Source: a virus. From it: a stretch of DNA of 32,822 nucleotides. Positions 1 through 32,822 of this stretch are shown here, piece after piece. The DNA lies in the IMG/VR virus record IMGVR_UViG_3300031672_000649, positions 1-32,822 of that record. The stretch is one strand, 5' to 3'. The translations under genes were made by a program, and so were the position numbers. Within the stretch, counting starts at the first letter, position 1. The number at the start of each line of letters is the position of its first letter. Below the pieces are notes generated by a model. The model was not told the DNA's origin. It made no database searches and saw nothing but the letters and a program-made list of their open reading frames with translations.

Positions 1-1023
1 ATGAACGAGCAAGACTTCATACGATTTATAACAATTAAGAAGAGCTTAGCTACAAATTCCATACGAATGTGTAGAGTACGGTTCGTCATCATTAACAAAT
101 GGCTTGCAGAAAATAATAAAGAGATTAGCAAAGACACTGTAGAAGAGTTCTTTTATTACCTCAAACAAAAAGGATTAAATAATAATACCCTCAATACCTA
201 TTTTTTCACGCTTCGCTACATTCAAGACTATTTACTAGATAGAGGCATAGAAAATAGGTTCTTTGAAAGCTTTACTGCTTTTACTAAAGTTAAACCAACT
301 ATTATTATTCTTACGCCCGAAGAAATAGAAAAGATATTAAGCATACATTTAGAATATGGGAGATTCCGAACGTTTTCAGCTCAAGAAACGACACGAAAGC
401 TTGATCTTACTCATAGTACGTTTTGCATGTTTCTTGCCTATACAGGCTGCCGTTTTGACGAAGCTGCATCCCTAAAATTAAAACTACTTGATTTATCAGC
501 TGGAAAAGCAACATTTGTTGAAACGAAAAACAAAGAAATTCGTCATGCTCACATAACTGAACCACTTATATCAAGGTTAAAATTACTCACAGAAGGAAAG
601 GGGCAGGAAGATTTAGTATTCACAAGCCTCCTTGGTGGGAAAGTACACGCAGAAGATTTCAGAATTGATCTTATTAAACGAGCAAGGCTTGCAGGGGTAG
701 TAAAACGAGTACACCCCCATCTTTTCCGTCATAGCTTCGCAACTCAGTTGCTTATAGCAGGAGTTGATCTTACCATGGTTGCTTCTTTACTTGGACATAA
801 GGACATTCAAACAACATATGATAACTATGTTCATTTAGCAGATGAAACTCTTAAAAAAGCAACCTACAGACACCCACTAGTCCGGAAGAACATTGATCCG
901 AAGGAAATTATCAAAATGATGGAAGATTTAATCGAAAGCTTTAAAATTGATACTGATGAGCGATTTAACTATAAATTTGAAAGAGGTTCAAACTCTCTCG
1001 CATTTACTTTGTTTGTGAAATGA
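1..1023 (+). CDS. Tyrosine recombinase (phage/Xer-type integrase)
   Basis: This is a site-specific DNA recombinase of the tyrosine family that would integrate or excise the element. The N-terminal part (about residues 1-95) looks like the helical SAM-like core-binding domain. The catalytic domain (about 100-300) has Arg151 in TGCR, a lysine near 176-178, HPHLFRHS giving His240 and Arg243, LGH giving His266, and Tyr276 in YDNY as the likely nucleophile. At 340 residues it is of normal length and looks intact; residues 300-340 form an extra tail. It begins on the first base of the window, so its promoter and any adjacent att site are outside. Its 3' end overlaps the convergent small gene by about 20 nt. 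Position at the edge of a phage-like region suggests it is the prophage integrase; a chromosomal XerC/D role cannot be excluded. Confidence 0.9.
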
Positions 1024-1354
1024 TGCGTTTCCGCTTATTTTCCTCTTGCTTTATAATTTTTTCAACAGTTAATGAACTTATTTGAAACATTTTTGCAATC
1101 GCATTAATTGACAAATGCTTAGTTTTATCCATATATAGTTCATGCATTCGCCTATTCCTTTTGGGATAATTCTTTTTTCTTCTGTTTTCTCTGCCTTTTT
1201 CTTCGTACCATTGCTTAAAGTATTCCTTTATTTGAGCTTTATGCTTTTGCATATAGCGTTTTTGCCTGATTTTCTTCCAACATACTCGACAATACCGATT
1301 CTTCCTATTCATTTCTGACTTAAGCTTATCTTTCTTGCAGCCTCGACAAAGCAT
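1004..1354 (-). CDS. Small zinc-ribbon / helix-turn-helix protein
   Basis: This is a 116-residue, very basic protein. The N-terminus has two CxxC knuckles (Cys3/Cys6 in CRGC and CRVC near residues 22-25), a classic zinc-ribbon spacing. A long Lys/Arg-rich helical stretch follows, then a likely HTH around residues 80-103 ([20 protein letters not shown]). DNA binding is the natural inference. Similar small Cys4 plus HTH proteins occur near phage recombination or HNH endonuclease genes, but no HNH catalytic histidines are visible, so I do not call a nuclease. It is convergent with the integrase and overlaps its 3' end by about 20 nt. No clear Shine-Dalgarno or promoter is seen. Function unknown; it could regulate the integrase. 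Confidence 0.65.
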
Positions 1355-1409
1355 GGTGGGTGATGGTAACGGGAGTTTGCCTAGATTGCAAGGAGCAATT
1401 GAGGATTTG

Positions 1410-1437
1410 TTGTAAAACTATTAAAATACGTTATAAT
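1410..1437 (+). promoter_or_regulatory. Sigma70-like promoter of the structured RNA
   Basis: TTGTAA (1410-1415) and a consensus TATAAT (1432-1437) are separated by 16 nt. Transcription would start near 1444, at the GTGGGGC that forms the 5' strand of the closing helix of the RNA. No open reading frame follows, so the promoter must serve a non-coding transcript. Confidence 0.6.
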
Positions 1438-1684
1438 CGGAATGTGGGGCTGGTAATAACACACTACTTTGTGCCTAGATGCTCCTGAGGTGGTACTCAT
1501 ACAAAGGTAAAAAGGCGTATCTAGCGAGGGCGAAATAGGCCGTTCCCGAATACGAGTCTAGGAATATCACGAAATAGCACCACCGCTCCACTGCAATTTT
1601 TTGCCCAACTGGGTATTGTGCGGATAGCCTAGACCAGTGGCAAATTACGATGAAGTATGTCTACCTTCCAGCTTAAATTGACAC

Positions 1685-1713
1685 TTGAAAATTGTAATAT
1701 AACGTGGTAGAAT
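1685..1713 (+). promoter_or_regulatory. Second promoter-like sequence before the terminator
   Basis: TTGAAA (1685-1690) and TAGAAT (1708-1713) are separated by exactly 17 nt. A start near 1720 would give only a very short RNA made of the terminator hairpin, so this is either fortuitous in AT-rich DNA or makes a tiny transcript. Confidence 0.3.
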
Positions 1714-1723
1714 ATAAACAGTT

Positions 1724-1758
1724 AAGAGGGACTGCGGATGCGGACCCTCTTTTTATTT
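1724..1758 (+). terminator. Intrinsic terminator
   Basis: AAGAGGG (1724-1730) pairs with CCCTCTT (1745-1751) around a 14-nt loop that holds the tandem repeat TGCGGA TGCGGA. A T-rich tract (1750-1758) follows on the plus strand. It ends the transcript coming from the structured RNA and overlaps the stop end of the convergent DUF3800 gene. On the minus strand no U-tract follows, so it works in one direction. Confidence 0.7.
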
Positions 1759-2508
1759 GGGCAAAATAGTTAATCCAGAGCTTGCATGCTTTCTTCTTTT
1801 TCTAAATTTCTTTTCTAAGACTACATACTCAACTCCATGACCAGGCTTTCTCGGTATTTCTAAAATATGTCTTCCAATAGGAGTAGCTACCAAATCTGCT
1901 ATTTGTAACCCTATTTCATTTGCAGATTTAGGAGTCATAGATAAGCTTTCGATCTTTTCTTTAATATCTGAACCTTTTACTTTCTCTGTCCCGTTTATTT
2001 TTGTATTTAACCATGCTAATTCCAATTGATTATCCAAAACGCTGTTCCTTCTCTCAGCAATTATTTTCCCCCGCTCACCTTTTGGCAACGACAAAACAAA
2101 TTCATTAAGTAAAATATCAAAGGATAATAGGTAAGGATCAAGGGCTGATACTCCATATTTTTCAAGATGAGCAGGTTTTTTAATCACACAGGCAACTAAT
2201 GTAAATTCGATTTCTTCTAAAAGCGTATTCAATGCCTGATAAAACTTTACTCTAAAATCCGGATCACTGAGCTTATCATACCTTCTTTCTTTTGTTTTCA
2301 AAGGTCGTGTCATCTCTAAGGTATGTAAAATAATATCCTCGGAGCTAAAAAAAGATTTCTTAAATTCATTAAATTTTTTAATGACATCTTCTTGATAATA
2401 CTTTTCATCAAATATACAGCCAACAAGTACAAATATTGGATAAGTGGGATCAATCTTCTGAGGATCTAAATTATGATGTCCAGACTCATCAAGAAACATT
2501 AATTTCAT
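1753..2508 (-). CDS. DUF3800 domain protein
   Basis: This 251-residue protein has the marks of the DUF3800 family: FLDESGHHNL at residues 5-14, a hydrophobic strand following it, and the C-terminal LQIADLVATPIGRH (about 202-215). The family is thought to have an RNase H-like fold with acidic residues in DES and AD as a metal site; its biochemical role is not established. Such genes are common in phages and defence islands and several are linked to structured RNAs, as here. A TATAAT (2517-2522, minus strand) lies only 8 nt before the ATG, so the mRNA may be leaderless. It follows lexA with a 21-nt gap. The sequence looks intact. Confidence 0.75.
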   Translation of the reverse strand: MKLMFLDESGHHNLDPQKIDPTYPIFVLVGCIFDEKYYQEDVIKKFNEFKKSFFSSEDIILHTLEMTRPLKTKERRYDKLSDPDFRVKFYQALNTLLEEIEFTLVACVIKKPAHLEKYGVSALDPYLLSFDILLNEFVLSLPKGERGKIIAERRNSVLDNQLELAWLNTKINGTEKVKGSDIKEKIESLSMTPKSANEIGLQIADLVATPIGRHILEIPRKPGHGVEYVVLEKKFRKRRKHASSGLTILPK

Positions 2509-2529
2509 ACACGTTTATTATATATTGTT

Positions 2530-3102
2530 TTAGCGATATTTTCGCATTGAACTTACGACAACACCTTCAATTGTTAAACTATCTTTTGGATAAATTTTAG
2601 AATATTTTGCGTTTGCTGGAACGAGGCACATTTTACCTTTCTCGCTCTGCAAATATTTAAGCGTAAACTCATTATCAATATTCGCAACAACTATATCTCC
2701 CTCTTTTGGTTTTATTTTATTATCTACCACCACAATGTCACCTTCTTGAATGCCTGCGTCAATCATAGAATCGCCGGATACTTTAAGCAGATATGAAAAT
2801 TCTGGCCGATCAACCAAATAATCATCAAAAGTAACCTCGTCAATTACTTGTTCCTCTGCATCTGTAGGCATACCAGCTTTAATGGTTCCGAGAACGGGAA
2901 TAGGAAGAAGATTATGCCTCAGTAGTAATTTACCTTTTTTATCCTTTCGGACAATATCAAGATCAATAAGTTTTTTTGCTAGATCAAAGCTCGCTTTTTT
3001 GGAAGCAAAACCAAAAAGTCTGCACATTTCCTGATAAGATGGCATTCTTCTATGCTTATAATGAAATTGCCTGAGTTTTTTAATCGCTTGTTCAATATCC
3101 AT
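2530..3102 (-). CDS. lexA: LexA-type repressor with self-cleaving peptidase domain
   Basis: This is an SOS-type transcriptional repressor of 190 residues when started at the ATG at 3102. The N-terminal winged helix (about 1-65) begins MDIEQAIKKLRQF, like LexA DNA-binding domains. A linker leads to the S24 peptidase domain. The cleavage bond is Ala76-Gly77 in IKAGMP, with Ser112 in SGDSM and Lys149 in FTLKY as the Ser-Lys dyad. The upstream ATG at 3138 is rejected because a TTGAAA-N17-TATCAT promoter places transcription start at about 3102-3104, making this a leaderless mRNA. It is divergent from the SRAP gene and shares an operator with it. It may be the host LexA or a prophage repressor controlling induction on DNA damage. 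Confidence 0.9.
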   Translation of the reverse strand: MDIEQAIKKLRQFHYKHRRMPSYQEMCRLFGFASKKASFDLAKKLIDLDIVRKDKKGKLLLRHNLLPIPVLGTIKAGMPTDAEEQVIDEVTFDDYLVDRPEFSYLLKVSGDSMIDAGIQEGDIVVVDNKIKPKEGDIVVANIDNEFTLKYLQSEKGKMCLVPANAKYSKIYPKDSLTIEGVVVSSMRKYR

Positions 3103-3109
3103 ACCTATT

Positions 3110-3138
3110 ATGATACTAAACGTACCGTTTACTTTCAA
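3110..3138 (-). promoter_or_regulatory. lexA promoter
   Basis: On the minus strand TTGAAA (3138-3133) and TATCAT (3115-3110) are 17 nt apart. The inverted-repeat operator fills the spacer. Only 7 nt separate the -10 box from the lexA ATG, which predicts a leaderless or nearly leaderless transcript and supports autoregulation. Confidence 0.65.
3115..3133. promoter_or_regulatory. Candidate LexA operator
   Basis: ACTAAACG-TAC-CGTTTACT is a 19-bp inverted repeat with 7 of 8 arm positions matching. It lies inside the spacer of the lexA promoter and ends on the last base of the -35 hexamer of the facing SRAP promoter (3128-3133). A dimer bound here would block both genes. It is not the E. coli (CTG-N10-CAG) or Bacillus box, which is normal for deep-branching LexA proteins. 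Confidence 0.6.
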
Positions 3139-3156
3139 GTGGTAGAAGTATATAAT
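3128..3156 (+). promoter_or_regulatory. Promoter of the SRAP gene
   Basis: TTTACT (3128-3133) and TATAAT (3151-3156) are 17 nt apart. The ATG of the SRAP gene is at 3166, 9 nt after the -10 box, so the transcript would have almost no leader. The -35 box is covered by the LexA-like operator. Confidence 0.65.
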
Positions 3157-3165
3157 AATATTGCT

Positions 3166-3858
3166 ATGTGTGGCAGATATGGCTTTTCAATTAAGAATGC
3201 GAGAGAGGTTTATGATCGATTTGAGATTAAAAACCAATCTGTTGACTTAAAACCTCACTATAATATCGCCCCCGGGACCATGCAACCGATTGTTACGAAA
3301 CATAGTCCAAATTCACTACAATTTATGTTCTGGGGCTTAATTCCTCACTGGGCGAAAGATACCACAATGAGCTATAAAACAATTAATGCTCGTGCTGAAG
3401 GAATTGAGAGCAAACCAACATATAAGAAACCATTTCGTTTTCAAAGGTGTTTAATACCGGCAACAGGATTTTATGAGTGGGATAAATCAACAAAACCAAG
3501 CACCCCTTATTATTTTCACCTGAAAGATGAAGCCCTATTTGCGTTTGCCGGACTTTACGACTTATGGAAAGACCCGAAGGACGGTAAAGAAATTTACAGC
3601 TATACGATTATCACAACTGTACCTAACGATGTTGTTGCTCCAATACATAACCGAATGCCGGTAATATTACAAAAGGAGGACGAAGAATTTTGGCTTGATC
3701 CGGATGTTATTGAACCAGAAAGATTATTACCATTACTTCACCCATATCCAAGCCAGGAGATGACTCATCATAGCGTATCTACAGCTGTAAATAAACCCAG
3801 AATTGATTCCGAAGAACTAATAAAACCTCAGGAAGAAAAAAATCCGAAGCTTTTATAA
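3166..3858 (+). CDS. SOS response-associated peptidase / abasic-site shield (SRAP, YedK/HMCES family)
   Basis: SRAP proteins recognise abasic sites in single-stranded DNA and form a covalent thiazolidine link through the N-terminal cysteine exposed after Met removal. The start at 3166 gives MCGRYGF, with Cys2 as nucleophile; longer in-frame starts would bury this residue and run back into lexA. Other family marks are NARAEGI (active-site Asn), GFYEWDK (Glu) and IHNRMPVIL (His near residue 165). The length of 230 residues is typical. The promoter and shared LexA-like operator predict damage induction, as found for SRAP genes elsewhere. The shadow of lexA on the opposite strand upstream is not coding for this protein. 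Confidence 0.93.
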   Translation: MCGRYGFSIKNAREVYDRFEIKNQSVDLKPHYNIAPGTMQPIVTKHSPNSLQFMFWGLIPHWAKDTTMSYKTINARAEGIESKPTYKKPFRFQRCLIPATGFYEWDKSTKPSTPYYFHLKDEALFAFAGLYDLWKDPKDGKEIYSYTIITTVPNDVVAPIHNRMPVILQKEDEEFWLDPDVIEPERLLPLLHPYPSQEMTHHSVSTAVNKPRIDSEELIKPQEEKNPKLL

Positions 3859-3883
3859 AGGGTGTTTGTTACAATTAGAATGT

Positions 3884-4039
3884 ATGCTAAAGTTTTTCAA
3901 AGAAACAGAAAATAAAACTTTCAGTTATCCTCTTATTACCGATATGCGCAAAAATTCTAATAAGTATGTTGTTTGGATTATAGGAATAGGTTTGTTTATG
4001 ATTATTGGAATAGCTATCATTACGCTCTTTTCTCATTAA
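3884..4039 (+). CDS. Small single-pass membrane protein (51 residues)
   Basis: This reading frame starts with ATG 26 nt after the SRAP stop. About 27 hydrophilic residues (start MLKFFKETENKTFSYPL) are followed by one strong transmembrane helix near residues 29-48 and the end LFSH. The positive charges before the helix (DMRKNSNK) favour an N-in orientation. It is co-directional with SRAP and might be read from the same promoter, which would make it damage-inducible. I recognise no family. Candidate roles include a toxin or small defence effector, but nothing in the sequence proves either. A GTG/ATG choice 4 nt upstream is out of frame. Confidence 0.5.
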   Translation: MLKFFKETENKTFSYPLITDMRKNSNKYVVWIIGIGLFMIIGIAIITLFSH

Positions 4040-4047
4040 CTATTTAA

Positions 4048-4533
4048 TCAATCAAAGATACTATATTTTTCTTCTGGGAAATCATTTTGATTCACACATG
4101 TTAATACTTTCGCTTTACCCTCTAAAACCTTAGTAATAATAATCCTACTTAATGCTTGAAGTTCTTTTAAACTTGAGATTTCATCAGGAGTGAAAAATTT
4201 CACTTTATCTACCTCAGCTTTTTCAGGAGTTATTTTTTCGCTATCAGCTACAAGTAAGAAAATAAAATATGCACTATTTTCGTTCTTATATATTCTATTT
4301 CTTACAGCAATAAGTCCTCTTAACTCAGTTTTAACACCAGTCTCTTCCAGAATTTCTCTTTTTATGGCATCGTCTATTGTTTCTTTTTGTTCGACAAAAC
4401 CACCAGGAATTGCCCACTCACCAATGTCTTCTCCTCTTACACGTCTGACAAGAAGTACCTTCCCGTTACTTGTTACGACTCCTCCAACTCCACTTGAATA
4501 GCCTTCTTTATATTTTGATTCGTCAAATGCCAT
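4048..4533 (-). CDS. Nudix hydrolase, last gene of the Thoeris operon
   Basis: This is a 161-residue Nudix enzyme, which hydrolyses nucleoside diphosphates linked to another moiety. The Nudix box is complete at about residues 44-66: GG, then FVEQ, KETIDDAIK and REILEETGV, matching GX5EX7REUXEEXGU. Residues 16-36 form the usual first strands. The subfamily resembles ADP-ribose pyrophosphatase/NADH-pyrophosphatase-like members, but substrate cannot be read from the sequence. It starts 7 nt after the second TIR gene and belongs to the same operon. In that setting it could degrade the ADP-ribose-based messenger made by the TIR proteins or clear reaction products; this is inference. A general housekeeping Nudix role remains possible. 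Confidence 0.85.
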   Translation of the reverse strand: MAFDESKYKEGYSSGVGGVVTSNGKVLLVRRVRGEDIGEWAIPGGFVEQKETIDDAIKREILEETGVKTELRGLIAVRNRIYKNENSAYFIFLLVADSEKITPEKAEVDKVKFFTPDEISSLKELQALSRIIITKVLEGKAKVLTCVNQNDFPEEKYSIFD

Positions 4534-4540
4534 ATTTTTT

Positions 4541-5101
4541 TTACTTGAAGGGATTTATTAATCCCCATTGTATCTGAGTCTCTCTATTATAATATACTAA
4601 TCCTCCGTCAGGTAGATTGTCTATGTGAAATTGAGAAACGGCATCTGTTAAAGGATTTTGTTTGAACGGTATATGAATTACGCGAGCAGTATTATTATTG
4701 ATTCTATCAGCAAAAGCTTTTGGCCATAAATGGGAAAGTTGAGCTGGTGCTAAAATTGAATCATAGCCAGTATATGCAGTAATTATGGGAATACTGCATT
4801 CATCCACTGCGTATGCTATTTCAAATGGTATCCAATCCGTATCTTGCCAAGTGGTATTACCAATTATAAGAATCATATTTTTTGAACTATTTAAACGAGT
4901 AATCAGGGAGCGTTTAAGCGTTTCTCTTGCGCTTGTATCCCTCACAGAACTTGTTTTTTCGTGACTATTAATGAAATGAAATTCACTTTCTTCTCGCACC
5001 TTCCACATCTTCAAGGTATTGTAGTATTTCATATCTGAGGCAGTGGGATCAGATGTCCCGTTTGCATGAAATGCAATATATGTACCGTTTCTATATGCCA
5101 T
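4541..5101 (-). CDS. thsB: TIR-like ThsB-type protein (second copy) of type II Thoeris
   Basis: This 186-residue protein is a TIR/MTH538-like (DUF1863) domain of the ThsB type. ThsB proteins sense phage infection and turn NAD+ into an ADP-ribose-derived signal. It parallels the first TIR gene: TYIAFHANGT matches TYVAFDGDND, FHFINSHE matches FNFYNAHD, SSVRDTSARETLKRSL matches NSARDTSTEESIKSQL, and MILIIGNTTW precedes the active-site region WIPFEIAYA with Glu94. The catalytic Glu is kept, but the surrounding residues differ from copy one (PWEIELA), so the two may sense different phage proteins, as multiple ThsB copies are thought to do. It begins 3 nt after the TM-Macro gene. Cytosolic; no signal peptide. 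Confidence 0.85.
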   Translation of the reverse strand: MAYRNGTYIAFHANGTSDPTASDMKYYNTLKMWKVREESEFHFINSHEKTSSVRDTSARETLKRSLITRLNSSKNMILIIGNTTWQDTDWIPFEIAYAVDECSIPIITAYTGYDSILAPAQLSHLWPKAFADRINNNTARVIHIPFKQNPLTDAVSQFHIDNLPDGGLVYYNRETQIQWGLINPFK

Positions 5102-5104
5102 ATT

Positions 5105-5956
5105 TTAAAAATTTTGCAAGAAATCTTCTAAGTCTAACATGTTAACCTTTTCTAGATTTTCACTATGAATAACAATTGTGAGCTGTTCAGAAATTTTCTT
5201 TTTTCTGGATGCCAGAATAAATGAAGAGAGAATAAGTTTTATGAGATTTGAATGTGAAGCTTCTCCAATTCTTGCCAGATCAGAGCCCAATACAGCCATT
5301 GCAACTTTCTCACGCTGCCCCTTTAAGCGGATTTCCTCCCACAACATTTCAAGACTTTTTGTAAGCATTGAAATATCAGATTGAGCCTTAAGGTCATTAG
5401 CCATAAGGCTATATGCCGAGCAAAAATACTTTTTCGTACCAACTGACAGCGTTGCAACAGTTCCAATAGGATAGCGCATGTTTTTACCTTGATGTTTTTG
5501 TGTGTCTCGAGTTGGAGAACTGGAACTCAACGCCGTTGCAAGACTCGCATCTAAACTCGTGCGGTCATCACCATAGACATTCGCAAGAAATTGTCCCTGA
5601 ATTGATTTCGCTTTAATTATATTTCCCTTTTCGGTATCAAATGCATCACTCATGCCTATAACAAGGTTTGTTTCTTCTTTAAATAAATCCCCTATTTTTA
5701 TCACAATTTTTGTGTCTGGCTCCACAAGGTAGCGTGAAATCTTCAACTTGGGAAATATTTTTATCAATGCCCAAATTAAAGATAGTAAGCTAATACCAAG
5801 AAGACCTTTGTATCCTAAAGCGAAAACACTTGGGAAAAAAATATCTAAAATTCCAAGTAATATCGCCAATGCTCCAACAGCCTGAAGAAAAGATGAGAAT
5901 AATTTCCTAAGTGTTTTCCAAGAAAAAATAGTTGTTTTGTAAGCTAAGAGATTCAT
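5105..5956 (-). CDS. thsA: TM-Macro effector (ThsA-type, DUF6430-like) of type II Thoeris
   Basis: This 283-residue protein has two transmembrane helices (about 22-41 and 48-67) followed by a cytosolic macro-like domain (about 83-270). Recognisable segments are KIVIKIGDLFKEETNLVIG near 83-101, GKNMRYPIGTVATL, and HSNLIKLILSSFILA with a final strand QLTIVIH. The architecture is that of type II Thoeris ThsA, in which the macro domain binds an ADP-ribose-derived messenger from the TIR proteins and the membrane part kills or arrests the infected cell. The start codon overlaps the stop of the upstream TIR gene by 4 nt (ATGA), and the next TIR gene starts 3 nt downstream. It carries no SIR2 domain, ruling out type I ThsA. 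Confidence 0.85.
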   Translation of the reverse strand: MNLLAYKTTIFSWKTLRKLFSSFLQAVGALAILLGILDIFFPSVFALGYKGLLGISLLSLIWALIKIFPKLKISRYLVEPDTKIVIKIGDLFKEETNLVIGMSDAFDTEKGNIIKAKSIQGQFLANVYGDDRTSLDASLATALSSSSPTRDTQKHQGKNMRYPIGTVATLSVGTKKYFCSAYSLMANDLKAQSDISMLTKSLEMLWEEIRLKGQREKVAMAVLGSDLARIGEASHSNLIKLILSSFILASRKKKISEQLTIVIHSENLEKVNMLDLEDFLQNF

Positions 5957-6456
5957 AAGCCAAGGTCTTCATAAACAGAATCCTTGTAAGAATAGTTTCC
6001 TGATTTTTTGTCTTTGCCTAACAGGTATGAAGTTGGGAAATTATCAAGTGCATATTGGATAATCTTTACATTAAAGGAAACGTGTATTGTATAAATTGTG
6101 CTTCCAATTGCTGTAGGGCATAGAGTTGAGTCGTGGTCACGCTTTTTATTAAGATTCACAACTATAATCGGAATATCTTTTTTCCTCGCAAGCTCTATCT
6201 CCCAAGGAACAAATTTACGTAAATATTTAGTATTATCACCTACCAACAAAATCATTTGTTTTGCATTTGCCATGCGCTCCCGAAGTTGAGATTTAATTGA
6301 TTCCTCAGTACTGGTGTCGCGGGCACTATTCAGATCGTGTGCATTATAGAAGTTGAAATCCATATTTACGTTGGACTTCCATGCAGTCATCAGACGATAT
6401 GCCCACATATCGTTGTCTCCATCAAATGCAACATAAGTTTTATTTTTATATGACAT
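5953..6456 (-). CDS. thsB: TIR-like ThsB-type protein (first copy) of type II Thoeris
   Basis: This 167-residue protein from the ATG at 6456 is a close match to ThsB proteins as I know them: KTYVAFDGDNDMWAYRLM near residues 6-23, NAHDLNSARDTS near 38-49, MILLVGDNTKYLRKF, then VPWEIELARKKDIPI with the catalytic Glu86, and HVSFNVKIIQYALDNFP near the end. It would make the cyclic or histidine-type ADP-ribose messenger that opens the TM-Macro effector. A longer frame to 6477 uses a TTG that lies in the U-tract of a terminator, so the internal ATG is preferred; AAGAG lies about 9 nt before it. It is the first gene of a four-gene operon (TIR, TM-Macro, TIR, Nudix) and is preceded by a structured leader. 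Confidence 0.9.
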   Translation of the reverse strand: MSYKNKTYVAFDGDNDMWAYRLMTAWKSNVNMDFNFYNAHDLNSARDTSTEESIKSQLRERMANAKQMILLVGDNTKYLRKFVPWEIELARKKDIPIIVVNLNKKRDHDSTLCPTAIGSTIYTIHVSFNVKIIQYALDNFPTSYLLGKDKKSGNYSYKDSVYEDLGL

Positions 6457-6475
6457 ATTTTGAATCTCTTTAAAC

Positions 6476-6568
6476 AAAAAAACGAACTCATTATAAGTTC
6501 GCTTGGGTGGCAGTCATTTCTGTCATCCAGGCGCAACTTTGCGCCTTTGAAATTGCTGTCATATTATA
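6476..6568 (-). promoter_or_regulatory. Structured leader with terminator before the Thoeris operon
   Basis: On the minus strand a TATAAT (6568-6563) is followed by three consecutive hairpins. H1 pairs GGCGC with GCGCC (6530-6545). H2 is a long stem with two A-C mismatches (6505-6528). H3 pairs CGAACT with AGTTCG (6483-6501) and runs into seven U residues (6482-6476), only 20 nt before the first TIR start codon. This is either an attenuator or riboswitch-like leader, or a free small RNA of about 80 nt. It could simply terminate the upstream nuclease operon, but the intervening TATAAT argues for a local role. Confidence 0.5.
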
Positions 6569-6625
6569 GCACAACTTGAAACAAAAAGCCGGTAACTTAT
6601 ACCTCACATTTTGCGGGAAGAACCG

Positions 6626-7297
6626 CTAGAAAGGATGAGTAGTATTTGTGGTATATTTGCAGTAAGCACATTCTGGGAAAGAATCAGGAATATCGCCATC
6701 TAATATTTTCTTAGCTTCGAATATCTTATTTTCTACCCAATTATCATCTCCATCATATGGTTGTACTTTAATATCAAAACTAAGTTTTCCATCTGCAAAT
6801 CCATTATCTTTATTTACTCTGCAATATACAAAGTAACCACGATTTTGCACTTTAAATCCATTTTGCCTTAGTATCCATTGATAAATCTCCATTTGTCTTT
6901 TGTAACTGTCGTAAAGCTCTCCTTCTTTCGCGCCAGAGGCTTTATAATCGACTACAATAAGGTTTCCTTCGGAATCAACCCATATATCATCAACTGCTCC
7001 GAAAATAAGGAAATCTGTTGCTTTATGGTGATATTGTATGCCTGTAAAATTGTTTCTCCATTTATCAATATCCTCATGCATGTAGGGAATCGCATCGATT
7101 CCTTCTCTAACTATTAAGTAGTGTGCAGTTCCATTAGCTCGATGGACATCAAATTCTTTTTTAAGGATAAAGTCGACTGCGTTGTTTATGGTGTAAGGAG
7201 CGCCAAATGGACGAGCAATACCTTTTCCGGCATAAAACCAGAAACAACGGGGGCAATCGAAAAGTAATTCTATTTTTGATCGAGACAATTTAATCAT
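6626..7297 (-). CDS. Cas4/RecB-like PD-(D/E)XK nuclease with probable Fe-S cluster
   Basis: This 223-residue protein has the PD-(D/E)XK core of the RecB/Cas4 family: Asp103/104 in GAVDDIW, Asp117 and Lys119 in VVDYKA, and the supporting QxxxY motif (Gln135, Tyr139). Four cysteines bracket the fold, Cys15 and Cys18 in CPRC and Cys210 and Cys213 in CAYC, as in Cas4 and AddB-type iron-sulfur nucleases. It would cut or process DNA ends. There is no CRISPR array or other cas gene here, so it is not a CRISPR Cas4 in context. It lies 47 nt behind the DUF262-HNH gene on the same strand and probably belongs to that modification and restriction operon. Confidence 0.8.
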   Translation of the reverse strand: MIKLSRSKIELLFDCPRCFWFYAGKGIARPFGAPYTINNAVDFILKKEFDVHRANGTAHYLIVREGIDAIPYMHEDIDKWRNNFTGIQYHHKATDFLIFGAVDDIWVDSEGNLIVVDYKASGAKEGELYDSYKRQMEIYQWILRQNGFKVQNRGYFVYCRVNKDNGFADGKLSFDIKVQPYDGDDNWVENKIFEAKKILDGDIPDSFPECAYCKYTTNTTHPF

Positions 7298-7344
7298 GCT
7301 TATTTTTGCTAAAGCTATTTATTAACTCGGTAAAATTTTTCGGT

Positions 7345-8436
7345 TTATATTTTACCTTTTCGTCGGTTATCATCTCTACACAGCATCTGGCAGTTCTCGG
7401 CAGTAGTTTTTCCACCATCAATCCAAGGAGTGATATGATCTGCCTCCATCTCCTCTATTTTAAATTTCTTACCACATTTTGAACAAACACCTTTCTGCCG
7501 TTCATAGGCTTCTCGCTTCGTTTTGTCGGTAAACTCTCGAATTGACAAGTATTTTTCCTGTTTAGTCAACATATATGGATAAATACCAGATTTTTTTGTT
7601 ACATCCTCATCTTGCATCAACACTTTGCTTTCAGCTTCCAATTTGTTAGGATCTAGATTTGTATCCTTAAATTCATTGTATAATTTACCCCACTCAACGC
7701 TACTCATTTCTCGGCGATAATTCATGAAAGTTTGCTTCACCCATGCGATCACATTCTGGAAATAGACCCACAATTCATCAGCATTTAAGTCATGCTGGTG
7801 TTTCGCCATATAATCTTCTATTTTGCCGTCATTAATCCACGAAAGCGCCGTTTCTAAATATTCTTGGCGAATTGGCGAGCCGCTAACATATTGTCCACCG
7901 TCATTCGCCAGTAGATACGCTGCGCAACCAGTTTTGCTAAATTTCAATTTAGCGTCACTCAACCATGATCCGGTATAAACGGCATTTCGCAGCTCTTGGT
8001 CGGTTAATTTTTCACCAGCGATATTTATAATCCTAAACCAGTCCAATCGTTCTTTGTCAGTTCCCTCGCAGAAGTAAATCATTAATTCATAATCTAAAAT
8101 TTGGTTTTGTTCTTCGTCGGTTAAGTTATGAAAAAACCGATCGTTTAGTGAAAAATCGCTGTTTACATATTGCCCAATGCTTATGGTGCGTTGCTGACCG
8201 TCCAAAACCTCAAAATTTCCTTGGTCTGTTTTAACCCAGTACATAACATTAAGAGGAAAAGCGTTTTTAATCGTTTCAATTACTGCATCACGCTGTTTAC
8301 CGGTGTAGACAAATTCACGTTGATATTTTGGACGAATGTCAAGTTTACCGCCATAAGCCACCACGCCTTCTTCGGCACTGTCTTTGTAGCCAGAGATTAC
8401 TTCGCGAACTTTGATCCGATGCAAGTCGATTTTCAT
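7345..8436 (-). CDS. DUF262 and HNH endonuclease (GmrS/SspE-like restriction protein)
   Basis: This 363-residue protein has an N-terminal DUF262 (ParB/sulfiredoxin-like NTPase) domain with the two signature motifs PKYQREFVY (about 37-45) and LDGQQRTI (about 78-85). The middle is helical. The C-terminus carries a Cys-supported HNH nuclease: CSKCGKKF, then EADHITPWIDGG with Asp333-His334, and ENCQMLCRDDNRRK. DUF262-nuclease proteins include GmrSD and SspE, which couple NTP binding to cleavage of modified or unmodified phage DNA. It starts 2 nt after the methyltransferase stop, so the two are translationally coupled and likely act as a methylation-guided restriction pair. The cleavage site cannot be predicted. 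Confidence 0.85.
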   Translation of the reverse strand: MKIDLHRIKVREVISGYKDSAEEGVVAYGGKLDIRPKYQREFVYTGKQRDAVIETIKNAFPLNVMYWVKTDQGNFEVLDGQQRTISIGQYVNSDFSLNDRFFHNLTDEEQNQILDYELMIYFCEGTDKERLDWFRIINIAGEKLTDQELRNAVYTGSWLSDAKLKFSKTGCAAYLLANDGGQYVSGSPIRQEYLETALSWINDGKIEDYMAKHQHDLNADELWVYFQNVIAWVKQTFMNYRREMSSVEWGKLYNEFKDTNLDPNKLEAESKVLMQDEDVTKKSGIYPYMLTKQEKYLSIREFTDKTKREAYERQKGVCSKCGKKFKIEEMEADHITPWIDGGKTTAENCQMLCRDDNRRKGKI

Positions 8437-8438
8437 AA

Positions 8439-9602
8439 TTATTTCTCTACTTTCTGGTTTCTTATCACAATTCTTGCATAAAGTATAGACAAAAATCCAT
8501 CTGCATTATCGGCTTTATAGTAAATATCGTCTGGTTTTGTTGATGAAAGCAGCGTCGACCGCGTATTAGCTTTGCTCCCATTTGTGATAGAACCATCCTT
8601 GTTAACTTGTTTTGGGTTTATATACCGCTTTGTTGGTCTCGACTCAAACTCATCTCGCCCAGATGTAATACCCAAAATCTCAAATTGATCGGGATTGTAT
8701 TTGTCAAGAAACGTAATCGGCACACCCATGGGTTCATAATAATCAGAAGGAATATCACTGTACTTATTCACATTTATTGCATCATAATTGTCATATGTCG
8801 GATATTCTTGAGGAGAATATTTCTTATATAAAACTAACTTCTCGTGACGCTTTACGGTATCCAAATTGGTAAACCACACAATACTGCCCATGCTGAAATA
8901 CTTCACCCCATTTTCAATTTTTATTCTAGACTCCGTCGGTATATTGTAATCCATAGGAACCTGAAACCACTTTGTTCCACCGTTATCATAACCTAACCAA
9001 AGCTTATTTTCTTTAATGAACTTGAAGACATCCCTATATGTTATGGCATTTTGGCTACCAAGAATCAAAAACTTTTTATCGTATTCTACGAGCTGTGCGA
9101 CATACTCGCGAAACAGAGAAAATGGCGGGTTAGTCACAACTATATCGGCCTCTTGGAGTAGATCGATGCACTCTTTGCTTCTGAAGTCGCCATTGCCATT
9201 GATAGGTGTGGCAGTGTTCTTGTCATGCTTTAGCAGATACCTCACATCACTTAGATCCACTGCGCCGTCGCCGTCGCCGTCCGGAACCTCATTAATCTCT
9301 ACCTTAAATGGCTGCTTGCCATTAGGTTTTAAACCTTCTACTTCAAATAGTGGCAGCTGCATTCCTGCAATCGGTGATTTAGTATAACTAGTGGTAATGA
9401 GTTTTTTTAATCCGAAGTGATTGAAATTGTTCGCAAAGTATTTAAAAAAATTACTCTCGTACGGGTCGTCGCAGTTGCAAAATATGACCTTACCGCGGAA
9501 TTGGTCCTTGTAGTGTTTTAGCTCATTTTCAATATCAACGAGCTGAGTATAAAACTCATCTAATTTTTGCTGTTTTGCGGTATGTAAATTTTTTTGCGCC
9601 AT
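8439..9602 (-). CDS. EcoRI-type adenine-specific DNA methyltransferase
   Basis: This 387-residue protein matches the EcoRI methylase family. It has FCNCDDPYESNFFKYF near residues 41-56, GDFRSKEC near 138-145, and the N6-adenine catalytic motif NPPF at 158-161 within DIVVTNPPFSLF. A glycine- and aspartate-rich loop (about 107-120) resembles an EF-hand but occurs in family members. It would protect DNA by adenine methylation; specificity for GAATTC is only a family-based guess. The start is supported by GAGGAG about 9 nt upstream of the ATG, and a TATACT (9628-9623) lies just before that. It heads an operon with the DUF262-HNH nuclease and the Cas4-like nuclease. Confidence 0.85.
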   Translation of the reverse strand: MAQKNLHTAKQQKLDEFYTQLVDIENELKHYKDQFRGKVIFCNCDDPYESNFFKYFANNFNHFGLKKLITTSYTKSPIAGMQLPLFEVEGLKPNGKQPFKVEINEVPDGDGDGAVDLSDVRYLLKHDKNTATPINGNGDFRSKECIDLLQEADIVVTNPPFSLFREYVAQLVEYDKKFLILGSQNAITYRDVFKFIKENKLWLGYDNGGTKWFQVPMDYNIPTESRIKIENGVKYFSMGSIVWFTNLDTVKRHEKLVLYKKYSPQEYPTYDNYDAINVNKYSDIPSDYYEPMGVPITFLDKYNPDQFEILGITSGRDEFESRPTKRYINPKQVNKDGSITNGSKANTRSTLLSSTKPDDIYYKADNADGFLSILYARIVIRNQKVEK

Positions 9603-9760
9603 TATTTCTTCTCCTCAATAAAAGTATAGCAAGCTAAATAATTGTTTATTAGAATTTTGATATTTTATATATCTCGTTTTTCATTATCTGATAATTTCAT
9701 GGCTCTACAGCATTTTACCAAATAAGTGCAGCTTAATATAGACACTGTTATTAACTCAGA
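9603..9760. other. AT-rich intergenic gap with methyltransferase promoter
   Basis: Apart from the TATACT (minus strand, 9628-9623) and the Shine-Dalgarno of the methyltransferase, I see no gene, repeat or RNA fold here. No clear -35 box is present. Confidence 0.4.
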
Positions 9761-10102
9761 TCAAATTGCCTTATTATTATTTTCGGTTAGTGTTTTGCTT
9801 TTATAAGTCTTTATTTGGTCTAGATATGTAATTTTCATGCTGATAGGAGAAACCATTTGAACAAAAGGAAGACAACTTGAATGTTCAGTGAATTCTTTTG
9901 CCGCTTTTTGTGCATTTTCTATTGACTTCCAATAAAAGATATTTATCCATGTGTCGTCTTTGGTCTTTAATAAATCCCTTCTAATAAAGCCAGTTTGTAT
10001 ATTAAAAAATCTTACTTGTGCTTTATTTAACGCTTTTAGAAAAGATTCCTCGCTTATGCCTTCTATAAGTTTAAACTCAATTAGTTCAATAATCATAGTC
10101 AA
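9761..10102 (-). CDS. Ferredoxin-fold protein, antibiotic biosynthesis monooxygenase-like
   Basis: This small protein of 113 residues opens with MIIELIEFKLIEGISEESFLKAL, the beta strand, loop and helix start typical of dimeric alpha-beta barrel (ABM/stress-responsive) proteins. It continues with WINIFYWKSIENAQKAA near 52-68, which is the usual second half, and SCLPFVQMV. Members act as small monooxygenases or stress proteins, often as dimers; no catalytic assignment can be made. It stands alone, divergent from the Xre-type regulator at 10190, and the two may share control through the inverted repeat between them. A second in-frame ATG two codons later is an equal start choice. Confidence 0.6.
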   Translation of the reverse strand: MTMIIELIEFKLIEGISEESFLKALNKAQVRFFNIQTGFIRRDLLKTKDDTWINIFYWKSIENAQKAAKEFTEHSSCLPFVQMVSPISMKITYLDQIKTYKSKTLTENNNKAI

Positions 10103-10161
10103 AACATACCATAAATATAGGAGAAATGCTAGTTATCGTCTGTAGAGTTATTGACTACAAA

Positions 10162-10191
10162 ATACTACCCTAAAATAAATCTTGGTAGTAT
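10162..10191. promoter_or_regulatory. Inverted repeat over the regulator's start codon
   Basis: ATACTACC (10162-10169) and GGTAGTAT (10184-10191) are perfect 8-bp arms around a 14-nt AT-rich spacer. The right arm overlaps the ATG of the HTH gene and a TTGACT lies just upstream at 10151-10156. It is a likely operator for autorepression, or an RNA hairpin hiding the start. Confidence 0.5.
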
Positions 10192-10405
10192 GACACAAGT
10201 AAATTTACGCTCAAAATTTGGAAGAAGACTAAGAGAACTAAGGAAGGCTGCAAAAATGTCTCAAGAAGCATTGGGATTTAAAGCAAATATCCATCGTACT
10301 TATATTGGCTCAATTGAAAGAGGCGAACAAAATGTTTCGATTGATAACATACAAAAGTTAGCTAAAGCGTTAAAAGTCGAGGCTAAGGAACTTTTCAATT
10401 TTTAA
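10190..10405 (+). CDS. Xre/Cro-family HTH regulator (C-protein-like)
   Basis: The ATG at 10190 gives 71 residues, almost all one HTH-XRE domain: FGRRLRELRKAAKMSQEAL, then KANIHRTYIGSIERGEQNVS with the recognition helix, and IQKLAKALKVEAKELF. This size and layout match restriction-modification controller (C) proteins and small phage repressors. A TTG start 39 nt upstream is rejected because it would place the inverted-repeat operator inside the gene. The operator overlapping the ATG suggests autoregulation. It is convergent with the reverse transcriptase gene, the stops overlapping by 4 nt. It might control the nearby methyltransferase operon, the DGR or the prophage; the sequence does not decide. 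Confidence 0.8.
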   Translation: MTQVNLRSKFGRRLRELRKAAKMSQEALGFKANIHRTYIGSIERGEQNVSIDNIQKLAKALKVEAKELFNF

Positions 10406-11454
10406 TTAGTCATCAAATATAAAACCAGATTTTTCAACTCCTTTGATAGTTCATAGGCATCTGCGTGAGAAAGATAACCCAAATATGATTGTAATGCTTG
10501 ATTTAGCGAATCATAGCTTAATTTATTTTCTCGAAATAACTGCACTTTTTTATTGATTTTCCTAAAAATTCTTCTTTTTGTCTTTGTTCTTGGCACAATA
10601 AAATAAGGGAAAATAATATATCCAAGAAAATCTATACCTAAATAGTAATTACTTATGATAATCTTATCGGGATGGAGAGTTAATTTAAGCTCAAGTTTAA
10701 GAAATTTATCGATTTTTGATAATACTTCTTTCAAATATTCTTGATCCTCCGAGAGGAAAACAAAATCATCAGCATAACGCATATAATATTGAATTTTAAG
10801 CTCATTCTTAACAAACTGATCTAAAGGGTTAAGATAGATATTTGCGAAAAACTGAGAGGTCAAATTACCAATAGGCATACCTTTAGGCTCATCTAAATCA
10901 AAAGTATAATCAGACTGAAAGCTACCAACAATTTCACTTAATAGCCACAAAAAATCGTTATCTTTAATTTTTTCAGAAAGAAGTTGTAAAAGGATTTTCT
11001 GGTCAACTGTAGCAAAAAACTTTTTAATATCACATTTAAGTACATATATAGCAGAAGTATTATTCTTGCTTGCTTTACGCAACATTTGAGCAAATTTTTC
11101 AACTGCTTTATGAGTTCCTTTATTTTTTCTACAAGAATAAGAATAGGCATAAAATGTGGGATCAAATACATTTTCAAGGGTGCTACTTACTAAATGATGA
11201 ACTACCCTATCCCGAACCTTTGCCTTTGAAATATGTCTCACTTTTGGATCTCTCACATAGAATGATTTATATCCTCCATGTTTGTAGGTCTTATTTTTTA
11301 ACTCTTCATTCAACAAGAATAAATTATCTTCTAAATATCGACCGAACTCGACTACATCTTTTTTCTTTTTCTTTCCTTGAATAAAACCATCCCATGCTTG
11401 GAAAATAGCCTCAAGTGTGGTAATATCTGAATAAATATTATGCCAGATTTTCAT
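10402..11454 (-). CDS. DGR reverse transcriptase
   Basis: This 350-residue reverse transcriptase would copy the TR RNA with errors at adenines. Motifs in order are RDRVVHHLV with FDPTFYAYSYSCRKNKGTH (motifs 1-2), KCDIKKFFATVD (motif 3/A), PKGMPIGNLTSQFFANIYLNPLD (motif 4/B), YMRYADDFVF with the catalytic YADD (motif 5/C), and FLGYIIF. The SQ in motif 4 is the mark that separates DGR enzymes from group II intron enzymes, which have SP. There is no maturase or endonuclease domain. I chose the ATG at 11454 (MKIWHNIY) over that at 11499, since homologues begin close to this point. The 5' end overlaps the divergent avd gene by 15 nt, and the TR and VR lie on the same strand upstream. Confidence 0.93.
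   Translation of the reverse strand: MKIWHNIYSDITTLEAIFQAWDGFIQGKKKKKDVVEFGRYLEDNLFLLNEELKNKTYKHGGYKSFYVRDPKVRHISKAKVRDRVVHHLVSSTLENVFDPTFYAYSYSCRKNKGTHKAVEKFAQMLRKASKNNTSAIYVLKCDIKKFFATVDQKILLQLLSEKIKDNDFLWLLSEIVGSFQSDYTFDLDEPKGMPIGNLTSQFFANIYLNPLDQFVKNELKIQYYMRYADDFVFLSEDQEYLKEVLSKIDKFLKLELKLTLHPDKIIISNYYLGIDFLGYIIFPYFIVPRTKTKRRIFRKINKKVQLFRENKLSYDSLNQALQSYLGYLSHADAYELSKELKNLVLYLMTN
11398..11426 (+). promoter_or_regulatory. Candidate avd promoter
   Basis: TTGGAA (11398-11403) and TAATAT (11421-11426) are 17 nt apart. Transcription would begin near 11433, leaving a leader of about 7 nt before the avd ATG. It lies inside the antisense reverse transcriptase gene. Confidence 0.4.
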
Positions 11455-11817
11455 GATCTTCAAACAATTAATCGAACTTTTGACTTCCCTATCTTTCAAA
11501 AGACATACGAAACATATAAGCTTTTTTACAGTTATTTAGTCAATTTCCCTAAAAAAGATAAATATACACTTGGACAGCGATGCGAAAACGCACTTCTTGA
11601 TTTTCTCGAAGCAATTACTTTGGCAGGTAGCCTATCAAAAGCTGAAAAACTTCCTATATTACAAAAGGCGAGTGCAAAACTAGATTTAGCAAAAATATTC
11701 ATTCGACTATGTAAAGACTTAAAAATTCTTGATAATAAGAAATACTTAGCACTTGAATCATCTCTCCAAGAAATTGGCAAAATGCTTGGAGGGTGGATTA
11801 AATCCTCATCCACCTAA
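11440..11817 (+). CDS. avd: Avd, four-helix-bundle accessory protein of the DGR
   Basis: Avd binds the reverse transcriptase and the TR RNA as a positively charged pentamer and is needed for mutagenic copying. This 125-residue protein has the family landmarks: FPIFQKTYETYKLFYSYLVNFPKKDKYTLGQR near 16-47, ENALLDFLEAI, KLDLAKIFIRLCKDLKIL, and the closing EIGKMLGGWIKS. The only ATG is at 11440. It is encoded opposite to the reverse transcriptase, TR and target, which is unusual, since most DGR cassettes are co-directional. A bidirectional terminator follows 8 nt after its stop and separates it from the TR. The first 15 nt overlap the reverse transcriptase start. Confidence 0.92.
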   Translation: MPDFHDLQTINRTFDFPIFQKTYETYKLFYSYLVNFPKKDKYTLGQRCENALLDFLEAITLAGSLSKAEKLPILQKASAKLDLAKIFIRLCKDLKILDNKKYLALESSLQEIGKMLGGWIKSSST

Positions 11818-11825
11818 AAATAAGA

Positions 11826-11857
11826 CCTGCTCTTGATAGAGCAGGCCATTTTCTTTT
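11826..11857. terminator. Bidirectional intrinsic terminator between avd and TR
   Basis: CCTGCTC (11826-11832) and GAGCAGG (11839-11845) form a 7-bp stem with a 6-nt loop. T-rich tracts follow on both strands (ATTTTCTTTT on plus; TTATTTTT on minus). It ends avd on the plus strand and the TR transcript on the minus strand, only about 25 nt after the TR. Confidence 0.8.
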
Positions 11858-11870
11858 AGGAAAAGATAAT

Positions 11871-11992
11871 ACTACCGCAGCACGGAAACCGATGTTGTCA
11901 TTCGAGTTGCCAGGATGATCCCAGTTGACGTTCGACGCACCACCGTTGTCAGAGTTACCGACCATCAAACGGTTCGAGTCACCGGACTCCCG
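11871..11992 (-). repeat. DGR template repeat (TR)
   Basis: This 122-bp segment is nearly identical to the 3' end of the AAA+ gene (VR, 12424-12545). The two differ at 14 positions, and at every one the TR has T on the plus strand, so A in the coding sense. Of the 25 such adenines 14 are changed; none of the 97 other positions is. The adenines sit mostly in AAC codons, which cannot mutate to stops by adenine replacement. Read in the target frame the TR gives GNSDNGGASNVNWDHPGNS and then IGFRAAVV. The match ends abruptly at 11871. The TR-spanning frame at 11798-12043 is not treated as a gene. Confidence 0.96.
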
Positions 11993-12098
11993 TGTGTATT
12001 GCCCCTTTTCTTTCCTGAGATACGTACATCTCATTATTACCACCGATAGCTAATAGCTCTTAATCAAATGTTTTATTCGTACCAAGATTGTCTTTAGA

Positions 12099-12104
12099 TT
12101 ATAA
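12099..12104 (-). promoter_or_regulatory. Possible -10 box for the TR RNA
   Basis: A consensus TATAAT on the minus strand lies about 107 nt before the TR. It is the best candidate for starting the template RNA, since nothing else with a promoter look lies between target gene and TR. The missing -35 box keeps confidence low. Confidence 0.35.
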
Positions 12105-12127
12105 AGATTCTCTCCTGTATTTTACTT

Positions 12128-12145
12128 GGCTCAATAAATTGAGCC
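12128..12145. repeat. Perfect inverted repeat, 8-bp arms
   Basis: GGCTCAAT-AA-ATTGAGCC would fold into a hairpin on either strand. No U-tract follows in either direction, so it is not a standard terminator. It lies just upstream of the possible TR promoter. Confidence 0.55.
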
Positions 12146-12344
12146 TTCGAAAAAGGACAAGTAGTTTCATCTTCCTTTTTGCACTCTTTTGATAGGCGTA
12201 CCCGTCAAAACTCAGGCGACTAGAAAAGAAGAGAGATTTCGTGAAACACAGGCAGTACCCATGTTTACATTAACAAAATCTACTGTGGAGTATAGAAAAT
12301 TAACAGAAGAAAATCAAGGTCAAATGCTATTTATTAACATCATA

Positions 12345-12360
12345 TTATATTCGAATATAA
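12345..12360. repeat. Perfect 16-bp palindrome downstream of the VR
   Basis: TTATATTCGAATATAA reads the same on both strands. It lies 63 nt beyond the end of the VR on the coding strand. Hairpins or cruciforms downstream of the VR help target recognition in known DGRs, though usually closer to the VR end than this. Confidence 0.5.
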
Positions 12361-12410
12361 GTTTAAAAAGACCAAAACAAAAGAATCAAAAGAACCAAAG
12401 ATTCAAGCGA

Positions 12411-15020
12411 TCAAGAACCCAGAACTACCGCAGCACGGAAACCGATGTAGCCATTCGAGCGGCCAGGATGATCCCAGTCGACGTACGACGCACCACCGCG
12501 GCCAGAGCTACCGACCAACAAACGGCGCGAGTCACCGGACCCCCGATATTCATCTTCTACCCACTCATAAGTATCAGTCTGTCCCCATCCTTCACGATTT
12601 CCTAATAAATTCCATTCAGCAGCTGTCAATAATCTTAAGTCTACTGAAGGATGGTCTATTCCTGCACGATCTAACCCAGCCTGCGTTTTGATATAACCTT
12701 TTGCCGTATTCAGTTCCTTTTTTGCTTTAGTCCATGATACATTAAAACGATCATTAAGTCCCATTGCCGTTGTTAAGGCAGAGCTTTGATATTTTTGTCC
12801 ATAGCTTGGTTTTGGCATAGTTTCAACAGCCATCCATTGACCAGGTAGATTGGGGAAATTAACATTATTTGCCTTCACTTGCTCCCAAAACCATTCTCGT
12901 AAGTTTCTAGTATTTGAGTGATCAGCTTTTTCTCGATCTGATAATGATTCATAGGGTTTCCAATTAGGGTAGAGGGCATTTAGTTCTTGTAAGTATTCTC
13001 CAACACTCTTAGTACCTAAACTGCTTTGTAGTAAATCTAGGTTAGGAACGAAACGCAATTCCATACCAAGAACCTCTAATCTCCTCTGTATTTCAGGGGT
13101 AACATAGCCAGGCAAAGGCGCTATATCCACTTGAGCACCTAATACATCTTGCCAGGCTCTTTGCTCGGCAATTTGTATTTCCGACATTGCCTCACGCCTT
13201 CTTTCTCTGGCAGGAGTAGAACTCACTCCCATTGGATTTTCATTACTTAGTACTATCTCTCCTGCCATTTGTGAAGGAAGGATATAACCTTTTTCTTGAT
13301 CTTCAATCGTCACATGTACATCAGGTGAAGCATTTGTAGTTAAACCATAAGCGTGAAGAACTTTTTGCAATGTTTTTCGTTCTTCCGGAGTACTCAATGT
13401 TTTTGGATCTTGAATAAACTCACCAATCTTTGCTGCCATATATTCTTCAAATTTTTGTCCTCTGGCAGAAGCTAATTCCCACTCACTAAAGAGTTTAAAC
13501 AGTGTTCCTGGATCAAGAAAGCTTGTGTTCAACGTAGTCTCAGTGTTACCTTGTGGATCTATGCCAAGTAAGCTTTTCATTTCTGTTGAGAAGCCATCAA
13601 AGTCACGATTATGGATTCTTTGCATCATTTCGGCTGCTTTAGTCAATCTCTCAACATATTCAGCTTCAGACACGCTGAGTTTTAATACTCCGCTTTCTTC
13701 AATTAACATTCCACGAATAATATCATTCATTTCTTGAGCAGGCATATAACTTACTTCTATTCCTGTCAGTTCGCGCAAAATTGCAGGATCCATATCTTCA
13801 CGCTGCTTAGTTCTTTCGTCTTTAGGATTTCCAGTAAAAAGTTCAATAAAGTTAGGAGTAATTTCATGCACCTCTCCATTAAAACCAGGTATATGCACTT
13901 TCTCTCCTGGTTTTGCACCCATAAGATATTTCATAGAGAGCTGGGTACGCGTCGAACCACCTGTAAATTCTTCATGCACTAACCCAACTTGCTTTTCTAA
14001 GGCTCTTGGATATGGACCAGGTTTCGTACCACTTTGCACACGACCTTCTTCATCTTCATATAATTCTCTGTATCCAAAAATATCACGAGGTGTTGTGCCT
14101 TCATGCCAGGGTACAATTTCATATCCCCCTGTTAAATCATTCAAAGCATAAAAAGCAAGCTGTGTTTTTCCAGTACCCGTTGAGCCAACTAGAAAAATTT
14201 TCTTACCCGAAAGTGCTTCACGAGTTATACGATCTATAAGTTGTTCACGAGAGGGGGTCATGACAAATCCCTTTTCTTTAAGTTCTTTTTTATACTCTAA
14301 TAACTTTTGTGTTTCTAGATAACCAACGGTTGAGGGAGAGGCGGTTTCTTCAATTCCTCTTTTTTGTAACTCCAACTCATCTAATTTTCCTTGAAAAAGA
14401 CCAATTTGATCAGCAGAGCTTTGAGTAAGTTTTCCAGCCTGTTGTTTACTGTCTAAGTATCTTCTATAAATTGCCTGTCTAAGCTTAGCAGTAACACGAT
14501 CAATATCTCTAACTTCTCGCATAGGACGACGTGCGACTTGGTATTGAGAAAATTCTGAATCGAATTCTTGTTCAAATAGCTCTCTTACCTGAGGAAATGC
14601 TAACAGATCAGACAATCTCTGTCTTACTAACTCTTGATGTTCTGAATTACCATTTAGGGGGTTCTCTCCATCTGTATCCTCTTGAGAGACAACAGTATGA
14701 TCAGAACCCGGCTTTTGATGAGGTTTTAATATAACATCCAACTGCCTTTCTAAACTTTGCAGTCCTTCACCTTCACCGAGTTTTATATCAGGCACACTTC
14801 GTTCAGGCGCACGATGATATTCCTCAAGATACCCTAGCACTGCAAAACATTTGCTTTGTACTTCTGGTTGAGCTAATTGTGTAGGATTATCAGGCCTAGA
14901 CTCGTTTGGCATAAACCTTCGAAACGAAAGCGGTGCCAACCGCGAACGAGCTTGAGCAATTCGCTGTGGTGAAAATGATTCTACATTTGCTGCATCTTCT
15001 GCCATATATCTTTCTATCAT
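12411..15020 (-). CDS. DGR target: MoxR-like AAA+ ATPase with C-terminal FGE/C-type-lectin domain
   Basis: This 869-residue protein has a charged N-terminal region (1-250), an AAA+ ATPase domain of MoxR/dynein-like type (about 255-560) and a C-terminal formylglycine-enzyme-like C-type lectin fold (about 690-869). The Walker A is GSTGTGKT at 279-286, the Walker B is LVHEEF at 347-352, and sensor 1 is likely Asn398 in FTGNP. The lectin part shows RLLTAAEWNLLGNREGWG and ends in DWDHPGRSNGYIGFRAAVV, with the last 43 residues covering the VR. ATP-driven remodelling is the likely activity, and the lectin tip the binder of varied ligands. It starts 16 nt after the vWA gene, so the two form an operon. 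A second ATG at 15005 is an alternative start; neither has a strong Shine-Dalgarno. Confidence 0.88.
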   Translation of the reverse strand: MIERYMAEDAANVESFSPQRIAQARSRLAPLSFRRFMPNESRPDNPTQLAQPEVQSKCFAVLGYLEEYHRAPERSVPDIKLGEGEGLQSLERQLDVILKPHQKPGSDHTVVSQEDTDGENPLNGNSEHQELVRQRLSDLLAFPQVRELFEQEFDSEFSQYQVARRPMREVRDIDRVTAKLRQAIYRRYLDSKQQAGKLTQSSADQIGLFQGKLDELELQKRGIEETASPSTVGYLETQKLLEYKKELKEKGFVMTPSREQLIDRITREALSGKKIFLVGSTGTGKTQLAFYALNDLTGGYEIVPWHEGTTPRDIFGYRELYEDEEGRVQSGTKPGPYPRALEKQVGLVHEEFTGGSTRTQLSMKYLMGAKPGEKVHIPGFNGEVHEITPNFIELFTGNPKDERTKQREDMDPAILRELTGIEVSYMPAQEMNDIIRGMLIEESGVLKLSVSEAEYVERLTKAAEMMQRIHNRDFDGFSTEMKSLLGIDPQGNTETTLNTSFLDPGTLFKLFSEWELASARGQKFEEYMAAKIGEFIQDPKTLSTPEERKTLQKVLHAYGLTTNASPDVHVTIEDQEKGYILPSQMAGEIVLSNENPMGVSSTPARERRREAMSEIQIAEQRAWQDVLGAQVDIAPLPGYVTPEIQRRLEVLGMELRFVPNLDLLQSSLGTKSVGEYLQELNALYPNWKPYESLSDREKADHSNTRNLREWFWEQVKANNVNFPNLPGQWMAVETMPKPSYGQKYQSSALTTAMGLNDRFNVSWTKAKKELNTAKGYIKTQAGLDRAGIDHPSVDLRLLTAAEWNLLGNREGWGQTDTYEWVEDEYRGSGDSRRLLVGSSGRGGASYVDWDHPGRSNGYIGFRAAVVLGS
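12424..12545 (-). repeat. DGR variable repeat (VR)
   Basis: This is the 122-bp copy of the TR at the 3' end of the AAA+ gene. Eleven codons differ, for example AAC to CGC, TAC, GAC or AGC, GAC to GGC, and ATG to TTG, all through TR adenines. The segment from 12424 to 12448 is the first 25 identical bases and is the likely initiation-of-mutagenic-homing end, being GC-rich. The stop codon is 11 nt beyond it. Confidence 0.96.
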
Positions 15021-15036
15021 TAGTATACACGAGTTG

Positions 15037-17691
15037 TTATAATTTTGATAAGTGTTTCATCAATAACTTATGTCTTACAAGTGTCGCTTGTCTAACATCA
15101 TCAATCACAACTGCTGCATCCGGATCAGCTGGATCATTGCAAACTACCCTAATATCTTGAGCTGCACTACCAAATCCAATACCTTGAACAATAATTCCAA
15201 CCTCCCTTAACTCTTTAATTACAGCAATACATCCAGCCTGATCTGTCACATCTCCATCTGAAACAACAGTCAAAACCTTTGAGTATCCTCCTTCACGAAT
15301 TTTTTGCAAAGTCTTTGGATCGAGCGAATCTTTATACTGTTTTAATGACTCACGTAATCCACTTGAAGACTGGTTGTGAGCTTTTAAAACCCCGTCAAGG
15401 GAAACCAAGCCCTTTTCTGTTATTGTATCAGTCGATTCCTGAGCCACGCTTGTCCAATCTCCAAACACCGCAACTCTTGAACGGACACTTAAAGGCGTAG
15501 TCATCTGTTTTTTATATCGTGAATGTCCCAATCGATCATTGAGATTCCGAATATTATACTCAGAACTTAATACCATTTTTCGCTGTTCATCGGCGGGCTG
15601 ACCACTCATAGAGCCAGAAACATCTAAAATAAAGTCGTCATCAAAGACTGAGACTTCTATTCGTTCTCTCGGTTTTTGTTGGATCCGTTGGTAACCTAAT
15701 GGATCGTCGTCATGTGAACGAACATCTATGTATGCAGTTACTGGATCATCTAAAAACTCTCCTTCACTTTGTCTAACCGGCCCTTTATATACTTCATGGG
15801 GAATCTCTCGACGCTTATAAAGGAGTTCAAATAAATCACGCCATTCCTGGTATATTGTACTTTGCCTGTGACGAATAGAAGCTTCTGCCGGAACAGGGGT
15901 TTTATTTATACCATTAATCCACGATTCTAATTGATGCCATTCCCGCCACGCTACACCTTTTTCCTGCTCGAACTGTTGAGCGGCAAGTTGTTCCGGAGTT
16001 GGGGAAGGAGGAGGAGTTTCATCTTGCTTACTTAATTCATCATATAAACGTTCTATCTCTTCCTGGCTTAGTTCTGGTTGCTCAACTATTGATTCACCAA
16101 AATCACCATCCAGAGATTGCGATTCTCCATCTTGATCTCCAGAATCATCTTTTGCTTTTGGTGGAGTAGCATCCATACCACGATGTGTCCAAGCTTGTTT
16201 ATCCGGATCCCATACTTCTCCCCAAGCGTGCTTATCTAAGCCTGGTGCTTCTACTACTGCAAATTCAAATCGAGGGTCTTTGCTATTAATATATGGTCCG
16301 GTTGCAATACGAGAGGCAATCCCAAGCCTTTTGCATAATTCATCTCGAAAAATGTTTGCCCAATAACAATGAGCAACACCAGTTTCAGCAATTTTAGTCC
16401 ATAGATCATTTCCTGCGGATAAATATAAAGAGTCAATTTGCCCTATTTCTCCTTCATCTTGGGGATAACGCAGTTTTTTGCGAACATAGATAGCAATTTC
16501 TCTTGCTTTTTGCACATCACTCATCCAAGTTTGACTAGAAAGATCATCCAGAACTGTTTGTGTATCAGGATCAAGGTTTCCTCCTACAGGCACCAAATCA
16601 CGTTCTGTAGGCGGCATATTTAACTGATTTGATGGTGATTCTGTGAGAACAAAGTCAAATGAAAATGTTGCTGCATCAGATGTTTGTCCTTGCGATCTTG
16701 GGTCAACAGATATAATTCCTAAATCATCACGCATAAACTGAAGTGCATTTACTGGAGTTAGTGTAGAGACGATTGGTAAAGCATTATAGGGTAATTTAAC
16801 TAATGCTTCTTTTCCAGACTGCATACTTCCTTCATATGTTCTTTTTGTTTTCCATATAGACTCATCATCCGGTGCGTCATCAACCGACCAAGTTCCCTTT
16901 ATGCCTGCCTCTTTGACAATTTGCCTTGTAGCTGGATCATAACGACAAACTTGTTCCCGATAATAACCTCCATAAAAAGGTGTCACGCGAACAGCAATAT
17001 CAGATTCTTGAAGCGGCTCTTTACTTCCTGCAACATCTTGAGTTTGTGAAGGTCGATATTCAAACTGTTGTGATTGACCTGTTTGACGATCAGCTTCAGC
17101 AAGTTCTTCAATAAGAGGTTTAAGATGAGTATCAAAATTTTGTCCATCAAATTTTAAATAGCGGCCTGAGGCAATATAATCAACTAAACTACGACCTTTA
17201 GGTTGAGGAATGCGCTGTATTGCTTGATGCACAGTATCCGACATCTGATCAGGATATTTACCCGTTAAAACATATGTATCAATCGCCCACTGAAATTCTT
17301 GCCCAAGTGTTTGATTTTGAGGTGCTACTGGTTGGTCACGAAGAATATTCGGATTACTTTCTCTTAGTCTTGCTAGACCTTGCCAACGAAGAATTGGTTC
17401 ACTTGCTTCTGGATATGTTCGAGTAGTTTCTAATAAAAGATTTGCGTCAGTACGTATTGCTTGAGTAAGACCAAGATGCCCACCTACTTGTCGAAGAGTT
17501 GAAATTCTGGCTTGGTCAGCGTTGGGAAATAAAGCAGTATTGACTCTGAGTTCAGAATGATCACCAGACCATACCATTCTTGCACCCGTTTTTCTAGTTA
17601 TTACAGCTATATCACCACATAATTCTCTTGGTTCTCCTAAAGGAGTTGCAATAGGTTCAGGTGTATTTCCAACGAGGTCTCTCTCATTCAT
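15037..17691 (-). CDS. vWA protein with transglutaminase-like domain, partner of the DGR target
   Basis: This 884-residue protein has a transglutaminase/papain-like domain (about 385-510) with a plausible triad: Cys442 in GVAHCYW, His488 in KHAWGEVW and Asp495. An acidic, Pro/Gln-rich linker (about 515-570) follows. A von Willebrand A domain (about 683-870) carries a complete MIDAS start DVSGSMS (Asp690, Ser692, Ser694) and TVVSDGD later. MoxR AAA+ and vWA proteins are an established pair, in which the vWA acts as an adaptor; the transglutaminase would supply a peptidase or crosslinking activity. The start at 17691 is set by GGAGG 8 nt upstream of ATGAATGAG; earlier ATGs at 17733 and 17706 are less likely. 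A TATAAT at 17725-17720 leaves a leader of about 20 nt, unlike the leaderless phage operons. Confidence 0.85.
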   Translation of the reverse strand: MNERDLVGNTPEPIATPLGEPRELCGDIAVITRKTGARMVWSGDHSELRVNTALFPNADQARISTLRQVGGHLGLTQAIRTDANLLLETTRTYPEASEPILRWQGLARLRESNPNILRDQPVAPQNQTLGQEFQWAIDTYVLTGKYPDQMSDTVHQAIQRIPQPKGRSLVDYIASGRYLKFDGQNFDTHLKPLIEELAEADRQTGQSQQFEYRPSQTQDVAGSKEPLQESDIAVRVTPFYGGYYREQVCRYDPATRQIVKEAGIKGTWSVDDAPDDESIWKTKRTYEGSMQSGKEALVKLPYNALPIVSTLTPVNALQFMRDDLGIISVDPRSQGQTSDAATFSFDFVLTESPSNQLNMPPTERDLVPVGGNLDPDTQTVLDDLSSQTWMSDVQKAREIAIYVRKKLRYPQDEGEIGQIDSLYLSAGNDLWTKIAETGVAHCYWANIFRDELCKRLGIASRIATGPYINSKDPRFEFAVVEAPGLDKHAWGEVWDPDKQAWTHRGMDATPPKAKDDSGDQDGESQSLDGDFGESIVEQPELSQEEIERLYDELSKQDETPPPSPTPEQLAAQQFEQEKGVAWREWHQLESWINGINKTPVPAEASIRHRQSTIYQEWRDLFELLYKRREIPHEVYKGPVRQSEGEFLDDPVTAYIDVRSHDDDPLGYQRIQQKPRERIEVSVFDDDFILDVSGSMSGQPADEQRKMVLSSEYNIRNLNDRLGHSRYKKQMTTPLSVRSRVAVFGDWTSVAQESTDTITEKGLVSLDGVLKAHNQSSSGLRESLKQYKDSLDPKTLQKIREGGYSKVLTVVSDGDVTDQAGCIAVIKELREVGIIVQGIGFGSAAQDIRVVCNDPADPDAAVVIDDVRQATLVRHKLLMKHLSKL

Positions 17692-17719
17692 AGCTGGTTC
17701 CTCCATAGTTATTAACTGT

Positions 17720-17748
17720 ATTATAACTCTCATTAGCTAGTTTTTACA
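17720..17748 (-). promoter_or_regulatory. Promoter of the vWA/AAA+ operon
   Basis: On the minus strand TGTAAA (17748-17743) and TATAAT (17725-17720) are 17 nt apart. The start codon at 17691 has a GGAGG, so this transcript is leadered. The spacing and -35 box differ from those of the phage module, indicating separate control. Confidence 0.5.
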
Positions 17749-17756
17749 GCAGATAA

Positions 17757-17966
17757 TTAAACTTGAGTTTGAGTATTGGATTGTGAAGCTTGATTATTCT
17801 TGTACTTTAAAAATGTCCTACTTCCAACATAACTCCCAACGAGAAAAATAAGAGCGACAACTTTATCTTGAGAAAATGAGCAATTTTGCTGCACAAAAGA
17901 AACTAAAATTGTTCCAATACCAGCAATGACTGCGTAAAATTCTGTTGTTTTATATCCAGGCGTCAT
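17757..17966 (-). CDS. Holin-like small membrane protein
   Basis: This protein of 69 residues starts with MTPGYKTTEFYAVIAGIGTI. A hydrophobic helix spans about residues 9-24 and a second about 36-51, joined by a polar NCSFSQDK loop; a basic and Gln/Ser-rich tail follows. The size, two helices and position after the endolysin gene fit a phage holin that lets the endolysin reach the wall. The start at 17966 is fixed by GGGGGTG about 7 nt upstream, which overlaps the endolysin stop codon, indicating translational coupling. The longer in-frame start at 18005 lies inside the endolysin gene and is rejected. Confidence 0.65.
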   Translation of the reverse strand: MTPGYKTTEFYAVIAGIGTILVSFVQQNCSFSQDKVVALIFLVGSYVGSRTFLKYKNNQASQSNTQTQV

Positions 17967-17970
17967 ATCT

Positions 17971-18999
17971 TCACCCCCTTTTAAAAAAACTTTTAATCCA
18001 GTCAAGAAGGCTATTTGTTTGGGCTTCTGCTACGGTTTGCTGATTCACTTGTGGCGGTTGGGCTTGAAGTTGTTTCACTTGATCCTGTAATTGCTTAATT
18101 GTTGTTTGCATTGCAGTAACTGCAGTATGCATATCGTCATCTGTCGCTTGAGGAGTAAGACCAAGCAAATTTTTTACAAAGCTTACATCACCGATTGCTT
18201 GGTCACGTTGATGCTGTGCTGTTATAGAGTCATCCACAGCTTGTATATCTTCATCTTTAACCTTTTGAATTGCAGACGCCATATCAGAAATTTGACCTTG
18301 AAGTTTTTGAACATCCTGCTGGAACTGTGTGTTTGCACTGGTTAAGTCACCTACTTTCTTAATGACATCATCAACTGTTGTGTAACCTGCTGCATTAAAA
18401 GCATCATACTTTGTCGCTTTGTCTACAAGTTGCGGAAATACATTTGCATTGACAGCAACGGTTGCACCAACTGGACTGCCTTTATACACAACAAATTTCT
18501 GGATTGTTTGCGCTGGGTTACTTCCGTAATGTAAGGAAAAGTCATCATCAGTACCATACCACGGGTCATAAATTTTAAATGTAGTTCCGTCATAATCATG
18601 CAGACAAACAAAATGCGTTTGAATTCCATCATTTGGATCGTGGTCAAAATCAAGCTCAATAATGACTGCGAGCGTGTCATCAGCTAAAAGCTGTTTTAGT
18701 AAATTAAGGTCTGCCGGATTATTACTGTAGTCATATGCTTGTTGAAACAAAATATCCGGAAATACTTTTGATAAATCGCCATCATTATTTATTAAATCTC
18801 CATTTGCATAGAGCTGTTTGTTTGTAAAAATATCATCTAACGCATTTGGGGTAATTTGGTGTCCAAAATACCCAGCAGTCATGGCAAATGAGGTAATGTA
18901 GCAACCATACTGTCCTATTGTTGCACCGTCAACTGTTCCTAGTCTTTGAGATGCCCATTGAGGATCCCTTTGAGAATAAATTTGTGGATAGGTTCTCAT
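17971..18999 (-). CDS. Endolysin: C39-like cysteine peptidase with coiled-coil tail
   Basis: This 342-residue protein begins with a C39-like (papain-fold) peptidase, about residues 5-170. The landmarks are YSQRDPQWASQRLG, then IGQYGCYITSFAM with Cys33 as nucleophile, THFVCLHDYDG with His129, and IYDPWYG with Asp145. Such domains cleave peptides, and in phages they serve as endolysins acting on peptidoglycan cross-bridges. Residues 200-330 form long coiled-coil helices (for example LQGQISDMASAIQKVKDE) and the end DWIKSFFKRG is amphipathic and basic, possibly for membrane or wall binding. It is preceded by a leaderless late promoter, the ATG being 5 nt after the -10 box. The holin follows. Confidence 0.75.
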   Translation of the reverse strand: MRTYPQIYSQRDPQWASQRLGTVDGATIGQYGCYITSFAMTAGYFGHQITPNALDDIFTNKQLYANGDLINNDGDLSKVFPDILFQQAYDYSNNPADLNLLKQLLADDTLAVIIELDFDHDPNDGIQTHFVCLHDYDGTTFKIYDPWYGTDDDFSLHYGSNPAQTIQKFVVYKGSPVGATVAVNANVFPQLVDKATKYDAFNAAGYTTVDDVIKKVGDLTSANTQFQQDVQKLQGQISDMASAIQKVKDEDIQAVDDSITAQHQRDQAIGDVSFVKNLLGLTPQATDDDMHTAVTAMQTTIKQLQDQVKQLQAQPPQVNQQTVAEAQTNSLLDWIKSFFKRG

Positions 19000-19004
19000 G
19001 CACT

Positions 19005-19035
19005 ATTGTACTGAGGAAAAGAGGAGTTGTTATAT
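19005..19035 (-). promoter_or_regulatory. Late promoter copy 6 (lysis genes)
   Basis: ATATAAC (19035-19029), 18 nt, then TACAAT (19010-19005). The -10 box is 5 nt before the endolysin ATG. This is the most degenerate copy of the 7-mer, but the 18-nt spacer and the CTC...CAG flank match the others. Confidence 0.65.
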
Positions 19036-19392
19036 ATTTTTGGGGTTTTTATCTTCTTTCTCCTGTTGTGCATGAGCAACATTCGGATGCGTTGAGAAAT
19101 AATCTTTTAACGCAAGGATAACGAGTGCTTCAAGATCGGTTTTCTTTGAGCTGAGTATTTCAATCGTTTCTTTCATTAGTACAATTTCTTTTCCTTGCTC
19201 TTGTACCAATTCTGCAAGGTCTTTTATTTTCTTATCCCTTGCCTCAAGAAGCTCATTTAATGTTTCGTTTAAGTCTTTTTCAGCTATGCTATTTGCTTTT
19301 GTAGATTGACTTTTCCAATAGATAAGACCAACGATAACAAAACCGCCAGTTGAAATAATGTCAAAAATAACTCGTATATCTGTCCAATTCAT
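19030..19392 (-). CDS. Membrane-anchored coiled-coil protein (possible spanin or holin accessory)
   Basis: This 120-residue protein has an N-terminal transmembrane helix (about 7-26, VIFDIISTGGFVIVGLIYW). A long coiled coil with heptads follows (about 35-75, NETLNELLEARDKKIKDLAEL), then a hydrophilic tail rich in Glu, Lys and Asn. That layout resembles inner-membrane spanins or holin-like accessory proteins found next to lysis genes; the sequence itself is not diagnostic. It begins 4 nt after the glycine-rich gene and lies just before the endolysin promoter, which overlaps its 3' end. Confidence 0.55.
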   Translation of the reverse strand: MNWTDIRVIFDIISTGGFVIVGLIYWKSQSTKANSIAEKDLNETLNELLEARDKKIKDLAELVQEQGKEIVLMKETIEILSSKKTDLEALVILALKDYFSTHPNVAHAQQEKEDKNPKNI

Positions 19393-19396
19393 ATTG

Positions 19397-20584
19397 TTAT
19401 GCGATTAAAAATTCAAACGCTCCGCCAGCGTCGTTTAAGATCGTGTCTAATATAAGAGTTGCGCTTGGATTAGTGGATACAGACTGAGTTTGTCCGTAAT
19501 ACACAGCAATTCCTCCATTCCCGCCATAACCGCCGTCTTCATCTGTATTACCACGTACAACATGCGGACCTCCAAGAGCTTGAATTGTGCCGGATAAATT
19601 GAAAATCTGTCCTTTGAAAATGCCAAAACCTCCTGCACCAGAACCGCCTGCGCCTGCGTGATAATTTGCACCTCCGCCACTGTTGCCATTAAAGTAAATC
19701 GACCCATCGCTGGTAATTGAACGAGAAATAACGTCAAGACACCCTGAACCATTTCCACCGTTTCCGGAATTACCGCTTGCGCCATTATTTCCGCCTGAAC
19801 CACCAGCTCCACCCATATTTTGCGTTACCCCATCTGAAGTTGATGTTGTATTACCAGTACTTCCAGCGCCTCCATTTGAATTATTACCGCCGCCTGTTCC
19901 ATTACCGTTTTGACCAGAAGTAGCATTTGATCCACCTGCGCCGCCATTTCCCTGATTCCAGGGTGAGTTATTAGAGTAGCCCCCAGCACCACCGCCATTA
20001 CCATTTGCAGCTTGTTGATTTTGGGTTGATACTCCGCCTGTACCTTCGCCTGTATAGCCTTCAGCAGTGCTGCCAACTCCTGAACCGCCTATAAAACCAT
20101 AGCCTGAAAGATTTATCGTGCCGTGATTTACCCAGCTATCTCTTGCGAACCAAACAATTCTGCCACCATAACTGCCATTCCAACTTGGCGGATTGATTGT
20201 TACTCCGCTATTGATAACTACACTTGAGTAAGGATTACCAGTTACGATCTGAGATCCAAGACCGCTATAGTTGCAGTTAATGGTAAGAGGATATTTGAAT
20301 GTAGCAACTCCACCGCTAACAGAAATTAAAAAGTTGTATTCCCAGTTTGGATTTGCATTTGAGTATTCATTGATAATTTTACAAGGCAGGTTATATGTTC
20401 CATCTGCTATATCTGGGGTATTTGCGGTAGTATTTCCTGCGCTTCCGGAAACACGAGAATAGTATGCGCCATCGGTTGAATCCATTTGATGATTACTAGC
20501 GTAGGTTTTTGCACCAGCAGAACCATTCGTATATTTATCAGCCCAAGGAGATGTATCGGATGTTGTAAATTGTCTTTTCGCCAT
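19397..20584 (-). CDS. Glycine-rich tail fibre or adhesin-like protein
   Basis: This 395-residue protein has a beta-rich N-terminal part (1-160), then a long Gly/Asn/Ser-rich segment (about 161-320) with many GGAGG and GGNGG blocks, and a short C-terminus with hydrophobic strands ending in DAGGAFEFLIA. Glycine-rich regions of this kind, folding into polyglycine-II-like bundles, form receptor-binding tips in some phage adhesins. Its position between tail-tip genes and lysis genes fits a fibre or adhesin. It is not the DGR target; no copy of the TR is present. The repeats are not exact at DNA level, so no microsatellite-like phase variation is evident. Confidence 0.6.
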   Translation of the reverse strand: MAKRQFTTSDTSPWADKYTNGSAGAKTYASNHQMDSTDGAYYSRVSGSAGNTTANTPDIADGTYNLPCKIINEYSNANPNWEYNFLISVSGGVATFKYPLTINCNYSGLGSQIVTGNPYSSVVINSGVTINPPSWNGSYGGRIVWFARDSWVNHGTINLSGYGFIGGSGVGSTAEGYTGEGTGGVSTQNQQAANGNGGGAGGYSNNSPWNQGNGGAGGSNATSGQNGNGTGGGNNSNGGAGSTGNTTSTSDGVTQNMGGAGGSGGNNGASGNSGNGGNGSGCLDVISRSITSDGSIYFNGNSGGGANYHAGAGGSGAGGFGIFKGQIFNLSGTIQALGGPHVVRGNTDEDGGYGGNGGIAVYYGQTQSVSTNPSATLILDTILNDAGGAFEFLIA

Positions 20585-20596
20585 AAGTCATAATAA

Positions 20597-21457
20597 TTAC
20601 AAGTTTTGTAAAATAGTTGTTCCTTCACTTGTGTTAGTTGTGTCATTGGTAACAGACAAAAAGTTTATGCCAAACTCATCTGATTTATTATTTGTAGTTG
20701 AAAGAGTGGGAGTTACGCCATTTGGCCAAGAAAGACCAGACCACCATGTAATAGTACCGCTACCACTGGCAGGTTGAGTAAATCTTGCGATAATTGATTT
20801 ACAGTTAAGAGGAACATTTTTGAGAGAAAGGGTTACATTACCATTTGGCAAATTGATTTGAAACTTTTTCCCTTGCGAAAGATCAAGAGTAAGAGTTGAG
20901 CCAGCAGTCGGAGAATAAGCAACCCAATTGTCCGCTTGAAAAATATCAGTTCTGAATTTTACTTGTGGCATAATAGTGTTATCAATCGCAGCAGGTGTAG
21001 AACCCCCAGAGTTGACAGTAACATTTGCCAAAACGATATATGGGTTCGTTCCTGTTATCGCAGTTATTTGTGATGTGCTAGGTGGAGTCGGTGACGCAGC
21101 TGGTGTCCCATCAATTGCCACAACAAAGTTTGTATTCGTATCATCTGCATTTGGGGATGCACCAATATTCTTATATAAAACAATTGAGGTTATTCTTGGA
21201 TTTCCAGAGCTGTTGGAGTTAATAGCGAGATTTGTAATCGTTGCGTCATTGAAAATAGGATAGCCATTACCTCCAGAATTGAGTAAATATGCTCGTCCTA
21301 TGGCGATATTAACCGCAAGTCCAGAACCAGCCGTAACTTTAAATTGCCCAGCAAGAATATCAAAAACGCCGGATTGGGAAAGCAGGTCTGTAATAAATTG
21401 TAAAACGCCTGCTTCTGTTATTGCTGTTGCACCTGATTTTATTGAACGTAAAGACAT
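20597..21457 (-). CDS. Tail-tip or fibre structural protein
   Basis: This 286-residue protein has a helical N-terminus (MSLRSIKSGATAITEAGVLQF) and then a long beta-rich, Asn/Ser/Thr/Gly-rich body typical of phage fibre or baseplate wedge proteins (such as ANITIGRAYLL-like AVNIAIGRAYLL near 50-61). The C-terminal third (about 180-286) reads like a phage carbohydrate-binding tip (LDLSQGKKFQINLPNGNVTLSL, TWWSGLSWPNG). No enzymatic motif is seen. It is the first gene after late promoter copy 5, whose -10 box is 8 nt from the ATG, and is followed by the glycine-rich gene 12 nt downstream. I assign it only by context and composition. Confidence 0.55.
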   Translation of the reverse strand: MSLRSIKSGATAITEAGVLQFITDLLSQSGVFDILAGQFKVTAGSGLAVNIAIGRAYLLNSGGNGYPIFNDATITNLAINSNSSGNPRITSIVLYKNIGASPNADDTNTNFVVAIDGTPAASPTPPSTSQITAITGTNPYIVLANVTVNSGGSTPAAIDNTIMPQVKFRTDIFQADNWVAYSPTAGSTLTLDLSQGKKFQINLPNGNVTLSLKNVPLNCKSIIARFTQPASGSGTITWWSGLSWPNGVTPTLSTTNNKSDEFGINFLSVTNDTTNTSEGTTILQNL

Positions 21458-21465
21458 GGTATCTC

Positions 21466-21496
21466 ATTGTATTGAGGAGAAAGAAGTTTCTTATAC
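21466..21496 (-). promoter_or_regulatory. Late promoter copy 5 (fibre genes)
   Basis: GTATAAG (21496-21490), 18 nt, then TACAAT (21471-21466); the ATG follows 8 nt later. The 18-nt spacer begins AAACTTC, as in copy 2. Confidence 0.8.
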
Positions 21497-21505
21497 AAAA
21501 ATGAA

Positions 21506-21733
21506 TTAAGAAAGGGTAACAGCTTTTGTAGCACTGCCTGTATACCATTTTAATTGGTTTGTGCTTGAGTTTATCCATATTTCATTTGTTTTTGGGGATG
21601 AGGGATCGCTTGTTACTACTTTAATAACAAAATAGCCAGTTGAGGGTATGGTAAGTTTTGTTAAAAACGTACCCCTCTCAAGTTTTTCAACTCTAAGTTG
21701 TAAATCTTTTAAAAGTTGCGTTAGTAAATCCAT
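21506..21733 (-). CDS. Small tail-associated protein
   Basis: This 75-residue protein begins with a short coiled coil (LLTQLLKDLQLRVEKLERG), followed by a beta-rich part with NEIWINSSTNQLKWYTGSATKAV. The NEIWIN...LKWY motif recurs in phage tail fibres as a trimeric beta element. It begins 2 nt after the upstream hub-like gene stop and so is translated from the tape-measure operon. It may be a fibre trimerisation piece. It is too short for firm assignment. Confidence 0.55.
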   Translation of the reverse strand: MDLLTQLLKDLQLRVEKLERGTFLTKLTIPSTGYFVIKVVTSDPSSPKTNEIWINSSTNQLKWYTGSATKAVTLS

Positions 21734-21735
21734 AA

Positions 21736-22839
21736 TTAAATTAAAAGCATATCAAGCTGTGCAATTCCTTGACCGCTTTTATCAATATCAACTGTGCGCT
21801 TTTTAACTCTGTACTGCTGATAATTCACGCCTTCCTCTGGCACATTTACTACAAGAATATCGCCAACGTCATATGTTGTAATGTCTGGATCCGCAATGTC
21901 ATGTTTGAGAGAAATCTGATACAGTGGCAATTGATTCAACGCTAAAAATCTATCTCCCTCTGCAGCAAGCAAACTGGTATCAGAAATAGCAATGTCTGCA
22001 ATTTGATCTTCAAGAAGTTTATATGCATTGATCGTTGATGTGCTTGCTTTTCTATTGACTCCCGACTGGTCATCATTTACTCCAGCACCAGTAACAAAAA
22101 TTGAGTTGGTAAGCGATAATAGTAAAGGAATTTTGACCGTATCCGCCATAATATTGTTATCATCTAAAACAATGCTGGATCGTATTGAGCCTTTGGTTGG
22201 AACATAGACATTAAATTTCTTGGTAAAATCAATATCGAAATCAAACGTGCCGTTTTGCTTATAATTTGAAATATTTATTATTTCTTGTCTTAACTCTGCG
22301 TTTTTATATGAAATGGTTATGCTCAAACTACTTGTATCTGCACGCCCCTGTGTAATGCCAAAATCTGATGCGCTACCTGCTCCTAATGATAATTGCGATG
22401 TATTTATCAGAGACCATGGAATTGTCGCAGGATCAGTGTTCGTAAAGGTAATTGTGGTAAGTCCTGTTCGTCTTTTTTGAAAAAGAGAAAAGTAATCAAT
22501 AGCAGCAATACTCATTTGATATTGACCCGATGCATCTTTACTACGGTTATATTCTGCAACGACTCCATACCATACTTTTGTAGGATTGCCTCCTGGCATT
22601 GTTACTTCAATCCATATCTCACGAAACGTGGCAGTAAACAAGTCTTGTACTGTTGTTTGGTAAAATTTTGCCATAGCAGAAATTGCTGGATAATCCAGAT
22701 TGATTGTTGCCTGCTTTCCATTATTTAATTCATCAATGAAATTGAGTGACTCATAAGGCAGTTCAAACAAATCGCCTGTCCCAACGTCTAGTAGGTACAC
22801 TTTTATAACTGGTGATAATGCTCCTTGATTTACTGGCAT
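21736..22839 (-). CDS. Tail hub / tail-associated protein
   Basis: This 367-residue protein opens with IKVYLLDVGTGDLFELPYESLNF, a start like gp37/gp27-type tail hub proteins of siphoviruses, and continues with EIWIEVTMPGG and WYGVVAEYNRSKDASG, a typical beta-barrel of baseplate hubs. The C-terminus, DIADPDITTYDVGDILVV and YRVKKRTVDIDKSGQG, also fits this family. The protein would close the tail tip and carry the fibres. Gene order, tape measure then Dit then this protein, is exactly that of siphophages with a Tal-like hub. It starts 3 nt after the Dit stop. No peptidase or lysozyme motif is seen. Confidence 0.65.
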   Translation of the reverse strand: MPVNQGALSPVIKVYLLDVGTGDLFELPYESLNFIDELNNGKQATINLDYPAISAMAKFYQTTVQDLFTATFREIWIEVTMPGGNPTKVWYGVVAEYNRSKDASGQYQMSIAAIDYFSLFQKRRTGLTTITFTNTDPATIPWSLINTSQLSLGAGSASDFGITQGRADTSSLSITISYKNAELRQEIINISNYKQNGTFDFDIDFTKKFNVYVPTKGSIRSSIVLDDNNIMADTVKIPLLLSLTNSIFVTGAGVNDDQSGVNRKASTSTINAYKLLEDQIADIAISDTSLLAAEGDRFLALNQLPLYQISLKHDIADPDITTYDVGDILVVNVPEEGVNYQQYRVKKRTVDIDKSGQGIAQLDMLLI

Positions 22840-22842
22840 AAT

Positions 22843-23679
22843 TTATACGTTCAAATATGTGTCTCTAAATGTTACCGTGCATTTACCCCCATCTGTGTTA
22901 TTTGAGTTGCCAAGCGTGACAGTTGATGGACCAATCGGCACAGTCCAAAATGTTCCTGTAATATATTGTCTTGCAATATTGCCGGAGGGTTGGAGTATCG
23001 CAGTTCTTTGGTAACAGTCAACAATAAGAGATTGAGTGTTATCGGCAAGCGAGTAATTGATGCTCAACGTTTGTCCAGTTGCGTTATCAGTAATAGTTGG
23101 GTTGGTAAGTTTGCCAATAAAAGTAAAAACTGGAAATGCTGCATAGTTACCGTTATTCGTAAGTGTTATTGCTGTTGATTGCCCATTGGAGAGATTAAGC
23201 GGTACTCCCATTGGCACGCTCATGCCACCGCCATTGAAAATAAGTACGTCTTGAGATTGCAGGACTGCGCTTTGTAAAAATGGATACTCAGCAAGTAATG
23301 TTACTTGCGCTATGCAGCTATTGCTGTCGTCAGTTGAGTAGTCGCCAGTTACTTGTATTGCTCGAATATCAATCTGAAATTGTTTGCCGTCTGAGCGAGT
23401 TAATATAAGCGTTTGCGAACCTGCTGAGTGAATATAGCCAAGTATTTGAAAAAAGTTTGTACGCTGCAAATTAAGATCAGCAAAAGATAAACCTACAATT
23501 TGAAATTGCAAAACAAATTGATAAGACGCAAAACTAGGTGTTGGCATTTTATTCCCCTGATAACCACCTCTTTTTGAACGTGTATAAACCGTCTCTGGAA
23601 AAGAGGCGTTTTGTATGCCTTGCAAAAGTATTTGGTTTGTAGTGAGTTGAAACCCACCTAATGTTACGTTTGTTATCAT
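22843..23679 (-). CDS. Distal tail protein (Dit-like)
   Basis: This 278-residue protein has the Dit look: a short beta start (MITNVTLGGFQLTTN), then an N-terminal domain with the sequence RSKRGGYQGNKMPTPSFASYQF, and a C-terminal galectin-like part (about 155-278) with TALTLTNNGNYAAFPVF-like strands. Dit forms the hexameric ring at the tail end and links the tail tube to the hub. It follows the tape measure gene with no gap beyond one base, and precedes the hub gene by 3 nt. Length is typical. Assignment rests on order and on the general fold pattern. Confidence 0.7.
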   Translation of the reverse strand: MITNVTLGGFQLTTNQILLQGIQNASFPETVYTRSKRGGYQGNKMPTPSFASYQFVLQFQIVGLSFADLNLQRTNFFQILGYIHSAGSQTLILTRSDGKQFQIDIRAIQVTGDYSTDDSNSCIAQVTLLAEYPFLQSAVLQSQDVLIFNGGGMSVPMGVPLNLSNGQSTAITLTNNGNYAAFPVFTFIGKLTNPTITDNATGQTLSINYSLADNTQSLIVDCYQRTAILQPSGNIARQYITGTFWTVPIGPSTVTLGNSNNTDGGKCTVTFRDTYLNV

Positions 23680-23680
23680 A

Positions 23681-25687
23681 TTACCTTGAATTTCTTACCG
23701 CAAAAGCAAGTCTATTTGCTAAAAGTCCTAAATCCATTTCCTGTGTGATTTGAGCATTGATAGTAATTGGAGTATTGTTATTCGTAGTTTGCTGTATTGT
23801 CTTTGGCATTGATGACTGACCTGCCAGCATTGCCTTTGATAAGACAAACTCTCCCTCGTGCAAAAGCGCAATCCCAGTTTTTGGTACGTAACCTCCTTGC
23901 TCAAAATGAGGAATAGTGGGTATTTGCAGATGGTTGCCAGGTATTTTACCCATTACTGAGTTTGCGCCGGTAATAACGCCGTTGATAAAACCAATTACTG
24001 AATTTAGCGCAGCTTTCACCGAATCTATAATTGAACTGGTAACACCAGTGACAATATCTTTTATGCCATTCCAGATGTCGCCAAACCCTTTTTTTATGCC
24101 ATCCCACGCTTTTGTCCAATTGCCAGTAAAAAGACCAAGCCCTATATCAATAATTACTTCAATCAAACCCCATGCAACTTCAACTATGCCTTTCATTACA
24201 TCCCATGCGTCTTTGAGTAGTGCTGCCATTGATTGCCATGTTGTATTCCAATATCCTTGTATAAACCCAAGAGCAAAAGTAAAAAGTGCTTGTATATCAA
24301 TCCAGAAAGCTTGAAACGTTGCCTTATTTTGGTTGATAAAATCCATGAGTTGTTTTACTGCATTACCTACAAAACTTGTTACCGCTTTTTCAATTATTTG
24401 TATAACAGGCTGGATTTTTGACCAGTTTGTATATAAGAGATAACCGCCAACTGCCAATGCGCCAAGTATTATAATAAGTGGCAATCCAACTCCTGCTATC
24501 ACACTAAATCCAGCGATAAGGGCAGGTAAGAAACCAATAAATAGAAGTATGGGTCCAGAAATTAGCGCAAACGCAGTCCCAAACTTCACAATATTTACAA
24601 TCGTGTCATACGTTGCAGGTGAGAGATGATTGAGCTTATCAATCACACCCGCAATGCCTGTTACAAAAGAGCTAAGGGACGGTATTAGTCTTGCACCAAG
24701 AGTTGCTTGTAGTTTTTCAAATTCAACGCCCAGCACCTGAGATGCACCCTCATAGGTATGTGAAAATGCTTCTGCTTGTCCTTTAGCGGCTTGTTGAGCA
24801 GCATTGATTACATCCATACCTTTTGCACCTTTTCCCAGTTCAATGCCTAACTGTTTAAGTACCCTTGTTTGTCCTTCATATCCCATTGTCAAAGTGGTAG
24901 TAGCCTGCGTTAAACTAATATGTTTGAGTCTTGCTAAGTCCGCTGCTGTAGAAAGCATTGTTTGCGCATCTGCAACGTTTTTGGTAACTCTGACATCCTG
25001 CGCAAAAGATGCTGCTGTTTCATCCTCTGAAAAACCAAGTTTGAGATAGCTATTTGATACTTGGTCAGTCATGTCTTGCAGCATTTTGAGAGATACAACC
25101 TGACCTGTATTGATAACAGTTGCTTTTGCTGTGGCAGTAGATGCGCTGCTAACTCCTAACTCTGATTTTTTGAGGTCTATAATCTGCTGATCAATCGCAT
25201 CAACTTGTGCTTTTGTTTCTGCTGCGTTTTCATGTACTATTTTTGTATGTTCTTTAAGTGTTTTTCCATGTCCCGTGGTGACAGTTATTGATTGTGTTGT
25301 TTCTTGATTTGAGAGACTAAGCTGGGATTTTTGTAACTCAAGGGCTTGTACCTGTTCTTGAATTGCTTTTTTACTTGAACCTATTGCTACAGTTTGTCCT
25401 GTATATGCAGTTGTTGTTATATCCATCGAGGAAACAACATTTTTGAGTGTTGCATCAACTGATGCCATTGCTGTCTGATGTGCGCTTGCTGCATCAGCCC
25501 AGCTTTTCATTACTCCAACACCAGCTAGACCAACGCCAAGCATAATACCACCAGCAACTTTGAAAGCAGTTGCCATATTAGCAGTAGTTTTACTCGTTTG
25601 ATCAACTTGCTTGCCAACACCTTCAATTGTTTTACTTGCTTCATCTCTAGCTCGCAGAATTATTTCAAGAAGTGATTGTCCATCCAT
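23681..25687 (-). CDS. Tape measure protein
   Basis: This 668-residue protein sets tail length. Its start, MDGQSLLEIILRARDEASKTIEGVGKQVD by residues, is typical of phage tape measures; coiled coil runs through about 100-180, a domain at 210-345 resembles the TP901-type core, and strongly hydrophobic helices lie at about 370-420. Amphipathic helices with Trp at 440-560 and a C-terminal HEGEFVLSK (common in tape measures) complete it. At roughly 1.5 angstrom per residue the tail would be about 100 nm. It is the first gene after late promoter copy 4 and directly follows the tail chaperone genes, as expected. Confidence 0.88.
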   Translation of the reverse strand: MDGQSLLEIILRARDEASKTIEGVGKQVDQTSKTTANMATAFKVAGGIMLGVGLAGVGVMKSWADAASAHQTAMASVDATLKNVVSSMDITTTAYTGQTVAIGSSKKAIQEQVQALELQKSQLSLSNQETTQSITVTTGHGKTLKEHTKIVHENAAETKAQVDAIDQQIIDLKKSELGVSSASTATAKATVINTGQVVSLKMLQDMTDQVSNSYLKLGFSEDETAASFAQDVRVTKNVADAQTMLSTAADLARLKHISLTQATTTLTMGYEGQTRVLKQLGIELGKGAKGMDVINAAQQAAKGQAEAFSHTYEGASQVLGVEFEKLQATLGARLIPSLSSFVTGIAGVIDKLNHLSPATYDTIVNIVKFGTAFALISGPILLFIGFLPALIAGFSVIAGVGLPLIIILGALAVGGYLLYTNWSKIQPVIQIIEKAVTSFVGNAVKQLMDFINQNKATFQAFWIDIQALFTFALGFIQGYWNTTWQSMAALLKDAWDVMKGIVEVAWGLIEVIIDIGLGLFTGNWTKAWDGIKKGFGDIWNGIKDIVTGVTSSIIDSVKAALNSVIGFINGVITGANSVMGKIPGNHLQIPTIPHFEQGGYVPKTGIALLHEGEFVLSKAMLAGQSSMPKTIQQTTNNNTPITINAQITQEMDLGLLANRLAFAVRNSR

Positions 25688-25695
25688 ACTATGTT

Positions 25696-25726
25696 ATTTT
25701 ATGGAGAATTGAGGTCTTTCTTATAC
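25696..25726 (-). promoter_or_regulatory. Late promoter copy 4 (tape measure operon)
   Basis: GTATAAG (25726-25720), 18 nt, then TAAAAT (25701-25696); the tape measure ATG follows 8 nt later. The -10 is the weakest of the set. Confidence 0.7.
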
Positions 25727-25739
25727 AAAAGATATAAGA

Positions 25740-26314
25740 TTATTTTGGCGGTTTTGTGTTTTGCGCTCTGGTTTTACCAATCATATAGTCATAATACATT
25801 TTGAGCCACCACGCAGGTTGTTTTTTATACTCAGTATAAGTAAGGTCAAGCACATCACAAATATGCACTACTAAGAGTTTGTCATTTGCGGGTAATGGGG
25901 TTTGGGAATACCAATATTTGAAAGAGGAGAGTACTATTAGCTCACTTTTTTTTTATCCTCAAACACTTCTACAGCTTCATTAAATATCCCACTTAATATT
26001 CCCATAATCTCTTTGCTGTCTTGTGGCGGTAGAGGTAGACTGTCTTGCTCTCTTTTTATTTCTTCACCTTTTTCATTGGCAATTTTGACAACTAAATATT
26101 TTATCAAAAGTTTTGGAAAGTCAAACATTCTCCCAGTTGAAATCAAACCTATACCTTCTGGCAATATAACATTACCATCCTCATCTTTTTTACTTGTGTC
26201 AATTTGCGTATTATCTGCCATTGCCCTCTGGACTTCCAAAAACTGATCATAGTTTATAAAAGCATGATAGGTAACAGTGTATTTGTTGGCGGTAGTAAGT
26301 GTTAAATCATCCAT
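25740..26314 (-). CDS. Tail assembly chaperone, long form made by -1 frameshift
   Basis: The short form (25937-26314) contains a run of nine A residues (25954-25946) at codons 121-123. Slipping back one base there continues through AGT GAG CTA and opens 68 more codons to a TAA at 25742-25740, giving a protein of 191 residues. The extension has a coding look (for example KYWYSQTPLPANDKLLV and QPAWWLKMYYDYMIGKTR) and has no start codon of its own nearby. Frameshifted G/GT chaperones directly before the tape measure gene are a conserved siphophage feature, and the slip is usually -1. The long form binds the tape measure and recruits tail tube protein. Confidence 0.75.
25937..26314 (-). CDS. Tail assembly chaperone, short (G-like) form
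   Basis: This 125-residue protein begins MDDLTLTTANKYTVTYHAFINYDQF and ends DKKKVS. Position, size and acidic helical C-terminus match the G-type tail assembly chaperone, lying between the major tail protein (4 nt upstream) and the tape measure. Its last in-frame codons run over the A9 slip site. The ratio of this to the long form would be set by frameshift efficiency. Confidence 0.75.
   Translation of the reverse strand: MDDLTLTTANKYTVTYHAFINYDQFLEVQRAMADNTQIDTSKKDEDGNVILPEGIGLISTGRMFDFPKLLIKYLVVKIANEKGEEIKREQDSLPLPPQDSKEIMGILSGIFNEAVEVFEDKKKVS
25946..25954 (-). other. A9 slippery site for -1 frameshift
   Basis: Nine consecutive A residues on the coding strand (GAT AAA AAA AAA GTG) lie 9 nt before the zero-frame stop. 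Poly-A runs of this length slip readily without a pseudoknot. Confidence 0.7.
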
Positions 26315-26318
26315 AATT

Positions 26319-27269
26319 CTAGTAACTTGCTAACAAGTTTGTCAGTGTGCAGGCAAGAAGTTTGTTTGTCCCGCCTGTGTCAAAAATACCGTTAAATTCA
26401 ATTGATAAAAGATTGTGTGAGTCAGTTACTTTTGTTTCGCCAGCTGTATAAATTGCTTTTGGTACTAAAAGATCAAGTATATAATTAGCAGCACTCCCAA
26501 TTGCACCACCAGTTGCGATAAATTCAAGACTCCTGTTTGTCGCATTAATATAATTTGTAAGTTCTGCAATAGTTGTTGCGTCAAGATATAATTCAATCTT
26601 GCCGGAAACTTCTGAGCCGCCAGCAATTGAGTTGAAAGACGGTTCAACATTACCTAACGCATATACCATCTCAAGCCCATTTTTGAAATCAAGTTCAAAG
26701 TTTTCAACTTCGCCAATAACTGTACCGCCGATCTTGATAACCATTTGCGTATGATTAAATGCTTGAACCGTAGAAAAAGCTGCTGAAACTTCAGAAGATG
26801 ATGCTTGTGTTTTTGCAGAAATGGTCGGTGTAAATTCAATCATTTCCCCTACTTTCCCCTCTACTTTAAAACCAGAAACGATACACCCTGAATATCTCCT
26901 TGTGTTTTCAGCAATCGCTTGCTCAATTGTGAGAGACGGTTTTGGTATCGACTCAGTAAATACATGGTCATAAACCGTTGACTCTCCCGAATGAAGTGCT
27001 GGAGTATCAGTGCCAAACGCAGAAAGTAAGAAAAGGCCAGGATAGTCAGCAAACATATCCATCGTGTAATCGCCTTCATAAGATGTCTTGCCTTTGATTG
27101 CTGCGTAGTTTTTTTGCAGTTGTCCCTTGATGGCAGGTATCATTTGAATATTTTCTTTGATAGCAATTCCGCCAGTTGGTCTAACCGGAATAGATTTATT
27201 TGGTGTTACTTGAACACCCCATGTGGTTTCTTTTACAACTGTAATTTGTGATTGAATACCTGCGCTCAT
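26319..27269 (-). CDS. Major tail tube protein
   Basis: This 316-residue protein starts SAGIQSQITVVKETTWG, a pattern typical of tail tube proteins of phage and of the Phage_tube_2 family (VxETTxG... TPxxSIPV, then KENIQMIPAIKG near 38-49, and YEGDYTMDMFADYPGLFL). The C-terminal half repeats the beta-sandwich theme (VIGEVENFELDFKNGLE, GGSEVSGKIELYLD) and may carry an Ig-like addition. It would polymerise into the tail tube. It sits between the connector genes and the tail chaperone, the standard place, and is translated from late promoter copy 3 after the small charged gene. Confidence 0.8.
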   Translation of the reverse strand: MSAGIQSQITVVKETTWGVQVTPNKSIPVRPTGGIAIKENIQMIPAIKGQLQKNYAAIKGKTSYEGDYTMDMFADYPGLFLLSAFGTDTPALHSGESTVYDHVFTESIPKPSLTIEQAIAENTRRYSGCIVSGFKVEGKVGEMIEFTPTISAKTQASSSEVSAAFSTVQAFNHTQMVIKIGGTVIGEVENFELDFKNGLEMVYALGNVEPSFNSIAGGSEVSGKIELYLDATTIAELTNYINATNRSLEFIATGGAIGSAANYILDLLVPKAIYTAGETKVTDSHNLLSIEFNGIFDTGGTNKLLACTLTNLLASY

Positions 27270-27272
27270 AGT

Positions 27273-27458
27273 TTATTTTTCCTCTTTTTTTTCTTCTTTT
27301 TGAATTTCAACTCTTTTAACTTCGCTGTCTGATACTCGTTCAAAATCAGGATGATTTATTTCTGTTTTTGATTCAACAATATCGCCTTTACCTTTTACAA
27401 AAACGTTATGTTTAGGTAAATGTAAATTTTGGTCATTGCCTGTATATCGGTATTTCAT
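27273..27458 (-). CDS. Small charged phage protein
   Basis: This 61-residue protein starts MKYRYTGNDQNLHLPKHNVFV and ends in a Lys/Glu tract (EIQKEEKKEEK). It has no transmembrane helix. It is first after late promoter copy 3, with the -10 box 10 nt from the ATG, and 3 nt before the tail tube gene. Short proteins of this sort before the tube gene occur in some phages; function unknown. Confidence 0.55.
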   Translation of the reverse strand: MKYRYTGNDQNLHLPKHNVFVKGKGDIVESKTEINHPDFERVSDSEVKRVEIQKEEKKEEK

Positions 27459-27468
27459 AGTCTGCTCA

Positions 27469-27499
27469 ATTGTACTGAAAAATATAAAGTAGCTTATAC
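27469..27499 (-). promoter_or_regulatory. Late promoter copy 3 (tail tube operon)
   Basis: GTATAAG (27499-27493), 18 nt, then TACAAT (27474-27469). The ATG is 10 nt beyond the -10 box, the longest distance in the set. Confidence 0.75.
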
Positions 27500-27510
27500 A
27501 TTTTTAAGAA

Positions 27511-27924
27511 TTAGCGAATAACACGAGCTTTTGACGTAACAACAATTTCAAGCATACGCACAGGCGTTTCTTTTATAACGTTTCGCCAAGCACCTGATGT
27601 TGGGTTCGCCCAATCGACAACGTCATTTAAAGTTAAGTTATGTTCTATTGCTGCGATCACCGCATCTGCGGTTGTTTCTAAAACATCTTCATAATCAGGA
27701 TCATTTCCTTCATCTGTACGAAAGTAGAGTCTGACAAAATGCTGGTACTGTTTGAAATTTGAAACAGTATCATGAAACTGCGCTTGATGCTCTTTTGCGG
27801 AAACACATGCTGCAGGGAATTGCTTTATAGCTTTTTCTTCTTTTCCATAGACAACTTGCAACTGGCTTACAGTTTGTAAAATTGCCACAAGTTGATCTTT
27901 AATTGTTTTATATCCAAACGCCAT
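27511..27924 (-). CDS. Tail terminator or completion protein
   Basis: This 137-residue protein begins MAFGYKTIKDQLVAILQTVSQLQVVYG, a helix-then-strand start typical of tail-completion (gpU-like) proteins, with FVRLYFRTDEG, a helix DVLETTADAVIAAIEHN and a C-terminal strand MLEIVVTSKARVI. It would cap the tail tube on the head-proximal side. Gene order (adaptor, stopper, HK97 gp10-like, this, tube) is that of siphophage connectors. It starts 1 nt after the gp10-like gene. Confidence 0.65.
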   Translation of the reverse strand: MAFGYKTIKDQLVAILQTVSQLQVVYGKEEKAIKQFPAACVSAKEHQAQFHDTVSNFKQYQHFVRLYFRTDEGNDPDYEDVLETTADAVIAAIEHNLTLNDVVDWANPTSGAWRNVIKETPVRMLEIVVTSKARVIR

Positions 27925-27925
27925 A

Positions 27926-28414
27926 TTATTCCGTTCCTTTTGTTGATAAATGATCTATGATTATTTTTGTTGCTTGTTGTAAATTATTGGTCAGCTCTGG
28001 CTTTATTTCGTCCCTTGCTTGTTTCATGTAAAACTTGCCTGACATTTGTGGTATGTTTGCCGACTTGCCATAAAACGTGTTTGTATCTTTGCTATACAGC
28101 ACTTTTTTATTAACCACTCTAACTGTATGAGCGGCAGTACCCTTTTCCTGATACACCGCATATTTTAAGTTCGTGCCGACTTTCGCCTCAATGTTTGTCC
28201 CGGTTACTTTTGCTGGATCAGTATGGATACTATTCCATAGTCCTCCTTTTTTATGTGGCGCTTTACTTCGTGCTAACCTTTCTAAATCGTAGGCTGTTTT
28301 ATTGAGCGCATTAATAATTGCTAGCGTTGCCACAGAACCCACAGTGGCAATAGCATCTTTTAATTCTTTTGCGCCTATTACATCTACTGATAATTGATAA
28401 TCTGAATCTGCCAT
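27926..28414 (-). CDS. HK97 gp10-like head-tail connector protein
   Basis: This 162-residue protein matches the gp10 family in order and pattern: helix with ALNKTAYDLERLARSKAPHKKGGLWNSIHTDP near 41-71 (the conserved PxKTGxLxxSI-like segment), KVGTNLKYAVYQEKGTAAH near 82-100, and MKQARDEIKPELTNNL near 130-145. Members are tail-completion or head-tail joining proteins. It starts one base after the stopper gene ends and is one of four connector genes in a row. Confidence 0.75.
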   Translation of the reverse strand: MADSDYQLSVDVIGAKELKDAIATVGSVATLAIINALNKTAYDLERLARSKAPHKKGGLWNSIHTDPAKVTGTNIEAKVGTNLKYAVYQEKGTAAHTVRVVNKKVLYSKDTNTFYGKSANIPQMSGKFYMKQARDEIKPELTNNLQQATKIIIDHLSTKGTE

Positions 28415-28415
28415 A

Positions 28416-28739
28416 TTATGTGATTTGTTTTCCTAATACTCTTATATACGCAAGTCCTAAGTTATTGAGTACATACGGTTTGCCATCAAGAATATACTCA
28501 GTCCCATTTACGGTTACTATTTTATCGGCGTTGTGCAAAATAAGAGTTGCGTCATACAAAAATATTTCAAAAAGTTGAAACGCTGCTACATCGCCGTAAT
28601 CCGGTTGAATATCCGTTCCAGTAGGCGAGATACAAACATTAACATTCGTGTACGTTGGCGAACTCTGGTAACTTTCTGTGTTGCCTGCTCTTTGCTGTTG
28701 GTAAATTGAAACAACATCGGTAATTGGTAATTTTGGCAT
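28416..28739 (-). CDS. Head closure (stopper) protein
   Basis: This 107-residue beta-rich protein (VVSIYQQQRAGNTESYQSSPTYTNVNVCISP, then FEIFLYDATLILHNADKIVTVNGTEYILDGKPYVLNNLG) has the barrel-like pattern of SPP1 gp16-type stoppers that close the head after packaging. It lies between the adaptor gene (3 nt upstream) and the gp10-like gene (1 nt downstream). Assignment is mainly by context. Confidence 0.65.
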   Translation of the reverse strand: MPKLPITDVVSIYQQQRAGNTESYQSSPTYTNVNVCISPTGTDIQPDYGDVAAFQLFEIFLYDATLILHNADKIVTVNGTEYILDGKPYVLNNLGLAYIRVLGKQIT

Positions 28740-28742
28740 AAC

Positions 28743-29336
28743 TTAAAAATGGTCAATCGCTGGTAATCTGTATTGATCAAGCACCAGCTTTACAAAATCT
28801 GGTATTCCGCCTACTTTGTCTTGCGCATATTGCGCTTGAACAGTTCCTGCTTGGACTTTTGTTAGCTCTTTATTTGCATCCGCTGCAGTATTTATTTTTC
28901 GCGCTATCCATTCAATGAAAGCTAGTTTTACTTGGTTTGGAACTGCACCAGCTACAGCAGAATGATAGATGATAACAACACTTTGAAAACCAAGAGGATT
29001 TGGTAACAAAACAGTCATTGGTTTCGTCCAGAGTTTGATATAAGTTTTGTAGTTATAAACATATGTTAAATCCCACACAGCACCGCCAACTGTTATAGAA
29101 TCAATACTTTGCACTGGTGGATAAGCTGGAAAAAATGTGTCGTTCGCCATTAATGACGATTGATCGATTGCATCAAAACTCTCAGTAATTGGATTCGTTA
29201 TATTCCAAGACCTATTGCAGTATCTATCAATCATATCCTGCAAAAGCGGCAAGAGGGTATTAAAGGTATTTACTCCGGAAGTTGTGAGCGCAACACCTAG
29301 ATAACTTTCAACATCTGATTGCGCAATATAATTCAT
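28743..29336 (-). CDS. Head-tail adaptor (gp6/gp15-like connector)
   Basis: This 197-residue protein starts MNYIAQSDVESYLGVALT and includes FNTLLPLLQDMIDRYCNRSWN, the helix pair that marks gp6/gp15-like connectors. A middle beta insertion (ESFDAIDQSSLM, VQSIDSITVGGAVWDLTYVY) is followed by a helix QVKLAFIEWIARKINTA. It would form the ring under the portal. It follows late promoter copy 2, with the ATG 5 nt after the -10 box. A portal gene is not in the window and should lie to the right. Confidence 0.7.
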   Translation of the reverse strand: MNYIAQSDVESYLGVALTTSGVNTFNTLLPLLQDMIDRYCNRSWNITNPITESFDAIDQSSLMANDTFFPAYPPVQSIDSITVGGAVWDLTYVYNYKTYIKLWTKPMTVLLPNPLGFQSVVIIYHSAVAGAVPNQVKLAFIEWIARKINTAADANKELTKVQAGTVQAQYAQDKVGGIPDFVKLVLDQYRLPAIDHF

Positions 29337-29341
29337 AACAA

Positions 29342-29372
29342 ATTATATTGATCCGCAGGAAGTTTCTTATAC
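29342..29372 (-). promoter_or_regulatory. Late promoter copy 2 (connector operon)
   Basis: GTATAAG (29372-29366), 18 nt, then TATAAT (29347-29342), the best -10 of the set. The adaptor ATG is 5 nt later. The whole promoter fits in the 39-nt gap between two genes. Confidence 0.85.
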
Positions 29373-29375
29373 ACT

Positions 29376-31001
29376 TTAGTTTGTATCTTTTACGTAGAGG
29401 CCGCCGCTTAAGCGAACATAGGGTTTCGTGGTAAATGTGTAAATCTCTCTGCCCCCTTTGAAAAAAGAAAGTCGGTCAATTGCAAAACCATTGTCGGTAA
29501 TAAAGTGCTGAAAAACTACCAATATACTATCGTTTCCTTGTCCAGAATCAGTAAGAGTGATAAATGTTTGTAGTGCAAGTGTTTCTGTTGCTGATCCAAA
29601 ATCATCAACTTCAAGTGCTGCAATAACACCTAGCTGATCTAATCCTAAACCGCTATCAACAAGAGAAAGAAATTCAGTAATCAGTACCGCATCATTGCCA
29701 GCACCTGTATCATTTAACGGTATTCGTGCTTGTATTGCTAAGCTATCATTACCGCTTCCTGTGTCATCAACTTCTGTCTGTATCAATAAGCTGACAGAGT
29801 CAGACCCTATCCCAATATCATTCTGTTTAGCAAGTACAACAAGACTTGCCACATCGCTTGCAATACCGCCATCGTTTAAGGCAAGCGATACTAGAATACT
29901 TAATGCTTCACTTGCTATTCCAGAGTCGGATAATGCGATAGCGACTAAAATAGCCAACGCCTCGCTTGCTACCCCAGTATCGCTAAGAGCAATTTGAGCA
30001 AGAATAACAAGCGCATCGTTAGCAATTCCAGAATCAGATAAAATAAGTAAGGCTGTAATGCTTATTAAATCTGATCCAGTTCCTAAGTCAGAAAGCGCAA
30101 TTGTTGCAAGAAGTGAAATAAAATCACTGGCTGTTCCACTATCTGGTAAAGCAATCTGCGCTGAAATGCTGGTAGTGTCGCTACCACTTCCCGAATCTGT
30201 AAGCGAAACTTGTTCAATAACAGAAACTGCATCAATAGTCATACCCAGTGTTAAAATAAAATTATCAAACTTAGATGTTCCAGCCTGAGTTTCCGATTGC
30301 CAATTTCCAGCCTGCAAACCAATATTCATATTCGTTACAGTAAAAGGATCTGCAAATGAGGTAAGGTTTGTCCAACTAATTGCATCGGCAGAATAGTCAA
30401 AATAAAACGTCCCATTGCTTCTTCTAATTCTTAAATACTTCATTGTTGTAGATGAGTAAGCAGTACCAGTAATAAACGAGTTCGTTCCGGCAACTATTTT
30501 TCGTACATTGAGTTGATTTTGAGATATAGTGAAATAAACTTTATTAGTAGCATCGGCATTATTTTGTAAGTACATGATTGTTTCGTAAGAGGTAAGTGCT
30601 TGGTTTCCAGCATCCACAATTTGTATTTGTACACAAGAGTTAGAAAAATCATATTGCCCTACAGTTTCAAGCTCAAAATAATTACTCTGGTTTGCAATCG
30701 TTGATATTTCCAATTCATTATTCTGTACCTTTACCTGAGCATCTCCACCGTATGTTGTCCAAAAACTTGTATTGGTATAGTTTTCATCAAAGTTGTCGGA
30801 TATAACCTTATCTTGTAAAGCAATTTGCGCCAAAAGGCTTATATTGTCTGATCCAATACCAGAATCAGTAATAGTTGTAGTTACCAAAATACTTACAGCG
30901 TCAGTGCCAACTCCACTATCTGAAACAGACTTAGGAGTAATAGCAGTATTTTGTACTGGTGGGTGAGGTATGATGTAAGTTCGTATTGCTGGAAATGCCA
31001 T
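29376..31001 (-). CDS. Virion protein with 18-residue repeats and inserted lectin-like domain
   Basis: This 541-residue protein is built of 18-residue units of the form x-L-x-D-S-G-x-G-S-D-x-x-S-[IL]-x-x-x-I. Two units lie at 25-60 and fourteen at 266-514. Between them (about 68-255) sits a domain with FWTTYGGDAQVKVQNNELEI and ISWTNLTSFADPFTVTNMNIG, like a concanavalin/LamG-type beta sandwich that may bind sugar. The regular D-G-D spacing suggests a beta-solenoid, perhaps calcium-binding. A short end (515-541) reads KGGREIYTFTTKPYVRLSGG. Between capsid-side and connector genes, it is most likely a head decoration or fibre protein. It begins 6 nt after the upstream gene, in the operon of late promoter copy 1. 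I do not know a named family. Confidence 0.6.
   Translation of the reverse strand: MAFPAIRTYIIPHPPVQNTAITPKSVSDSGVGTDAVSILVTTTITDSGIGSDNISLLAQIALQDKVISDNFDENYTNTSFWTTYGGDAQVKVQNNELEISTIANQSNYFELETVGQYDFSNSCVQIQIVDAGNQALTSYETIMYLQNNADATNKVYFTISQNQLNVRKIVAGTNSFITGTAYSSTTMKYLRIRRSNGTFYFDYSADAISWTNLTSFADPFTVTNMNIGLQAGNWQSETQAGTSKFDNFILTLGMTIDAVSVIEQVSLTDSGSGSDTTSISAQIALPDSGTASDFISLLATIALSDLGTGSDLISITALLILSDSGIANDALVILAQIALSDTGVASEALAILVAIALSDSGIASEALSILVSLALNDGGIASDVASLVVLAKQNDIGIGSDSVSLLIQTEVDDTGSGNDSLAIQARIPLNDTGAGNDAVLITEFLSLVDSGLGLDQLGVIAALEVDDFGSATETLALQTFITLTDSGQGNDSILVVFQHFITDNGFAIDRLSFFKGGREIYTFTTKPYVRLSGGLYVKDTN
29460..30206 (-). repeat. Array of 14 tandem 54-bp coding repeats
   Basis: In frame, these 54-nt units encode 18-residue repeats, 13 full plus one partial. 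They are diverged at DNA level (no two are identical), but the D-x-G-x-x-x-[DE] core and the following hydrophobic alternation persist. Units 5 and 6 are the closest pair. The array is an old protein duplication rather than a recent slippage tract. Confidence 0.8.
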
Positions 31002-31007
31002 ATATTT

Positions 31008-31604
31008 TTACCTTTTCCAACCAAAAGGCTTAAACATGGCTGGTCTGTTTTCTTTTCGTTGTGGCATAAATGCAGGTGCACCATACGTTTCAAAAAGTAT
31101 GTCATCATTTCCTGAGTCTGGTTGGCTTGGACTGGTATAGCCAGTGTTTAGATGCACACGTCTTGCGCCTGAAAAACCCGATGGCGCATATGGATTACTA
31201 GTGGATGAAACCCAGTCATTATAGCTTGAAGCGTATACATGATTTACTGTATCCCAAGGCGCAAAACACATCACATATTTATTGCCTATAACTAAATTTA
31301 CAGGCGTAGCAAGAGCATATTTTGTGAGAGTACCAACCACTAACTGAGCATTTGTGATTTCAGTTGAACCGCCAATACCACCAACACCATTTGTCGGGTA
31401 TGAATTTGCATCACAGGTATCAATCCAAACTTTATAGCCTATGTTTGTATTGCCATCTTTACTGTTTATTTTGAAAGAAACTGCCGTAATGTTATCGATT
31501 GCAGGACAAAACCCCTGCACCATGTAATCCCGCCCATTGCCTACATCCCCAAAACCAATAGCAACAGAACCAGAATAATTTTTTTGGTCTAAAATATCAG
31601 CCAT
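31008..31604 (-). CDS. Beta-sandwich virion or decoration protein
   Basis: This 198-residue protein has a jelly-roll look: GSVAIGFGDVGNGRDYMVQGFCPAIDNITAV by segments, then GNTNIGYKVWIDTCDANSYPTNG near 52-74, VNLVIGNKYVMCFAPWDTV and HVYASSYNDWVS, and a short basic tail (PAMFKPFGWKR). The pattern is seen in DUF4082-like or carbohydrate-binding modules attached to phage structural proteins. It is first after late promoter copy 1 and precedes the repeat protein by 6 nt. A capsid decoration or fibre role is inferred. Confidence 0.5.
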   Translation of the reverse strand: MADILDQKNYSGSVAIGFGDVGNGRDYMVQGFCPAIDNITAVSFKINSKDGNTNIGYKVWIDTCDANSYPTNGVGGIGGSTEITNAQLVVGTLTKYALATPVNLVIGNKYVMCFAPWDTVNHVYASSYNDWVSSTSNPYAPSGFSGARRVHLNTGYTSPSQPDSGNDDILFETYGAPAFMPQRKENRPAMFKPFGWKR

Positions 31605-31612
31605 ACAGACTA

Positions 31613-31643
31613 ATTATATTGAAAAGATAATGAGGCTTTATAC
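31613..31643 (-). promoter_or_regulatory. Late promoter copy 1 (decoration operon)
   Basis: GTATAAA (31643-31637), 18 nt, then TATAAT (31618-31613); the ATG is 8 nt on. The whole promoter fits in the 41-nt gap between genes. Confidence 0.8.
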
Positions 31644-31645
31644 GT

Positions 31646-32197
31646 TTAAGTCAAAGATTCAATTGTTCGCGTGAAGCCTGTAAGCTGTGTGGTTGCAGTG
31701 CTTACTGAGAACTTACCAGTTAAGGATAATGCTTGATTTTGGGTCGTATCAATGTTTACTGTTGCAGGTGCAGATGCACCACCAGCAGACATGAAATTTG
31801 GTTGATTATTATTTGCTGCAAGTTGAGCTGCTAAAGTAACTACGCCTATTGCCAAAATTGGCGAAGCAGTACCATTACCTCTAGCAACAATATCACAAAT
31901 TAAGTTCCATAAAATGTTTGTTTGAGCAACTGCGTTTAAAGAAATTGCAGCAGTTTGCGCAATCATTGTGCCAGCTAGACCACCCATGCGCAGAGTAAAT
32001 TGTAAAGTACCTGGAGTTGTAACTACGCTTGAAAGACTGCCCCATGCAGTGTATCGCAGAAACTTACCATCATTCATATAGAAAGCTGGAATTGTAAAGT
32101 CTGGAAAAATAAGAGCCTCCGTTGTAGAATTTAAAATTTGTGCGCCATTTGCTGACCAATCGACTGGTAAAACTTCAGAAAAAATTTGTTTTGACAT
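31646..32197 (-). CDS. Hypothetical phage structural protein
   Basis: This 183-residue protein is beta-rich with no enzymatic motif. It begins MSKQIFSEVLPVDWSANGAQ and has TPGTLQFTLRMGG near 82-94, a long Ala/Asn segment (LAAQLAANNNQPNFMSAGGAS) and ends SVSTATTQLTGFTRTIESLT. Such proteins recur in environmental phages near the capsid genes. It begins 1 nt after the partial gene at the right edge, in the same operon, and is followed by late promoter copy 1. Role unknown; head fibre or decoration is plausible. Confidence 0.5.
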   Translation of the reverse strand: MSKQIFSEVLPVDWSANGAQILNSTTEALIFPDFTIPAFYMNDGKFLRYTAWGSLSSVVTTPGTLQFTLRMGGLAGTMIAQTAAISLNAVAQTNILWNLICDIVARGNGTASPILAIGVVTLAAQLAANNNQPNFMSAGGASAPATVNIDTTQNQALSLTGKFSVSTATTQLTGFTRTIESLT

Positions 32198-32198
32198 A

Positions 32199-32822
32199 TT
32201 ATGAAAGAGTTACGGTAAGGGTTAACTGCCAAGATTGTCCTGAGGTTTTTGTTCCTTGATCGGAAACAAGTCGGTTCATTGCATGACCCGAAGTACCATT
32301 ATCGGAGATATATTCTTGCCAATGATAATTTGCAGAACCACCGGCAAATGTTGCCCTAAAAGTGATGAGTTGTGATATGCCTTGCGTTGGGAATGTGGCA
32401 TCCATTGCTTGATAAGTCTTATTTGTTGCTGCTTGAAGATCAGTTTGTGAAGCAACTGCAGCTGTAGTTGAATCTCCAACACCAAGCCTTGCATTTGCAT
32501 TATTCATTGCGGTATACGTTCCACCCGCAACTGCTGGCCAGATTATGGAATTGATGCCATAGTTTGTAAGTAAGTTTCTACCAATTACTTTTGAGGATTT
32601 GAGAAATCTGCCATACTTATTTTTGAGATTTATATCAGACATGCCAGCTTTGGAATCTTTTTCAAAAGCTTCTTGGGCTATGTGATTTATAACGCCATCC
32701 GATGAAGTAAAATCATATTTTGTCAGTTTAAATTCGCCAATCCACTTGCCTTTTTCAGCAAGAGAAATTTGTGGCACTGCGTTTATATTGTCATTTCCTA
32801 TTGCGTGATCATTAAGCTGCAT
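32199..32822 (-). CDS. Phage structural protein, probably truncated by the window edge
   Basis: The visible part has 207 residues, and its Met lies exactly at the window edge. Its first residues, MQLNDHAIGNDNINAVPQI, match the 18-residue repeat of the 541-residue protein (L-x-D-x-x-x-G-x-D-x-I), so the real gene probably continues to the right into a repeat array and this Met is internal. After about residue 25 comes unrelated sequence: GKWIGEFKLTKYDFTSSDGVINHIA, RLGVGDSTTAAVASQTDLQAA and ITFRATFAGGSANYHWQEYI, a pattern common in phage virion proteins. No enzymatic motif is seen. Confidence 0.55.
   Translation of the reverse strand: MQLNDHAIGNDNINAVPQISLAEKGKWIGEFKLTKYDFTSSDGVINHIAQEAFEKDSKAGMSDINLKNKYGRFLKSSKVIGRNLLTNYGINSIIWPAVAGGTYTAMNNANARLGVGDSTTAAVASQTDLQAATNKTYQAMDATFPTQGISQLITFRATFAGGSANYHWQEYISDNGTSGHAMNRLVSDQGTKTSGQSWQLTLTVTLS

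Follow-up and report, generated by a model that had tools for sequence, protein, structure and literature searches.

Two convergent RNA elements beside a DUF3800 gene of a temperate phage and their possible role in restraining an RNase HII-like protein

Small RNAs encoded beside DUF3800 genes were reportedly described as motifs in a 2017 paper. To our knowledge they are still orphan motifs without a known function, and they are spread over several Rfam names. Among described systems, type III toxin-antitoxin systems such as ToxIN offer a comparison: the RNA lies upstream and has repeats, and the protein has the ToxN fold. The DUF3800 unit is alike in combining a short, promoter-driven, structured RNA with a nuclease-like protein and in its frequent location in defence regions and on phages or plasmids. 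It is different in that the RNA is convergent rather than upstream, has no repeats, and goes with a protein of the RNase H rather than the ToxN fold. The DUF3800 family has been described as having an RNase H fold in which the catalytic residues are rearranged, and has been tied to putative non-coding RNAs, to Cas12a2 and to VI-F loci (PMC10910872, PMC12669027).

The locus considered here belongs to a viral contig of 32,822 bases, the whole of which was analysed and is called the window. An integrase, an S24 repressor-like protein and a SRAP protein are encoded near its left end, and the locus sits on a temperate phage. The region from 1410 to 1758 is flanked by a small gene (1004-1354, minus strand) and by a convergent DUF3800 gene (1753-2508, minus strand; Pfam 6e-16) that encodes a protein of 251 amino acids. 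The initial annotation had drawn one structured, gene-free RNA of about 310 nt in this region, with a promoter, end-pairing, a pseudoknot, a terminator and a DUF3800 neighbour. Part of this was borne out. There are no ORFs of 60 amino acids or more inside 1445-1750, a -35/-10 pair is present on the plus strand at 1410-1437 (TTGTAA, 16 nt, TATAAT), the end-pairing TGGGGC/GCTCCA is there, and so is the neighbour. The single RNA fared differently: its pieces of sequence are there, but they belong to a region with two RNA elements, RNA1 and RNA2.

RNA1 (1445-1590, plus strand) matches the DUF3800-V family (RF02964) in cmscan at 42.1 bits, above the curated gathering cut-off of 37.4. A search with the Rfam DUF3800 models had been proposed as a check, and it gave this match; when all 4227 Rfam families were used, RF02964 was the sole one reaching its cut-off in the window. 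The E value is 6e-6 when the whole window and all families are counted, and 7.6e-8 for the local stretch. In the alignment TGGGGC pairs with GCTCCA, so that the proposed end-pairing is the outer helix of the family, and CCTAGAT (1474-1480) pairs with GTCTAGG (1556-1562) to form P3. The initial annotation had given the latter strand another partner, at 1628-1634. A run of T at 1596-1602, just past RNA1 and abutted by no stem, could be a weak 3′ end of this RNA.

RNA1 has in common with RF02964 the outer stem, a GYAAUAAYAC-like segment, P2/P3, a promoter upstream and the proximity of a convergent DUF3800 gene. It departs from the family in that this DUF3800 belongs to another clade and RNA2 lies in between, RNA1 being about 160 nt from the DUF3800 gene and ~130 nt upstream of RNA2. 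At the apex, a 62-nt insertion replaces the family core GUGYUYCC..UCC..GG.UGGC..AGC, which is present in all 23 RF02964 copies collected and absent from RNA1. Two models of our own, R2 (from 16 RF02964 members) and R3 (from 17), do not match RNA1. Because the core is missing and these models give no match, RNA1 is RF02964-like by the Rfam threshold but atypical. In the fold of lowest energy the CCTAGAT strand pairs inside the insertion, and stability relative to shuffled sequences is not clear for 1444-1592 (z -1.31) and does not stand out for 1444-1760 (z -0.21). Four loci (L558, L559, L560 and L562) have, by eye, the GUGCC..GCUCC and GAG..GGAA-UA context of RNA1, and their P3 reads CCUCUGG/CCAGAGG against CCUAGAU/GUCUAGG in RNA1. 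The difference hints at compensatory change in a comparison made by eye, of strands that MAFFT put out of register. Most likely, RNA1 is an additional RNA of the same kind, which was kept from another DUF3800 unit or remained as a relic of it. Fifty viral records with related DUF3800 genes gave no RF02964 match above the cut-off, two pattern scans of viral contigs for RNA1-type sequences returned chance matches only, and blastn of 1400-1760 against phages and plasmids gave no matches.

The RF02964 copies themselves come from three phylum-wide samples, with phylum labels taken from the centre genomes: the family was found in 11 of 285 genomes of the phylum of G052 (Omnitrophica), in 5 of 246 of that of G066 (Planctomycetota) and in 4 of 289 of a further phylum sample. 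It was found in none of 301 genomes of the phylum of G055 (Chloroflexota/Chloroflexi), where the controls were silent as well. In 20 of the 23 copies the RNA and a DUF3800 gene converge, the gene belonging to the 'LDESGDLGFDF' clade and being truncated in five cases; mostly, only a few bases separate the U-tract of the RNA from the DUF3800 stop codon. Sigma-70-like promoters resembling TTGACA-16..18-TATAAT generally lie upstream, at the place where RNA1 has its own, with a mean score of 9.2 compared to 7.19 (sd 0.18) for shuffled sequences; promoter scores here are consensus counts. Since RNA1 scores above the family cut-off and convergence holds in 20 of 23 copies, the earlier suggestion of an RNA-protein system is supported.

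RNA2 (1719-1758, plus strand, with the 5′ end placed from its promoter) is a predicted mini-RNA with a variable stem of 7 bp, an A.A mismatch, a CTGC/GCGG cap and a U-tract. Its hairpin and U-tract occupy 1724-1758, the cap reads ACTGC-GGAT-GCGG, and the DUF3800 stop codon (1753-1755) falls in the U-tract. It is preceded at 1685-1713 by TTGAAA, 17 nt ending in TGG, and TAGAAT, a predicted promoter with an extended -10 that scores 10/12. The layout of gene and hairpin recurs beside the nearest DUF3800 relatives in genome contigs (L208-L212, 42-49% identity): five of five have, on the strand opposite to the gene and abutting its stop codon, a short hairpin with the cap ACTGC-GTA-GCGG. RNA2 and these five RNAs fold alike, with a stem of 6-11 pairs, an A.A or A.G mismatch, the CUGC/GCGG cap and a U-rich end. 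Their outer stems differ in sequence yet stay paired, with mismatches in L210. The RNA2 pattern was met neither in 20000 shuffles nor elsewhere in the record; its layout, strand and hairpin are found in nearest relatives from several phyla. RF02964 is absent at the five loci, and RNA2 has no match in Rfam above cut-off. Viral contigs hold at least 120 matches to a 14-mer of the RNA2 type, none with DUF3800 among the matches listed. A terminator had been claimed at this place, and there is indeed a hairpin with a U-tract; it is more than the end of one RNA, having its own -35/-10 and being conserved alone beside related DUF3800 genes. Because the hairpin recurs beside relatives and has these promoter elements, the 'shared terminator' is better taken as a conserved RNA element with promoter-like sequence.

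A sister type of RNA, of ~60 nt and likewise convergent, was found at 149 of 169 other DUF3800 loci in genomes, phages and plasmids, a count made with patterns derived from the same loci. Most DUF3800 genes of this broad clade, from many bacterial phyla and often inside restriction loci, have such a convergent RNA. It takes the form AAATGGACTGGG-loop-CCCGGTCGGCG followed by a terminator hairpin, and hairpin 1 ends at a median of 37 nt before the DUF3800 stop codon. A natural pair is provided by L007, on plasmid p2METDI of Methylorubrum extorquens DM4, where the RNA is predicted to start with AAGTGGAT. In an alignment of 50 sister RNAs, both sides change in 17 of 21 pairs. The cells are paired in 93.8%, compared to 80.0% after shuffling, none of 500 shuffles reaches any of the measures, and sliding the alignment lowers the pairing to 37-58%. 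Rfam 15 has no family that covers the sister RNA. BjrC68 (RF02353) was rejected as a name for it: the scores are 20-26 bits against a cut-off of 39, and the true BjrC68 loci (L300-L304) are without DUF3800. sX14 (RF02233) gave one weak match (33.6 vs. 80 bits) and was set aside.

RNA2 resembles the sister RNA in position, strand, promoter and the order of hairpin and U-tract. The two differ in architecture: the RNA2 group (RNA2 and the five RNAs that fold like it) is built on a single hairpin with a GCGUAGCGG-type cap, whereas the sister RNA has a hairpin plus a separate terminator. The covariance model of the sister RNA (R1) recognises nothing in the window, L208, L209, L211 and L212, and its 6.3 bits in L210 fall elsewhere in the locus. 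Because R1 does not match the RNA2 group, the kinship can be drawn only from where the RNAs lie, how they are laid out and how they fold; RNA2 counts as a sister type in place and shape, and not in sequence. RF02964 and the uncatalogued ~60-nt RNA likewise share the convergent site beside RNase HII-like proteins, the strand and the possession of a promoter, which amounts to a common anatomical rule.

Could RNA2 and the ~60-nt RNAs be mere bidirectional intrinsic terminators between convergent genes? That the U-tract ends at the DUF3800 stop codon would fit, as would hairpin 2 of the sister RNA, a terminator by form. A terminator does not need a promoter, however, and the sister RNAs have one: the score at the right distance is 8.44 compared to 6.50 (sd 0.09) in shuffled sequences, about 20 sd higher, and the signal is absent on the other strand (6.3). 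Nor does it account for the first hairpin, which is conserved in near-invariant sequence and keeps a U.G wobble (at one pair, U.G in 38 RNAs, C-G in 10 and C.A in 2). The pairing of hairpin 1 is biased by strand, 98.9% on the RNA strand vs. 78.3% on the complement, and in the RNA2 group the ACTGC-GTA-GCGG cap is conserved. We consider terminators alone an unlikely explanation.

The DUF3800 protein belongs to PF12686 (59.9 bits, cut-off 21, residues 4-214) and shows no notable difference from the family, the nearest relatives being those at 42-49% identity. Its AlphaFold2 model has a mean pLDDT of 91.9, and the best match among solved structures is RNase HII (1eke_A; Z 11.3 over 167 residues, 3.6 Å, 11% identity). 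Of 136 sequences, 99% or more keep the four acidic residues D7, E8, E152 and D205, and the same holds for K111, K194, R154 and H62. The likeness to RNase HII lies in the predicted fold and in a DESG found where strand 1 ends, which recalls DEAG, the RNase HII motif. The differences are the low identity, an extra C-terminal part and the associated RNA gene. DUF3800 is RNase HII-like by its modelled fold, a likeness that does not extend to sequence membership. The fold and the conserved residues agree with the published RNase H view (PMC10910872, PMC12669027). A PADLOC match of DUF3800 to AbiI was not significant (E 0.01) and was discarded. In genome contigs, the upstream co-directional neighbour is a type I specificity subunit in 11 of 40 cases and carries a ResIII helicase domain in 6 of 40, as raw counts. 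Three DUF3800-RNA units (L210, L326 and L555) are themselves part of type I restriction loci, with hsdS, hsdM or hsdR genes on one side or on both.

We favour the view that nuclease gene and RNA form a convergent module, with the RNA binding the nuclease and probably restraining it, a proposal whose chances we place just short of even. The anatomy of the module (layout, strand, promoter-like sequences, covariation and fold class) is well supported. We infer that the RNA is transcribed and that it binds and restrains DUF3800. The protein would be an RNase HII-like nuclease, dependent on metal and specific in its binding of the hairpin. The RNA, being short and apparently constitutive, would keep the enzyme inactive or in a loaded RNP, much as an antitoxin does. 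Loss or titration of the RNA in a conflict with phage, for example when a neighbouring restriction system is blocked, would then free the nuclease. On the present phage, the module might serve in competition with other phages or in prophage retention. A role in conflict is favoured because of the restriction-gene neighbourhood, and the same genes beside homologues suggest, only indirectly, the phage defence that the initial annotation had raised as a possibility. The frequent place behind type I specificity or restriction genes leads us to suggest a guard nuclease under RNA control in that defence. A wider generalization may also hold, one that we would sooner doubt than assert: DUF3800 genes of the broad clade would, in many phyla, be obligately paired with a tiny, uncatalogued, convergent RNA that has its own promoter. 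The pair would make up a widespread module for defence or addiction, with an RNase HII-like protein under the control of the RNA, often placed in restriction operons, and the DUF3800 RNA motifs described separately would be other versions of it.

The RNA might instead be an activating cofactor or a guide, with DUF3800 as an RNA-directed nuclease. The fold is of the RNase H type, as in RNA-guided nucleases, and Argonaute PIWI chains are among the structural matches of DUF3800 (Z about 8). Some Cas12a2 and type VI-F loci carry DUF3800 proteins (PMC10910872, PMC12669027). The RNAs, however, are 40-65 nt long and consist almost wholly of a hairpin and a terminator, and homologues show no variable, target-like segment between them, which makes a guide or cofactor improbable. 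The small size, the near-invariant hairpin, the lack of a variable segment and the constitutive-looking promoter are why we prefer a binding partner to a guide.

How exclusively the sister RNA goes with DUF3800 can be judged from a run of R1 over 249 genomes of Pseudomonadota and 198 of Bacteroidota that were not chosen for DUF3800. Matches of at least 37.9 bits were counted as strong (the background was below 32), and adjacency was scored by tblastn plus by eye. Strong matches face DUF3800 in 6 of 8 cases in Pseudomonadota by tblastn, with a seventh (L326) added by eye, and in 5 of 13 in Bacteroidota by tblastn; of the weak matches, 0 of 29 do so. Among Xanthomonas relatives, the RNA is present in 17 of 31 genomes, with DUF3800 at 13 of 15 loci. 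Strong copies also stand alone without DUF3800, chiefly in Bacteroidota, so the link is strong and not exclusive. The stand-alone loci include L363, L365, L366, L357, L359-L361 and L364, three of which are convergent with the same dsbD-like gene, and one stand-alone copy is, by eye, near a CBASS-type nucleotidyltransferase. R1 provides a means to find more such RNAs.

REP hairpins are substrates of RAYT transposases, and the present hairpin could similarly be a DNA or RNA substrate of DUF3800, with the stand-alone copies as dispersed offspring. The strong copies in Bacteroidota genomes, the presence of up to two copies per genome and the occurrence of DUF3800 genes on phages and plasmids are in keeping with this. 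Each genome has few copies, however, and the upstream promoters have been kept; we find mobility distinctly unlikely and retain an RNA that binds the nuclease as the preferred reading.

The pseudoknot proposed earlier (GTCTAGG/CCTAGAC with CCACTG/CAGTGG) has all four strands at their places, the 3′ strands falling at 1628-1640 in the spacer between RNA1 and RNA2 (1591-1680), but it is no more frequent than chance. An equally good abutting H-type pseudoknot occurs in 177 of 5000 dinucleotide-preserving shuffles and in 46 of 643 other 237-nt stretches of the record. Its strands also clash with P1 and P3 of RF02964, which use the same strands. Because the self-complementary CTAG is present four times in the region (at 1475, 1521, 1558 and 1629), many alternative pairings are possible. 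The spacer has no homologue in the pattern scans of viral contigs or by blastn in phages and plasmids. One RNA of ~310 nt with seven-base end pairing, an H-type pseudoknot and a terminator is highly improbable and was rejected: every strand is present, and read-through from 1444 to 1758 is conceivable because no good terminator was found in between, but the named helices are at chance level and conflict with the Rfam helices, the joined structure lacks a homologue, and the supposed terminator is a separate conserved mini-RNA with its own promoter and homologues. A remnant of a DUF3800 C-terminus in 1640-1676 (YDEVCLP) was also dismissed, with tblastn E values of at least 2.6 and a strand opposite to that expected.

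The record carries other elements as well. On the minus strand, a Thoeris-like cluster (4541-6477) has a ThsA-like macro-domain protein between two ThsB-like TIR proteins. Further on (6626-9602, minus strand), an EcoRI-type adenine methyltransferase adjoins a GmrSD_N-HNH protein, which PADLOC classes among type II restriction enzymes; the stretch 6626-7297 (minus strand) encodes a Cas4-like nuclease. A complete diversity-generating retroelement spans 10402-12545 and 12411-15020 and includes a reverse transcriptase and a bAvd-like accessory protein. Its template repeat lies at 11871-11992 and its variable repeat at 12424-12545, at the 3′ end of a gene for an AAA-domain protein of 869 amino acids. 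All 14 of the 14 differences between the two repeats, read on the minus strand, are at template adenines.

Follow-up and report, generated by a model that had tools for sequence, protein, structure and literature searches.

A DGR-diversified AAA+ ATPase and its transglutaminase-vWA partner in a phage record and in Patescibacteria

What might be gained when the target of a DGR is an AAA+ ATPase, and what would the protein encoded beside it do? The question is raised by virus record IMGVR_UViG_3300031672_000649, which carries a complete DGR (RT, Avd, TR, and VR); the whole stretch analyzed, 32,822 nucleotides, is called the window below. The original prediction placed the VR on a MoxR-like AAA+ ATPase with a lectin-type tip, gave it a vWA operon partner with a transglutaminase-like domain, and read the pair as a conflict system with a proteolytic or cross-linking output. 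We consider the cassette probably a conflict system. We judge the chances about even that it encodes a protease of the AAA+/vWA type that works inside the cell and has its recognition arm diversified by a retroelement; its likely job would be to recognize varying intruder proteins.

The diversified ATPase and its partner

The cassette contains the following features.

10151..10405, plus strand: small ORF on the far side of the RT, judged by eye to encode an XRE-like HTH protein; it may regulate the cassette
10402..11454, minus strand: DGR reverse transcriptase (YADD; phrog_1423, 1.2e-110); the ORF runs from TTG 11499, with the start at 11454 set by homology
11440..11817, plus strand (opposite): Avd accessory protein (Pfam bAvd, 69.2 bits, cut-off 40; phrog_3206)
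11824..11847, minus strand: terminator-like hairpin and T tract just 3' of the TR, by pattern match only
11871..11987, minus strand: TR, downstream of the AAA gene and paired with the VR
12411..15020, minus strand: AAA protein, 869 aa, with an N-terminal region, AAA_5, and a C-terminal domain of about 260 aa that has the VR at its end
12424..12540, minus strand: VR, residues about 827 to 865 of the AAA protein
14163..14186, minus strand: Walker A GSTGTGKT, residues 279 to 286
15037..17691, minus strand: partner, 884 aa, with Transglut_core and a C-terminal vWA domain; the AAA gene follows after 16 bp
15610..15624, minus strand: MIDAS DVSGS, residues 690 to 694 of the partner
16171..16368, minus strand: Cys442 (16366-16368), His488 (16228-16230), and Asp507 (16171-16173) of the TGase-like domain

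The TR and VR of the window were compared over 117 bp. All 13 mismatches fall on adenines of the TR, which make up 24 of the 117 positions (hypergeometric P = 4e-11), and they alter 10 amino acids. These mismatches, and the RT and Avd beside the TR, make the element a DGR. A terminator-like site on the plus strand (11826-11845) overlaps the minus-strand hairpin. Promoter-like sites were fewer than in shuffled sequence (11 versus 22), and therefore no promoter is claimed. The small HTH ORF has a homolog beside the RT in L040, L003, and L041 (69 to 73%) and in L142 (43%) by tblastn.

The DGR target is an AAA+ ATPase, as had been proposed: the VR lies at the C terminus of a protein whose residues 275 to 416 match AAA_5 (MoxR/midasin-type) in Pfam at 31.9 bits (cut-off 22). 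All 15 AAA proteins that were aligned have the Walker A pattern GxxxxGK[ST], and the Walker B reads EE in the window copy versus DE in the other 14. The AAA+ core is further supported by Foldseek, which placed NorQ and CbbQ2 on top. The model was of low confidence (mean pLDDT 50.7) and the NorQ TM-scores were at most 0.34, so this match was accepted as support only because Pfam agrees. The top PDB profile match of the protein was midasin, and VIA-align of the model returned rows below Z 8, mainly dynein and NorQ. The lectin-type fold of the tip was not confirmed. The C-terminal tip had no Pfam match and no credible PDB-profile match, and AAA matches filled the fold-search lists; the lectin idea comes from the position of the VR and from DGR logic.

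The partner matches Transglut_core at 34.6 bits (cut-off 23) and VWA at 24.8 bits (cut-off 23.8), in agreement with the domain pair first suggested. Its longest ORF begins at 17733, a GGAGG precedes the ATG at 17691, and the predicted numbering of Cys442 is correct for the 17691 start. The Cys-His-Asp triad is kept in all 16 TGase-vWA proteins and is invariant in the 12 proteins of alignment A7, and the triad and the Transglut_core score place the partner in the Transglutaminase-like superfamily. The MIDAS reads DxSxS or DxTxS in 16 of 16. In vWA partners that have no TGase domain, an HExxH motif is found instead: it is present in 4/4 with an intact N terminus versus 5/217 other distinct long ORFs, that is, in 9 of 221 overall, 4 of which are vWA partners. 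This count leaves out the L157 vWA protein, which is cut and misses its N terminus, and the cut TGase-vWA duplicates. The structure model of the TGase-vWA protein was unusable (mean pLDDT 37.3). At the level of motifs, these results support the prediction of a peptidase-type partner, in which the catalytic slot would be filled by either the TGase triad or HExxH.

Linkage of the cassette across Patescibacteria

TGase-vWA profile matches are patchy, occurring in 16 of 379 Patescibacteria genomes. The A4 query was built from RT-found loci and the window and may favor DGR-linked subfamilies. From the 17 profile-matched places we removed G277 (vWA cut), G261, G080, and G252 (no TGase domain), and G186:C1 (no vWA match). 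Twelve places with both domains remained (G265 has a cut N terminus), and without the RT-found G001 and G002 there were 10 that had been found independently of any RT. An AAA gene adjoins the TGase-vWA gene in nine of these, in two of them with one diversified gene in between. A DGR RT lies within 6 kb at 7 of the 10 places, where about 0.1 would be expected. The chance of an RT within 10 kb is about 1.3% per place at an assumed genome size of 0.9 Mb (P = 9e-12); under the RT density of RT-bearing genomes, P is 2e-8. Three places lack an RT; in two of them, G136 and G273, the gene is near a contig end, so that G312 is the sole real negative. The conserved neighborhood that the original prediction called for was thus found, and we regard the AAA and TGase-vWA pair as a conserved unit, as judged from gene order. 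One further TGase-vWA gene lies at a contig end in the genome of L042 (G006, L152), which is not among the 16, and L148 encodes a TGase-like protein without an AAA gene.

In 10 of the 12 DGR loci that have this AAA gene, the VR is on the AAA gene; in L143 and L149 the AAA gene has no VR. Across these loci 161 of 167 mismatches are at A. The scan itself favors A mismatches, so the separate TR/VR tests, including the 13/13 of the window, are less biased. The variable unit is a module that also exists unfused: 7 of the 12 loci encode free-standing homologs of the AAA-fused domain, and these draw on the same TR as that domain.

The RT of the window is closest to Patescibacteria RTs. On a quick RT tree, which left out the interrupted RTs (L040 and both L142 pieces), the cassette RTs are scattered (9 changes, at least 5 of them forced), and the cassette label is only mildly clustered (26 of 500 shuffles equally low). 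The scatter looks as if DGRs had been recruited repeatedly. The DGR-linked label is unclustered on the TGase-vWA tree (5 changes; 338 of 500 shuffles equally low), where some rows without a DGR are cut contigs.

The phage of the window is temperate, and its host is most likely an ultra-small member of the Patescibacteria. A tail protein of the window found a match, with 25% identity, in a single genome out of the 192 Patescibacteria genomes covered, so the host assignment leans on the relatives of the cassette and the RT. The AAA protein had no close relatives in phages, plasmids, or (single-protein query) viral_contigs, and the TGase-vWA protein had none in phages or viral_contigs, in scans that used a few short peptide patterns. 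A two-row AAA profile found L019 alone in a pattern-limited scan of viral_contigs, on the same contig as L003. The cassette also occurs on cellular contigs, which hold the majority of the copies found. Therefore, it is not phage-specific. The overall interpretation first offered is supported in part: its DGR-varied AAA+ protein, vWA/TGase partner, neighborhood, and defense genes stand.

Neighbors and possible roles

The flanks of the window cassette contain the following.

1-1023: integrase, left side of the window
4541..6477, minus strand: Thoeris genes, ThsB-TIR, ThsA-Macro, and ThsB-TIR
7345-8436, minus strand: type II restriction nuclease, GmrSD_N/HNH
8439-9602, minus strand: EcoRI-type methylase
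17757..18999, minus strand: block of the C39-family peptidase and a small hydrophobic ORF, the latter holin-like by size and hydrophobicity only
17971-18999, minus strand: C39-family peptidase (endolysin-like), upstream of the TGase-vWA gene

The cassette therefore sits between defense and lysis genes, as predicted, with Thoeris and R-M on one side and the C39 peptidase on the other, where tail genes are also found. Known defense genes are clear at the window, at L056 (a type II CBASS set and type III R-M), and at L144 (MTase/ResIII). The case is weaker at L138 (AbiEii) and at L040, where HEPN/nucleotidyltransferase genes were identified by eye; at L139, L142, L143, L145, and L149, whose flanks were only partly annotated one by one, no known defense gene was recognized. 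At 1e-12, 96 PADLOC families matched 65 cassette-flank proteins from nine loci, versus 11 for 65 control proteins. The flank set is 65 of 81 proteins (12 from L003 and 4 overlapping ORFs left out), and the controls were hand-picked from 230 at cassette-less RT loci and lean to larger ORFs. Most of the 25 families listed, out of the 96, trace back to the CBASS and R-M genes at a single locus, L056, and the enrichment is suggestive only. No PADLOC 2023 family matched the AAA or TGase-vWA protein at 0.01.

We suggest that the AAA_5 motor may form a ring and work with the vWA chain, as in the NorQ-NorD or CbbQ-CbbO pairs, and that the vWA chain would bear a transglutaminase-fold Cys-His-Asp peptidase. 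The RT and Avd would rewrite the C-terminal variable domain from the TR, and this domain would pick the ligand. Once a ligand is bound, ATP-driven remodeling may un-gate or feed the peptidase, which would then cleave the target; cross-linking is less likely. For Patescibacteria and this phage, the most likely targets would be varying intracellular intruder proteins, such as those of competing phages and plasmids. In the phage, the cassette may be read from the late operon end or serve the lysogen. More tentatively, the cassette may give Patescibacteria and their phages an immune protease that acts inside the cell and is both heritable and anticipatory, with an arm repertoire, fused or free, drawn from one TR, and with a vWA chain that bears either of two interchangeable classes of peptidase; this fuller version is possible but less likely than not.

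The same genes could instead encode a housekeeping-type AAA+/vWA remodeling or assembly machine, like NorQ-NorD, CbbQ-CbbO, RavA-ViaA, or a virion-assembly pair, with a DGR-tuned substrate adaptor and a peptidase that matures substrates. In favor of this reading are the best folds, NorQ and CbbQ2; the MoxR-vWA pair of an archaeal virus that PMC7159879 lists as taking part in tail assembly; Patescibacteria pairs with no DGR in the available stretch (L141, and L150 and L151 with HExxH-vWA); and the L040 cassette, which lies between ftsZ and ftsA (genes recognized by eye). However, repeated coupling to mutagenic retroelements fits poorly with a fixed substrate, as does the patchy distribution with a housekeeping role, and we consider such a machine unlikely. 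That the cassette serves the phage, as a late-expressed host take-over or counter-defense protease of variable specificity, would agree with its position after the lysis genes (65 bp from the small hydrophobic ORF, on the same strand, with no terminator-like site on that strand between) and with L003, where it has the portal gene on one side and the major capsid gene on the other. The predominance of cellular copies and the lack of a second viral TGase-vWA in the pattern-limited viral scans make this quite unlikely.

Least probable, and to us improbable, is the classical use of a DGR, in which the tip would bind a receptor or partner on the virion or cell surface, for phage tropism or for contact between a Patescibacteria epibiont and its host. 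The prototype target is a tail fiber protein (PMC7159879), and clade 5F DGRs of CPR/DPANN may mediate host-cell interactions according to the account in PMC10907252. However, the variable tip here is fused to an AAA+ motor, no tail-family match was found, copies are on cellular contigs, and neither chain of the window has a signal peptide by eye. Their hydrophobicity maxima are 0.87 and 1.23 (KD, 19 residues), so neither has a membrane segment; among 21 cassette proteins, two slightly pass 1.6 (L142, 1.63; L145, 1.76), in each case toward the end of the TGase-vWA chain.

Comparison with known systems

AAA_5 and VWA both score above cut-off in adjacent genes of the window, which identifies a MoxR-clade AAA+ and MIDAS vWA pair at the sequence level. 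VMAP models are included in Pfam. Scans of both proteins (at 0.1) and of 18 other window ORFs (at 0.01) found no VMAP family, and bpMoxR (PF20030) scored 12.5 bits, far below its cut-off of 27. By these matches the cassette resembles the VMAP/bpMoxR ternary systems and would fall outside their membership. As those systems are presented by Kaur et al. 2020 (PMC7159879) and Dore et al. 2024 (PMC10907252), they too combine a MoxR-clade ATPase, a vWA protein, and a peptidase-type component, and are often linked to DGRs that vary a C-type-lectin domain. Their variable domain is mostly on the vWA chain with the MoxR protein separate, whereas that of the window is on the AAA chain, with the peptidase fused to the vWA chain and the cassette also on a phage.

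NorQ-NorD, CbbQ-CbbO, and midasin share the AAA_5 motor and MIDAS vWA and gave the best fold and profile matches; to our knowledge, they have neither a diversified arm nor a TGase-type peptidase. The DGR of Bordetella phage BPP-1 has the same RT, Avd, TR, and VR logic and adenine-specific changes, but its target, as given in PMC7159879, is the tail fiber tip and not an ATPase.

DGR-linked MoxR-vWA systems and CPR DGR targets in which a CLec domain is fused to an AAA ATPase are already in print, the latter reported in PMC10907252 (citing Paul et al. 2017) for the same host group and with the same fusion architecture. In that account there is no mention of a peptidase-vWA partner, of free variable units next to the AAA gene, or of a phage with the cassette beside Thoeris; such details may be given in the original paper. 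The literature searched gave no published account of a peptidase-vWA partner, a diversified motor chain, or phage carriage. DGRs abound in Patescibacteria, where their targets have stayed without a role, and clade-2 CPR targets usually lack recognizable domains in the description of PMC8144416. For part of the CPR targets, the conserved peptidase-vWA partner offers a biochemical output that can be tested, and it suggests that retroelement-driven recognition takes place within the cell. With the cassette carried by a phage next to Thoeris and R-M, the immune reading can be tested directly in laboratory strains.

The cassette and its DGR in the virus

The window is a complete IMG/VR virus record of 32,822 bases. 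It begins with an integrase at base 1, and its right half carries siphovirus-type genes (head-tail connectors, tail terminator, tape measure, Dit and fibre). Between the two, the minus strand is read in the order C39 peptidase, small hydrophobic ORF, TGase-vWA (transglutaminase core with a C-terminal vWA domain), AAA, template repeat (TR), hairpin and reverse transcriptase (RT). Past the RT lie a type II restriction-modification (R-M) pair and Thoeris genes.

Features of the cassette and its surroundings in the window
Minus strand, C39-peptidase gene (endolysin-like), first of the set, before the small hydrophobic ORF
Minus strand, small hydrophobic ORF, between the C39-peptidase and TGase-vWA genes
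17691-15037, minus strand, TGase-vWA gene
15020-12411, minus strand, AAA gene
11987-11871, minus strand, TR
11847-11824, minus strand, terminator-like hairpin between TR and RT
11454-10402, minus strand, RT
Plus strand, avd, inside the minus-strand cassette
4541-6477, Thoeris locus, a ThsA-Macro gene between two ThsB-TIR genes

The TR differs from the variable repeat (VR) at 13 of 117 positions. All 13 are TR adenines (chance, 4e-11), mostly within AAC codons. On this evidence the element has the anatomy of a genuine DGR, and the AAA protein is its target.

For the virus that carries this Thoeris locus, relatives of the cassette suggest a link to Patescibacteria. A Cas4-like PD-(D/E)XK nuclease gene (6626-7297) lies between the Thoeris and R-M genes. 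A small ORF adjoining the RT (9761-10102) is without a Pfam match; phage L003 and L041 (Ca. Falkowbacteria) each have a homologue (about 50%) next to their RT. A small HTH ORF past the RT (10151-10405), kept in loci L040, L003, L041 and L142, is a possible regulator of the cassette.

Linkage and distribution

An RT profile search of genome contigs found 388 relatives, of which 80 were kept. When names were counted and sorted by hand, 66 of these carried Patescibacteria (CPR) lineage names, 13 were "bacterium" only, and 1 was "archaeon". Apart from the window, L040 (66% and 56% identity to the window's two proteins) and L056 (Ca. Peribacteria) had the whole TGase-vWA, AAA and DGR cassette among 120 sources.

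The TGase-vWA profile matched at 17 places in 16 of 379 Patescibacteria genomes, and the flanks were annotated with profiles grown from the window. Both domains were whole at 12 places; leaving aside G001 and G002, two genomes found through the RT search, 10 were counted for linkage. The AAA gene adjoined TGase-vWA in 9 of the 10, and a DGR RT lay within 6 kb in 7. At L144 and L149, one diversified gene lies between TGase-vWA and the AAA gene. The 379 genomes held 227 RT matches, some being halves of one RT, in 120 genomes. By chance, an RT is expected within 10 kb at about 1.3% a place, assuming 0.9 Mb a genome, which gives the linkage a P of 9e-12; when the RT density is taken from RT-bearing genomes, P is 2e-8. 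We conclude that the TGase-vWA, AAA and DGR unit is conserved. Conversely, a minor fraction of Patescibacteria DGRs has a TGase-vWA partner.

Cassette RTs were spread over a quick RT tree, with 9 changes, of which supported branches force at least 5. When the cassette label, which includes L003, L059 and L147, was shuffled, 26 of 500 trials were as low. Therefore, the AAA/TGase-vWA pair seems to have become associated with DGRs on more than one occasion. DGR linkage was scattered likewise on the TGase-vWA tree. The RT frames of L040 (10001-11038) and L142 (14169-15157) are interrupted, which suggests that these two DGRs may have decayed; the TGase-vWA and AAA genes there are open.

The variable arm, the conserved cores and their likely role

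We tested for a VR in 12 DGR loci with the cassette's AAA gene (the window, L003, L040, L056, L059, L138, L139, L142 to L145, and L149). The VR was on the AAA gene in 10, and 161 of 167 VR-TR mismatches were at A in a scan that favours A mismatches. A scan without a presupposed target placed 13/13 (window), 12/13 (L003) and 11/11 (L145) mismatches at A. The AAA proteins of L143 and L149 are without a VR, which is found on separate proteins of 260 to 300 aa. Such free variable units occur at 7 of the 12 loci, with or without a fused unit. They show homology to the C-terminal domain that AAA proteins carry as a fusion, and it is the same TR that they match. L144 (7704-12488) has three targets, one AAA-fused and two free, whose VRs match a single TR. 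Being fused or free while drawing on the same TR, the variable unit behaves as a putative exchangeable recognition arm. The AAA proteins of L142 and L145 end unlike the other copies, which suggests that arms of at least two types are in use.

Walker A was kept in 15/15 AAA proteins; Walker B reads EE in the window instead of DE. AAA_5 passed its cut-off in the window's copy and in the six others that were scanned (L003, L138, L142, L144, L145 and L149). The best folds for the window AAA protein were NorQ and CbbQ2 (E of 4e-5 and 2e-3; TM-scores at most 0.34; model pLDDT 50.7). Among PDB profiles, midasin matched it best. PDB titles name NorQ together with the NorD vWA protein, and section 8 of PMC7159879 describes vWA coupling of this AAA clade.

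The Cys-His-Asp triad and the MIDAS motif D-x-S/T-x-S were each kept in 16/16 distinct TGase proteins. The vWA partners without a TGase domain (phage L003, L147, L150 and L151) all have HExxH, detected by pattern, at one aligned place (4/4; of the remaining distinct long ORFs, 5 of 217 have the motif); those of L003, L147 and L150 had no Pfam peptidase assignment. Because two unrelated peptidase signatures occupy the same slot, the sequences argue for proteolysis as the output.

Among its flanking genes, L056 has a type II CBASS set (SAVED effector, cyclase, E1-E2 and JAB), a type III R-M system and, by eye, a recombinase-like gene. L144 has a methylase and a ResIII helicase, L138 an AbiEii gene, and L142 a TraG/TrwB-like gene. 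By eye, the L040 cassette has ftsZ on one side and ftsA on the other, and genes for HEPN and nucleotidyltransferase proteins lie beside it. No defence gene was recognised at L139, L143, L145 or L149, where few flanking genes were annotated singly. The L003 cassette lies in an SU10-like phage, with portal and major capsid genes either side; a TPR-HEPN (LA2681-like) protein (2931-4493) is encoded directly upstream of its vWA/HExxH gene, in the head-gene cluster. A neighbour control, comparing PADLOC families matched by cassette flanks with those of RT loci without the cassette, was suggestive only.

From the observed genes, domains, residues, linkage and adenine-specific TR/VR differences, we infer a mechanism in which the AAA ring would assemble with the vWA chain and the arm would bind an intracellular ligand. 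An ATP-driven change would then activate or feed the peptidase, which would cleave intruder or own proteins. We consider an immune role for the cassette an even call, given the likely intracellular location, arm diversification, peptidase-type output and defence neighbours at some loci. The unit could instead be an assembly machine whose adaptor is tuned, or a phage take-over factor. A further rival places the diversified domain at the tip of a surface or virion structure. The window's two chains had no membrane segment (hydrophobicity maxima 0.87 and 1.23), which makes an intracellular site of action most likely for the tip; 2 of 19 other cassette proteins peak at 1.63 and 1.76, both in the late part of the TGase-vWA chain.

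Comparison with ternary systems

A literature search of open-access papers, by title and abstract, found no description of the TGase-vWA, AAA and DGR unit. For multicellular bacteria, PMC10907252 reports MoxR ternary systems that a DGR diversifies; it also names a CLec domain fused to an AAA ATPase as the commonest CPR DGR target (its reference 20, Paul et al. 2017). Ternary systems are defined in PMC7159879, where transglutaminase-like peptidases, borne on VMAP proteins, are called rare in these systems, and metallopeptidases are described as rare among vWA-joined domains. In its working, the window unit would resemble the ternary systems of these two papers, but it had no VMAP match, bpMoxR scored under the cut-off, and the chain that is diversified is a different one.
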